A DNA stretch of 52,153 nucleotides from Saprospiraceae bacterium (GTDB taxonomy: Bacteria > Bacteroidota > Bacteroidia > Chitinophagales > Saprospiraceae), in assembly GCA_022842725.1 (NCBI GenBank), contig JALHOZ010000033.1:1-52153 (forward strand). Direction: 5' to 3'. A program made the position numbers and the translations under genes. Numbering within the stretch: the first letter of the stretch is position 1; each line of letters opens with the position of its first letter. The notes beneath the pieces are model-generated. The model did not search any database, was not told the DNA's origin, and saw nothing but the letters and a program-made list of their open reading frames with translations. This document shows positions 1-52,153 of this stretch, piece after piece.

Positions 1-231
1 ATTTTGACTGTAAATGTAATCATTTATAAAAAATCAGGACTGAATCCGGAACATTTATAGTTTTCAAAAGCATGTAGTTCAAAAGATGTTTACGCTTCCA
101 AATTGCTTTAAAAATTTTGTAAAAAATCATCAACATTACCTGTTTCTTTAATTTTAAGCCAAAAAAGTGTTAAAAAAGCCGCAAAATGACCTTTTTACCA
201 ACAAAATTTACATTCCATAAAAATATTACAT

Positions 232-239
232 TACTTTTG
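232..239 (+). promoter_or_regulatory. Bacteroidota -7 promoter box of the Cys-rich gene
   Basis: TACTTTTG matches the TAnnTTTG consensus exactly. It ends only four bases before the ATG at 244, so transcription would begin at or very near the start codon and the mRNA would be nearly leaderless. No clear TTG -33 box is seen at the expected distance. The 231 bases before it hold no recognisable gene. Confidence 0.5.
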
Positions 240-243
240 CAAC

Positions 244-618
244 ATGAAGTGGTTGACATTTATTCTGGTCTTTTCGATTTTTACTCAGGCACACAAAGTT
301 TGTGTCCCGGGTTCATGTCGTGCCGAAAAAGAAATGTCTGAAATAACTTTCAGCGGCTGTTCTGCAGACGATTCGGGCAAAAAATCATGTTGCCACAAAA
401 AAACAAATCCCGATCAGGAAGATCAAAACCACTCTTGTGACGGAGAATCCTGCCACTGTTTGTGTTGTGTAAAAGTATTTATTACTTCCCCGTCTTTGAC
501 ATTTACCATGAAAGAGTGGGTTGAATCACCTGCAAAAAAAGACAAAATACTGGCAGAAAAAGTCCATACTTCTGACTTTGCAGAAGATTTTTACCACCCT
601 CCGAGATTATTAGCTTAA
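244..618 (+). CDS. small exported Cys/His-rich protein (DUF6660-like), metal-locus companion
   Basis: This 124-residue protein begins with a hydrophobic signal-like segment (residues 1-17). It is very rich in Cys, with CC pairs near residues 49 and 74 and a cluster reading SCHCLCCVKVF. It ends in YHPPRLLA. A C.C.CC.V cluster and an HPPR-type tail are what I recall of the DUF6660-like proteins that precede heavy-metal TonB-dependent receptors in Bacteroidota, but I could not check this. It lies 65 bases upstream of, and on the same strand as, the HMA-containing receptor, so the two are probably co-transcribed. A role in binding or sensing a soft metal such as copper in the periplasm is inference. 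The ATG at 244 is chosen because it gives the signal peptide. Confidence 0.7.
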   Translation: MKWLTFILVFSIFTQAHKVCVPGSCRAEKEMSEITFSGCSADDSGKKSCCHKKTNPDQEDQNHSCDGESCHCLCCVKVFITSPSLTFTMKEWVESPAKKDKILAEKVHTSDFAEDFYHPPRLLA

Positions 619-683
619 TAATACAAAAGATCTCTAATGTCCTTCACCAGAAGGGCAGATTTGTTTATTTAGTTAATATTGAA

Positions 684-3215
684 ATGCAAAAATATATTAT
701 CATTATTTTAGCTCTGTGTGTTCTTCCGTTTATCGGTTCAGGACAACAAAGAGTTACCATCCCGGTAAGTGGAGCTTGCGGGATGTGTACGGAAAGAATT
801 GAGGGAATCTCCAAAACGACGATCGGAGTTTTAAAAACAAAATACAGTTTGGAAAATCAGACACTTACGCTTGAAGTCGATGATTTATTTCAAAAAAAAG
901 AACTGAATCAGGCATTGTTGAAAGCAGGTCATGACAATGATGGGTTGGTTGCAACAGATGAGGATTATGAAGCTTTACATAGTTGTTGTAAATACCGTCC
1001 GGATCAAAAAAATGATCCCTTTTTACAAACACTGAAAGGAGGCGTTTTTGAAAAATCAAAGGATGGGGCAACAATTCCGTTGATCGGAGCCTCTGTATAT
1101 TGGGTCGGAAGCCAGGACGTAAGTTCGACCAATCTTGCGGGTGAGTTTGAAATCCCTTTATCCAACAACACTTCTTCGCTGATTGTCAGTTATGTAGGAT
1201 ATGCCTCAGACACGATCATGGTCAGTCAGTCAGGATATATCAAAATTGTTTTGGAAGAAAGTGTGGTTCTTGATGCGGTTGAGATAACCCATCGCAAAAG
1301 AACAACAGAAGTGTCATATCTTGATCCGGTAAAAATCCAGAGTATCACCCAAAAAGAATTACTCAAAGCGGCATGTTGCAATCTTGCCGAAAGTTTTGAC
1401 ACGACACCGGCCGTTGACGCATCGATGACAGATGCTGTGACAGGAACCCGAAAAATAGAAATGTTGGGATTGGCAGGACCTTATGTGCAGATCACCAGAG
1501 AAAATATGCCGGACATCAGAGGCCTATCTGCATTGTATGGGTTGGCTTATACTCCTGGTCCGTGGGCAGAAGGAATACAGCTCAATATGGGTGCCGGTTC
1601 TGTGGTCAATGGATTTGAAAGTATTACCGGACAGATTAATGTCGAATTGAGAAAACCTTGTCATGGTGATTTGTTTTTTCTGAATGGTTATGCCAATCAG
1701 GCAGGCAGATTTGAATTTAATTCGTTTTCGAAAACAAAGTTGTCAGAAGCGTGGAGTACTTCAAATTTGTTGCATGTTTCTACACGTGCGTGGAGACTGG
1801 ACCAAAATGATGACGGTTTTATGGACAATCCTATCACCAAACAATTGGGGCTCATTAACAGGTGGAAATACACCAACGGAGAAGGCCACGAGGCTCAGGT
1901 TGGGTTTAAAGTTTCATACCTCGACAATCTGAGCGGTCAGATGGATTTTAATGCCAATGAATCTGACAGATCAAAAGTCTGGGGGTCTACCATCAATACA
2001 ACCAGAGTCGAAGTCTGGGCAAAAAACGGATACGTAAACTTTGACAAACCATACAAAACGTTGGGTTTCCAGTTTTCAGGTGCTTATCATATCCAGGATG
2101 GCGTTTTTGGTTTGCGTCCGTACAATGCAGACCAGAAATCATTATATTTTAATAGTATCTATCAGGATATCATCGGTAATACCGATCACCAGATCAGAAC
2201 AGGAGTCAGTGCTCAATGGGACATGTATCATGAAACGTTGTTAAATACACATTTCGAAAGAAATGAGTTTGTACCCGGATTATACGGAGAATATACCTAC
2301 AAAGGTTCGGAAAAATTTACCCTACTCGCCGGATTGAGAGCAGATTATCACAACAATTTCGGAATGTTTGTGACACCCCGTATGAATATTCGGTATGCTC
2401 CAAAAGAAACCACTGTATTCAGACTTTCAGCAGGAAGAGGACAACGCACAGCCAGTATTTTTGCAGAAAATGCAGGAATCTTTGCTACCAACAGGAATAT
2501 TACCGTCAGGGGAAATAATCCGAATACACCCTATGGTCTTGATGCTGAAATTGCCTGGAACATTGGATTCAGTGTGACACAGGAATTTGACATGTTGGGT
2601 ATGAACTGGATGTTCAGTCTTGATGCCAACCGGGTTGAGTTTGTCAATCAGATTGTTTTAGATATGGAAAACCCAAGGGAGATTGTATTTTACAACCTGA
2701 ACGGACAATCATTTGCCAACAGTATTCAGGGGCAATTTGATATTCAGGTGACCAAATGGCTTGATGTGAGATTGGCATACAGATATAATGATGTCCGAAC
2801 AACCTATGGTGAGACTTTATTAAGAAAACCACTAAACTCTCCACATCGGGCATTTGCGAATGTTGCAATTCATTTTGGAAAAGGATGGAAATGGGATTAT
2901 ACCATCAATCGTATGAGTGAGTCCAGACTGCCTTCTACCGAGGCCAATCCACCGCAATACCGGTTTGATCAGGAATCTCCGGCATATTTTCTGAGTAATA
3001 CCCAAATCAATAAAGAAGCCGGAAGATTTGAATGGTATGTCGGAGCAGAAAATCTTTTTGATTTTCATTTACACAATCCGATTATTGCGGCCAACGATCC
3101 TTTTTTACCATATTTTGACGGATCTTTGGTATGGGGTCCGATTATGGGCAGAAACCTGTATGTTGGTTTCCGTTATAATCTCGAGGAAAAATCTTCGGAT
3201 CATAAAGACCATTAA
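684..3215 (+). CDS. TonB-dependent outer-membrane receptor with N-terminal heavy-metal-associated (HMA) domain
   Basis: This 843-residue protein has a signal peptide (about 1-20) and then an HMA-like domain at about 22-92 with the metal motif GACGMC (Cys32 and Cys35). A carboxypeptidase-regulatory-like beta-sandwich follows (about 110-195), then a TonB plug (about 225-330, including QLNMGAGSVVNGFESITGQ) and a long beta-barrel to the C terminus. Such receptors use TonB energy to import ligands across the outer membrane. The fused HMA domain and the Cys-rich neighbour point to copper or a similar metal rather than a glycan. A CC pair (about 101-102) follows the HMA domain and another (about 231-232) lies at the start of the plug. 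It is separated from the glucan locus by a strong terminator and is not its SusC. The stop codon forms the edge of the inverted repeat described next. Confidence 0.88.
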   Translation: MQKYIIIILALCVLPFIGSGQQRVTIPVSGACGMCTERIEGISKTTIGVLKTKYSLENQTLTLEVDDLFQKKELNQALLKAGHDNDGLVATDEDYEALHSCCKYRPDQKNDPFLQTLKGGVFEKSKDGATIPLIGASVYWVGSQDVSSTNLAGEFEIPLSNNTSSLIVSYVGYASDTIMVSQSGYIKIVLEESVVLDAVEITHRKRTTEVSYLDPVKIQSITQKELLKAACCNLAESFDTTPAVDASMTDAVTGTRKIEMLGLAGPYVQITRENMPDIRGLSALYGLAYTPGPWAEGIQLNMGAGSVVNGFESITGQINVELRKPCHGDLFFLNGYANQAGRFEFNSFSKTKLSEAWSTSNLLHVSTRAWRLDQNDDGFMDNPITKQLGLINRWKYTNGEGHEAQVGFKVSYLDNLSGQMDFNANESDRSKVWGSTINTTRVEVWAKNGYVNFDKPYKTLGFQFSGAYHIQDGVFGLRPYNADQKSLYFNSIYQDIIGNTDHQIRTGVSAQWDMYHETLLNTHFERNEFVPGLYGEYTYKGSEKFTLLAGLRADYHNNFGMFVTPRMNIRYAPKETTVFRLSAGRGQRTASIFAENAGIFATNRNITVRGNNPNTPYGLDAEIAWNIGFSVTQEFDMLGMNWMFSLDANRVEFVNQIVLDMENPREIVFYNLNGQSFANSIQGQFDIQVTKWLDVRLAYRYNDVRTTYGETLLRKPLNSPHRAFANVAIHFGKGWKWDYTINRMSESRLPSTEANPPQYRFDQESPAYFLSNTQINKEAGRFEWYVGAENLFDFHLHNPIIAANDPFLPYFDGSLVWGPIMGRNLYVGFRYNLEEKSSDHKDH

Positions 3216-3461
3216 ACCCAGAATCCGCATTAGAAATTTATTGCGAAAAAATCTGACTTCATATTAGTTTGAAGTTAAGAAGCCATGCAATGCTTTGCAT
3301 GGTTCCCTCATTAAATCGTGACTTCGTGTCACGATTTTGCTTCGCATCATTCGGTCATCCTCAATGCAGCTTAGGCTGCATCTCCGGGTAAAAAATTCTG
3401 AGCCTCGTAACTATTTTGTCATATTTTCTCTCATGACAAAGTCCAATGCGGAATCCGGGTT
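3215..3461. repeat. inverted-repeat-bounded, multi-hairpin element
   Basis: The 17-base arms at 3215-3231 and 3445-3461 are inverted copies of each other (15 of 17 match). Between them lie five further hairpins. They are ACTTCA/TGAAGT (3256-3261 with 3270-3275), an 8-bp stem with a 4-base loop (3283-3302), a 9-bp stem with loop TTCGT (3314-3336), a 7-bp stem with loop TTAG (3364-3381) and an 8-bp stem (3415-3440). No protein-coding frame is convincing. The structure suits a MITE-like or REP-type repeat, or a structured 3-prime UTR or small RNA. The left arm includes the stop codon of the receptor gene. Confidence 0.55.
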
Positions 3462-3505
3462 AAAAAAAATGCAGCAGGTTTAATAAGTCTGCTGCATTTT
3501 TTTTT
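3462..3505. terminator. strong bidirectional rho-independent terminator
   Basis: ATGCAGCAG (3469-3477) pairs with CTGCTGCAT (3489-3497), flanked by an A-run on the left and a T-run on the right. It can therefore stop transcription of the metal receptor on the plus strand and of the regulator gene on the minus strand. No gene is seen in the remaining bases to 3578. Confidence 0.85.
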
Positions 3506-3578
3506 AATTTATTTTTGACGGTCAGGTAATATAAAACCTGACTTTATCAAGGAGAATTCGACATTTCAACATGGCTTG

Positions 3579-6458
3579 TCAAATATTCATCATGTAATCA
3601 TTGAGATTCGCATCATTAGGGAGGTCTAATTTTTTTCTCAGGCGATAACGACTGATTTCAACCCCACGAACAGAAATATTAAGCAAAGGAGCAATATCTT
3701 TGGTGGTCAGATTAAGTTTGAGATAAGCACTTAATTTTAAGTCTCTGGGACTCAACTGAGGGAACATGGTTTTTAACCTGCTTAAAAAGTTATTGTGTAC
3801 CGCATCAAAATTCTGAGCAAAAGATTCCCAATCGTCATCAAGTCTTTCGTCGTTGGACAATATAGAGATCATGTTTTTGACTTCCCGTTTGACTTCCGGG
3901 TCAGTGATTTTTTTGACAATTTTGTTCAGTTCGGTTTTAAGCTTGTGAATCGCCTCATTTTTTTGAACCAAATGCATGGTTGAAAGACCCAGTTCTTTGT
4001 TTTTGTATAAAATTTCCGCTTCGAGTTTTTCATTTTGTAATTGAAAAACCCGGGCTTCGCTTTCATTTTTTTGTTCTTCGAGATCTGTGGTTATTTGTTC
4101 GTATTTATTCACCAACCGTTGACGACTATACCAAATGATTAAAATTATCGTCAAAAAATACATCAAAAAAGCATATTTTGAACGATACCACGGAGGAAGA
4201 ATTTCGAATGAAAATGTATAAGGTTGAGAAACATTACCGTATGAATCTATGGCTTCCAACTTAAGTTGATACTTTCCCGGTGCAAGGTTGTTGATTTCTT
4301 TACTGCTTTTAGTGTCCCAGGTTGACCAATCTTTTTGGGAAGGACTCAGATAATACCGGTATTTAATATTTTCGGAGCAGGCTGAAGACGCAAAATCAAA
4401 TAAAAAAGCATTGCTGGTGTAGTCGAAAGCAAGGCTATTATTATCCTGCTTTTCAAAAGAATCATATCCTTCGGTGACCACAAGTTGTTTGTTTACATCA
4501 AACAACCTGGAAATATACACATACATGTTTTTTGTGGTAACACTTTCATTACTGAAATACTTTAATCCTTTGGTTGTGAGAAACAAAGCATTGCCATTTT
4601 GAAGCGGATATATTTTTTCAAATCCGGGAACAAGGCCATTTTTTATTTCAAGATATTTATATTCGTAGGTTTTGCTGTTGAAAAGTTTGTTGTCATATCG
4701 GATAAAACCAACGTTTTTGTCTGTGGCCAGCCATAAAATATCATTGTTTTGCGCCAGCGCTTTGTAATAAAACGATGTATTTTCGGGTAGTCCCGGCAGT
4801 TTTATACTGATAAATGTATCTCTTTTTTTATCAAATTTGTAAAAACCCTTTTCTGCAGAAACGATGATTTCATTTTCAATATTAAAAACATTATTCCTCA
4901 GGTGACCGGGTAATCCGTTTTTCTGACCAAAATTTTCAATATCGGCCGTTAATTTTTCGACATTGATTTTCAAACGGAACAAACCCCTGTAGGGATGGGA
5001 AACCCATAAATATTCATCATCTTTTACCATGATCCTGCAAGACTCATCAAAACCGGAAATTTTTCCGACTTCCAACCATATCGAACCGGTTTTCCGGAAA
5101 ACATACAATCCGGAATAAAAACCACCCAAACAATAATTTTGGTCACCAAATTCCAAAAACTTCCAGGAACCGTTATTATTACTGATTTTTACAGCTTTAC
5201 GGTCACGGATTATGAATGCACCATCATTATGACTCATAATCAAATCTCCAAAAACAATATCCAAACCCCAAACCTGTCCGTCGGACCCCTCAATTTTTTG
5301 AAAACCAAAATAGGAATGTTCAGAAGATTTGGCTTCCAGAGATTTGTAATACAGACCATTTTCGGTGCCGCAATATAACTTTCCGTCGTAAATAGCGGTA
5401 GCATAAACAGCTCCCTGCAAAGCACCATCAGGATATATATTGGTTAAGGAACTGCCCAAATCGATTTTATTGATGCCATTATATGTACCAACCCAAAGTT
5501 GATGATTGGGTGAAAAGTGCAGGCTTGCAATGGTGTTATTCTGAAGGCCGGTTTCTTTGGTAAATGACAAATGTATTTTATCCTGATGATCAATGAGCAC
5601 AATACCTTTGAGATAGGTCCCGACTGCCAGAAGCGAATCGTTTATTTTACAGGCCGAATGTACCCTGTTTTGTTTTAAAAACCGGGAAACTTCATTATCC
5701 GTGATTTTCCATTTTCCACCTTCAAGTTTTATGAGACCATCTTTTTCCGTGAGAACGTACCATACATTTTGTAAGGAAATAATGTTGGTTATCGGTTTGT
5801 TTTTCAATAACTCACTTCCTTCCAAAAATGTGGCATTGCCGTCATCAATGCGGAAAAGACCTTTTTCGAGATCATTATAAACGATGGTATTGCCGATTTG
5901 AGAAAGGTGAGTACTTCCTTTTGTTCCGAATACTTTCCATTGACTGCCATTGTACGCATAAATCCTGTTTAATGACCTGAAATAGAGGGTTCCTTCCACA
6001 TATTTAAGGTTCCAAACGTCTTCCAATTGATTAAAAGCTGTTGGAATGGTGTTTTTTATGTCAAAATATTTTAGAACGCCGTTTTTATCGGGTTGAAAAT
6101 ACCCTAATTCATCCTGACCGCCCACATATATTTTTTGCAAGACACTGTCATAAGCAACAGACCTGAGGATCGTTTTGTCCGGGAGATAATATTTTTCCCA
6201 TTTATGGCCGTCAAACTGCAGTAAACCTTCATTATTGGCAGCCAAAATTCTGTTGTTTTTTCCACTGATGATATCCCAGGTTTGTGTACCGCCGTTGTAT
6301 TTATGCCTGTCAAAACCATAAATCTCCGGAATACCAAAGTTAATATTTTGGCTATGTAAATACTTTTCACCTGAAAAAAGCATTACAAAAACAAAACAAA
6401 CACAGCGAAAAACCAATCTGCCATGTCCGGTAAAAACATTATGTAAAAAATTTTTCAT
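3579..6458 (-). CDS. membrane-anchored sensor-regulator: beta-propeller, Y_Y_Y domain, TM helix, coiled coil, LuxR-type HTH
   Basis: The 959-residue protein starts with a hydrophobic export segment (about 15-36). A long propeller-like sensor region follows, with many repeats of the WVGT.NGI type. A Y_Y_Y (triple-tyrosine) domain at about 690-755 ends in FEILPPWYR. One transmembrane helix lies at about 763-778, a coiled coil at about 785-850 and a LuxR-type helix-turn-helix at about 902-959 (LSPRDLKLSAYLKLNLTTKD). It resembles Bacteroidota hybrid two-component systems but has no histidine-kinase or receiver domain, so it would couple periplasmic ligand sensing straight to DNA binding. It is divergently transcribed from the glucan operon and probably controls it. 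A weak -7 like TATCTTGC lies at 6501-6508 on its strand. Confidence 0.88.
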   Translation of the reverse strand: MKNFLHNVFTGHGRLVFRCVCFVFVMLFSGEKYLHSQNINFGIPEIYGFDRHKYNGGTQTWDIISGKNNRILAANNEGLLQFDGHKWEKYYLPDKTILRSVAYDSVLQKIYVGGQDELGYFQPDKNGVLKYFDIKNTIPTAFNQLEDVWNLKYVEGTLYFRSLNRIYAYNGSQWKVFGTKGSTHLSQIGNTIVYNDLEKGLFRIDDGNATFLEGSELLKNKPITNIISLQNVWYVLTEKDGLIKLEGGKWKITDNEVSRFLKQNRVHSACKINDSLLAVGTYLKGIVLIDHQDKIHLSFTKETGLQNNTIASLHFSPNHQLWVGTYNGINKIDLGSSLTNIYPDGALQGAVYATAIYDGKLYCGTENGLYYKSLEAKSSEHSYFGFQKIEGSDGQVWGLDIVFGDLIMSHNDGAFIIRDRKAVKISNNNGSWKFLEFGDQNYCLGGFYSGLYVFRKTGSIWLEVGKISGFDESCRIMVKDDEYLWVSHPYRGLFRLKINVEKLTADIENFGQKNGLPGHLRNNVFNIENEIIVSAEKGFYKFDKKRDTFISIKLPGLPENTSFYYKALAQNNDILWLATDKNVGFIRYDNKLFNSKTYEYKYLEIKNGLVPGFEKIYPLQNGNALFLTTKGLKYFSNESVTTKNMYVYISRLFDVNKQLVVTEGYDSFEKQDNNSLAFDYTSNAFLFDFASSACSENIKYRYYLSPSQKDWSTWDTKSSKEINNLAPGKYQLKLEAIDSYGNVSQPYTFSFEILPPWYRSKYAFLMYFLTIILIIWYSRQRLVNKYEQITTDLEEQKNESEARVFQLQNEKLEAEILYKNKELGLSTMHLVQKNEAIHKLKTELNKIVKKITDPEVKREVKNMISILSNDERLDDDWESFAQNFDAVHNNFLSRLKTMFPQLSPRDLKLSAYLKLNLTTKDIAPLLNISVRGVEISRYRLRKKLDLPNDANLNDYMMNI

Positions 6459-6631
6459 TAATAATATACACTTTATTTTACCTTAAACCGGAATACGTGC
6501 GCAAGATATAAATTACTTCTTACGAAAATTGAATTCATGAAAAAAAATATAACACATCAACCCGGGAAGTTGCCAAATCAAAATAAAAATTATCCCGGCA
6601 ACCTCACGAACCACAAAAACAAATGCTGTCA

Positions 6632-6679
6632 TACATCATTTTTAAAAAAATATAGCGTCTGATGTAGTCGTGATGTAGT
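6632..6679. promoter_or_regulatory. candidate operator repeats between regulator and glucan operon
   Basis: TGATGTAGT occurs twice, at 6660-6668 and 6671-6679, with starts exactly 11 bases apart (one DNA turn). An inverted half-site, TACATCA, lies at 6632-6638. The repeats lie in the 292-base divergent spacer, upstream of the operon start at 6751, where an activator site would be expected. Assigning them to the divergent LuxR-type regulator is inference. A separate stem, GTTGCC/GGCAAC, lies near 6570-6605. Confidence 0.5.
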
Positions 6680-6703
6680 GAAAAACAGTTTCTTTTCATT
6701 TCA

Positions 6704-6730
6704 TTGGAAATATTTTTACAATTATTTTAC
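6704..6730 (+). promoter_or_regulatory. possible promoter of the glucan operon
   Basis: TTG at 6704-6706 is followed 16 bases later by TATTTTAC (6723-6730), a six-of-eight match to TAnnTTTG. The match is imperfect, which would fit a promoter that needs an activator. It sits just downstream of the paired TGATGTAGT repeats and 20 bases before the start codon. Confidence 0.3.
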
Positions 6731-6750
6731 AATTCATCAAAATTCGCATC

Positions 6751-9700
6751 ATGAGGAACGTTGTAGCCGTGTTTATACTTTTCCTTTGTTTCGGCATATC
6801 GGAAGTCCTGTCCCAGGCCGACAAAGTAAAAGTTGATTATGAGAATAATGGCATTGTACTCAAAATCAACAATCAGCCTGTAATGGTAAATGGTATGAAC
6901 TGGGATTATTTCCCTATTGGTACCAATTATTCCTATTCTTTGTGGGACCAATCTGACCAGATCATACAAGCTGCCCTCGATGATGAAATGTCTTTATTGG
7001 CAAACATGGGTGTCAATTCTATCAGAGTGTATTCAGGAATTCCTAAAAAATGGATCACCTACATTTATGAAAAGTATGGAATTTACACTATGTTGAACCA
7101 TTCATTCGGAAGGTACGGACTCTCTATTGACGGGGTATGGTATGCTAATACAGATTATGCTGATCCAAAAGTGAGAACCTTACTGTTGGAAGAAGTCAGA
7201 AAGCTCGCAGAAGATTATAAGGATACTCCGGGACTATTATTGTATTTATTGGGTAATGAAAACAACTACGGCCTTTTCTGGGAAGGAGCCGAAACTGAAG
7301 ATATTCCTATGCAGGACAGAAAATCCACACAAAAGGCATATCCTATGTACACTCTTTTTAATGAAGGTGCAAAAATTATCAAAAGTGCTGATCAGAATCA
7401 TCCGGTAGCTTTGTGTAACGGAGACCTGCTTTTCCTAGATATTATTGCCAAAGAATGTAAAGATGTTGATATTTTTGGTACCAATGTGTACCGGGGAATT
7501 TCTTTTGGCGATTTGTTTGAAAGAGTAAAAAAGGAATATGGAAAACCGGTATTGTTTACTGAATTTGGTGCTGACGCCTTCAATGTTCAAAAAAGTGAGG
7601 AAGATGAGCGCGCACAGGCTATGTTTGCTGTAGGCAATTGGCAGGAAATATATGAAAATGCCGCAGGTTTGGGTAAAGCCGGAAATTCTATAGGTGGATA
7701 TACCTTCCAATTCAGTGACGGGTGGTGGAAATTTGGTCAAACTAAAAATCTCGATGTTCATGACATCAATGCTTCCTGGTCCAACGGTGGGTATTTTTCA
7801 GATTACAAAGAAGGAGAAAATAATATGAATGAAGAGTGGTTCGGGATTTGTGCGAAAGGGCCGACGAATGCAATGGGACTATACAAACTATATCCCAGAG
7901 CGGCTTATTATGCACTGAAAGAAGCCCATAAAATCAATCCTCTTCAGTCAGGTATGACTTTAACTTCCGTCACTAAACATTTTACAGCTATAAATCTTGC
8001 CGAATCCGAACTAAAGTCCCGTGGAGATAAAGCTGCACTAAACATCGGAAAATCAGGAAAAATCAGTCTCAGCAGATTCAGTGCTGAATTTAACACGTAT
8101 AATACAGGAGGAAGCCTCATTTCGACACCTAAAGACCCTGTGGCCGGCAACAACATCTTTCCAAATCAGCAGGGATTCGACCATACACAATCGTTTTTTG
8201 TCGGGGTGGAAGCACAACCCACAGCAAGCATGCGTGCCAGTGTGGAATTTAATATCCTTGGCAATGTAGCTCAAAATCCAATAGATCAGATATTTTATGA
8301 AAACAGAGGCAGACCTGTTTTGATCACCGGAAACAACGGAAGTGTCACCTTGCAGGACAACAATCGTTTTCAGGTTTACCGGGCTACCTATGCATGGGAG
8401 CACAGTCATTTCAGTCTGAACGGCTTTTACAGAACCGGGCATTATCATTGGGGATATGAAGGTGATTTTTTTGGTTTGTATCCGGAAGCCAATTATGGTC
8501 CCAACATAGATATATATAATGGTATAGCACCTTTTGGTTTTGAACTGGAAGGAAAGAAAAAGTTTGCCGGTCTTAAAGCCGCTTTCGGACCACAATTATG
8601 GTGGGGAGCAAACCCGGCTGTATTGCTCAAATACACCAAAGAAATTGCGCGGTTTAAAACAACGGCAATATTCCACGAAGATCTTGATCAGTTAGGTCTG
8701 ACAGAAAGTTCTTTTGCTATACCACAACCAAAAACCAGACGATTGACATTACATACAGCCCGAAAATTTGGAAAGTTTGGAATTGATGTCGGTGGTATTT
8801 GGGGCGGACAACCATTGCACGGACGGGAATTTCAATTGGTTCGTGAAGAGTCCGGCGTAACCAATGTTTTTGTGGATCAGATCAATGATTCGGATAGTTG
8901 GGGAGGAAAATTAAAACTAACTTTACAAAGTGGTTCCTTTAATTGGTACGCTCAATCCGCTGTACAAGGTTTGGTAGCAAACGGAGGAGCAGATTTTACC
9001 CAGACCTTTACCGGATGGAGACTCAAAGACAGCGGCAGTGGAAATCAGTATAATTTCCTGAGTGGATTTACTTACCGGATCGGAAATTTTGAAATAGCTC
9101 CGAATTTCCTTTGGCAACAGCCGATCGAAGGTCCGGTTCCTTCCGGTGTATCAGCCCCGGGAAGACCCAGAAATATTCTGACCGATCCTTTTGTCGTAAG
9201 AGCCAACAGAGAGACCGTAGCCGGAGAGTTGTTGCTGACTTATGATCCAACACCGGGAACATGGATGTATGAATGGGACAATGACAAAACCGAAGATTCA
9301 GAATTTGCATTAAGTGCCGGAGTGGTATACCGCCATCACCCTACCACTATGGATGCTGCGATCGGTATCTTTCCGGACGGGAGAACCACATTTGCTTTCC
9401 CGGGAGCACCTCCGGCTCAGGATTTGTGGGAAGTTCATACCAGAATTGTATCAAAAATGAATAAAAATTTTGGCATTATAGCCAATATTTATGCAGGTGA
9501 TGCGCAGGCAAATGGCAGCGATGCCAGATTGGTCAGGCGGTATGGTGCCGATGTAAGATCATTATACAAAAAAATGAAATTTCATACATTCCTCAAATTT
9601 AATGATTGGGGACCTTATGACTATCACCGGGATTTTAACCTTACCTTTCCGGTTCAGTTTATGCTGGACGTATCCACCACGACAGGCAAACCCGATTGGT

Positions 9701-9891
9701 TTCCGCTACCCGGAACCCGTATTGGTATTATGAGTACTTACAGGACTTTAGACAGATTTTCGCCAAGGTACTCGCCGGTCCAAACCATTGATCCTTCCGG
9801 CAATATTGTGCCCGATCCGAATGCCATAGGTTTTGATAATGGCAATGAATGGGAAATCAGAACGTATATTCAAATTAACTTATTTAAATAG
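6751..9891 (+). CDS. clan GH-A glycoside hydrolase fused to a C-terminal outer-membrane beta-barrel
   Basis: A signal peptide (about 1-22) precedes a TIM-barrel glycosidase domain (about 25-410) and then about 610 residues of alternating amphipathic strands ending in IQINLFK, as expected for an outer-membrane barrel. The likely acid/base is Glu170 in LLGNENNYG and the likely nucleophile is Glu271 in FTEFGADAF, both in the clan GH-A arrangement. The family is not certain: it could be GH2-C-like, GH5-like or related to GH17/GH72. It is the first gene of an eight-gene operon, and the next gene starts six bases after its stop. Because the operon lacks SusC/SusD, this protein may combine surface cleavage with a porin-like entry path. 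That is inference. Confidence 0.75.
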   Translation: MRNVVAVFILFLCFGISEVLSQADKVKVDYENNGIVLKINNQPVMVNGMNWDYFPIGTNYSYSLWDQSDQIIQAALDDEMSLLANMGVNSIRVYSGIPKKWITYIYEKYGIYTMLNHSFGRYGLSIDGVWYANTDYADPKVRTLLLEEVRKLAEDYKDTPGLLLYLLGNENNYGLFWEGAETEDIPMQDRKSTQKAYPMYTLFNEGAKIIKSADQNHPVALCNGDLLFLDIIAKECKDVDIFGTNVYRGISFGDLFERVKKEYGKPVLFTEFGADAFNVQKSEEDERAQAMFAVGNWQEIYENAAGLGKAGNSIGGYTFQFSDGWWKFGQTKNLDVHDINASWSNGGYFSDYKEGENNMNEEWFGICAKGPTNAMGLYKLYPRAAYYALKEAHKINPLQSGMTLTSVTKHFTAINLAESELKSRGDKAALNIGKSGKISLSRFSAEFNTYNTGGSLISTPKDPVAGNNIFPNQQGFDHTQSFFVGVEAQPTASMRASVEFNILGNVAQNPIDQIFYENRGRPVLITGNNGSVTLQDNNRFQVYRATYAWEHSHFSLNGFYRTGHYHWGYEGDFFGLYPEANYGPNIDIYNGIAPFGFELEGKKKFAGLKAAFGPQLWWGANPAVLLKYTKEIARFKTTAIFHEDLDQLGLTESSFAIPQPKTRRLTLHTARKFGKFGIDVGGIWGGQPLHGREFQLVREESGVTNVFVDQINDSDSWGGKLKLTLQSGSFNWYAQSAVQGLVANGGADFTQTFTGWRLKDSGSGNQYNFLSGFTYRIGNFEIAPNFLWQQPIEGPVPSGVSAPGRPRNILTDPFVVRANRETVAGELLLTYDPTPGTWMYEWDNDKTEDSEFALSAGVVYRHHPTTMDAAIGIFPDGRTTFAFPGAPPAQDLWEVHTRIVSKMNKNFGIIANIYAGDAQANGSDARLVRRYGADVRSLYKKMKFHTFLKFNDWGPYDYHRDFNLTFPVQFMLDVSTTTGKPDWFPLPGTRIGIMSTYRTLDRFSPRYSPVQTIDPSGNIVPDPNAIGFDNGNEWEIRTYIQINLFK

Positions 9892-9897
9892 ACTGAC

Positions 9898-11778
9898 ATG
9901 AAATTTTTTAATAAAAAGAACATAAACAGAATATTATTTGCAGGGATCATAAGTATTATTGTGATGGCTTGTGAACGAGATGTAACAGACCTTCAGTCAC
10001 CGGGTTATCCAACTAACCCTGCGGTGTTTATCGATGGATTCAGCGATGGATTAAATTATGCGGCTTTCGGGGGATCCGTGCCGGCGGCATTCCAGGTAGA
10101 CAATAAAGAAACGTATGATAATTCGGCAGCTTCTATGCGATTTGAGGTGCCGGACGCCAATGACCCTTTGGGAGCATATGCCGGAGGTGCTTTTTTCACC
10201 GGATCGGGAAGGAACCTTTCTTCCTTTAATGTCCTGACCTTTTGGGCAAAAGCAACCAAATCGGCAACGTTAGATATTGTAGGTTTTGGAAATGACTTGG
10301 GTGACAACAAGTATACAGCCTCTGTATCCGGATTAAAGATCAATACCAATTGGAAAAAATATTTCATTCCTATACCCGATCCTTCAAAACTGACAGCGGA
10401 ACGGGGAATGTTTTTTTATTCAGAAGGACCTGAAGAAGGTAATGGATATACCTTCTGGATTGACGAAGTAAAATTTGAAAATTTAGGTACGGTAGCCCAT
10501 CAGGGATTTGCCATTATGGAAGGAAAAGAAGTCATCAGAGAAGCTGAAGTGGATGAAAAAATTCGGGTTACCGGATTCAAAGCTTCAGCCAACCTGCCTA
10601 ATGGTATTGACCAAACGGTGGATGCATCTGTAGCTTATTTTACCTTTACCTCCTCAGATGAAAACATTGCTACCGTTGACCAAACCGGTGAAATAACCGT
10701 CATTGGTATGGGAGAAGCCATCATCACAGCTAAAGTGGGCACCAAAGAAGCCACAGGAGCTTTGATCGTCAAATCAAATGTAACTACGCCAAAACCTGTC
10801 ACACCGGCTCCGGCGCCAAACAAACCGGCAGCAGACGTGATTTCGATGTATAGCAATGTTTATTCAAACGTTCCTATTGATACGTGGAACACCCGATGGC
10901 AGTTTTCAACAGCTGAAGAATCGTTCATTCAGGTTCAGAATGATGATGTGATTCAGTACAAAAATCTCAATTTTGTTGGCATTGAATTTTCATCAACAAC
11001 CATCAATGCGACCAATATGACCCATTTTCATCTCGATATGTGGACACCGGATCCGGTTGCTCCGGGAAAATCTTTTAAGATTAAACTCATCGATTTCGGA
11101 CCAAATAACACATTCGGAGGGGGTGATGATTCAGAACACGAATTGTCCTTTTCCACTCCATTGGTCGTGAGTCAAAATTGGGTAGGCATCGATGTTCCTC
11201 TTTCTGCTTTCACAGGTTTGACAAGAAGGGGTAATCTGGCACAACTGGTACTTTCAGGAGATTTTCCAAATGTATATATTGACAATGTATATTTTTATAA
11301 ATCCGGTGGCGGCGGAGGGCCGACCGCACCAACGGTGGCAGCACCAACTCCGACCTATCCGGCAGCTAATGTTTTATCCATCTTCAGCGATGCTTATACC
11401 AATCTGGCAGGTACAAACCTGAATCCCGACTGGGGTCAGTCAACAAAAGTGACCGAAATTCAGATTCAAAATAATAAAACGTTGCGTTATGAAGGTTTAA
11501 ATTATCAGGGCACACAATTCGGCAGCAACCAAAATGTATCTACATTTCAGTTTTTTCATATTGATTTTTGGACAGCCAACTCCACTGAACTAAAAATATT
11601 TCTCATCAGTCCCGGACCTGTTGAAACACCTTTTAGTTTGACAGTGCCCACATCAGGATGGAGTAGTATTGATATCCCTTTGTCAGCATTTGCACCTGTC
11701 GACTTAAACAATGTGTTTCAAATCAAAGTAGAAGGAAACGGTGACATTTATTTTGACAATATTTTATTCCGAAAATAA
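9898..11778 (+). CDS. surface glycan-binding lipoprotein with Ig-like and tandem CBM-like modules
   Basis: This 626-residue protein has a lipoprotein signal with lipobox IIVMAC (Cys near 25). An N-terminal beta-sandwich (about 40-200) ends in FWIDEVKFE. A Big_2-like Ig domain (about 215-295) contains FTSSDENIATVDQTGEIT. A Pro-rich linker (TPKPVTPAPAPN) follows, then two similar carbohydrate-binding-type sandwiches (about 310-470 and 490-626). Each sandwich opens with an AxxVxSxxSxxYxN motif and closes with a YxDNxxF motif. No catalytic residues are evident. By position it fills the place of SusD/SusE-type binders, holding beta-glucan at the cell surface. It lies six bases after the barrel-fusion gene and 18 bases before the GH16 gene. 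Confidence 0.8.
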   Translation: MKFFNKKNINRILFAGIISIIVMACERDVTDLQSPGYPTNPAVFIDGFSDGLNYAAFGGSVPAAFQVDNKETYDNSAASMRFEVPDANDPLGAYAGGAFFTGSGRNLSSFNVLTFWAKATKSATLDIVGFGNDLGDNKYTASVSGLKINTNWKKYFIPIPDPSKLTAERGMFFYSEGPEEGNGYTFWIDEVKFENLGTVAHQGFAIMEGKEVIREAEVDEKIRVTGFKASANLPNGIDQTVDASVAYFTFTSSDENIATVDQTGEITVIGMGEAIITAKVGTKEATGALIVKSNVTTPKPVTPAPAPNKPAADVISMYSNVYSNVPIDTWNTRWQFSTAEESFIQVQNDDVIQYKNLNFVGIEFSSTTINATNMTHFHLDMWTPDPVAPGKSFKIKLIDFGPNNTFGGGDDSEHELSFSTPLVVSQNWVGIDVPLSAFTGLTRRGNLAQLVLSGDFPNVYIDNVYFYKSGGGGGPTAPTVAAPTPTYPAANVLSIFSDAYTNLAGTNLNPDWGQSTKVTEIQIQNNKTLRYEGLNYQGTQFGSNQNVSTFQFFHIDFWTANSTELKIFLISPGPVETPFSLTVPTSGWSSIDIPLSAFAPVDLNNVFQIKVEGNGDIYFDNILFRK

Positions 11779-11796
11779 AAATAAAACAGCAGTAAA

Positions 11797-12624
11797 ATGA
11801 AAAGTAGTAATATATTAAATCTTTTCCTGGGAATTGGTCTGATTATATCAACGGGTTGTCAGACTGATGATGTTCAAAAATTGGAAACCAGAAAATGGAC
11901 CCTTACCTGGAGTGATGAGTTTGAAGGAGAAAAAAACCAGGCACCTGACCCTCAAAAATGGACTTATGATATCGGTACCGGTCAGAATGGCTGGGGCAAC
12001 GGCGAGTTTCAAACCTATACCCAAAGACCTGAAAATGTAGGTTTGGACGGTAGTGGGAATTTAGTGATTACTGCGCTCAATCAACCATTCGGAGGAGCAA
12101 ACTTCTCTTCGGCCAGATTAAAAACAGAAGGATTGTTTACCCAAAAGTACGGACGTTTTGAGGCCCGCATCAAAACACCTTACGGACCCGGAATATGGCC
12201 TGCTTTCTGGATGCTTGGCGAAAACATCAATGAAGTAAGATGGCCGTTATGCGGTGAAATAGACATCATGGAATTAAGAGGTCAGGCACCAAATACTATG
12301 TACGGAACTATACATGGTCCGGGATATTCAGGCGGCAATTCTGTAGGAAAAAGTTATTCTTTGCTCAATGACAGATTTGACAAAAATTTTTATGTTTATG
12401 CTATAGAATGGGATGAGGATAAGATTGACTTTTTTGTCAATGATTATTTATATCAAAGGATTACAAAAGAAGATGTCCCCGGTGAATGGGTGTATGATCA
12501 ACCCTTTTTTATGATCCTTAATATTGCCGTAGGAGGTAATTTTGTTGGTTTTCCGACAACACAGACTCCGTTTCCGCAGAAAATGGAAGTTGATTATGTT
12601 CGTGTTTACAAAAAAACAAATTAA
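11797..12624 (+). CDS. GH16 endo-beta-1,3-glucanase (laminarinase-type) lipoprotein
   Basis: This 275-residue protein has lipobox ISTGC near residue 21, so it is probably membrane-anchored and, in this context, surface-exposed. The fold begins with WSDEFEG and includes GRFEARIKTPYGPGIWPAFW. The catalytic motif GEIDIMEL gives nucleophile Glu154, assisting Asp156 and acid/base Glu159, the ExDxxE arrangement of GH16 laminarinases and lichenases. The length is normal for a single-domain GH16. It would cut beta-1,3-glucan internally, supplying oligosaccharides to the rest of the system. The binding module comes from the preceding lipoprotein rather than from a fused CBM. Confidence 0.93.
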   Translation: MKSSNILNLFLGIGLIISTGCQTDDVQKLETRKWTLTWSDEFEGEKNQAPDPQKWTYDIGTGQNGWGNGEFQTYTQRPENVGLDGSGNLVITALNQPFGGANFSSARLKTEGLFTQKYGRFEARIKTPYGPGIWPAFWMLGENINEVRWPLCGEIDIMELRGQAPNTMYGTIHGPGYSGGNSVGKSYSLLNDRFDKNFYVYAIEWDEDKIDFFVNDYLYQRITKEDVPGEWVYDQPFFMILNIAVGGNFVGFPTTQTPFPQKMEVDYVRVYKKTN

Positions 12625-12657
12625 TTTCATACCAAAATTTAACATCCTGACAAAACG

Positions 12658-15600
12658 ATGAATCACCAAAACGAATCTGAAATTTCAGAACAAACGACAT
12701 TGACCTTTGAAGAGTTTGGCAATGAACCGTTTTTGAAGATTTCCCATCATAACCAAATGCGTCCTTTTTTTATGAGTATCGTAAGTGACTCAGACCATTG
12801 GATGTTCATTTCCAGTAACGGAGGACTTACGGCCGGACGTAAAAATGCGGAATATGCCATATTTCCTTATTATACGGACGACAAAATCACTGAGTTTGCG
12901 GATATAACCGGAAACAAATCCATTTTTCAGATTATCACTGATGGCAAAAAAGGTATTTGGGAGCCATTTTCTGTAAGAAAAAGTCCTCAACAAAAAACGG
13001 AACAAAATCTGTACAAAAGCATCTATGGCAATAAAATTGTTTTTGAAGAGATATTGTGTGATTATCAATTGACCTTCAGATATTCCTGGGCATCAAGTGA
13101 TGCGTTTGGTTTTGTCAAGTCATCGGTCCTGATTAATCAAAGTGACAAGGATTTGAACATCACACTGTTGGACGGGATTCAGAATATTATGCCCTGTGGT
13201 GTAAGCAGTGATTTACAAAGAGCAAGCAGCAATCTCGTGGATGCTTATAAAAGAAGTGAACTGCACAAATCTTCAGGTTTAGGTATTTTTGCACTCAGTG
13301 CCGTCATTGTGGACAAAGCAGAACCCAGTGAAGCATTAAAAGCCAATGTTGTTTGGTCTGTCGGGTTGCATGATGTTACCTATTTGTTGTCATCCCTTCA
13401 ACTGGACTCATTCCGTAAAGGAGAGGAGGTAAGAGAAGAAACCGATATCAAAGGCGAAAAAGGTGCCTATTTTATTTCAAAAAAGATACTTCTGGAAAAG
13501 GGTAAAAACCAATCATGGCAGATTATCGCCGATGTAAATAAAAACCACAGTCAGGTAATTCAGTTGACAGAAGAGATTCAATCTAATCCTGACTTGACAA
13601 ATATAATCGAAAAGGACATCCGGAAAGGAACCCGAAATCTCAAACTACTGGTTGCTTCTGCAGACGGCCTTCAACATACCCGGGATACTTTACAGGATAG
13701 CAGAAACTATTCGAATGTTCTTTTTAACATCATGCGTGGTGGAATATTTGACAACGGGTATTGGATCGATAAAATTGATTTTGAACAATATATCCGGCGT
13801 GCAAACCGGGAAGTTTACGAAAAACATCAAACCTTTTTTGTATCGCTGGAATCAAATTTCAGACATACAACATTGTCTGAAAAGGCACAGGCAACGGGTG
13901 ATGCTGACCTGATCAGACTCAGCACAGAATATCTTCCGCTCAAATTCAGCAGACGACATGGTGATCCCAGCAGGCCCTGGAACAAATTTTCCATCAATTT
14001 GCGCGACGAACATACAGGCGAAAAAATTCTTGATTACGAAGGGAACTGGCGGGATATCTTTCAGAATTGGGAAGCTTTGGCATATTCATATCCCGGATAT
14101 ATTGACGGAATGATATGTAAGTTTGTCAATGCGTCCACTTTTGATGGGTACAATCCTTACAGGGTGACAAAAGATGGATTTGACTGGGAAACCATAGAAC
14201 CGGATGATCCATGGTCATACATCGGATATTGGGGAGACCATCAGATTATTTATCTCCAGAAATTTTTAGAAATCATTGAAAAATTCAACCCGGGAGGGTT
14301 GTCTTCCTATTTTGATAAAGATTTATTTGTTTACGCGGGTGTCCCATACATTATAAAACCTTATGAAGATATCGTCAAAAACCCGAAAGACACCATCGAT
14401 TTTGATGCAACCAAAGATCATATAATCAGAAAAAAACGGGAATCTCTAGGTGGTGATGGGGCCTTGCTGAGAGACAATGAGGATTCGATATACCATGTTA
14501 ATCTTGTCGAAAAATTATTGGTAACTTTGCTTGCAAAACTTTCCAATTTTATTCCTGAGGGCGGAATTTGGTTAAACACCCAACGTCCTGAATGGAATGA
14601 TGCCAATAATGCATTGGTCGGCAACGGAGTTTCTATGGTCACTTTGTATTACATGCGAAGATTTTTGGTCTTTTTGGAAAAAACATTTGAAAATACAACA
14701 TTGGAACACATAAAACTATCCAATGAGTTGGTAGAGTTTTATCATAGTGTAAGAGAAACTTTGGAGACCCACCATAATTTACTCGAAGGGTCAATAGACG
14801 ATCAACATCGCAAAATAATTCTGGATCAATTGGGCAAAGCGGCTTCTGATTACAGATCACAAATATATAAATCCGGATTTTGGGGTAAAAAAAGGACGGC
14901 CAGCCTCAATGGTTTAAAACGTTTTATCCGGTTAAGTATTGACTTTACAGAACATTCCATACGATGTAATCAACGACAAGATGGTCTGTATCATGCCTAT
15001 AATCTCATGACCTATTCAGATGAAGGCGTTTCCATAACCCATCTTGATGAAATGTTGGAGGGACAGGTAGCCGTGCTCAGTTCGGGGTATCTTACAGGAG
15101 CAAATAGTCTTGCTGTCCTCGACGCCATGAAAAAAAGTGCGTTATTCAGACCGGACCAATATAGCTACATTCTGTATCCGAATAAAAATTTGCCCGGATT
15201 TCTTCAAAAAAATATCATTCCAACAGAAGAGGTTCATAAATCGGCATTTATTAAAAAAATGACAGACAAACATGATACTTCGATTGTTGAAAAAGATATC
15301 AAAGGGTTCTATCATTTTAACGGAAACTTTAAAAATGCCGGGGATTTAAAAAATGCTTTACAAAAATTTGAACATACAGAAGACACACAATTAGTCCGAA
15401 ACGAAACGTCGCTAATTTTGGAAATGTATGAGAAGGTATTTCATCATAAAGCATTCACCGGCCGATCCGGTACCTTTTACGGTTATGAAGGTTTGGGTTC
15501 CATCTACTGGCACATGGTTTCCAAGTTGTTGCTTGCCGTTCAGGAAGCTGCGCTACATTCTGTCGAAGCAGGAGAAAGTGCCGAAACGACAGGCAGATTG

Positions 15601-16107
15601 TTGGAACATTACTACGAAATTCAGGCAGGTATCGGTGTGCATAAATCACCGGTTCTTTACGGTGCATTCCCTACCGATCCTTATTCACACACACCAATGC
15701 ATCGCGGTGCCCAACAGCCGGGAATGACAGGACAGGTCAAAGAAGATCTGTTGACCCGTTGGGGAGAATTAGGTGTCGTGGTTGAAAACGGTATGTTGTT
15801 GTTCCGACCGGTTTTATTGCGGGCTTCTGAATTTGTGCCTGAACCAAAAACAGTGCTCTATACCGATTTGAACGGAACAGAAAAAACCATTCAGCTACAA
15901 AACAATCAATTGTTTTTTACTTACTGCCAGGTACCTGTGATTTACAAGCTCAGTGACGACCACAAAACTGACATAACATACAGTTCTGGAAAACATATAC
16001 AATACGACGGGACATCACTGAATCAGACAGATAGTGTTTCTTTATTCGAAAGAACCGGAGAAATAGAAAAAATTGAAGTTTGTATATCACGTAACATTCT
16101 CAAATAA
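12658..16107 (+). CDS. cytoplasmic beta-1,3-oligoglucan phosphorylase, probable GH149 (GH94-related)
   Basis: This 1149-residue protein has no signal peptide. The layout is that of inverting GH94-type phosphorylases: an N-terminal beta-sandwich domain, a helical linker and an (alpha/alpha)6 barrel. The segment RPEWNDANNALVGNG aligns with the GDWND catalytic region of GH94, giving Asp648 as candidate general acid. It is much longer than the roughly 800 residues of cellobiose phosphorylases but fits GH149, whose members act on beta-1,3-oligoglucans and are about this long. The surrounding GH16, GH17 and GH30 genes support that substrate. Phosphorolysis would release glucose-1-phosphate in the cytoplasm and save ATP. 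GH94 or GH161 membership remains possible. Confidence 0.8.
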   Translation: MNHQNESEISEQTTLTFEEFGNEPFLKISHHNQMRPFFMSIVSDSDHWMFISSNGGLTAGRKNAEYAIFPYYTDDKITEFADITGNKSIFQIITDGKKGIWEPFSVRKSPQQKTEQNLYKSIYGNKIVFEEILCDYQLTFRYSWASSDAFGFVKSSVLINQSDKDLNITLLDGIQNIMPCGVSSDLQRASSNLVDAYKRSELHKSSGLGIFALSAVIVDKAEPSEALKANVVWSVGLHDVTYLLSSLQLDSFRKGEEVREETDIKGEKGAYFISKKILLEKGKNQSWQIIADVNKNHSQVIQLTEEIQSNPDLTNIIEKDIRKGTRNLKLLVASADGLQHTRDTLQDSRNYSNVLFNIMRGGIFDNGYWIDKIDFEQYIRRANREVYEKHQTFFVSLESNFRHTTLSEKAQATGDADLIRLSTEYLPLKFSRRHGDPSRPWNKFSINLRDEHTGEKILDYEGNWRDIFQNWEALAYSYPGYIDGMICKFVNASTFDGYNPYRVTKDGFDWETIEPDDPWSYIGYWGDHQIIYLQKFLEIIEKFNPGGLSSYFDKDLFVYAGVPYIIKPYEDIVKNPKDTIDFDATKDHIIRKKRESLGGDGALLRDNEDSIYHVNLVEKLLVTLLAKLSNFIPEGGIWLNTQRPEWNDANNALVGNGVSMVTLYYMRRFLVFLEKTFENTTLEHIKLSNELVEFYHSVRETLETHHNLLEGSIDDQHRKIILDQLGKAASDYRSQIYKSGFWGKKRTASLNGLKRFIRLSIDFTEHSIRCNQRQDGLYHAYNLMTYSDEGVSITHLDEMLEGQVAVLSSGYLTGANSLAVLDAMKKSALFRPDQYSYILYPNKNLPGFLQKNIIPTEEVHKSAFIKKMTDKHDTSIVEKDIKGFYHFNGNFKNAGDLKNALQKFEHTEDTQLVRNETSLILEMYEKVFHHKAFTGRSGTFYGYEGLGSIYWHMVSKLLLAVQEAALHSVEAGESAETTGRLLEHYYEIQAGIGVHKSPVLYGAFPTDPYSHTPMHRGAQQPGMTGQVKEDLLTRWGELGVVVENGMLLFRPVLLRASEFVPEPKTVLYTDLNGTEKTIQLQNNQLFFTYCQVPVIYKLSDDHKTDITYSSGKHIQYDGTSLNQTDSVSLFERTGEIEKIEVCISRNILK

Positions 16108-16125
16108 AAGAAAAAATACCATGAG

Positions 16126-17400
16126 ATGAAAACGATACCGATACCCGTAAAATATAAAGATTTTATCATACCTTTATTATTAATCACTCTGATGTCTTTT
16201 ACCAATTTACCATTATATAGTCAAAATAATCCGGATAAAACAGCAGCTCAAATATTAGGCAATCCTGAATATCTGGCCATTAGTTATGGAGGATATCGAC
16301 AAAAAACCCGTGATATTCAGCCCACTTTGATTCAAATCAAAGATGATTTAAAAATTTTGCACGCTATGGGTATCCGGGTGCTAAGAACCTATAATGTTCA
16401 TCTCGCTGAAGCTTCCAATATACTAAAAGTCATCAGAGAAATGAAAGACGAAGATCCGTCATTTGAAATGTATGTGATGTTGGGGGCGTGGATTGATTGT
16501 AAAAATGCATGGACCCATCTGCCTGTAAATCATGATGAAGAAAGTGACAGAAATGCGGTAGAAATCGACAGGGCTGTTGAACTGGCGAATACATATCCCG
16601 AAATTGTAAAAATCATTGCTGTAGGAAATGAAGCCATGGTCAAATGGGCAACTAGTTATTATGTCCAACCGTGGGTAATTCTCAAATGGGTCAATCATTT
16701 ACAAAACCTCAAAAAGGAAGATAAGTTACCTAAAGATCTTTGGGTGACCAGTTCTGATGATTTTGCTTCCTGGGGCGGAGGTGACACCGGTTATCACACA
16801 AAAGATTTAGAAAATCTGATTAAAGCTGTTGATTATGTTTCCATGCATACCTACCCTTACCACAACACCCATTACAATCCGGATTTTTGGTTTTCACCTG
16901 ATAGTGAAAATGATGTAAATGAAGTTCAAAAAGCCGAAACTGCCATGGAAAGAGCGTTGATATTTGCTAAACAACAATATAAAAATGTAAAATCATATGT
17001 CCATTCAATCAGTCCGGACAAACCCATTCATATAGGAGAAACGGGTTGGGCTTCAGTTTCCGATGGGTTTTATGGCGCCGAAGGTTCAAAAGCTTCCGAC
17101 GAATACAAACAAGCGCTTTATTACCAAAAAATGAGAAATTGGACTAATGCAGAAAATATTTCTTGTTTCTATTTTGAAGCGTTTGACGAACCCTGGAAAG
17201 ACAGTTCAAACAAAAATGGTTCTGAAAATCATTTCGGAATATTTACCGTAGATGGCAAAGCAAAGTTTGTTTTATGGAATTTAGTAGATAATCACGTTTT
17301 TTCCAACTTAAAAAGAGATGGAAAAACTATACAAAAGACGTTTTCAGGTGATAAAAATCTGATGATGCAAACTGTTTTAGTGCCACCAAAAAAAGATTAA
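16126..17400 (+). CDS. exported GH17 beta-1,3-glucan-active enzyme
   Basis: This 424-residue protein has an N-terminal hydrophobic signal (about 12-32, ending in YSQ). The TIM barrel carries AVGNEAMVKW with acid/base Glu169 and HIGETGWAS with nucleophile Glu305, both diagnostic of GH17. LKILHAMGIRVLRTYN is also typical of the family. It probably works in the periplasm on oligosaccharides released by the GH16, as hydrolase or transglycosylase. The stop codon is one base before the ATG of the GH30 gene, indicating translational coupling. An alternative ATG at 16121 is in another frame. It shares active-site motifs with the signal-less GH17 at the operon end but differs in length and N terminus. 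Confidence 0.9.
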   Translation: MKTIPIPVKYKDFIIPLLLITLMSFTNLPLYSQNNPDKTAAQILGNPEYLAISYGGYRQKTRDIQPTLIQIKDDLKILHAMGIRVLRTYNVHLAEASNILKVIREMKDEDPSFEMYVMLGAWIDCKNAWTHLPVNHDEESDRNAVEIDRAVELANTYPEIVKIIAVGNEAMVKWATSYYVQPWVILKWVNHLQNLKKEDKLPKDLWVTSSDDFASWGGGDTGYHTKDLENLIKAVDYVSMHTYPYHNTHYNPDFWFSPDSENDVNEVQKAETAMERALIFAKQQYKNVKSYVHSISPDKPIHIGETGWASVSDGFYGAEGSKASDEYKQALYYQKMRNWTNAENISCFYFEAFDEPWKDSSNKNGSENHFGIFTVDGKAKFVLWNLVDNHVFSNLKRDGKTIQKTFSGDKNLMMQTVLVPPKKD

Positions 17401-17401
17401 A

Positions 17402-18889
17402 ATGAATTTACTGCGATACATATTTGGTTTTTTAATTCTTGTTTTAATAATGAGTAATAAAGGGATAAACAATACATCAGGGGTTACCGTGTACGAAACT
17501 TCTGAAAGTGGTCATTCTTTAAAAAAAGTTGAACAATTTACAACTTCAGAAAAAAAGATTATCATACGATTACATCCGGAAGAAAAATTTCAAACCATCA
17601 CCGGTTTTGGTGGTTCTTTTACCGAAGCTTCTGCTTCTTTACTCAATAGGTTAAGCAAAAAAAACAGAAAAAAAATTCTCGAGGCTTATTTTAGTGAAGA
17701 GGGAGCCAATTATTCACTAACCCGGACACACATTGCATCCTGCGATTTTTCACTCAATAATTACACCTATGCCAAGGTAGAAAACGACTTACAAATGGAG
17801 CATTTTACGATTGAAGATGACAAAGATGATTTGATTCCGATGATTAAAGAAGCTCAATCCATATCTAAGGATGGTTTCAAAATTATTGCTTCACCCTGGT
17901 CCTGCCCGCCCTGGATGAAAGACAATAAAAGTTATGTTGGTGGAAAATTACTACCCGAATACAATGATGCTTTTTCATTATATTTTTCAAAATATCTGGG
18001 TGCTTACAAAAAAGAAGGAATAAACATTTGGGGAATTACCGTTATCAATGAACCACACGGAAATGGGAACAATTGGGAAAGTACACATTTTTCTCCTGAA
18101 GAAATGACACTATTTGTTCAAAATCATCTCGGACCAAAATTAGAAAAAGATGGTTGGAAGGATGTAAAAATTTTTGGTTATGATCAAAACCGGGCTGGTT
18201 TGCCTGAGTGGGTTGATGCCATGTACAAAAATGAAGCAACTTCCAAATACTTTGCCGGAACGGCCATTCATTGGTATGAGAGTACTTACGATTATTTTGC
18301 AAAAGAATTACAATATGCTCACCATAAAGCGCCGAATAAATATCTGATAGAAACGGAAGGTTGTGTTGATTCTGAAATACCTCATTGGCAGGACGATCCC
18401 TGGTATTGGAAAAAAGAAGCTACCGATTGGGGTTGGGATTGGGCAAGTGAAAAAGAAAAATATTTACACCCAAAATATGCTCCGGTCAACCGTTATGCTA
18501 CAGATATGATAGGTTGTCTGAATAATTGGGTCGATGGCTGGGTGGATTGGAACATGGTTCTGGACAGGCAAGGTGGTCCCAACTGGTTTAAAAACTGGTG
18601 TGTCGCACCCGTTATAGTGGACCCTGAAGCTGATGAAGTTTATTTCACGCCACTGTATTATGTGATGTCACATTTCAGCAGATTTATCAGACCCGGGGCA
18701 ACCCGAATAGGATGGCAAATGGATGACCAGTCAATTATGTGTACAGCAGTCGAAAATCCTGATGGTACCAAAGTATTGATTGTTTTCAATCCCGAAAATA
18801 GTCCGAAATCATTAGAAATTGTGAGTGAAGGTCAATCATCTTATGTGAGCATATCTCCTCAGGCAATACAAACCATTATTATTCATTAA
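17402..18889 (+). CDS. exported GH30 beta-glucosidase or endo-beta-1,6-glucanase
   Basis: This 495-residue protein has a signal-like N terminus (about 1-20). It carries the GH30 hallmarks TGFGGSFTEASASLL, SPWSCPPWMK, acid/base Glu217 in VINEPHGN, and nucleophile Glu319 in LIETEGCVD. A C-terminal beta domain (FNPENSPKSLEIVSEGQSS) completes the usual GH30 fold. GH30 enzymes of subfamilies 1 and 3 act on beta-1,3- or beta-1,6-glucosides, so here it probably removes the beta-1,6 branches of laminarin-like glucan. It starts one base after the GH17 stop and is followed 14 bases later by the transporter gene. Confidence 0.93.
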   Translation: MNLLRYIFGFLILVLIMSNKGINNTSGVTVYETSESGHSLKKVEQFTTSEKKIIIRLHPEEKFQTITGFGGSFTEASASLLNRLSKKNRKKILEAYFSEEGANYSLTRTHIASCDFSLNNYTYAKVENDLQMEHFTIEDDKDDLIPMIKEAQSISKDGFKIIASPWSCPPWMKDNKSYVGGKLLPEYNDAFSLYFSKYLGAYKKEGINIWGITVINEPHGNGNNWESTHFSPEEMTLFVQNHLGPKLEKDGWKDVKIFGYDQNRAGLPEWVDAMYKNEATSKYFAGTAIHWYESTYDYFAKELQYAHHKAPNKYLIETEGCVDSEIPHWQDDPWYWKKEATDWGWDWASEKEKYLHPKYAPVNRYATDMIGCLNNWVDGWVDWNMVLDRQGGPNWFKNWCVAPVIVDPEADEVYFTPLYYVMSHFSRFIRPGATRIGWQMDDQSIMCTAVENPDGTKVLIVFNPENSPKSLEIVSEGQSSYVSISPQAIQTIIIH

Positions 18890-18903
18890 AAACAAAAAAC
18901 ATA

Positions 18904-20466
18904 ATGTCAACGAGTCCAACCAAATCTAAAGACCGGGTACCCTTTATTCAAAAATCTGCTTTTGGAGCAGGACACCTCGCCTTAAATTTATTGCCCGGAG
19001 CACTGGGTGTTTTTAGTTTTTTCTTATTGACCGCTTTTGGAATGGACCCTTTCCTTGCGGGAATTTTAGGTGGTTTGCCCAGGGTGTATGATGCCATTAC
19101 CGATCCCATTATGGGTTTTATTTCAGACAATACAAAGTCTAAATGGGGCAGAAGACGGCCTTATATTTTTGTCGGAGCCATCCTTAGTGGTATTTTTTAC
19201 ATCTTTTTATGGCAAATGAGCCCTGAAAATTCCCAAATGTATAACTTTTGGTATTTCTTAATTTTCTCCCTGATATTTTTGACAGGTAATACCATTTTTG
19301 CCACTCCTCTCGTAGGTTTGGGGTATGAGATGACCACAGACTACAATGAACGTACCCGCCTGATGGGTTTTGCCAATACCGTGGGACAAATAGCCTGGAT
19401 GATCGTTCCCTGGTTTTGGGTCATCATAGCCAATCCAAAAATGTACGCCACTCAGGTGGAAGGTGTCAATCAATTGGCGATATATGTGGGAATAATATGT
19501 ATGGTTCTGGGTGTTTTGCCCGCTATATTTTGTAAAGGAATTGATGCCGCACATATGGAAAACAGGAAAATAATTTCATTTAAAACCATAGGTTCGAGTT
19601 TCAAAGATTTGTTTTTTAGTATTAAACAAGTTTCTCAAAACAAACCGTTTATGAAATTATGCGCTGCTACTTTTTTGGTGTTTAACGGATTTCAGATTGT
19701 GGCTTCCTTTAGTGTTTTTATCATTGTATTTTATATGTATAACGGCAGTTATGAAGGTGCGGGAACATGGCCTGCGTGGTTTGCTACGATCAGTGCCATA
19801 TTAACTGCTTTTTTTGTTATACCTGTTGTGACAAGAATCTCAAATGCCTACGGAAAAAAGAATGCTTTCGTCATAGCTTCTGTAATTTCAATAACGGGTT
19901 ATCTTCTTAAATGGTGGGGTTTTGATAAAGATTTGAATAATTCATTTAATAACACCGGAATCGGACAAAGTATGAACCAGAGTCTTCAATCCTTTTTTGA
20001 TTTTTTGAGTCCTGCTTTGGAACAATTAAATATGTCATGGTTTGTTATCGACACCAGTGGCGGAGTGCCATGGCTCATGTTTTTTCCTATCCCTTTACTG
20101 GCTTTCGGTCTAGGAAGTTTGTTTACTCTAATGATGAGTATGACCGCAGATGTTTGTGATCTGGACGAACTAAACAACGGCATGCCCAGAAAAGAAGGAA
20201 CTTTCGGCGCTATATACTGGTGGATGGTCAAATTGGGACAAGGTTTAGCTCTCGTAATAGGAGGGTTTGTTTTAAAAGTTATCGGTTTTGATGGTGGTAT
20301 GACTACACAATCAGCTGAAACACTGGTACAACTCAGATTAATGGATATTTTTATTCCATCTCTGACTGCCGGAATAGCAGCCTGGGTCATGTGGAGTTAC
20401 GATTTATCTGAAGATAGGGCAAAAGAAATCAAAGTTGAACTCGTAAAAAGAAGAGGTGAATTATAA
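18904..20466 (+). CDS. GPH-family (MelB/XylP-like) sugar:cation symporter
   Basis: This 520-residue protein has about 12 hydrophobic membrane segments and no signal peptide. The region around DAITDPIMGFISDNTKSKWG followed by RRRPYIF is the signature of the glycoside-pentoside-hexuronide family. The conserved DVCDLDELNNGMPRKEGTFG loop late in the protein is also typical. It would import glucose or short beta-glucan oligosaccharides across the inner membrane with a cation. Its place between exported glucanases and cytoplasmic phosphorylase/GH17 supports oligosaccharide uptake. A cytoplasmic-type segment of about 60 residues between membrane segments near residue 345 is longer than usual. Confidence 0.92.
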   Translation: MSTSPTKSKDRVPFIQKSAFGAGHLALNLLPGALGVFSFFLLTAFGMDPFLAGILGGLPRVYDAITDPIMGFISDNTKSKWGRRRPYIFVGAILSGIFYIFLWQMSPENSQMYNFWYFLIFSLIFLTGNTIFATPLVGLGYEMTTDYNERTRLMGFANTVGQIAWMIVPWFWVIIANPKMYATQVEGVNQLAIYVGIICMVLGVLPAIFCKGIDAAHMENRKIISFKTIGSSFKDLFFSIKQVSQNKPFMKLCAATFLVFNGFQIVASFSVFIIVFYMYNGSYEGAGTWPAWFATISAILTAFFVIPVVTRISNAYGKKNAFVIASVISITGYLLKWWGFDKDLNNSFNNTGIGQSMNQSLQSFFDFLSPALEQLNMSWFVIDTSGGVPWLMFFPIPLLAFGLGSLFTLMMSMTADVCDLDELNNGMPRKEGTFGAIYWWMVKLGQGLALVIGGFVLKVIGFDGGMTTQSAETLVQLRLMDIFIPSLTAGIAAWVMWSYDLSEDRAKEIKVELVKRRGEL

Positions 20467-20514
20467 AAGGTTTACCTGAAATAAAAAATTAACCTATTTA
20501 TAAAATATTTTAAG

Positions 20515-21423
20515 ATGTCATACAGACAAGATCATATTTCAAACTTTCAAACTTCAGCAAGCAGCGGGTTTGAAAACAATCTTAGTACTTTATCTGAACA
20601 GGAGGTTAGTTCTCTTTTCATAAAAACGCTACACAATGGTATGCACGGTATTTGTTTCAGCCTGTATGAAGACGGCCAAAAACCGGGAGATATCATCTCT
20701 GAAGCTCAGATTATCAGAAGAATCGGGATTCTCAAACCTTATACAAAATGGATCAGGTCTTTTTCGACGACTGAAAGTAATGACCACATTCCTGTAATTG
20801 CCAAAGAACATGGGTTAAAAACCATGGTCGGTGCCTGGCTTGGCAAAGATCTTCAAAAAAATGATGAAGAAATAGAAAATCTTATCCGTCTGTGTAGGGA
20901 AGGATATGTAGATATAGCTGCCGTGGGTAATGAAGTATTATACAGAAACGATATATCCCTTGAACAATTATTGACATATATCCGATATGTAAAGGAACAG
21001 GTTCCGGGGATTACGGTAGGTTATGTCGACGCATATTACGAGTTCAGCAGGCATCCGGAATTGGTGGATATTTGTGATGTTGTTTTGACAAATTATTATC
21101 CTTTTTGGGAAGGAACACCTTTTCAGGATTCTCTTGGGCATCTTCATCACATGCACCAACAAACAAAAGATGCATCTAAAGGAAAAAAAATCATTGTCAC
21201 TGAAACCGGGTGGCCCAGCCAGGGAGAAAATACAAAAAGTGCAGTTCCCGGACGTCTTGAGGCCATGTTATATTTTATCAATGTTCAAATGTGGGCACAA
21301 CAGCATGACGTTGACATGTTTTATTTTTCATCCTTTGACGAATCCTGGAAAGTTGGCTCTGAAGGAGAAGTGGGAGCGTATTGGGGTCTTTGGGATAAAA
21401 ATGAACAGTTGAAACATTTATGA
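20515..21423 (+). CDS. signal-less (cytoplasmic) GH17 family enzyme
   Basis: This 302-residue protein has no hydrophobic N terminus; residues 1-35 are polar. It is a minimal GH17 barrel with acid/base Glu140 in AVGNEVLYR and nucleophile Glu230 in IVTETGWPSQG. FYFSSFDESWKVGSEG is the usual late barrel motif. It is last in the operon, 48 bases after the transporter. A cytosolic GH17 beside a cytosolic phosphorylase could trim or transfer imported beta-1,3-oligosaccharides, for instance removing ends the phosphorylase cannot use. That role is inference. The weak hairpin after it (about 21432-21465) is not a convincing terminator. Confidence 0.9.
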   Translation: MSYRQDHISNFQTSASSGFENNLSTLSEQEVSSLFIKTLHNGMHGICFSLYEDGQKPGDIISEAQIIRRIGILKPYTKWIRSFSTTESNDHIPVIAKEHGLKTMVGAWLGKDLQKNDEEIENLIRLCREGYVDIAAVGNEVLYRNDISLEQLLTYIRYVKEQVPGITVGYVDAYYEFSRHPELVDICDVVLTNYYPFWEGTPFQDSLGHLHHMHQQTKDASKGKKIIVTETGWPSQGENTKSAVPGRLEAMLYFINVQMWAQQHDVDMFYFSSFDESWKVGSEGEVGAYWGLWDKNEQLKHL

Positions 21424-21508
21424 TCCATCGGTAAATTACCAATTTATTTGGTTTAATTTGAAAAACCAGGATATTAAATCAATCTTACTCACTTCGAAAT
21501 AATCATTA

Positions 21509-22921
21509 TCAAAATGATTTTCCAATCATAACCATTGGATACATTCCATAGGTTTTTGTTATGTTTTGGTTTGTAAATGACACTTTCCCGATACGGGAAA
21601 AATACCGCAGACTGAGTCCGATATTCCAATCCGGGGAAATGTGATAAGCAACTTTTCCTTCAAGCTCCCACATCCAATTTACGGAATTTTGAAGCGGATG
21701 ACGATTTTGATAGGCGACAATGTCGTCAAAAGCAAACGTTTTGCCATCCTGACGACCAAAAACTGCCAGAGAGCCACCTCCACCGGCGTAAAAAGACCAA
21801 TCGTGCTTCTTGTAAACATAACCAACAGAAACCGGAATCCGAAGGAAAAAATCACGATTGAGTGAACGGACTTTTCTGGTGGTGGAAACTGACTGGGTGG
21901 ATATACCATAAATTTCGGTTACTCTACCGGTGAGCACATTGTTTTCGATGGCGATAATTTGCTGATTCTGAGAAACGGACTCCTGCGTCATCGTACCCTC
22001 ATAGGTAAAGCTATGAAACTGAGTGGTGGCGGCAATTCCAATATTGATCACATATTTTTTTCTAAAAATATGATTGACACGGCATTCAGCCAACCAACCG
22101 CCCAACGGATTGATTTGTATCTCTGCCTCATGATCTGATTGTGTTATAAAACCCGAAAAATTATCAGACATATTCCAATACATAAAACCACCACCAACTT
22201 CGATATTCCGCTTCCATGCAGCGTGATCGGCAACCGTAATTTTGGGAGCGACAGGTGCTTCCGAAAAAGAAATGAGTTCTGTTAAAGGATTGTCCAGAAA
22301 AACCGGATTTTGCAAAACTAAAGAAGGTGGTGACTCCATCGAAGTTTCACCGGATATTAGATTTGGAAGCGTAACCGAAGCTTGAGAAATATCGGTTGAT
22401 GTTTCTTCTTCAGATTTTTCTAAAATATTATTAGGGTTATGAACTTCTTGTTTATTTATTTTTTGGTCGCCGGTTTTTTTGTTTGAGATGTCTGGTGCAG
22501 AAACAATATCCGATACCTTATTAACATCAACTTTTGTGACTACATCATCATTTCTACGATTTGAACGGTCGCGGTCAGATGACGGAGATTCCGTATAGAC
22601 TTTTGTTTCGACGGAAACGACCGGTGATTGATTATAAACTTTATTGTTGGTTGGTTTCTCTTTTTTGATTTTTGTCTCAGGACCCGGATTGTCAAATTTT
22701 TTATCTACGTTGTGTATATCCTCGTTTTGTGGTAAAAGCCAGTAAAGTGAGCCGCAAGCCATAACCAGCGGGATAAACCAAATCCAAAAAAACCGCCGTC
22801 TTTTCTTTTCCGGAGAGATCATTTTTTTACGAATACCCTCTTCCATATCATCAAAACCGAAACCCGGAGGTAAATCGGAAGTTTGTCTTAATTTATCTTT
22901 TAATGGATTAGAATAAGCCAT
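21509..22921 (-). CDS. probable anti-sigma partner: cytoplasmic motif, one TM helix, linker and C-terminal beta-barrel
   Basis: This is a 470-residue protein. Residues 6-34 hold LKDKLRQTSDLPPGFGFDDM, a short K-K-L..PP..x(W/F)..(M/I) motif like the one I associate with proteins encoded after ECF sigma factors in Bacteroidota. A basic stretch and one transmembrane helix follow (about 44-63), then a polar, low-complexity linker (about 65-215). A C-terminal domain (about 235-470) has amphipathic strands resembling an outer-membrane barrel and ends in MYPMVMIGKSF. The gene begins inside the sigma gene with a 14-base overlap. If the helix sits in the inner membrane and the barrel in the outer membrane, the protein spans the envelope. 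No FecR domain is seen. Confidence 0.65.
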   Translation of the reverse strand: MAYSNPLKDKLRQTSDLPPGFGFDDMEEGIRKKMISPEKKRRRFFWIWFIPLVMACGSLYWLLPQNEDIHNVDKKFDNPGPETKIKKEKPTNNKVYNQSPVVSVETKVYTESPSSDRDRSNRRNDDVVTKVDVNKVSDIVSAPDISNKKTGDQKINKQEVHNPNNILEKSEEETSTDISQASVTLPNLISGETSMESPPSLVLQNPVFLDNPLTELISFSEAPVAPKITVADHAAWKRNIEVGGGFMYWNMSDNFSGFITQSDHEAEIQINPLGGWLAECRVNHIFRKKYVINIGIAATTQFHSFTYEGTMTQESVSQNQQIIAIENNVLTGRVTEIYGISTQSVSTTRKVRSLNRDFFLRIPVSVGYVYKKHDWSFYAGGGGSLAVFGRQDGKTFAFDDIVAYQNRHPLQNSVNWMWELEGKVAYHISPDWNIGLSLRYFSRIGKVSFTNQNITKTYGMYPMVMIGKSF

Positions 22922-23462
22922 ATTGTACCATTTTAGAATCTGTTAATATATTGTTTTTTATCCATTTCAGCGCTCTGAACAATTGTGATCTCGAGGTTTC
23001 CTGACTTATTCCCAAAAGTTCAGATATCTCTTTATGATTATATTCATCTATTACTGATAGTAAAAAGATGGTTTTATAACCCACCGGCATGTTTTTGAGC
23101 ATATTTTCGAGGTCCGTGACATTGAGGTGATTCAGAAATTCTGTTGACACGTCATCCGCAGTATCAATCGTTTCCAGGGAATACACAAAACTAATTTTTT
23201 TGGATTTGCGGATCAGGGTAGCACATTGATTGACGGCAAGTTTTGACAACCAGTTTTGGAAGGATCCTTTCGTAAAATCAAAATTTTTCAAACTCATGTA
23301 CACCTGCGCAAAAACTTCCTGCATGGCATCTTTGCGGTCAACATCTTCGACAAAATAGTTTTTGATAATAGCATATACATAAGGAGCACATTGTTGATAC
23401 AATGATTTTGTCGCTTCGCGGTCTCCCCGGATACAAAGATGTATGATATTTTGCTCAACCAA
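22908..23462 (-). CDS. ECF (sigma-70 family) RNA polymerase sigma factor
   Basis: This 184-residue protein has region 2 with DAMQEVFAQVYMSLKNFDF and FQNWLSKLAVNQCATLIRK, and region 4 with MPVGYKTIFLLSVIDEYNHK and ISELLGISQETSRSQLFRAL. It would direct RNA polymerase to envelope or surface genes. The start is probably the TTG at 23462: an in-frame stop lies six codons upstream, and no ATG precedes region 2. It follows the lipoprotein stop by 20 bases and overlaps the barrel/anti-sigma gene by 14, so all three form one operon. Confidence 0.92.
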   Translation of the reverse strand: MVEQNIIHLCIRGDREATKSLYQQCAPYVYAIIKNYFVEDVDRKDAMQEVFAQVYMSLKNFDFTKGSFQNWLSKLAVNQCATLIRKSKKISFVYSLETIDTADDVSTEFLNHLNVTDLENMLKNMPVGYKTIFLLSVIDEYNHKEISELLGISQETSRSQLFRALKWIKNNILTDSKMVQYGLF

Positions 23463-23482
23463 AATAAATGTCCAATTTTAAG

Positions 23483-24673
23483 TTATTGACAGTCTGACAA
23501 AAGATTCAAAATATCAAAAACATTGTTAAACGTCAATGTTTCCGATGTGGAAATTCTGGTGACTTCTACAGGAAAAACAACATTGGATTGGTAAAACAAA
23601 CTGTCTGCAAGTTCTGCCTGAATTTGTTGATAATTTTGATATGTTTTTTGATTACCAAAAGGAGTGGTTGCTCTGACAGGAAAATTCAAATTATAACAAG
23701 CGGGTTCAAAAAGAGGCGTTCCTAATACCAATAAAAAAAAGCTTCCGTCGATAAAACAATCACCAATTTTTTGATTTAGTTCTCCTTCAGAGTTTATCGT
23801 AAATTCAGTTCCTGAAAAATCTTTGAGTTTGAGTGGAAAAACAAAACTTTCAAATTTATTCTGAAGGTAGATTTCGGCAAGGATATTTTCATTTTCAACG
23901 GTAAATGGTAAAGCCCTGTTGACCAATCTTACCTGAAAGGGAAAAACGTGTTCGTAACAACCGATGACCTGAAATTGATTTACGTTTACAAATAATGAGT
24001 CCGTATGATACGAACGATTGCATGACATTAAGGTTTGGAACAACATTTCAGCATCTAAAATCAACATTTCCAATCCGGATTCATGACGCAAAGTCAACGG
24101 AAAATGAAAAAAATAAGGTTTTTCAGCCAACAAATAAACGAGGTCGGTTTCGTGGTCAACCGGAAAATCCATGCCGGATTCGTCCAGAACATTGATAGGA
24201 TAAACCAAAGAATAACAGGAATTTTCACGATTTATCGCATAAGCAGGAAAATACAAACCCGGAGAAGTTTGAACAGCAGGGAAACATGCACCGGCTAATG
24301 TCGCAAACTCCTGCACATTATACACCGTCCTGATTTCTCCCAATTTGTCTGTGAGGGTAAGCGGATATACAAAGTCAATAAAACCCATTCCGTTTTGAGT
24401 CACTTCGAATTGCAGGCCATCTTCATCTGAGATGACGACAATACTATCTTTTACATTTTTTACAGAAAACGGATATGCCAATGAATAACATTCAATAGTC
24501 AGACCTGCAGACCCGGATTTAGAAAAAGCTTTGGTCATCATATGATTGACAAACACCGTATCCGGGATTGTCTCTTCTGTTTCTGTATTGGTTTCATCAT
24601 ATTCCTCCAGAGCGCAGGAATAAAAACCTGTCAAAACGAAAAATATGGCTGATATAAACAAAAATGGTTTCAT
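23483..24673 (-). CDS. lipoprotein with four ~88-residue repeats, first gene of a sigma-factor operon
   Basis: This 396-residue protein has lipobox TGFYSC (Cys20). The mature part is built from four repeats. CY pairs open them at 62, 153, 239 and 326. The F-hydrophobic-[YF]-P-L motif follows at 101, 189 and 277, with a VVFPV variant at 365. A terminal Cys closes each repeat at 130, 218, 306 and 395. The 88-89-residue period implies an invariant Cys pair per unit, likely a disulfide. I do not recognise a named domain. The link to an ECF sigma factor and a barrel protein suggests a surface or envelope role in the signalling unit, but function is unknown. Confidence 0.75.
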   Translation of the reverse strand: MKPFLFISAIFFVLTGFYSCALEEYDETNTETEETIPDTVFVNHMMTKAFSKSGSAGLTIECYSLAYPFSVKNVKDSIVVISDEDGLQFEVTQNGMGFIDFVYPLTLTDKLGEIRTVYNVQEFATLAGACFPAVQTSPGLYFPAYAINRENSCYSLVYPINVLDESGMDFPVDHETDLVYLLAEKPYFFHFPLTLRHESGLEMLILDAEMLFQTLMSCNRSYHTDSLFVNVNQFQVIGCYEHVFPFQVRLVNRALPFTVENENILAEIYLQNKFESFVFPLKLKDFSGTEFTINSEGELNQKIGDCFIDGSFFLLVLGTPLFEPACYNLNFPVRATTPFGNQKTYQNYQQIQAELADSLFYQSNVVFPVEVTRISTSETLTFNNVFDILNLLSDCQ

Positions 24674-25010
24674 TTATATATATTTAAAAGATGTAAAAGC
24701 GGCATAATTTGTAAAAATACAAACATGAATATATTTATTATCCATTTTTACAAAATTCGTTGCACGGGATACCAATATTTTTTCAAAAAAACAAAAATAA
24801 TGGTTTATCCGGCAAAAAATAAAAACTATAGTCCGTTTTTTATACAAACAAAAAGATATACTATTGAAAATCAAAAAGATATCATCAGTCTAAAGCAAAA
24901 ACAAGTAAAAAAGGTAAAAAAAATAAAAAAATAAAAAGTGCCATGCAACGAAATCCAATCAATTGCACAATAATAGTGAGTAATTCATTTTTTTATTCAA
25001 ATTAAACCAT
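24674..25010. other. 337-base divergent intergenic region
   Basis: This A-rich spacer separates the lipoprotein/sigma operon from the Kazal-like gene. A palindrome TTTGTA-TTTT-TACAAA lies near 24708-24723. GTGCCA... and ...TTGCAC around 24939-24968 form a weak inverted pair. Short open frames here have skewed, low-complexity composition and are not convincing. No promoter box matching TAnnTTTG was found on either side. Confidence 0.5.
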
Positions 25011-26534
25011 ATGAAAATCAAAAATTTCCTCTTATTATTATTTATACTGGTATTCCGTATGATACCGGTTTCCGCACAAGACGACTGTAATTGCCCGCAG
25101 GTGTATGAACCGGTATGTGCAGTCAATGAAGACTCCATTTTTGTGGAATTCCCTAATGACTGTTTTGCCGCTTGTTTTGGATTTACCGTTGTATCAGATT
25201 CTACTTTATGTCAGTGGAACGACCCTTGGGAAGATTGTAATTGTCCTGAAATCTACGAACCTGTCTGTGCTTTCGACTCCACAGGTTATTATGCTGAATT
25301 TCCGAATGCCTGTTATGCTGAGTGTTTTGGGTTTACCGTTGTTGAAGACCCGACATTATGTGAATTTCAGGATCCTTGGGAGGACTGTTTGTGCCCTCAG
25401 GTTTATGAGCCTGTTTGTGCGGTGGACTCCAGTGGACAACATTATATTGAATTCCAGAATGCATGTTATGCTGAGTGTTTCGGATATATAATAGTTACAG
25501 ATAGCACCTTATGTCAATGGTCAGATCCGTGGGATGACTGTGTTTGTACTGAAATATACGACCCGGTTTGTGCGATAGACTCAACCGGCAACTATTATTT
25601 TGAATTTCCGAATGCCTGTTACGCTGAATGTTTTGGGTACACCATTGTGACGGACTCAACTCTTTGTGGAATCACAGATCCTTGGGGAGACTGCGGATGT
25701 CCGATGCCGGATTCTACCTTAGTATGTGCACAGGATAGTTTTGGCAATATCTTTCCTTTTCCAAGTGAGTGTCTGGCTATTTGTTGGGGATTCACGGTTG
25801 TTGAAGACGGAGATTGTTATGACGATCCATGGAGTGATTGCGAATGTACCATAGACGAAAACGAACCTTTTATTTGTGCAGTTGACAGCTTAGGACACGC
25901 TTGTTACGTACCGAATGTTTGTTTTGCAGCATGTTTGAACCTGACTATAGTGGATGATTCTATTTGTCACGACTATGAGATTGATCCGGAAATCGACCTT
26001 GAAATTGTAGCTTGTATAGATTCATTGGAAATGGATGAAAACACCTCATTCCAGGAAGGTTTGTTGCTCATCAGTCAACATTGTGGTATTGAATTGCCTG
26101 AATGTATAACAGATGCTCCATTGCTTGAAAATGATTCGTTATTCATTACGTATATTATTGAAAATTGTGACGGAATTTTAGGATTAAACGGTAATACCGA
26201 AGGTTCCAACGTTATGAATCTGTACAACAGAATCACCGGAAGTGCAGTGAGTTCCACAAAACCAGTTGGAGAAATAAATCCTTTTTCGATTACCCTGTTA
26301 GCCAACCCGATCAGTGAGATGCTCTCCTACCGTATTAACAGTACCATAGCTTCAGGTGTAATCATCACTTTGACAAATACTCAGGGCAATGTCGTTGATG
26401 TCAGAAAAACGGATTTAGCTCCGGGTAGTAATGTTACAAATACCGACATTACCCATCTTTCATCAGGAATATATTTCCTAAGTGTCAAAAACAATCAGTC
26501 TGTGCAAACTGTCAAAGTTGTTGTGACAAAATAA
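25011..26534 (+). CDS. secreted protein with six Kazal-like repeats and a T9SS sorting tail
   Basis: This 507-residue protein has a signal peptide (about 1-23). Six repeats of 49-51 residues begin at Cys 26, 76, 126, 177, 228 and 277. The first four show spacing close to C-x-C-x7-C-x14/15-C-x3-C-x11-C and share YEPVCA, FPNACYAECFG and a DPWxDC junction. The C-x7-C with PVC matches Kazal serine-protease inhibitors, though later spacings differ. The predicted P1 residues are Q30, E80, Q130 and E181, then M and I. A Cys-poor region (about 325-420) follows, then a type-A T9SS C-terminal domain (about 430-507, ending SVQTVKVVVTK). It is probably exported to the surface or medium as a protease inhibitor; the role is inferred. 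Confidence 0.82.
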   Translation: MKIKNFLLLLFILVFRMIPVSAQDDCNCPQVYEPVCAVNEDSIFVEFPNDCFAACFGFTVVSDSTLCQWNDPWEDCNCPEIYEPVCAFDSTGYYAEFPNACYAECFGFTVVEDPTLCEFQDPWEDCLCPQVYEPVCAVDSSGQHYIEFQNACYAECFGYIIVTDSTLCQWSDPWDDCVCTEIYDPVCAIDSTGNYYFEFPNACYAECFGYTIVTDSTLCGITDPWGDCGCPMPDSTLVCAQDSFGNIFPFPSECLAICWGFTVVEDGDCYDDPWSDCECTIDENEPFICAVDSLGHACYVPNVCFAACLNLTIVDDSICHDYEIDPEIDLEIVACIDSLEMDENTSFQEGLLLISQHCGIELPECITDAPLLENDSLFITYIIENCDGILGLNGNTEGSNVMNLYNRITGSAVSSTKPVGEINPFSITLLANPISEMLSYRINSTIASGVIITLTNTQGNVVDVRKTDLAPGSNVTNTDITHLSSGIYFLSVKNNQSVQTVKVVVTK

Positions 26535-26554
26535 TCGGATCATTTATTTCGGTT

Positions 26555-26587
26555 AAAAAAAAGGGGCCTTCGGGCCCTTTTTTTTTG
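26555..26587 (+). terminator. rho-independent terminator of the Kazal-like gene
   Basis: GGGCC-TTCG-GGCCC (about 26563-26577) is preceded by an A-run and followed by nine T residues. The stable TTCG tetraloop makes this the textbook terminator of the window. Confidence 0.93.
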
Positions 26588-26677
26588 TTAGATTTGTTGA
26601 TTTGGGTCAACATGGCACGGGAGGGTCGATTACACCGGCCATTATCGTTCGGGTTTTACCCCAAACCCCGATCGCCA

Positions 26678-26905
26678 AAGTATGTCGACCCGACCTACGC
26701 TAAAACCGCCAGGCCCGGAGACGATGGTCGAAGTTTACAACTTCGAGTCTATACATCAAGAATTTGCAATTCTTCATCACAAATATCAAGTAAGGAAAGT
26801 ATAAAATTTGAAATCAAAAAGTTTTCTGCTGTTGTTTTAGTGTAGTGCTTTTTGAATTTCAAATTCATAAATTAAGGTATCGCAGTTGCAAACTGGGACA
26901 ATAGG
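26678..26905 (+). repeat. hairpin-rich direct repeat, copy 1 (upstream of Fic module)
   Basis: This ~228-base block is repeated at 27611-27839 with high identity, judged by eye. It contains CGAAGTT-TAC-AACTTCG (26729-26745), AAGAATT-TGC-AATTCTT (26758-26774), a long stem TTTGAAATCAAAAAG pairing with 26848-26863 with a one-base bulge, and CAGTT-GCA-AACTG (26883-26895). Several stems share a three-base loop. The unique, more GC-rich bases at 26610-26677 just before it hold no clear gene. The 78 bases after it contain the leader of the antitoxin gene. Confidence 0.88.
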
Positions 26906-26983
26906 TATTATATATGAAATAAGCGAATAATGAACTTTTCCACTTTTTATTTCGTTCTAAAAATTAGAAATTTAAAATAAGTT

Positions 26984-27193
26984 ATGGCAAATGTCATTGA
27001 TGTTAAGACCTTGAGTAAGGAGGAACTTTTGGGTTTAATTAGAAACCTTATTATTGAAAAATTGATAACACATGAGTTATTGTCTGAAATTGCGAACAAT
27101 AATTACGGTAGTATTGACGACATATCGGAAATAGATACCTTAATAAGTAAACATTTTGAAGAATATGACGACGTTTTTAGAAAGTTGGCATGA
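26984..27193 (+). CDS. antitoxin-like small protein of a Fic/Doc module
   Basis: This 69-residue acidic, helical protein has no recognised domain. Its C terminus, HFEEYDDVFRKLA, is the kind of acidic-aromatic tail by which Phd-type antitoxins contact Doc toxins. It overlaps the toxin gene by four bases (ATGA at 27190-27193), the standard antitoxin-first arrangement. The N-terminal half could dimerise; no DNA-binding motif is obvious. The call rests mainly on context. Confidence 0.68.
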   Translation: MANVIDVKTLSKEELLGLIRNLIIEKLITHELLSEIANNNYGSIDDISEIDTLISKHFEEYDDVFRKLA

Positions 27194-27597
27194 GGTTCTT
27201 AAAAAAAAGCGAAATTATATTTGTAAATAAACGAACTATTGTTGCTCATGGAGGCAATTACAATTCACCACAAAATTTTCTAAATGAAGGTCATTTGGAT
27301 TATTTAATTGAAGGAGTTTCATCTGAAATATTTGGGCAGCCTATGTATCCCAAACTTAGCGACAAAGCAGGTATGTACATGTATAATATTATTGCAAATC
27401 ATGTTTTCAGCGATGGCAATAAGCGTACAGGCTTAGAGGCCGCTATTCTTTTTTTAGACTTAAATGGTCATAGAATTGATAAAAATTTGCCAAAAGACGA
27501 TATTTTCGACTTCACTATAAAAGTTGCTTCAGGTTTATTATCCTTGACAGAATGCCAAGCATGGTTTGAAGCAAATATAGTAGAAGAATATCTTTAA
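27190..27597 (+). CDS. Fic/Doc-family toxin
   Basis: This 135-residue protein has the core motif HVFSDGNKRTGLEA at His71-Ala84, followed by AILFLDLNGHRI as in Doc/death-on-curing proteins. In AMPylating Fic proteins the motif is HxFx(D/E)GNGRxxR. In P1 Doc it is HxFx(D/N)ANKR, linked to kinase activity on EF-Tu. Here Lys78-Arg79 match Doc while Gly76 matches Fic, so the reaction is uncertain. The full length is typical of Doc-like toxins. It overlaps its antitoxin gene by four bases, and the pair is bracketed by two direct repeats, suggesting a mobile module. Confidence 0.88.
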   Translation: MRFLKKSEIIFVNKRTIVAHGGNYNSPQNFLNEGHLDYLIEGVSSEIFGQPMYPKLSDKAGMYMYNIIANHVFSDGNKRTGLEAAILFLDLNGHRIDKNLPKDDIFDFTIKVASGLLSLTECQAWFEANIVEEYL

Positions 27598-27610
27598 CTT
27601 CCAATCAACT

Positions 27611-27839
27611 AAGTATGTCGACCCGACCTAAGCTAAAACAAGCCAGGCCTGGAGACGATGGTCGAAGTTTGTAACTTCGATTCTATACATCAGGAATTTG
27701 CAATTCGTTACCACAAATATCAAGTAAGGAATGTATAAAATTTGAAATCAAAAAGTTTTCTGCTGTTGTTTTAGTGTAGGGCTTTTTGATTTTCAAATTC
27801 ATAAATGATGGTATCGCAGTTGCAAACTGGGATAATCGG
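27611..27839 (+). repeat. hairpin-rich direct repeat, copy 2 (downstream of Fic module)
   Basis: Second copy of the block at 26678-26905, in the same orientation, starting 13 bases after the toxin stop. The first hairpin keeps its stem with a changed loop (TGT for TAC). The long stem again has a one-base bulge but at a different base. The last hairpin extends to TATC...GATA. Conserved structure despite base changes suggests the folded form matters. The sequence to the next gene at 27868 is unremarkable. Confidence 0.88.
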
Positions 27840-27867
27840 AGGGTGGTTTGTTAGTTAACAGAAGACT

Positions 27868-29889
27868 CTATCTAAAAATTTTAAACCCTTTATTGTCTTT
27901 AAAAAGCATGTACATTCCTTGAGGATATCCTGACAAATCCAGATGATTTCCCTTACCTGAAGTAATCAAATCTCCCATAACATTGTACAATTTCCATGAG
28001 GAAGGATGTTTCCAAAAAACAAAACCTGAAGTGGGATTGGGCGAAGGGATATCATTCACAACTACCTGTTGATCTGTTGAAGTTGTTATATCTTTAATAT
28101 CGATATTATAAATCAAGGTAACCCAAGCCGTTTCTGTTTGATTTCGGGTATATTTTAATGCTTGTCTTACCGTAAATGAGTCTCCTTCCATACATCTTTC
28201 GGGATATTGACCGATTTTGGCAATGAGTTGATTTACTTCCAATTCGCAATATATATACGCATTACTGCCCCAATTGATGACGTTTCCGTTTACATCATAC
28301 CAATGTCCGGGCGGAATAGCTGTCGAAACGGAGTCAAGGGCTCCATCCGCATTAATAGCATAATAGGTGATATCTGATCCCAACAACTGAAAAACATTGA
28401 TATCCTGTGCACCGAATGCATCAGCGATCTGTTGTGCATCCAGCTGAATACGTACCGGTGTGTAATCTGTCGCGGGTTTCATTTCAATATTATAGGTCAA
28501 CGTAATGTCACTCAAAGGTCCTGACGAAGGTTGCAGTAATCCGGTATTTTCAAACTTCACTTTATAAGGCCATTGTTCGTCGTTTTCATTGTTGTCGTCC
28601 CATTCATGTTTCCAATGGGTCTGCGGGGCACCGGAAACGACAAACCATAATTTATCACAATTTTCCGGACAGGTAAAACGAAGCGACATTTCCGGATTTG
28701 CCCCGTTTTGATATTCGGCAGAAGCCATGTCGCTGTAAACTCTTTCGCCGTTTTCCAATAGTGCCACAAAACCAAATCGCCACCCTGCCTGATCGATATT
28801 TTTACTTCTGTATCCTGTTTCCCCGGCTTTACCGACAAATTCAGCTTTCATTTCCACAACTCCTTGCGGCACCTCCAGTTTGATACTGTTATAACCGTAG
28901 TTTTCAATACACATAGACGGATCAATCTCCCAAAATCCGTCATTGGAAGGATACATTTTTACCTGATTCCTTGCACTTATAAAGGGCTGACCCAAGGATT
29001 TTAGTTCGGGCAAATCCCAGGTAGTTAATCTGGCAGCATGTTCGTACATCTCATCGTTTAAGGTTTTTTGTAAAATATTGGTTATCCTTTTGTAAGCTTC
29101 CAAAGGATCTTCAGGAAACCTGGATTCTCTCCAGAGTCGTCCGGTAAAATCTTTGCCGTGTTTATAAGTCCAGTAATCCGGTAAAAAATAATTGGCATAT
29201 CGGGGTGCTTCATGCAAGACGTGCAAATGATTAACTTGGGTATAATAAAAAAAATCACCACCGGCAAACTGTAGTTCAGGATAACGTTTGTATGCCATCC
29301 ACTGAGCACACTGTTCCCAAAAACCGTTTCCTCCGGCTCCGTTTTCACCAAGTCCGTATCTGAAACCACCTTGGGTGTCGCATCCGGTTATGTATTGAAA
29401 ACAATGTCCCACTTCATGGGCCACCACATCTTTGAGGTTTGCTGCTCCGGGACTCACAAACAACGAACCGACCAAATCGTCCTGACCGGATCCAAAGGCA
29501 GCCCAATCCTGCGTATACAGGAGAAAAGCCATCAATTTATATTGATCGGTCACAGAAGATCCTTTTTCTGCAAATTTTAAAGTATCCAGATAATATGAAA
29601 AAGAACTTTCAAGCGTTGCCAATAAGGTTTCCATATCCACTTTGTAGGGCTCCGGCAACGAAGACGGATCATTGCCAAATCCGGGCTCCCAAAAAATCAC
29701 AACGTTTTCGGATTGTACACTTCGTGCAAAACTCCATTGACTGTTTGGATTGTTAATGTCCATTCCCGAATTGGAAATAAAGGAAGGAACATACACCGTT
29801 TTTTGCGCGGAAATACTAAAAAATGAACACCCGATCAGGAAAAATGTACACCAAAATTTTGAAAGGTCATTTTTGGAAAATGAATACAT
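27868..29889 (-). CDS. secreted gluzincin-like metallopeptidase, DUF6055/DUF4859-type, with T9SS tail
   Basis: This 673-residue protein has a signal peptide (about 1-28). The zinc motif HEVGH sits at His158-Glu159-His162, with a likely third ligand Glu192 in GFWEQCAQW, as in gluzincins. The N-terminal half resembles DUF6055 proteins. A DUF4859-like beta domain lies at about 490-625 and contains GQYPERCMEGDSFTVRQALK. The C terminus (about 600-673) has the NPTSGFVFW...GMYMLFK pattern of a T9SS sorting domain. It is probably exported as a surface or secreted protease; the substrate is unknown. The GKGNHLDLSGYPQGMYM segment is typical of sorting domains. Confidence 0.75.
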   Translation of the reverse strand: MYSFSKNDLSKFWCTFFLIGCSFFSISAQKTVYVPSFISNSGMDINNPNSQWSFARSVQSENVVIFWEPGFGNDPSSLPEPYKVDMETLLATLESSFSYYLDTLKFAEKGSSVTDQYKLMAFLLYTQDWAAFGSGQDDLVGSLFVSPGAANLKDVVAHEVGHCFQYITGCDTQGGFRYGLGENGAGGNGFWEQCAQWMAYKRYPELQFAGGDFFYYTQVNHLHVLHEAPRYANYFLPDYWTYKHGKDFTGRLWRESRFPEDPLEAYKRITNILQKTLNDEMYEHAARLTTWDLPELKSLGQPFISARNQVKMYPSNDGFWEIDPSMCIENYGYNSIKLEVPQGVVEMKAEFVGKAGETGYRSKNIDQAGWRFGFVALLENGERVYSDMASAEYQNGANPEMSLRFTCPENCDKLWFVVSGAPQTHWKHEWDDNNENDEQWPYKVKFENTGLLQPSSGPLSDITLTYNIEMKPATDYTPVRIQLDAQQIADAFGAQDINVFQLLGSDITYYAINADGALDSVSTAIPPGHWYDVNGNVINWGSNAYIYCELEVNQLIAKIGQYPERCMEGDSFTVRQALKYTRNQTETAWVTLIYNIDIKDITTSTDQQVVVNDIPSPNPTSGFVFWKHPSSWKLYNVMGDLITSGKGNHLDLSGYPQGMYMLFKDNKGFKIFR

Positions 29890-29973
29890 ATTGAAATTTT
29901 ATTTTTGATATCATTACTTTAGAAAATAGTAGGTTAACGTTTGTATGCTGAATCTACCTTTCAACTTCAAAAA

Positions 29974-30010
29974 AAATCGGATGACAAATTTTACATTTGT
30001 CATCCGATTT
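29974..30010 (-). terminator. strong terminator downstream of the M36 peptidase gene
   Basis: A perfect 15-bp stem, 29974-29988 with 29996-30010, has a 7-base loop and A/T runs outside both arms. It lies 36 bases past the stop of the minus-strand M36 gene. Confidence 0.88.
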
Positions 30011-30045
30011 ATATGATTTACGATTGAAAACTTACGTTTTACTTA

Positions 30046-33000
30046 TTAATACGTAATAACCAACTTTTGAGTAGTGCTGCTACTTTCCGTTTTTAGTGTC
30101 ACCATATAAACACCTTTTGCCCAGGATGCGGTAGAAAGGGTTTCAATATTTTGTCCGGCATTCATTACTTTACTGATGGTTGAAATCTCTCTGCCATCAA
30201 GGCTGAATACAGAAATATCAACTTTTTGTGCGATCGGAAGATCCGTACGAACGACGACATAGTCTGACGCAGGATTTGGCACCAGGCTCATATTAAAATA
30301 ATCAAATGTCTCATCTTGTGCGTTGACGATTCCGTCACTATCGACGATAACTTCTTCAATTTCAGCACAAACCTGATTGTTTGGCGAAGAAATACATGCT
30401 TTGGTATCATAAATAAATAAGTCCATCAGCTCGATATCGTCTACATGCCATCCGGCGTTTTCTGTTGTCGGAGCTATGGTTGCATTGGTTCCGAAACGGA
30501 ACTTCAACTTGATGTTTTTACCTCTGAATTCGCTCAGGTCAATATAAGAATCCACCCACTTACCTTCAGATGATCCGGAAAATCCGAATAAAGATGGAAT
30601 GGCCAACGTACCGTAAGCGATTTCCGTATTGTAAGGATTAGCGATAAACTTATCTCTTGGTACCAATCTGAAAGGAGCTCCGTCTACTGAAATTTCAACA
30701 AAACCACCGTCATTGGTCAGCTCCGTATTGTATAAGTGCCAGAATCTCAGTGCAGGGTTTTGACCGATCACATTGATATCGTACAAAGAAATGATAGATG
30801 CGTCTGTCTCTGCCTCAAAATTTGGTATAAACATAGAAGTTTCTGCACTTCTGAAAACATCATAATTTGGCAACCAGGTTTCAGCACCTTCTTCAGTGAC
30901 AAGATCCCATGCGATATCATTCTCAAAATTTTCAACAAATAAAGCTGTGGATTTATTGGTGGTTGAAGAACGAACTTTGTATGTTATTTTTCTTTCTGTG
31001 TCATAATCCATTTCTCCAATATTAAACGTAAGCACATTACCATTAACGGTTGGTACGATAGATCCTGAACCTGCTACGTAAGTCAGTCCTGATTGCAATT
31101 CATCCGTAACGATAACGTTAGGTTCTTTTTGAGCAAAGTGATTATTGATGGTCAAAGTCACATCGATTTCGTCACCCGGCTGAACCAATTTTTTGGACAT
31201 TTCTTTTTTGATTTTTAATGTCGCGGTACAGGTAGGAAGGGATTCAAAATTCTGAACACCATCATTTCTGTTGTCTCTGTCTCCTCCTTCTGCCAGATAA
31301 CCCAATCCTCTTCTGGCAAATACATCCCAAATCATACATTGGTGCAAACCATCAAAAATTTCTCTGTCTGCTGCCAAAATAGCATCTCTTCCGTCGATAA
31401 ATCCGGGATTACAAGGCTGTAATTTCATACCTTCCATAACCAGAAGAGCTCCTTTGAAATTTCCTGATTCTTCATTTTTCCAATTGCCATCATAACCATA
31501 AAGGTCAACAAATTTCCAATACATGTCCCAAAGCATTCCTGTCCATACTTCTCCAAGCGGATGCGGAGCTTCCGTTCCTTTAATATTATCAAAAGTCTGC
31601 GGGTTGATGTTCATATCTGTAGAATAAGGGAATCTTCTGATTCCACCACCTTCAACAGATTGATTTTGAGCAAAAGTACCGATTCCTCTGATGTCACTTC
31701 CTTCATCTCCAGGCTCATGTGTCAGAATCAAACTGAAAAAATCACTCCATCCTTCACCCATTTGTTCGTCGTTGGTCAGGCAAGTAGAAGCGATTCTACC
31801 ACCAGTCAAACGATTGGATATTCCATGAGCAAATTCGTGAGCGATGATACCATTATCCAGGGAACCATCCAAAAATTCAGCTCCTTCTCTTTCACGAACC
31901 TGGAATGTCATGGTTACAACATTACCTTCACTCAGGCTCACTCTGATTTTATCACAATCAGACTTTTTGAAAAATACGCTCGGTATGGTGACCAAATCCG
32001 AAAAAGATGCTCCGGACATACCTAAAACTTCTTCACCATTACCACCACTGACACCTACAACATTGCATACGATTACCGCAATAGCTCCGGCTGTTTGGGC
32101 ACGATAAACTTTTCTGCTGAAATCGCAGCCTCCTCTGTCAACCATAACAATTTTACCTGCTACTTCTGCTGTATTAGCCAAATTGTTACAACAAGCAGAC
32201 GGGTTGCTTGAATTGTCACGACCAATTGCCACCTGTCCGGTGATCGGTGTTTGTGTTGCATTAGGAATGACACCGCCAAACTGTCCGGTACCGTATTCTT
32301 TTACAAAACCTTTGATGGCATCCGGAGAATCAATTGATACGGCACCACCTCCGTTTTCCCATAAAAACATTTGCATTCTGCCGTTTCCTCCGTCGGATGG
32401 TGTGGCAAAATTTGCATTGTTCAACGTTTGAGGAGTGGCTTCAATACCATCCAATGCTTGTGCTAATACAAAATCACTACCACCGGGTGCTCCAGTATAA
32501 TTTCTTGCCTGAAAATTTCCTGCTGCTTCGTCAAAACCCAAAAAATGGGTGATGTCGTGAATCATATTATTCAAATAAAACAAATTCGTCACGGCAGCAT
32601 TTCCGCTTTCTCTCGGATCATTATTGAGATTCATCGGAAAGTCAAAAACCAAATTTGCTCCACCGTTGGGATCATTCCCATCAGAAGCATCATCATTATT
32701 TTTATCTTCAAAGGCATACACATTGTTTCCTCTGGTAATGGTAAATTCAGGACCTTCCACACCGTCTGTATCATGCCAGCCGAAAGGAGACGCCTCAGGA
32801 AATTCTCCGTCAGTTACAATCTGTCTTGGGCCATGATTCGGACTTTCAGCAGGTAGTTTGTAAACATTGTATGTTGCCGCAGCCGAAGAAGATAATGCCT
32901 CACTTACTGAAACCTGATCTTTTTCAATCTTTCTGAATGTTTTGATTTTACAATCGTGCTGATGCGCATATGTATCTTTGTGATGGCTGCAATAAACCGT

Positions 33001-33618
33001 CATATTGTCTTTTCTGACAAAACTTCCATCTGTTGCATTGATGTTCATATTCCAATAATCAGCATTGGCTACCAGATCAAGGTCAAAATTCCAAACCAGA
33101 ACCAACTTACCATCTTGTTCAACATATTTTAATGTCGGCGTGATATCTGTATCCACAACTTCATCCCATGAAAAAACGGGATTGCCGTTATTGTCTCTGG
33201 AAGCCATCACAGGTGTCGTTTTAAATTGCAAACTCAGATGTTGTACTGAAGAAACCAGGGCATCTTCCATCGTAATGGTCGGCTTGTCAGCAGAGACTCT
33301 GGATGCAATATTTTTAGATAAATTGTGTGAAGCATGTACCAGATTTCCTTTTTTACCAATACTGATGGTAACAATGGCATTCTGAATCGGAACTCCGTTG
33401 ACCGTTTGTTGCAGGTAGACATAATGAATACCTGATTTTTTACTGAACATCTCAGAACTGATGACCATACTTTTGATATCGTCTTTAGATAATCCCCAGT
33501 TTTCAGAGTTTTTCTCCAGATAAGATATTGCCTGAGGTAACCGGCTGTTGTCCTGACTTAGTCCTTGTGTAGCCACAAAACAAATCAGTGTGAATAAAAG
33601 TGCATAAAATTGTTTCAT
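30046..33618 (-). CDS. secreted M36 (fungalysin-type) metallopeptidase with PA insert and T9SS tail
   Basis: This 1190-residue protein has a signal peptide (about 1-21), then an FTP/PepSY-type propeptide (about 25-200). The M36 catalytic region contains His594-Glu595-Phe-Ala-His598 within IIAHEFAHGISNRL. A protease-associated domain is inserted before it (about 470-560, with GKIVMVDRGGCDFSRK). After the protease come a DUF11-like Ig segment (about 815-900), a jelly-roll domain (about 905-1080) and a T9SS sorting domain (about 1105-1190, ending TTQKLVITY). It would be activated by propeptide removal and act on extracellular proteins. A -7 box, TACTTTTG, lies about 75 bases upstream. Confidence 0.93.
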   Translation of the reverse strand: MKQFYALLFTLICFVATQGLSQDNSRLPQAISYLEKNSENWGLSKDDIKSMVISSEMFSKKSGIHYVYLQQTVNGVPIQNAIVTISIGKKGNLVHASHNLSKNIASRVSADKPTITMEDALVSSVQHLSLQFKTTPVMASRDNNGNPVFSWDEVVDTDITPTLKYVEQDGKLVLVWNFDLDLVANADYWNMNINATDGSFVRKDNMTVYCSHHKDTYAHQHDCKIKTFRKIEKDQVSVSEALSSSAAATYNVYKLPAESPNHGPRQIVTDGEFPEASPFGWHDTDGVEGPEFTITRGNNVYAFEDKNNDDASDGNDPNGGANLVFDFPMNLNNDPRESGNAAVTNLFYLNNMIHDITHFLGFDEAAGNFQARNYTGAPGGSDFVLAQALDGIEATPQTLNNANFATPSDGGNGRMQMFLWENGGGAVSIDSPDAIKGFVKEYGTGQFGGVIPNATQTPITGQVAIGRDNSSNPSACCNNLANTAEVAGKIVMVDRGGCDFSRKVYRAQTAGAIAVIVCNVVGVSGGNGEEVLGMSGASFSDLVTIPSVFFKKSDCDKIRVSLSEGNVVTMTFQVREREGAEFLDGSLDNGIIAHEFAHGISNRLTGGRIASTCLTNDEQMGEGWSDFFSLILTHEPGDEGSDIRGIGTFAQNQSVEGGGIRRFPYSTDMNINPQTFDNIKGTEAPHPLGEVWTGMLWDMYWKFVDLYGYDGNWKNEESGNFKGALLVMEGMKLQPCNPGFIDGRDAILAADREIFDGLHQCMIWDVFARRGLGYLAEGGDRDNRNDGVQNFESLPTCTATLKIKKEMSKKLVQPGDEIDVTLTINNHFAQKEPNVIVTDELQSGLTYVAGSGSIVPTVNGNVLTFNIGEMDYDTERKITYKVRSSTTNKSTALFVENFENDIAWDLVTEEGAETWLPNYDVFRSAETSMFIPNFEAETDASIISLYDINVIGQNPALRFWHLYNTELTNDGGFVEISVDGAPFRLVPRDKFIANPYNTEIAYGTLAIPSLFGFSGSSEGKWVDSYIDLSEFRGKNIKLKFRFGTNATIAPTTENAGWHVDDIELMDLFIYDTKACISSPNNQVCAEIEEVIVDSDGIVNAQDETFDYFNMSLVPNPASDYVVVRTDLPIAQKVDISVFSLDGREISTISKVMNAGQNIETLSTASWAKGVYMVTLKTESSSTTQKLVITY

Positions 33619-33692
33619 TTTATATGAATTACTTTTTTAGGTTGAATAAAAGGTATTGTATTATCGTTGTTATACAAAATCGGATAAAAGTA

Positions 33693-33700
33693 CAAAAGTA
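33693..33700 (-). promoter_or_regulatory. -7 promoter box of the M36 peptidase gene
   Basis: On the minus strand this reads TACTTTTG, an exact TAnnTTTG match, giving a leader of about 70 bases. Further upstream TTTATCTAAA occurs twice (33730-33739 and 33755-33764) in direct orientation, 25 bases apart, and may be a regulatory site. Confidence 0.5.
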
Positions 33701-33873
33701 TCAGATAAGATAAGAAAATTCTTAAATATTTTATCTAAATAGTCGTGATTTGACTTTATCTAAAGTAAAAAAGGTCTGTTATTTTGAGCTTGTCTTTGGA
33801 TTATGAATCTGATAAAAAGGATAACGGTATCCCTGATCGTTATTTCTACATCCTAAGTTATAACAAAAATGTG

Positions 33874-33881
33874 TAATTTTG
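33874..33881 (+). promoter_or_regulatory. -7 promoter box of the rRNA methyltransferase gene
   Basis: TAATTTTG matches TAnnTTTG. It ends 15 bases before the ATG at 33897. A TTG start at 33879 would lie inside this box, which argues for the ATG. Confidence 0.55.
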
Positions 33882-33896
33882 TTCGAAATTATCCAT

Positions 33897-34622
33897 ATGT
33901 CCCAGCTTATTTTTGGTAAAAACCCTGTTTTGGAAGCATTTGGCTCAGGCCAAAACATCGAGAAAGTATACATTCTGGCTACGCTGAGAGGTGAAACGGA
34001 AATAAAAATCAGAAACCTTTGTAAAGATCATAATATTCCACTGGCAAAAGTTCCGGAAATAAAACTTGATGACCTGACCAAAAAAAAGAACCATCAGGGT
34101 TTGGTGGCTATGTTAAGTCCGGTCACTTATCATACCATGGAAAAAGTTATGTCGGATGTTGTGGATAAAAAAGGATTTATGGTCATTCTGGACAATGTCA
34201 CTGATGTGCGAAATATTGGCGGTATTGCCCGTTCTGCGTATTTTTTTGGTGCTTCTGCTCTTGTTTTGTCCGGAAATTTTTCAGGTCAGATCAATGAAGA
34301 TACGGTTAAAACTTCTGCAGGAGCTATTCTTCAGATTCCGATTTGCCGGACCGGAAGTTTGCTTTCCGTTATGGCAGATTTGCAAAATAAAGGTATTATG
34401 ACCTATGCCACGGATGTAAAAGGTAAATTACTTCCTTACGAAGCGGATTACCAACACCCGACAGCCATTATTATGGGAGCAGAAGAAAAAGGATTACATT
34501 ACAAAGTATTGGAAAGTGCAGATGAAACGATAAAAATAGAAGGTACCGGATCTTTTGACTCTTTAAATGTAGGTGTGGCTACAGGAATTTTATTGTACGA
34601 AATATCCAGACAAAGAAAATAA
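33897..34622 (+). CDS. rlmB: TrmH/SpoU-family 23S rRNA 2'-O-ribose methyltransferase (RlmB-type)
   Basis: This protein has 241 residues from the ATG at 33897, which places MSQLIFGKNPVLEAF at the N terminus as in RlmB proteins; a longer frame from TTG 33879 would start inside the promoter box. An N-terminal substrate-binding domain (about 1-80) precedes the SPOUT knot domain. Motif 1 is ILDNVTDVRNIGGIARSA, motif 2 IIMGAEEKGL and motif 3 SLNVGVATGILLYE. The reaction is methylation of a ribose 2'-OH in 23S rRNA using S-adenosylmethionine. Assignment to RlmB over other TrmH-type enzymes rests on length and N-terminal domain. It converges on the PspC gene with six bases between the stop codons. 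Confidence 0.85.
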   Translation: MSQLIFGKNPVLEAFGSGQNIEKVYILATLRGETEIKIRNLCKDHNIPLAKVPEIKLDDLTKKKNHQGLVAMLSPVTYHTMEKVMSDVVDKKGFMVILDNVTDVRNIGGIARSAYFFGASALVLSGNFSGQINEDTVKTSAGAILQIPICRTGSLLSVMADLQNKGIMTYATDVKGKLLPYEADYQHPTAIIMGAEEKGLHYKVLESADETIKIEGTGSFDSLNVGVATGILLYEISRQRK

Positions 34623-34627
34623 CGTGA

Positions 34628-34849
34628 TTATGAATGTTTGGCTACCCATCCTTCTCTCAGGTATTTTTTAATATTCAGCCAAAAAGCGGTAGCCAGATAC
34701 AGGATGATAGGACTTCCGAATGTTGCAAAGGAAGTATAAATAAAATATAAACGAACACGGGATTCTTTAAGACCCATTTTATCTCCGAGGTATCTGCAGA
34801 CTCCGAAACTATTGGATTCAAACCATCTTTCTACTATATTCCGAATCAT
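34628..34849 (-). CDS. small PspC-domain membrane protein
   Basis: This 73-residue protein has the PspC pattern of an N-terminal GVCRYLGDKMGLKESRVRLY segment followed by one hydrophobic stretch (about 36-60). Stand-alone PspC proteins of this size are common in Bacteroidota and probably sit in the inner membrane. Whether it acts in a phage-shock type response here is unknown, as no other psp genes are nearby. The stop codon faces the methyltransferase stop. Confidence 0.8.
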   Translation of the reverse strand: MIRNIVERWFESNSFGVCRYLGDKMGLKESRVRLYFIYTSFATFGSPIILYLATAFWLNIKKYLREGWVAKHS

Positions 34850-35234
34850 GATGTTTGTTTTATTGTGTTTTTTAATAAAAAACTATGTTTTGTATAAATT
34901 TTTTATCAAACCAATACTCAAAGACAAAGTTAAGGAAAATTTGTTCAGTATTGTTCATCAAAAAAATAAATTCTCCCAAAAGGAAACCGTTTGGTTCATA
35001 CATCTTTGTTTCGCTGACTCCGGTTATATCAGTAAAAAGGTTTTTGTTACGCACATCCGAAATAATAGTCATCCAAAACACAAAATTATTTCGTAGACAG
35101 AAAAAAAAAGAGTCATCAAAAGATGACCCTTTTAGTTGTTTTTATAGACAACAATTCTGACTTTCTCATCAAATGATGATTTTCAAAGAAGTACAAAATT
35201 TTTGTTTCTACAAAAAACACATAACCATTATTAA
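34850..35234. other. 385-base intergenic region between PspC and Crp/Fnr genes
   Basis: The left part holds short open frames on both strands, none convincing: no recognisable domain and biased, AT-driven composition. The right part contains the terminator of the Crp/Fnr gene (35098-35130) and a weaker GTTGT/ACAAC hairpin near 35136-35153. Confidence 0.5.
35098..35130 (-). terminator. terminator of the Crp/Fnr gene
   Basis: On the minus strand GTCATC-TTTT-GATGAC (35112-35127) is followed by a long T-run (complement of the A-run at 35101-35109). Confidence 0.75.
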
Positions 35235-35981
35235 CTAACCAACTAAACTCAATTTTTCAAGTTGAAACATGTCCCTGATCAGGATTTTGCAACTTTTTCC
35301 GCCACCATAATGTATGATGTTATCTCTTTTTAATTCATTTAAAACCCTCGCTACCGTTTGTCTGCTGGTATCTGTCAGATAAGCAATATCCTTGTGAGAT
35401 ATGCCCTGGTTGATCAGTTTTTCACTGACACCAATATTAATACCTTTACGCAAAGCAATTTTATGCAAAAAATGAGATATTCTTTCTTTGGCTTTCAAAA
35501 ACACAAAGTTTTGAAGTCTTTCTTCCATTGCCTCCAGTTTGTGAAGGGTATTTGTCATGATGGTATTCGTAAAAGCCGGATTTTCCATCAATAAATTTTT
35601 AAATACCAGGACAGGAATGACAAAAAGTTTTACATCCGAGGTTGTTTCAGCAAAATCTTTTCGGATATTTCCCTGAGAAAAAATATTTTCACCAAAAAAA
35701 TCACCACCGTATGTTATTTCTTTAATCATCGTTTTGTGGTGACCTGAATGACTACCGATTTTTACACTACCTTTTTCAACAAAATACACAAAATCTGCCT
35801 GATCGTCAACCTGATAAACAATCTTGTTTTTGGGATAACTAATCAAACTGATGTTTTTTGTCAATACATCCCATTGACTTTGGGTTAGAGAACCAAAAAC
35901 TTTATGGTTCATCAACATAGCTTGGGTAATTGAAGTGTTCATACGCATTGTTTTAGAAAGGTGAATGTTTATATAATGCAT
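35235..35981 (-). CDS. Crp/Fnr-family transcriptional regulator
   Basis: This protein has up to 248 residues. A cyclic-nucleotide-type sensor domain (about 30-140, with VYFVEKGSVKIGSHSG and GGDFFGENIF) precedes a dimer helix and a Crp-type helix-turn-helix (HKDIAYLTDTSRQTVARVLN, about 193-212). There are no Fnr-like N-terminal cysteines, so oxygen sensing through an iron-sulfur cluster is unlikely; the ligand is unknown. The start is uncertain: ATG codons at 35981, 35948 and 35942 are all in frame, and the last two fit a typical short N terminus. An inverted repeat upstream (36033-36051) may be a self-regulating site. Confidence 0.88.
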   Translation of the reverse strand: MHYINIHLSKTMRMNTSITQAMLMNHKVFGSLTQSQWDVLTKNISLISYPKNKIVYQVDDQADFVYFVEKGSVKIGSHSGHHKTMIKEITYGGDFFGENIFSQGNIRKDFAETTSDVKLFVIPVLVFKNLLMENPAFTNTIMTNTLHKLEAMEERLQNFVFLKAKERISHFLHKIALRKGINIGVSEKLINQGISHKDIAYLTDTSRQTVARVLNELKRDNIIHYGGGKSCKILIRDMFQLEKLSLVG

Positions 35982-36032
35982 CTGAAACAGAAAACCCCTA
36001 GTCGTTTTAACATTTTTTTAATTTTTTTTCAG

Positions 36033-36051
36033 GTGTCCCGGTTCAGGACAC
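36033..36051. promoter_or_regulatory. palindromic candidate operator upstream of the Crp/Fnr gene
   Basis: GTGTCC at 36033-36038 and GGACAC at 36046-36051 form a perfect inverted repeat with a 7-base spacer. It lies 52 bases upstream of the first start codon of the Crp/Fnr gene. Dimeric Crp/Fnr proteins bind such palindromes. A plus-strand T-run follows, so a terminator-like role cannot be excluded, but no plus-strand gene ends here. Confidence 0.4.
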
Positions 36052-36111
36052 ACTTTTTTTTCATCGGATGTTACACCAATGATAGACAAAACTCCTTACA
36101 GAAATAAAATA

Positions 36112-39100
36112 CTATTCGTTTGTCCTGATTTCCAGCAACATATTACAGGACACCGTACCTTCATTATCAATACTTTTTCCTGTTCCGATGTTTGCTTTTG
36201 TATCCAGTATATCGACATTTGCCATATTGAGCAAACCTTTATTGACCAGAACGCGGGTGTTGGTATTGCCTGTTCCGCCGATAAGATGAATGTTTTGAAG
36301 GGTCAAACTTGCCCCCGGTAATATGTCAAAAATGTAACCGTCATAATCAGCCTGGATAAACAAATTTATATTTGTCAGACTTATCGTAATATTTTTGTCA
36401 ATAACTATCGGAGATAAAACTTTTATGGTATCCTGATCAAGGGTGGGTATAAAACTGATCGTTGTATTGTTTGGTGCACAAGCGACCACATTTCTTAATG
36501 AAAAATTACCGTCATCATCTGTATTTCGGACAATGGATGTACAATTATTCAGACAGGTTATATCTGCCCGCCAACCGGAATCCACCACACCTGGATCCGA
36601 CATAAAATGAAGTGTCAGACATCCTGAAGAATGGGTCGACGTAAATGGCCCGGGAAGTACCGAATTTCCGTGATATCCTCCTGCCGGAAAACCGGATAAC
36701 GTAACCGGATTGCCGCTGGAAAAGAGCGGATATGTTGTATCAGGTCCGTTATATACATACAAAGCATCGTAATTAGCTTCAGTGGCAAATTCAGTAAATG
36801 TCAATATAGCCTGTTGGTATGGTCCGGTCGGACATATGTACCGAACTGTGTTTTCATAATCTCCGTAGTCACCGGATGATCCGCCGCTATCATAAGAAGT
36901 ATCATTGCAGGTTGCTTTTGTTCTGAATGGTGATGAGGTAAACCAAATGGATTCAGTATTATTGTTGCAAACACTTTTTACATGAACATAATAGTCCGTA
37001 TTACTCATTAAATTGGTCAAAACGACCATAGTATCTGTAGTAAATGTCCCGGAGACCGGTTGATTCGGACTGGTTGAAACAAAATATTCATACCCTAAGG
37101 GTAAGACTTGTGGTTTTATCCACTTAACTGTTGCACTGTATGTTTCTACATTTTCAACAATCATATCTTCAATTAAAAAACAAACGTTTCCGGAATCGTC
37201 ATACAAAGGAGATTTCCAAACGCCCCGACCGTAAGTACCGGCATAAAGCTCTTTGGTATTGTATTTTATTTTAAGATCAGAAATGACTACATTCGGTAGT
37301 CCCTGACTGAACAACAACCAGTTTGACATCGAGTTGTCTCTGTAATAAACCCCTACATCCATCCCGACATAAATGCCGTCATTGGTGCCCGTATGGTACA
37401 CGATACAGTTGGCGGGAAGGTTGGGAAGATTGCCGGATATATTTGTCCAGGCGGAACCACCATTAACAGATCTATAAACTTTTTCACCTGCTGTATAATT
37501 TGATCTTACGGCCCAAATAATATTGGGGTTTGTCGGATGAATGGCGATTTCTCTGATGTCGTTTGCAGGAACTGTCATCGCACTCCATGTTGTACCTCCG
37601 TTTGTCGTCCGGTACAGTGCATTATTTCTGCCGGTATAAATATAATTGTCATCGGATGGAGCAACGGCAATAAAATCCAAATTGTTGGAATTCAAATTAT
37701 TGCTGATGATGGTCCATGTATTGCCAAAATCAGTGGATTTGTGCACTCTCTTATATGCAATATATAAGTTTTGCGGCTTTCCGGGATCGACAATAATCGG
37801 TGTCACCCAGGCTCCTGTATTGTTGTCTGCTGTATTGATACCGGAAAAACTCAAACCGCCATCAGCTGATTTATAAAAATTTCCGTTATACAGAGATCCA
37901 ATCATATTACTCCCATTGTCGGGTCTGACCAAACAATCCATACCATCACCACCTATTCTGTCCAGCCAGGTACCGGATGTTTGTCTTATTTTTGTTCCGT
38001 TATCCTGCAGACCGGCAATAGCCCTTGTATTGTTTTGAGAAATATCCAGTCTGTACATTTGTGAAATCACCAATCCATTGCTGTGGTCGGTCCAGTTGAC
38101 ACCACCATTGGTCGTTTTATAAATCCCTCCGTCATTTCCCAACCACAGGGTCGTGTTATTTTGCCATGCCATACAATGATGATCTGCGTGTACCGTCTGA
38201 ACACCCGATGCGCCTGACCAATGAGACCGAAGACTCCAGTTAGCTCCGCCATCGGTCGATTTCCATACATTGACCCCTCCTGTGTACACAATATCCGCAT
38301 TGGTAGGATCGACAGCTATACATAAGTCATACCAACCCTGACCACCAACATCTGTTCCGTTGGCTCTCCAACCCAGAAGATTGGGCGAAGATGCTCTCAA
38401 AGTATAAGTTGACCCTGCGTCTGTTGAACGATAAAAACCCAATAAACCATTAAATTGACTATTGGAACACAAAGCATAAACGTAGTTGGGATTATGAGGA
38501 GATACCCCAAGTACCATTCGGTTTGAACCGGTAATGGTCTGTACAGAAGAAAAAGAAGCTCCATTGTCTGTAGATTTGTACAATACACTGGCTGTAGCTG
38601 CATAAAAGATATTCGTGGACGGATTCGGATTAGCAATAACATCTACAAAACTTGCATTGACTACGTTTGTCCAGTTGGTACCGCCATTGGTAGTTCTGAA
38701 CAATCCAACGGATGTTGAAGCCAGCAATGCATCCGGATTGTCGGGATCTATGATCAGTTTCCTGATGATCCGGGTTTGATTGACTGTCCAGTTTAAACCG
38801 GTTGTTTGCCAGGTCAATCCGCCGTTTATTGATTTTAACACCCCCGTAGAATAGGTATTATTCAAATTGCCATCCCCTGTAGCAATATACATAATATCAG
38901 GATTCGTCGGATGGATGACGATGCTTGTTATTCCCAAAACGGATTGTTGGTCAAAATTGGTTGTCCACGAATTTCCTCCGTCAGTGGTTTTCCATACTCC
39001 TCCGCCCGGAGCCCCCACCCAAATAATATTACTGTCTGTAGGGTGAAAAGCAACACAATTGATTCTCCCGATTCCGAGATAACCACTATTGGTTGTAGAA

Positions 39101-39432
39101 GGTCCTAAATTTGTCCAGTTGGAATTGACATTGCGAAGGTTGTTTTTATTTTCTTTGAGAAAACTTTCAAAATTATTTTGATTGATACCTGCATCAGGAA
39201 AACTGCCATCTTCAAAAACCCGATGTCTCCAATGTTCTTCCCACCTTTTGTAAGGTTTATATCCTTTTCCTTTTTCTGTTCTGTCGATGGTTAAAAAATA
39301 CTTTTCAGCCTCTTCCTGAATTTTAAAAAAGTTGAGATTCCCCTTGTCATCTTTACCATTATCAAACCAAACCTGAGCATGAATTTGTGATGTAAAAAAG
39401 AAAAAAAGGTATATTATAACACGACGAAACAT
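36112..39432 (-). CDS. large secreted BNR/sortilin-like propeller protein with FnIII and CUB domains (paralogue A)
   Basis: This 1106-residue protein has a signal peptide (about 1-19). Many BNR/VPS10-type repeats run from about 110 to 755 (for example GVWKTTDGGNSWT, GIYKTTNGGVNWTDHS). An FnIII-like domain follows (about 765-850), then a CUB-like domain (about 855-965, with YDALYVYNGPDTTYPLFSSG). The end domain contains SLRNVVAC and beta-helix-like turns and closes in NEGTVSCNMLLEIRTNE. No canonical T9SS tail is visible. The neighbouring gene at 39532 encodes a paralogue of identical length. It is probably a surface or extracellular adhesion or binding protein. Confidence 0.8.
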   Translation of the reverse strand: MFRRVIIYLFFFFTSQIHAQVWFDNGKDDKGNLNFFKIQEEAEKYFLTIDRTEKGKGYKPYKRWEEHWRHRVFEDGSFPDAGINQNNFESFLKENKNNLRNVNSNWTNLGPSTTNSGYLGIGRINCVAFHPTDSNIIWVGAPGGGVWKTTDGGNSWTTNFDQQSVLGITSIVIHPTNPDIMYIATGDGNLNNTYSTGVLKSINGGLTWQTTGLNWTVNQTRIIRKLIIDPDNPDALLASTSVGLFRTTNGGTNWTNVVNASFVDVIANPNPSTNIFYAATASVLYKSTDNGASFSSVQTITGSNRMVLGVSPHNPNYVYALCSNSQFNGLLGFYRSTDAGSTYTLRASSPNLLGWRANGTDVGGQGWYDLCIAVDPTNADIVYTGGVNVWKSTDGGANWSLRSHWSGASGVQTVHADHHCMAWQNNTTLWLGNDGGIYKTTNGGVNWTDHSNGLVISQMYRLDISQNNTRAIAGLQDNGTKIRQTSGTWLDRIGGDGMDCLVRPDNGSNMIGSLYNGNFYKSADGGLSFSGINTADNNTGAWVTPIIVDPGKPQNLYIAYKRVHKSTDFGNTWTIISNNLNSNNLDFIAVAPSDDNYIYTGRNNALYRTTNGGTTWSAMTVPANDIREIAIHPTNPNIIWAVRSNYTAGEKVYRSVNGGSAWTNISGNLPNLPANCIVYHTGTNDGIYVGMDVGVYYRDNSMSNWLLFSQGLPNVVISDLKIKYNTKELYAGTYGRGVWKSPLYDDSGNVCFLIEDMIVENVETYSATVKWIKPQVLPLGYEYFVSTSPNQPVSGTFTTDTMVVLTNLMSNTDYYVHVKSVCNNNTESIWFTSSPFRTKATCNDTSYDSGGSSGDYGDYENTVRYICPTGPYQQAILTFTEFATEANYDALYVYNGPDTTYPLFSSGNPVTLSGFPAGGYHGNSVLPGPFTSTHSSGCLTLHFMSDPGVVDSGWRADITCLNNCTSIVRNTDDDGNFSLRNVVACAPNNTTISFIPTLDQDTIKVLSPIVIDKNITISLTNINLFIQADYDGYIFDILPGASLTLQNIHLIGGTGNTNTRVLVNKGLLNMANVDILDTKANIGTGKSIDNEGTVSCNMLLEIRTNE

Positions 39433-39458
39433 ACTTAATGATTAAAAAATAATAAGCA

Positions 39459-39466
39459 CAAATGTA
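39459..39466 (-). promoter_or_regulatory. -7 promoter box of paralogue A
   Basis: On the minus strand this reads TACATTTG, an exact TAnnTTTG match about 26 bases before the start codon. A TTG about 23 bases upstream is a possible -33 box. Paralogue A can therefore be transcribed on its own. Confidence 0.55.
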
Positions 39467-39531
39467 ATACTTTACAAAACTTTAAGGGTCAAAAAATCAT
39501 TTTTTCAACCTAAATCATCACGTTATTTTTA

Positions 39532-42500
39532 TTAATTTGTTCTGATTTCAAAAAGATTACTGTACGAAACAGAACCTTCATTATCAATTGTTTTTCCGCT
39601 ACCGATATTTGCTTTAACATCGAGAATATCGACATTTGAAAAATTGAGATTTCCTCTGTTGACAATAACCCTTGTATTGTTATTGCCTTTGCCTCCGATC
39701 AAATGTATATTCTGTAAGGTAAGGCTTCCTCCCGGCAATATTTCAAAAATATGACCATCATAATCTGCCTCGATACTGATATTCAGGGTAGCGAGATTTA
39801 TGGTAATGTTTTTATCTATAAAAATAGGTGAGGTTACTTTTATGGTGTCATTTTGTAATGAAGCATCAAAATTAATGGTTTGTCCGTTTTCAGCGCAGAC
39901 CACAACATTTCTTAAAGTAAAAATCCCGTCATCAGCGGTAACTCTCACCAGAGAAGTACAATTATCTATACAAGTGACATTTGCTCTCCAGCCATCATCT
40001 ACCACGCTTATATCGGTTCTGAATTGTAGCGTCAAACAACCTGTCGGATGAGTTGAGGTAAATGGGCCTGGAAGCGAGGTGCCGTAATATCCTCCTGCCG
40101 GAAAATTTGACAAAGTAGCCGGATTGCCACTTGAAAACATCGGACTGTTTATCGTGGGACCATTATAAATATATAAAGCATCGTATTGCGGTTCTGCAGC
40201 AAACTGTGTAAAAGTAAGAACGGCTTGTTGATAAGGGCCGTCAGGACAAACGTATCGAATAGTATTCTCATTATCGCTGTAATCTCCATTGGCTCCTCCT
40301 GTATCCGTTGAAAGATCATTACAGGTTGTTTTTGTAAGAAATGAAGATGAAGTCCTCCATAATGAGTTTAATCCTTCACCGCAATTTGACCTGACGTGAA
40401 CAAAATAATTTGTATTGCTCAATAAATTGCTCAAGACAACCATTGTATCTGTAGTATATGTTCCGCTGGTCGGTGGGTTGGCGCTTGTGTTGACTGCATA
40501 TTCATAACCTGACGGATCATTGGCTGGTGAAACCCAGGTTGCAAGTGCGCTGTACACTTCGACATTGCTGATGGTAATCGCTTGCGGCATATTACAAAAT
40601 TCACCTCCATTGTCATAAAGCGGAGATTTCCATGCTCCTCTTCCATAAGTGCCGGCATATAATTCCTGCGTATCATATTTGATTTTAAGATCCCTGACCC
40701 TGACATTAGGCAATCCCTGATTGAATAACACCCAGTTTGGCAGGGTGTTATCTATGTAATACACTCCGACATCCATCCCGATATACAATCCATCTTGTGA
40801 ACCTACCTGATAGATGATACAATTTACAGGCAGGTTGGGAAGGTTACCGGACACATTGGTCCAGGTACTGCCACCATTTATGGATTTATAGACTTTGGCC
40901 CCTGCTGTATAGTTGGATCGTACAGCCCAGATAATATCCGGATTGGTGGGATGAATGGCAATTTCCTGCAATCCGCTACCCGGAGAAGTCATAGTCGTCC
41001 AGTTGACACCACCGTTCACAGAACGAAGGACGGCACCACCGCTTGTTCCTCCGTATAATATATTTCCATTGGAAGGTGCCACAAACAAATAGCTCAGGTC
41101 AGTAGAGCTGATATCTCCGCTAATGGTTGTCCACGCGCCACCCTGATTGGTGGATTTATGTATTCTGTTATAACCAATATAAACATTTTGTGTGTTTGAA
41201 GGATCGATGGCCAGAGGAGTAATCCAGGCGCCACTATTAGCATCAGGAACACTCATACCAGAAAAACTACTGCCATTGGTGGTTCTGAAAAAATTTCCAT
41301 ATTGATAGGATGCATACATTACATTGGCATTTGTCGGACTAATGTGACAATCCATACCATCACCTCCGATTCTGTCCACCCAGGTACCGTTAGTTTGTCG
41401 TAATTTGGTGCCATTATCCTGCAAGCCTGTTATCACTTTTGAATCCTGTTGGGCAACATCAATTCTGTACATTTGAGAGATGATCAGGCTGTTACTTCTG
41501 TCGGTCCAGTTTACGCCACCATTGGTAGTCCGATAAATTCCGCCATCATTTCCCAACCAAAGGGTTGTATTGTTTTGCCATTCCAGTGCGTGTTGGTCTG
41601 CATGGACTGTCTGAACACCCGAAGCTCCTGACCAATGCGTCCTTAACGCCCAGGTTACGCCGCCATCCGTAGATTTCCAGATATTGATACCACCTGTATA
41701 GACTATATTTGCGTTGGTGGGATCAACGGCGATGCACAGGTCATACCATCCTTGTCCATTGGTACCACTACCGTTTGAACTTCCATTCAGAATGTTTGGT
41801 GTGCTTGAGGCCAAAGAGTAGGAATTCCCGGCATTGGTTGATTTGTACATACCATTGAATCCACTGCCCGAGGAATTGGAACAAAGCGCGTAAACCACAT
41901 TTGCATCATTGGGTGAAACAGCTATGGCGATTCTGTTGGTCGATGCTATTTCCTGAATCTGGCTCCAGTTTGCACCGTTATTGACGGAAGTAAATAGTCT
42001 GTTGGTTGATGCAGCATAAAAAGTATTGGTAGCGGCATTTGGATTGGCCTCCACATCAAAAAAACTTCCTGTAATGAGTTGCGTCCATGTACCTGCAGCG
42101 TTGGTAGTTCTGTAAAGACCATTGGAAGTAGCAGCCAGCATCATATTGGTATCATCAGGATCCAATAATAATTTGCGGATTCTTCTTCCCTGGCTTACGG
42201 TCCAGTTTAATCCGGTGGTTTGCCATGTCACACCACCGTCTGTTGATTTTAGCACTCCGGTTGAATTGGTATCTGATCCATCTCCGTCACCGGTTGCAAT
42301 ATACATGATATCAGGATTGGTAGGGTGGATTACAATGCTGGAGACACCCATTACATCATTGTTGTCAAAATTGGTGTTCCATGACATGCCGGCATCGGTG
42401 GATTTCCAAAGTCCTCCTCCCGGAGATCCTACCCAAATGATATTAGCATTTGTGGGATGAAAAGCCACACAATTGATCCTACCCAAACCTGCGTAACCAC

Positions 42501-42852
42501 CCGGTGTTGAGTTAGGTCCAAGATTTGTCCAGTTTGCGATATTTAAACTTCTGTTTTGGTTTTTAATGGTTTTGAGGTATTCGTTAAAATTTGTTTCATT
42601 GATACCTGCGTCCGGAAAACTACCGTCTTCATAAATTCTGTCCTTCCAGTTTTCTTCCCATCTTTTATAAGGTTTAAAACCAACTCCTTTTTCTGTAATG
42701 TCAATGGATTGAAAATATTTTTCCGCTTCTTTTTGAATTAAAAAAAAGTTTGGATTACCCTGATTATCTTTCCCGTTCTCAAACCAGGTCTGAGCATAAG
42801 AAAAAGGTAATATTGACATAAAAAACACCCAAAAATAAATGATACGACTCAT
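39532..42852 (-). CDS. large secreted BNR/sortilin-like propeller protein with FnIII and CUB domains (paralogue B)
   Basis: This protein has 1106 residues and the same domain order as its neighbour: signal peptide (about 1-20), BNR-type propeller repeats, FnIII-like domain, CUB-like domain (YDALYIYNGPTINSPMFSSG) and the same end domain with SLRNVVVC, closing in NEGSVSYSNLFEIRTN. Long stretches match paralogue A almost residue for residue (WYDLCIAVDPTNA.IVYTGG), while linker positions differ, indicating an older tandem duplication. It is upstream of paralogue A in transcription order and has its own promoter box. Function is unknown; a shared secretion route is likely since both lack the type-A tail. 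Confidence 0.8.
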   Translation of the reverse strand: MSRIIYFWVFFMSILPFSYAQTWFENGKDNQGNPNFFLIQKEAEKYFQSIDITEKGVGFKPYKRWEENWKDRIYEDGSFPDAGINETNFNEYLKTIKNQNRSLNIANWTNLGPNSTPGGYAGLGRINCVAFHPTNANIIWVGSPGGGLWKSTDAGMSWNTNFDNNDVMGVSSIVIHPTNPDIMYIATGDGDGSDTNSTGVLKSTDGGVTWQTTGLNWTVSQGRRIRKLLLDPDDTNMMLAATSNGLYRTTNAAGTWTQLITGSFFDVEANPNAATNTFYAASTNRLFTSVNNGANWSQIQEIASTNRIAIAVSPNDANVVYALCSNSSGSGFNGMYKSTNAGNSYSLASSTPNILNGSSNGSGTNGQGWYDLCIAVDPTNANIVYTGGINIWKSTDGGVTWALRTHWSGASGVQTVHADQHALEWQNNTTLWLGNDGGIYRTTNGGVNWTDRSNSLIISQMYRIDVAQQDSKVITGLQDNGTKLRQTNGTWVDRIGGDGMDCHISPTNANVMYASYQYGNFFRTTNGSSFSGMSVPDANSGAWITPLAIDPSNTQNVYIGYNRIHKSTNQGGAWTTISGDISSTDLSYLFVAPSNGNILYGGTSGGAVLRSVNGGVNWTTMTSPGSGLQEIAIHPTNPDIIWAVRSNYTAGAKVYKSINGGSTWTNVSGNLPNLPVNCIIYQVGSQDGLYIGMDVGVYYIDNTLPNWVLFNQGLPNVRVRDLKIKYDTQELYAGTYGRGAWKSPLYDNGGEFCNMPQAITISNVEVYSALATWVSPANDPSGYEYAVNTSANPPTSGTYTTDTMVVLSNLLSNTNYFVHVRSNCGEGLNSLWRTSSSFLTKTTCNDLSTDTGGANGDYSDNENTIRYVCPDGPYQQAVLTFTQFAAEPQYDALYIYNGPTINSPMFSSGNPATLSNFPAGGYYGTSLPGPFTSTHPTGCLTLQFRTDISVVDDGWRANVTCIDNCTSLVRVTADDGIFTLRNVVVCAENGQTINFDASLQNDTIKVTSPIFIDKNITINLATLNISIEADYDGHIFEILPGGSLTLQNIHLIGGKGNNNTRVIVNRGNLNFSNVDILDVKANIGSGKTIDNEGSVSYSNLFEIRTN

Positions 42853-43152
42853 AAGCGCTGATTGATTACTTTAGCGGCATAAATGTAAACTTTTGTTATT
42901 ACATATACCTTATCAGAATTGTCTTGTTTTGACAAATATCTGATTTTTTATGTAATAATATTTAAAAAACAAAATAAAATACGGGGATTAAACAGAAATA
43001 ACAACAACTATCAATATATGTTTGAAATATTTTTTTTCATTTTTTTAGGCAAGAAAAAATAAAATGAGTCATTTAAAACCCATAAACAACTCTAACTTTG
43101 TAAAAACTATCAGTTGAAAACAGGACCGAAAAAACATCAATCCAATGTTTGC
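42853..43152. other. 300-base intergenic region upstream of paralogue B
   Basis: The left part carries the promoter of paralogue B. An imperfect inverted pair TTGTC...GACAA lies near 42919-42935. The rest is AT-rich with no gene and no strong terminator for the barrel gene at 43153. Confidence 0.45.
42880..42887 (-). promoter_or_regulatory. -7-like promoter box of paralogue B
   Basis: On the minus strand this reads TACATTTA, one mismatch from TAnnTTTG, about 27 bases upstream of the start codon. The same octamer precedes the second sigma gene. Confidence 0.4.
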
Positions 43153-44586
43153 CTACAAAGTTTTTGAAGGAAGATTAAATTTAATACCGGTCTGAAATGC
43201 CAAAGCGTTGATTTTATCCTGATTGGGACCAATACCCAACCCTGAACTGAATAAAAAGGCATGGTAACTTTGTTGAAGGTATACCGAACAAAAATTGTTG
43301 ATTCTTCTTTCAGCACCCAAACCTATTTTCATGTCTATATAGTAGTTTCTTGAAAGTGTAAAATCATCCAAAAAACCTGTACTGAATGGTTTGTCGTCAA
43401 GCCTTGGTTCCTGATTCGGGTTTCTTGGCATAGATTGTATTTCACCCTTTCTGACTTTTTCTTCAATGGTGTAATCGGATTGAGCGATCATGTTAAACGA
43501 AGTTCCTGCGGAAAAATAAAGTTTCCAGTTTTTATTTTCGATGGCGTAATAATTAATATTCAACGGTAGTCTGATAAAATCATATTCTATTTGTGTCAGA
43601 CTCGTTTCAAAATAAATGATACCACTTGCACCAAAAGTTTCACTTACCCTGGCCGGAGAATAATTCAGATTGGAATAAGAAATCCCTGACTCAATTTCGA
43701 CGCGATTCATTTTTTTACCTACAGTAATACCATACTCAAAGTTTGATACCGCCCTTGAAAATTTTGGCAAAGAATAAACTTTATCAAAAGGGGTCAGCAC
43801 AAAATTATTTGCATATCCGACAAAAAGGCCTATCCTGGTATGAATATCTTTCGTTTTCCGGAAACTTAGTTCCATTGGCATCACCAAAGGGTATTCAGAA
43901 TACGGTTCTGTAGTCCGGGAATCAAGAGCTTTTACATCAACGATTTCTTCATTTTTTAATTCGGATAATACAGGATCTGCTAATCCGAAACTCCTGATGT
44001 CACTTTCATTTGCAGAAAACGACGTATTTTCAGCAGGTCGTCCCGGCGCAATCTGAGGAGTGTTATGATGTATTTCCTCCTTTCGTATGAAATTATCAGA
44101 TACATGTTGTCTGAAAGATGAAGCAAAAACCTCCTTAATACGTTGATTTTTACCATCAACCTCGTTATTTAACAAGGTTAACTGTTGTTGCATTCTGCCT
44201 ACACTTTGTGTCATTAAGGCATAGACAGGGTCAGAAGAATGTTCCTTTTTTTGTGTGTGTTCATTGACATTATAAAAGGTAAACAAAAACAAAAGCACGG
44301 CCAAAACTTCTTTTGATTTATGAATCCAGATTTTGCGTTTATAAATTTCAATGGTTTCGAGTCTGTACTTTAATTTTTCCCAATGCCCGCGGGTTTGAAA
44401 TCTTTGGATCTGGGCTATTTTTTCTCTTATTGTTACATCAAACAGCCGGTCAGCCGGAAGATCTTCTTTTGCTAAAGCATCTACCCATTTTTTTTGAAAA
44501 GAATCCCATGAGCCGTAGGCCGGTGGCGTTGAGATTTCTCCAAGTTTTTCTTTTACCCGGGAATCAAAACTATTATTTGGGTTCAT
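43153..44586 (-). CDS. probable anti-sigma partner with duplicated N-terminal motif, one TM helix and C-terminal beta-barrel
   Basis: This is a 477-residue protein. The N terminus carries the sigma-partner-like motif twice: FDSRVKEKLGEISTPPAYGS (7-26, then WD) and FDVTIREKIAQIQRF (49-63, then RGHWEKL). One transmembrane helix follows (about 92-107), then a polar linker with a short coiled-coil-like stretch (about 125-150). A C-terminal domain (about 250-477) of amphipathic strands resembles an outer-membrane barrel. It overlaps the preceding sigma gene by 14 bases, exactly as in the pair at 21509-23462. The design suggests an inner-membrane anti-sigma part physically joined to an outer-membrane part. 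No FecR domain is seen. Confidence 0.65.
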   Translation of the reverse strand: MNPNNSFDSRVKEKLGEISTPPAYGSWDSFQKKWVDALAKEDLPADRLFDVTIREKIAQIQRFQTRGHWEKLKYRLETIEIYKRKIWIHKSKEVLAVLLFLFTFYNVNEHTQKKEHSSDPVYALMTQSVGRMQQQLTLLNNEVDGKNQRIKEVFASSFRQHVSDNFIRKEEIHHNTPQIAPGRPAENTSFSANESDIRSFGLADPVLSELKNEEIVDVKALDSRTTEPYSEYPLVMPMELSFRKTKDIHTRIGLFVGYANNFVLTPFDKVYSLPKFSRAVSNFEYGITVGKKMNRVEIESGISYSNLNYSPARVSETFGASGIIYFETSLTQIEYDFIRLPLNINYYAIENKNWKLYFSAGTSFNMIAQSDYTIEEKVRKGEIQSMPRNPNQEPRLDDKPFSTGFLDDFTLSRNYYIDMKIGLGAERRINNFCSVYLQQSYHAFLFSSGLGIGPNQDKINALAFQTGIKFNLPSKTL

Positions 44587-45139
44587 GGATTTTATGCTTA
44601 TTAACTAACAATTCTTTGAGCTTTGTTCTGGCTTTCACCAGATTTGATCTCGATGTACTTTCAGTGATACCTAATATGTCTCCGATTTCTTTATGAGAAT
44701 AACCTTCGATAACATATAAGTTAAATACAGAACGATACGAAATGGTTAATTGCTGCAAACATCCTAAAATTTCTTCAGCATTCATTTTGTCCAGAGCGTC
44801 TTCTCCCACGTCATACAATGTAAATGCTTCTTCAATATTTTCAGTTTTCCTTCTTATTTCTTTGCGGTAATGATCAATACAGGTGTTTACCATGATTCTG
44901 CGCATCCAGGCCTGTAAGGATGTTCCTGTCTGATACATATAAATATACCTGAATATTTTGATAAATCCGTCATGCAAAATATCCTGCGCTTCGTCTTCAT
45001 TATGCGCATAACGAAGACAAACATTCATCATGGGAGCATAATAATGTTCATATATATACTTTTGTGCCCAGGATTCTTTCCTGACACAGGCATCAATGAG
45101 ATGCTTTTCAGAACCTTCTAACCCTATTATCAAATCCAT
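44573..45139 (-). CDS. ECF (sigma-70 family) RNA polymerase sigma factor
   Basis: This protein has 188 residues from the ATG at 45139. Region 2 has DEAQDILHDGFIKIFRYIYM and LQAWMRRIMVNTCIDHYRKE; region 4 has ISYRSVFNLYVIEGYSHKEI and GDILGITESTSRSNLVKART. The reading frame opens further up to a TTG at 45157, but that codon would precede a promoter-like box, so the ATG is preferred. It is paired with the barrel/anti-sigma gene downstream. The sequence differs clearly from the sigma at 22908, so the two pairs are not a recent duplication. Confidence 0.92.
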   Translation of the reverse strand: MDLIIGLEGSEKHLIDACVRKESWAQKYIYEHYYAPMMNVCLRYAHNEDEAQDILHDGFIKIFRYIYMYQTGTSLQAWMRRIMVNTCIDHYRKEIRRKTENIEEAFTLYDVGEDALDKMNAEEILGCLQQLTISYRSVFNLYVIEGYSHKEIGDILGITESTSRSNLVKARTKLKELLVNKHKIHEPK

Positions 45140-45143
45140 GCGA

Positions 45144-45151
45144 TAAATGTA
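45144..45151 (-). promoter_or_regulatory. -7-like box at the second sigma gene
   Basis: On the minus strand this reads TACATTTA, one base off consensus and only four bases before the ATG at 45139. If used, the transcript would be almost leaderless, as for the gene at 244. Confidence 0.35.
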
Positions 45152-45218
45152 AAACAATTATTTTATTTAGTCCGAAAATTGTTAAAAAAGTTTAAACCAA
45201 CACGACTATTTTTGAAAT

Positions 45219-45237
45219 TTTAACGCGAATTTAACGC
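45219..45237. promoter_or_regulatory. 11-base-phased direct repeats upstream of the second sigma gene
   Basis: TTTAACGC at 45219-45226 and again at 45230-45237, starts 11 bases apart, lie 80-98 bases upstream of the sigma start. Such phasing puts both copies on one face of the helix, as for a tandem-bound regulator. Which protein binds is unknown. Confidence 0.4.
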
Positions 45238-45407
45238 CGTGGCGACCATTTTCGGCCGTTTTATATAACATGGACCAACAGAAACATCTTTTTTTATCAA
45301 CTCTATTAGTCTTTTTTTCAACAACTTATGATTCATTCTCAAAACCTTCTTTTGATCAAAAGGTTTGTGCTTCACAAACAAACCAGTTGTTAATTCTCAT
45401 CTAAAAA

Positions 45408-45446
45408 AAATCCGGTTTTCAAACGATAATGCTGAAAACCGGATTT
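45408..45446 (-). terminator. terminator of the dockerin-containing surface protein gene
   Basis: A perfect 14-bp stem (45408-45421 with 45433-45446) has an 11-base loop and T/A runs. It lies 20 bases past the stop at 45466 on the minus strand. The remaining spacer to the sigma gene has a CTTTTGATCAAAAG palindrome near 45350 but no gene. Confidence 0.85.
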
Positions 45447-45465
45447 GAAATTTTTCTTTATTTAT

Positions 45466-48150
45466 CTACCTGATTCCTGACTGTGTACCCAATTGAGGAA
45501 CGAAAGGAACACCATCCAGATCACCTGTTTTTACAGGTAAAAAATCAAGATTACCGACATCATGATATCCCGGCTCTACAATGATTTTATCGTCCCATGT
45601 CATTGGGTTTGGATTGTTATGACATTCTGACAAGGGTATAAATCTCCAGCTGGTATTATTTGGAAAGTATTCCCTCAAACCTAAAATAACTTTTCGCATA
45701 TCCAAAAGGTCGAGACCGTTTATTCTTCCATCGCGATTCACATCAGCAGCGACAAACTGTGCCGGATTGGTAAAAGGTCTGAGTCCTAAAATGTGTTGTT
45801 GTACGAGCACAATATCTAAGCCGGACACCCCTTCTCCAACGCCGGTATTGAGATATCCTTTTATTGCATAATACGAAAACGGATCATTTTTTAAAAAAGA
45901 AAACGTATTTTGGTCCATGGTAGCCGTCACAACTTTTTCACCCAAATACCTTTTGACCAACAAATCATGACTTTTGTCGGCATCTACTGAAATATTGCCG
46001 GAAAAAATTCTGTTTTCAACCGTTTCGCATGAAAAATACATCGATATGTTGTCAAGGTCCCACACTGAAATATTTGCATTATTGCCAATCGCACAATATG
46101 GTGACCACGCTATAGTAATACTGTCACCCGCAATAAACAGGAAGTTTGGATCTTCAAAAAAATTGAGTTGTTCTTTTGTCCACCCGTTGGTTGTGGAATA
46201 GGTATCTTCTCTCAACAACAAACTGTTTTTATAAATTTTCATCAAAAATTTTGTCGGACCATTGTTTACCCCTGAAGGTCCGCTGATCCAGGCATAAGTA
46301 GACGGACTGTTGTGGTGGTAGACAAAATGATTCCACTTGACAAAACTGCCCTCCGCAGCATCGACGACAAAGGTAAGGAGAACTGGGTTTTGATCAATCA
46401 GGCCGGGATCACATAATTTTGATGCACTGACACACATAGACAATGTACTCTCATGCCCGGCAGAACAAGAGTGTTTAAATTCCTGTGGCATATCCCGGTA
46501 AATATTGGATGCCGTGATGCTACCGCATGACAATTGTTTTGTATAAGCCGGAATAAACTCACCATAAATCATACTCTGCTCCGGGGTGAGGGCATTACAA
46601 AACTGAAAATCATAAAACAAATTTTCATCACAAGGAAAAACTTTGATCACCAACACACTGTCACATCCCGATTCCGTCGGGTAACTTTGTTCGTATGTGC
46701 CGGGAGTCTGATACGGAACCCCATTGATAATGACGTCTTTTTCGAGACACAAATAAACATTTCTGGTGTTTCGGGTTGAAAAACCTTTTTTAACCCTGAT
46801 TATCAGCGTACTGTCACAACCATTGGCCCCGCTAAGCTGCTGAGTGTATTCCCCGGCATCATCATACACAATATTATTGATCTCTAATTTTTCATCATCA
46901 CATATTGAATATTGTAACGTATCAAAACCCGGTGTCAAAACCAATAATCTAAGTGTAATGGTACTGTCACAGCCTGCATTATTGGTTAGTTTTTTAATAT
47001 AAGTTCCGGATGCCGTCAACGTTTCGCCTTCAAACAAAAATGTTTCAGGGGCACAAATAGTTGTTTCCCGAAACACTTCAGACGCAGCATTTTGTTTGAT
47101 TTTCAGTACCAAAATACTGTCACAACCTTCACTGCTGATAAAATTTTGGGTAAATGTACCCGCCTCAGTATAAGTGACATTATTGATGGTGACACTGTCG
47201 TTTTCACAAATGATGATATCCTGATTGAACGTTATTTCTGAACAATTCACCACATTAAACTGAAAATCTCTCCTGGTCTCTGTATACAAAACACCATTTC
47301 TATATTCTTTAATACAAACACCTATGACATATTGACCCGTCAGATTAGGTGTACCAGTCATAAATCCATTGGCCGGATGTACCTGTATCAAAGGATTGGC
47401 AGCCATTGGTGTATCAAATTCATAATTGCCGGAATACACAACCGTTGCATAGGGTGGCGGGCATTTTTCCGGGGATGGTATGATTGAAAAACATTCATCA
47501 CCCGGAGACTGTCCTCCTGAAGTAAGTGGAATACAAAATTCATAAACTAAAGAATCTCCTTCTATGTCACTGGCACTGTGATCAAACTGAAGTGGTCGGT
47601 TATTGCAGATAACAGTGGGAGGAAAAAAATTGAATTCCGGACTGTTATTACAATTTTTTATGGCTTCCGGGCTCAGTTCGATAGTATATACCGCTCCGGT
47701 AGACTGGGGATTCACCAAATTTGATATAGAATTATTCCGGCAGCATCTTTGATATGAAATCATATAGGTTTGATCATCCCAGGGAATGGTGACATTAAAA
47801 ATGTAATTCCCTTTTTCCACCCTGACATTCGAAGGTGCCGTCACACAAGGATCATTGAGTGAAACAAGTGACAGATTGGTGATTCCCGCCGTAATGGTCC
47901 GTGCATGTATCCACTGATTTGTATTTTTATTTTGGGCATATAATCCAAAAGAAGCTGTCGCATCAAATAATGCACCTCCACCAAGAACATCCCTGTACAA
48001 GGTGTACGTAACCGTAAATGTAGTTTGTTTAGTTACACTGTTTGAAGAGATACAGGTATATGTCACTTCTCCTCCGATAATGTGCGCAGCCTGTGTATCC
48101 GAAATTACAAACAAACAAGACAGAAGCCATACGATCAAAAGTTTATACAT
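45466..48150 (-). CDS. large surface protein with GCDS repeats and dockerin-like C-terminal module
   Basis: This 894-residue protein has a signal peptide (about 1-21) and then the AHIIGGEVTYTC domain, a Saprospiraceae-type N terminus with many Cys (about 22-310). Four repeats of about 70 residues, each ending in GCDS(I/T/V), span about 310-565. A jelly-roll-like region follows (about 570-745). A dockerin-like pair of helices carries GVSGLDIVLVQQHILGL and DVNRDGRINGLDLLDMRKVI (about 785-835). The LDFLPVKTGDLDG near the end resembles the NF..IKIGDVNG closing motif of such modules. It may be displayed on the surface and bind a cohesin-like partner; no partner gene is in the window. Confidence 0.75.
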   Translation of the reverse strand: MYKLLIVWLLSCLFVISDTQAAHIIGGEVTYTCISSNSVTKQTTFTVTYTLYRDVLGGGALFDATASFGLYAQNKNTNQWIHARTITAGITNLSLVSLNDPCVTAPSNVRVEKGNYIFNVTIPWDDQTYMISYQRCCRNNSISNLVNPQSTGAVYTIELSPEAIKNCNNSPEFNFFPPTVICNNRPLQFDHSASDIEGDSLVYEFCIPLTSGGQSPGDECFSIIPSPEKCPPPYATVVYSGNYEFDTPMAANPLIQVHPANGFMTGTPNLTGQYVIGVCIKEYRNGVLYTETRRDFQFNVVNCSEITFNQDIIICENDSVTINNVTYTEAGTFTQNFISSEGCDSILVLKIKQNAASEVFRETTICAPETFLFEGETLTASGTYIKKLTNNAGCDSTITLRLLVLTPGFDTLQYSICDDEKLEINNIVYDDAGEYTQQLSGANGCDSTLIIRVKKGFSTRNTRNVYLCLEKDVIINGVPYQTPGTYEQSYPTESGCDSVLVIKVFPCDENLFYDFQFCNALTPEQSMIYGEFIPAYTKQLSCGSITASNIYRDMPQEFKHSCSAGHESTLSMCVSASKLCDPGLIDQNPVLLTFVVDAAEGSFVKWNHFVYHHNSPSTYAWISGPSGVNNGPTKFLMKIYKNSLLLREDTYSTTNGWTKEQLNFFEDPNFLFIAGDSITIAWSPYCAIGNNANISVWDLDNISMYFSCETVENRIFSGNISVDADKSHDLLVKRYLGEKVVTATMDQNTFSFLKNDPFSYYAIKGYLNTGVGEGVSGLDIVLVQQHILGLRPFTNPAQFVAADVNRDGRINGLDLLDMRKVILGLREYFPNNTSWRFIPLSECHNNPNPMTWDDKIIVEPGYHDVGNLDFLPVKTGDLDGVPFVPQLGTQSGIR

Positions 48151-48169
48151 AAATCAAATTTTTAAACAG

Positions 48170-48177
48170 CAAAAATA
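48170..48177 (-). promoter_or_regulatory. -7 promoter box of the dockerin-like protein gene
   Basis: On the minus strand this reads TATTTTTG, an exact TAnnTTTG match, about 20 bases before the start codon. Confidence 0.5.
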
Positions 48178-48362
48178 GTTTTCTTTCATATAGAAAAAAA
48201 TAAATATGAAAAAAATTGATATTAAATAATTTATACATTCAGAAAAAGCCCATCAATCAATACAAAACATTCGGAAAAACGTGAGTTGTAGTTGATTTTA
48301 ATGGTCACCCTTTAAACACTCCTTGACTTTTAAAAATTATTAAAAAATAGCCGGAAAAATTT

Positions 48363-48370
48363 TATCTTTG
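48363..48370 (+). promoter_or_regulatory. -7 promoter box of pheS
   Basis: TATCTTTG matches TAnnTTTG exactly and would give a leader of about 150 bases, unusually long for this window. No -33 box is seen at normal spacing; the nearest TTGAC (48323) is too far upstream. Confidence 0.5.
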
Positions 48371-48421
48371 CATCCTGTTTCAGGTTTAAATGCAACCTCA
48401 ACGGTACGCTAATATACATTA

Positions 48422-48469
48422 AATATTTTTCAAAAAACACGATTTTGAGTCAAAAATTTGAAAAATATT
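48422..48469 (+). promoter_or_regulatory. long hairpin in the pheS leader
   Basis: AATATTTTTCAAA (48422-48434) pairs perfectly over 13 bases with 48457-48469, with a 22-base loop. It lies in the inferred pheS leader. There is no T-run directly after it, so it is not a plain terminator. It may be a regulatory fold or an operator palindrome. Confidence 0.4.
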
Positions 48470-48525
48470 CAAGATACAAATAGTTGTAGGGCATTTTTCC
48501 TTTTTACTAATACAATCCGAAAAGA

Positions 48526-49563
48526 ATGAATCAGGATATATTTCAAACCATGGCGTCTCTTTCTGAAGAAATTAAAGGGACAGTAATTACTTCCGCAGAA
48601 CAACTTGAAGCTTTCAGAATCCGTTTTGTAGGCAGTAAAAACATTATCAAAGGGCTGTTCGGAGAAATAAAAAATGTTCCGAATGAAAGAAAAAAAGAAT
48701 TTGGATTGGTTTTAAATGCCCTCAAAGAAGAAGCTGAATCCAAATTTGAACAGGATAAAGACCAACTCGAATCAACATCAGACAACACACAAAATCACGG
48801 TCTCGACCTGACAGCACCGGTATATTACGATTCAATTGGTTCGAGACATCCGGTATCCATCGTCATGAATCGCATCATCCGAATATTCGAAAGAATCGGT
48901 TTTACGGTCGCTGAAGAAAGAGAAATCGAGACAGATTGGTACAATTTTACCGCCATGAATACGCCGGAAGACCATCCTGCCAGAGACATGCAGGATACTT
49001 TTTATCTGAAGGACAGTACCGCTGACTTGTTACGTACGCATACCTCTTCAGTTCAGGCAAGGATTATGACCACGCAAAAACCGCCCATCAGAATCATAGC
49101 ACCCGGCAGAGTGTACCGCAATGAAACCATCTCTTCAAGATCACATTGTCAGTTTCATCAGGTCGAAGGTTTGTATATTGATAAAAAAGTGAGTTTTGCC
49201 GATATGAAACAAACCCTTCTCTATTTTGCGAGAGAGATGTATGGTCCTCAGACAGAAATCAGACTTCGTCCCAGCTATTTTCCGTTTACAGAACCCAGCG
49301 CCGAAATGGACGTGTATTGGGGCTTAAAAAATGAAGACGACTATCGGATCACCAAAGGAACCGGATGGCTCGAAATATTAGGTTGCGGCATGGTTGACCC
49401 CAATGTTTTGTCCAATTGTGGTATCGATCCGGAAGAATATACCGGATTCGCCTTCGGAATGGGTATCGAAAGACAGGCTATGTTGCAATACAAAGTCACA
49501 GACATCCGTCAGTTTTTTGAAAATGACATCCGTTTTCTGAAACAGTTTTCAGGAGCTTTGTAA
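48526..49563 (+). CDS. pheS: phenylalanine--tRNA ligase alpha subunit
   Basis: This 345-residue protein has an N-terminal tRNA-binding coiled coil (about 1-85), then the class II catalytic core. Motif 2 is PGRVYRNETISSRSHCQFHQ and motif 3 GFAFGMGIERQAMLQY. FTEPSAEMDVYW is typical of PheS. With the beta subunit it charges tRNA-Phe. No pheT follows, and the next gene is convergent, so the beta subunit is encoded elsewhere. Length is normal. The long leader with a strong hairpin suggests controlled expression. Confidence 0.97.
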   Translation: MNQDIFQTMASLSEEIKGTVITSAEQLEAFRIRFVGSKNIIKGLFGEIKNVPNERKKEFGLVLNALKEEAESKFEQDKDQLESTSDNTQNHGLDLTAPVYYDSIGSRHPVSIVMNRIIRIFERIGFTVAEEREIETDWYNFTAMNTPEDHPARDMQDTFYLKDSTADLLRTHTSSVQARIMTTQKPPIRIIAPGRVYRNETISSRSHCQFHQVEGLYIDKKVSFADMKQTLLYFAREMYGPQTEIRLRPSYFPFTEPSAEMDVYWGLKNEDDYRITKGTGWLEILGCGMVDPNVLSNCGIDPEEYTGFAFGMGIERQAMLQYKVTDIRQFFENDIRFLKQFSGAL

Positions 49564-49578
49564 AGGTAATTTCTCCTC

Positions 49579-50247
49579 TTAGGGTTTATATTTAAAGACC
49601 ATTTCGTAACTCATTGTTCTCAAAGAGCTGTTTATAACGTCGTTTCTGAGTTCATTTGTCAGACCAACATACACCCTGAACCTCGGACTAATGGTCAATT
49701 TTTCGTATACAGGTAGGTCATAAGAGAACATGGCACTGAGTCCGGCATTCAACGAATGAAATACCGGTTGATCTGATGAAGTCGACTGCAGAGACGTGCC
49801 ATATTCAAAAAAAGTTTTATATTCGTTTTCGTCATCTAACCCTCCCGATATATTAATGGATGCTTCACCACCCAAATGAATAAAAAAGTTTTTACGAATA
49901 TTAAAATTTATCGGGTAAAAGCCTATACCTATAGCTGATTGACTAACTTCGGAATAATAATTGATAAAATCCCAAAAACCATTGGATGGTTTGAAGAAGT
50001 TTATATTTCCACCTGTTTTTTCAAACCTGAGATTTACTAAAAAGGGCCACTTGCCCACATACATTTCAGAAATATCAATTCCGAAACTATAGCCGAAATG
50101 AAAATTTTCAGACCTCTTGGTAAATTTGTTTCCGGAAGAAGTATGGTGTAATCTGGAAGCATTACCTCCTGCATAAATATGATATTTCTGTCCTGAAATA
50201 TCAGGGACAAAAAATAAAAAACATATAATAAAAAGTAATTTATTCAT
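49579..50247 (-). CDS. small outer-membrane beta-barrel protein, function unknown
   Basis: This protein has 222 residues from the ATG at 50247, which gives a clean signal peptide (MNKLLFIICFLFFVPDISGQ). The frame runs further up to a TTG at 50283, but that only adds a polar lead. The mature part is a run of amphipathic strands (for example FHFGYSFGIDISEMYVG, GIGFYPINFNI) ending in SYEMVFKYKP, similar to PorT-like barrels of Bacteroidota. No specific role can be read from the sequence. It converges on pheS and lies about 100 bases downstream of aspS on the same strand, beyond a terminator-like stem. Confidence 0.7.
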   Translation of the reverse strand: MNKLLFIICFLFFVPDISGQKYHIYAGGNASRLHHTSSGNKFTKRSENFHFGYSFGIDISEMYVGKWPFLVNLRFEKTGGNINFFKPSNGFWDFINYYSEVSQSAIGIGFYPINFNIRKNFFIHLGGEASINISGGLDDENEYKTFFEYGTSLQSTSSDQPVFHSLNAGLSAMFSYDLPVYEKLTISPRFRVYVGLTNELRNDVINSSLRTMSYEMVFKYKP

Positions 50248-50271
50248 ACGAATACCACGATTTTTTGAATT

Positions 50272-50336
50272 AAAAAACAACAACTATTAAAATCTACAAA
50301 GATTAAACGATGTAAAATAACCTGTTGTTGCTTTTT
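50272..50336 (-). terminator. possible terminator of aspS
   Basis: On the minus strand CAACAAC (from 50330) pairs with GTTGTTG (to 50278), followed by TTTTTT. The loop is large (about 39 bases), so the assignment is tentative. Confidence 0.4.
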
Positions 50337-50348
50337 AATTTCGAAAAA

Positions 50349-52124
50349 TTATTTTTTGTCCAAATCTTTCACCAATGCAATTCTGCATTCAGCCAACTGT
50401 TGTTCGTGGATCAATGACGGAGCATCGATCATCATATCCCTTCCCTGATTGTTTTTCGGAAAGGCAATAAAATCCCGGATCGAAGACTGTCCGTTCATCA
50501 CAGCACACAATCTGTCAAATCCGAACGCAATACCTCCATGTGGCGGGGCTCCGTATTCAAAGGCACCCATCAGAAATCCGAACTGGTATTCAGCTTCTTC
50601 TTTGGTAAAACCCAATAAGTCAAAGTTTTTGCTTTGCAGTGCCCTGTCGTGAATTCTGATCGATCCCCCGCCGATTTCCGCGCCGTTGATCACCAGGTCA
50701 TAAGCATCTGCTCTCAGGCTTTTCATGGTCTCATGGTCGCCATTGAGCATACGTGGAATGTCTTCTTTTTTGGGCGACGTAAACGGATGGTGCATGGCGT
50801 GAAACCTTTGTGAATCTTCGTCCCATTCCAAAAGCGGAAAGTCGATGACCCAAAGGGGCTTAAAATCTCCCGCTTTGATGAGATTCAGTCTTCTGCCCAT
50901 TTCCAATCTAAGCTCACTTAGTTGTTTTCGGGTTTTGTCTGTCTCTCCGGAAAGAATAAAGATTACATCTCCTTTTTTGCTACCCATAGCGGTCATCCAC
51001 GATTTGAGGGTATCATCGTCATAAAATTTTCCGATGGTGGATTTGATGGTATCATCTTCCATCCACTTGATATAAACCAACCCTTTGGCACCGATTTGTG
51101 GTCTTTGAACCCATTCGGTCAGTTCTTTCATATTGCTGTTGGAATATGATTCTGCTATGCCTTCAGCCACAAAACCCACGATGAGTTCTGCCTGGTCAAA
51201 AACTGAAAAATCTTTTCCTTTGGCTTTATCATTCAATTCGAAAAAAGGCATACCAAAACGAAGGTCGGGTTTGTCCGAACCGTATTTTTGTAATGCTTCG
51301 TCGTAAGACATTCTTGGAAAATCCGGCAAATCCGTGCCTAATGTATTTTTAAACAAATGTTTGGTTAAACCTTCAAAAGTATTCAGGATGTCTTCGATAT
51401 GAACAAAAGACATTTCACAATCGATTTGGGTAAACTCCGGCTGTCTGTCTGCTCTGAGGTCTTCGTCGCGGAAACATTTGACAATCTGAAAATATTTGTC
51501 CAGGCCGGCCACCATTAGGATTTGTTTGAATGTCTGCGGACTCTGAGGCAGGGCATAAAATTGTCCCGGATTGAGTCTGCTTGGCACCACAAAATCTCTG
51601 GCACCTTCAGGTGTGCTTTTGATGAGAAAAGGTGTTTCTACTTCGATAAAACCCTGGCTGTCCAGATATTTTCTGGTTTCCAAAGCGAGTTTTGACCTGA
51701 AAATAATGTTTTGTTGGACAGGATTCCGGCGCAGGTCAAGATATCGGTAATTCATCCGGATGTCGTCGCCACCATCGGTTTCATCTTCTATGGTGAAAGG
51801 AGGTACTTTTGATTCGTTGAGAATATTGAGTTCAGTGACTTCGATTTCGATATCACCTGTAGGACGTGAGGCATTTTTGCTCGATCTTTCCCGAACAATA
51901 CCTGAAGCCTGGATGACAAATTCGCGGCCCAACTTCCTTGCTTTTTCGCACAAAGTCTGATTTTCATCCATATTGAATACCAATTGGGTGATGCCGTAAC
52001 GGTCTCTTACATCGGTAAAAGTCAAACCTCCCAAGTCACGACTTTTTTGAATCCAACCACTCAATGTCACTTGTTGTCCCACATCCGAGATGCGCAATTC
52101 TCCACAATTTTTTGTTCTGTACAT
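50349..52124 (-). CDS. aspS: aspartate--tRNA ligase
   Basis: This 591-residue class II synthetase has an N-terminal OB-fold anticodon domain (about 1-105, with [20 protein letters not shown]). Motif 2 is [20 protein letters not shown], followed by the bacterial insertion (GAD-type) domain (about 285-420). GGGSIRIHD and motif 3 [13 protein letters not shown] come near the end. Length and the insertion are typical of bacterial AspRS. Whether it is discriminating or also charges tRNA-Asn cannot be told from this window. The ATG at 52124 fits the family start MYRT. Confidence 0.97.
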
Positions 52125-52153
52125 ACCTATTAAATTCTTACTTTCGGGCCGCA

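Follow-up and report, generated by a model that had tools for sequence, protein, structure and literature searches.

The window, by which we refer to the whole analysed stretch of 52,153 nucleotides, is one complete contig of an 87-contig assembly that is 95.5% complete. Between positions 6751 and 21423 it carries eight open reading frames on the + strand with spacings of 6, 18, 33, 18, 1, 14 and 48 bases, and these coordinates bear out the tight packing (gaps of 1-48 bases) described in an initial annotation of the sequence. Families have been assigned with Pfam, NCBIfam (for ten window proteins) and solved relatives, while signal peptides have been assessed by eye and with a simple lipobox pattern. 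The first gene (6751..9891, +) encodes a fused protein of 1046 aa, P0001, in which a signal peptide, a glucanase-like domain of clan GH-A, a linker and a barrel follow one another. Behind it lie a lipoprotein gene (9898..11778, +; lipobox VMAC) for a probable surface glycan-binding protein (SGBP), whose two repeated modules share 34.5% identity over 165 residues and which reaches 23.0 bits for Big_2 in Pfam (cut-off 22.8), and the gene of a GH16 lipoprotein of the endo-beta-1,3-glucanase type (11797..12624, +; Pfam 86.2 bits, lipobox STGC). The protein encoded at 12658..16107 (+), which has no evident signal peptide, belongs to the GH149 beta-1,3-glucan phosphorylases, as it scores 1756.7 bits against NF058639 (cut-off 1150) and matches PDB 6hq6 with E=0. 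Downstream follow a GH17 enzyme of laminarinase type (16126..17400, +; signal-like N-terminus) with a match of E 5e-178 to PDB 6fcg, which we take to be the Formosa laminarinase GH17A, and a GH30 enzyme of the beta-1,6-glucosidase/glucanase type (17402..18889, +; Pfam 269 bits; NF053856 244 bits, under the cut-off of 700), whose top solved relatives are glucosylceramidases. The series ends with a GPH (MFS_2) inner-membrane sugar symporter (18904..20466, +; Pfam 188.2 bits) and a glucanosyltransferase-like GH17 protein (20515..21423, +; PDB 4wtp, E 6.2e-33) with no evident signal peptide. The binding, cleavage, transport and phosphorolysis of beta-glucan proposed earlier for this operon are supported by these families as a laminarin-type pathway, and the gene set, as read from sequence, strongly suggests laminarin-type utilisation.

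None of the eight operon proteins matches a SusC, TonB-receptor or SusD model of Pfam or NCBIfam, and the operon has accordingly been rightly described as free of SusC/SusD. The adjacent susC-susD pair of a canonical PUL has been found neither in the operon nor among the scanned window proteins; with GH149 beside GH16, GH17 and GH30 and without SusCD, the locus is a GH149-type CAZyme cluster lacking susCD. The window has yielded a single TonB receptor (684-3215, +), which has been considered as the missing SusC and rejected, since it reaches 44 bits where the SusC cut-off is 368.25, its N-terminus is Cys-rich and a terminator-like site at 3462-3504 lies between it and the operon. Together with a Cys-rich 124-aa protein, this receptor (Cys-rich N-terminus, CGMC) occupies 244-3215 (+), perhaps for metal uptake. 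Divergent from the operon lies a 959-aa protein of the Reg_prop/Y_Y_Y/LuxR type according to Pfam (3579..6458, -), with a LuxR/GerE match of 23.2 bits, slightly below the cut-off of 23.5. It is a possible operon regulator: 30 of 58 taxonomically named relatives, but just 1 of 29 others, have a homologue no more than 1.5 kb upstream of the fused gene. Elsewhere the window contains a small Fic-domain ORF of 135 aa (27190-27597, +), two VPS10/sortilin-like proteins in tandem, each of 1106 aa and 64% identical to one another (36112-39432 and 39532-42852, -), and two gene pairs (21509-23462 and 43153-45157, -) in which an ECF sigma factor gene overlaps a gene whose product weakly matches an outer-membrane barrel; the two sigma factors share 28% identity.

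In P0001 the signal peptide is followed by the glucanase-like domain (residues ~25-400), a helical linker (404-435) and the barrel (439-1043). The enzyme gives a hit to the GH2 TIM-barrel model PF02836 (clan GH-A) of Pfam, and its assignment to GH2 is tentative. GH2 enzymes carry sandwich domains beside the TIM barrel, and no other GH2 Pfam domain has been found in P0001 at E 0.001, the sandwich domains included. With 16-23% identity the enzyme resembles, and may tentatively be placed near, endo-beta-1,3-glucanases of GH158 and GH157, whose matched chains of 404-528 residues are, unlike P0001, too short to include a barrel. The barrel domain itself (8044..9888, +; 615 aa) has ~26 strands when modelled alone with AlphaFold (pLDDT 82.5). 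In a comparison by VIA-align, the predicted model has the fold of a membrane beta-barrel, the best 50 fold matches listed being membrane barrels, and it resembles AlgE and OprD-type porins. The likeness to AlgE and the OprD/Occ porins is one of fold only, with 6-12% identity over 256-297 aligned residues of 615, and we know of no fused enzyme in these proteins. The window barrel passes no Pfam cut-off (DUF6882 reaches 12.5 bits, cut-off 23.9; of 35 barrel members, 5 match it with E values of 1 or less, the lowest being 0.0019), and PHROGs yields no match to it. The model strongly suggests an outer-membrane protein with the glucanase domain predicted on its periplasmic side, and the barrel that the initial annotation had seen fused to the first enzyme is upheld as a predicted outer-membrane barrel. 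That the closest fold, AlgE, bears the title of alginate export protein or transporter would suit a barrel that secretes, moving glucanase or glycan outward in an autotransporter- or AlgE-like manner; the catabolic gene context and an architecture in which ~26 strands (12 in autotransporters) are combined with an enzyme placed N-terminally, on the side of the short turns, make this highly improbable. The outside loops of the barrel have been found conserved on par with an enzyme.

The fusion has been followed in 395 genomes, which belong to Bacteroidota in the wide sense as judged from named relatives. Relatives of P0001, distant ones included, occur in 49 of the 395, the barrel in 35, and a fused form with an open frame of at least 1028 aa in 33; the 35 barrel genomes comprise 32 with one long open frame, G204 with the gene split by a contig end, G235 with it interrupted, and G119 with a remnant of 58 positions. 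Three of 32 long frames have been flagged with a single stop codon, which we take to be the gene's own end (the ORFs of L061 and L063 end there, while G305 is open). The barrel has never been found without the enzyme in the 395 genomes, save for a 99-aa piece in G204 that we take to be the far side of its contig break. The source genome has one copy of the fused gene. A genome collection holds at least 557 relatives, of which the 80 most similar to the fused protein have been fetched; all 80 reach into the barrel, and they stem from Flavobacterium, Chryseobacterium, Algoriphagus, Saprospiraceae, Balneolaceae and others, with a MAG labelled Aureispira as the nearest among the matches listed (83%). 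Alignments comprise the window with 26 of 40 fetched stretches (A1), the window with 58 loci picked by hand from the 80 (A2), 35 of 36 script-picked representatives (A3), and the window with 73 of 80 (A4; L129, L134 and L135 omitted, the other four being near-copies).

Gene order in related genomes, which had been suggested as a check, proved conserved, with SGBP, GH16, GH149 and GPH genes near the fused gene. Among relatives with enough sequence in the sets L046-L075 and L096-L175, respectively, an SGBP-type gene lies within 600 bases downstream in 27/30 and 67/74, and GH16 within 7.5 kb in 29/30 and 66/66; for GH149 within 9.9 kb (26/30 and 54/64) and GPH (26/30 and 42/64), many stretches stop at ~9.9 kb. 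Nine of the 30 loci L046-L075 (L049, L056, L058, L059, L066, L068, L069, L074 and L075) have GPH genes of 703-855 aa, which may be GPH-GH17 fusions as reported in Formosa.

The inference that outer-membrane passage must be solved differently is not supported for the source genome, another contig of which carries a SusC-SusD-PKD-GH16-GH16 locus. That genome encodes, outside the window, 6 SusC over cut-off and 3 PF07980 SusD proteins, and at G000:C15:55.7-63.3 kb SusC, SusD, a PKD lipoprotein and two GH16 enzymes form what is, by gene content, a classical beta-glucan-type locus. An unlinked pair such as the initial annotation had envisaged is therefore present, together with GH16, and it is to this presence alone that the genome speaks. 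A further locus on the same contig, L088 (G000:C15:85-101 kb), contains SusC/SusD, two PF10091 glycoamylase-type proteins, an Exo_endo_phos protein and GH3, and perhaps serves beta-1,2-glucan. If the C15 locus with its two GH16 genes performed outer-membrane passage, the barrel would merely anchor the glucanase. This reading is tentative and we consider it unlikely, yet several observations speak for it: a lipobox-like Cys near the N-terminus, which would be an alternative anchor, is present in 4 of 9 solo relatives (L077, L079, L080, L081); PF07980 SusD occurs somewhere in 27 of 32 other fusion genomes (31 intact and G204; E 0.01), as PF14322 does in 28; and in L069 and L072 of 30 and in L140 and L172 of 80 fused loci, SusC/SusD precedes the fused gene by no more than 10 kb. 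The SusC/SusD queries came from L140, L178, L088 and L089, the scores of L140 being self-matches. Against a mere anchor stand the enzyme-level conservation of the outside loops, which it would not need, and 3 of the 32 fusion genomes, G051, G066 and G255 (99-100% complete), which show neither PF07980 nor PF14322 at E 0.01 and neither PF12771 nor PF12741 at E 0.001. G066 and G255 have no SusC over cut-off and G051 one barely above it (375.6 vs 368.25); G144 likewise lacks PF07980 and PF14322, but a single PF12771 protein and a single SusC above cut-off are present.

The fusion is accompanied in G051, G066 and G255 by SGBP, GH16 and GPH, with GH149 on the same contig, and in these clusters no outer-membrane barrel other than the fused one has been recognised with a limited query set. 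Since three relatives carry the locus and match none of four SusD models, SusCD is apparently not needed for it in general. As the same genomes have many other TonB-receptor-like genes (TIGR04056 matches 39 in G051 and 40 in G066, mostly N-terminal pieces), a small chance is left for import of the glucan by a non-SusC-like TonB-dependent receptor encoded elsewhere, for which one may also point to the TonB receptor in Type II GH149 clusters of Proteobacteria, described in the available part of PMC5827456. What renders it improbable is that searches with the window receptor and SusC have revealed no conserved TonB receptor near the fused gene in L046-L075 and L096-L175, apart from SusC/SusD in the four loci named above and a pair of short matches in L109. 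A strict replacement of SusC/SusD by the barrel has been rejected, given the pair in four fused loci and the rarity of a match at fusion-free GH149 loci (L199-L226; ~8 kb to either side, several truncated where the contig stops). Since only 3 of these 28 show a SusC/SusD match (one SusD in L199, two weak SusC-type matches in L205 and L224), no general rule of SusC/SusD for barrel can be derived.

In a tree of 44 enzyme domains, in which four outgroup rows are very long, 9 unfused domains fall at no fewer than five places among 31 fused ones. Change counts on this tree do not separate gain from loss; one fusion followed by several barrel losses, at least five, is nonetheless probable, because the barrel has never been seen alone and because the remnant behind the stop codon of G119 retains 41% over 56 residues. 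A separate barrel gene beside the solo glucanases has not been found in the stretches searched. SusC/SusD lies nearby in 3 of the 6 unfused loci with upstream sequence, directly upstream in L078/L178 and L080 and on the opposite strand ~12 kb off in L179, and none is nearby in L176, L177 and L180. L072, the sister of L078, is fused and has SusC/SusD upstream, as if in this one case SusC/SusD had joined the locus first and the barrel had been lost afterwards. The chances are about even that the fused barrel functions independently of SusC/SusD and has repeatedly been lost, which in some lineages would have happened once the pair had entered the locus.

From the gene families and their order, the fusion, its conservation and the predicted fold, we infer substrate, pore function and passive transport, and our preferred reading, to which we assign a probability of roughly 0.6, is a glucan channel that needs no TonB and has a periplasmic glucanase tethered to it. 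Against it speak the probable repeated losses of the barrel and the fact that most GH149 loci lacking the fusion likewise have no SusC/SusD close by. The modelled barrel would likely act as the glucan channel, and we favour, to a similar degree, an operon that degrades and imports laminarin-like beta-1,3/1,6-glucan and whose first protein joins this outer-membrane channel to an enzyme. Judged from the lipoboxes, the GH16 enzyme and the lipoprotein would work at the cell surface; oligosaccharides would then cross the ~26-strand barrel without TonB and, with the predicted topology, encounter in the periplasm GH17, GH30 and the tethered GH158/GH157-like glucanase. The GPH symporter would carry them over the inner membrane, where GH149, going by its family, would phosphorolyse the imported oligosaccharides. 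Laminarin is a major marine carbon store, and in Bacteroidota the uptake of glycans is commonly taken to mean import by the TonB-driven SusC/SusD pair. If true, the enzyme-barrel fusion would constitute a second glycan import route, widespread in the phylum and sometimes without detectable SusD, and annotators would gain a family to recognise. Such proteins are probably filed as 'GH2', and since the window barrel also passes no Pfam cut-off, the family is worth recognising.

The expectation that locus-prediction methods would miss this operon is not supported, as SusCD-less clusters are known (PMC5827456, PMC10811738) and Muricauda has a comparable set of genes (PMC13188888). In 2018 most Bacteroidetes GH149 genes were reported to lie in PULs and in CAZyme clusters devoid of susCD (PMC5827456, in part), and multi-CAZyme loci without susCD have been counted (excerpt of PMC10811738). 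The clusters of PMC5827456 share with the operon a GH149 accompanied by GH17 and/or GH16 and GH3 and/or GH30_1 without a SusCD pair, and a fused barrel is not mentioned in the available text. In the Muricauda laminarin PUL (PMC13188888, in excerpt), which also resembles the operon, GH2, GH16 and GH149 are followed by GH17A, GH30_1, MFS and GH17B, and a LuxR-type gene stands first in many clusters. Its 'GH2' name fits the Pfam model also matched by P0001, and we infer that the Muricauda GH2 protein is an enzyme-barrel fusion; the excerpt mentions no barrel domain and, as a further difference, gives GH17A as a predicted lipoprotein. The variant 1 laminarin PUL shares the arrangement GH149-GH0-GH30_1-GH17, with one example without susCD, whereas susCD, unlike in our operon, is named as the characteristic pair of these PULs (PMC10108472, in part); the GH0 may be a solo glucanase. 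Formosa offers a precedent for coupling an enzyme of laminarin use to a membrane transporter in one protein, since there, as far as the excerpts go, GH17 is joined to a membrane-spanning transporter (PMC6246565), of MFS type according to PMC10108472, and not to an outer-membrane barrel. Among title and abstract openings of the open-licence literature, preprints excluded, no paper on a glycosidase-outer-membrane-barrel fusion has been found. The SusCD-less laminarin cluster is already a known kind, and the finding here is the fusion of enzyme and barrel.
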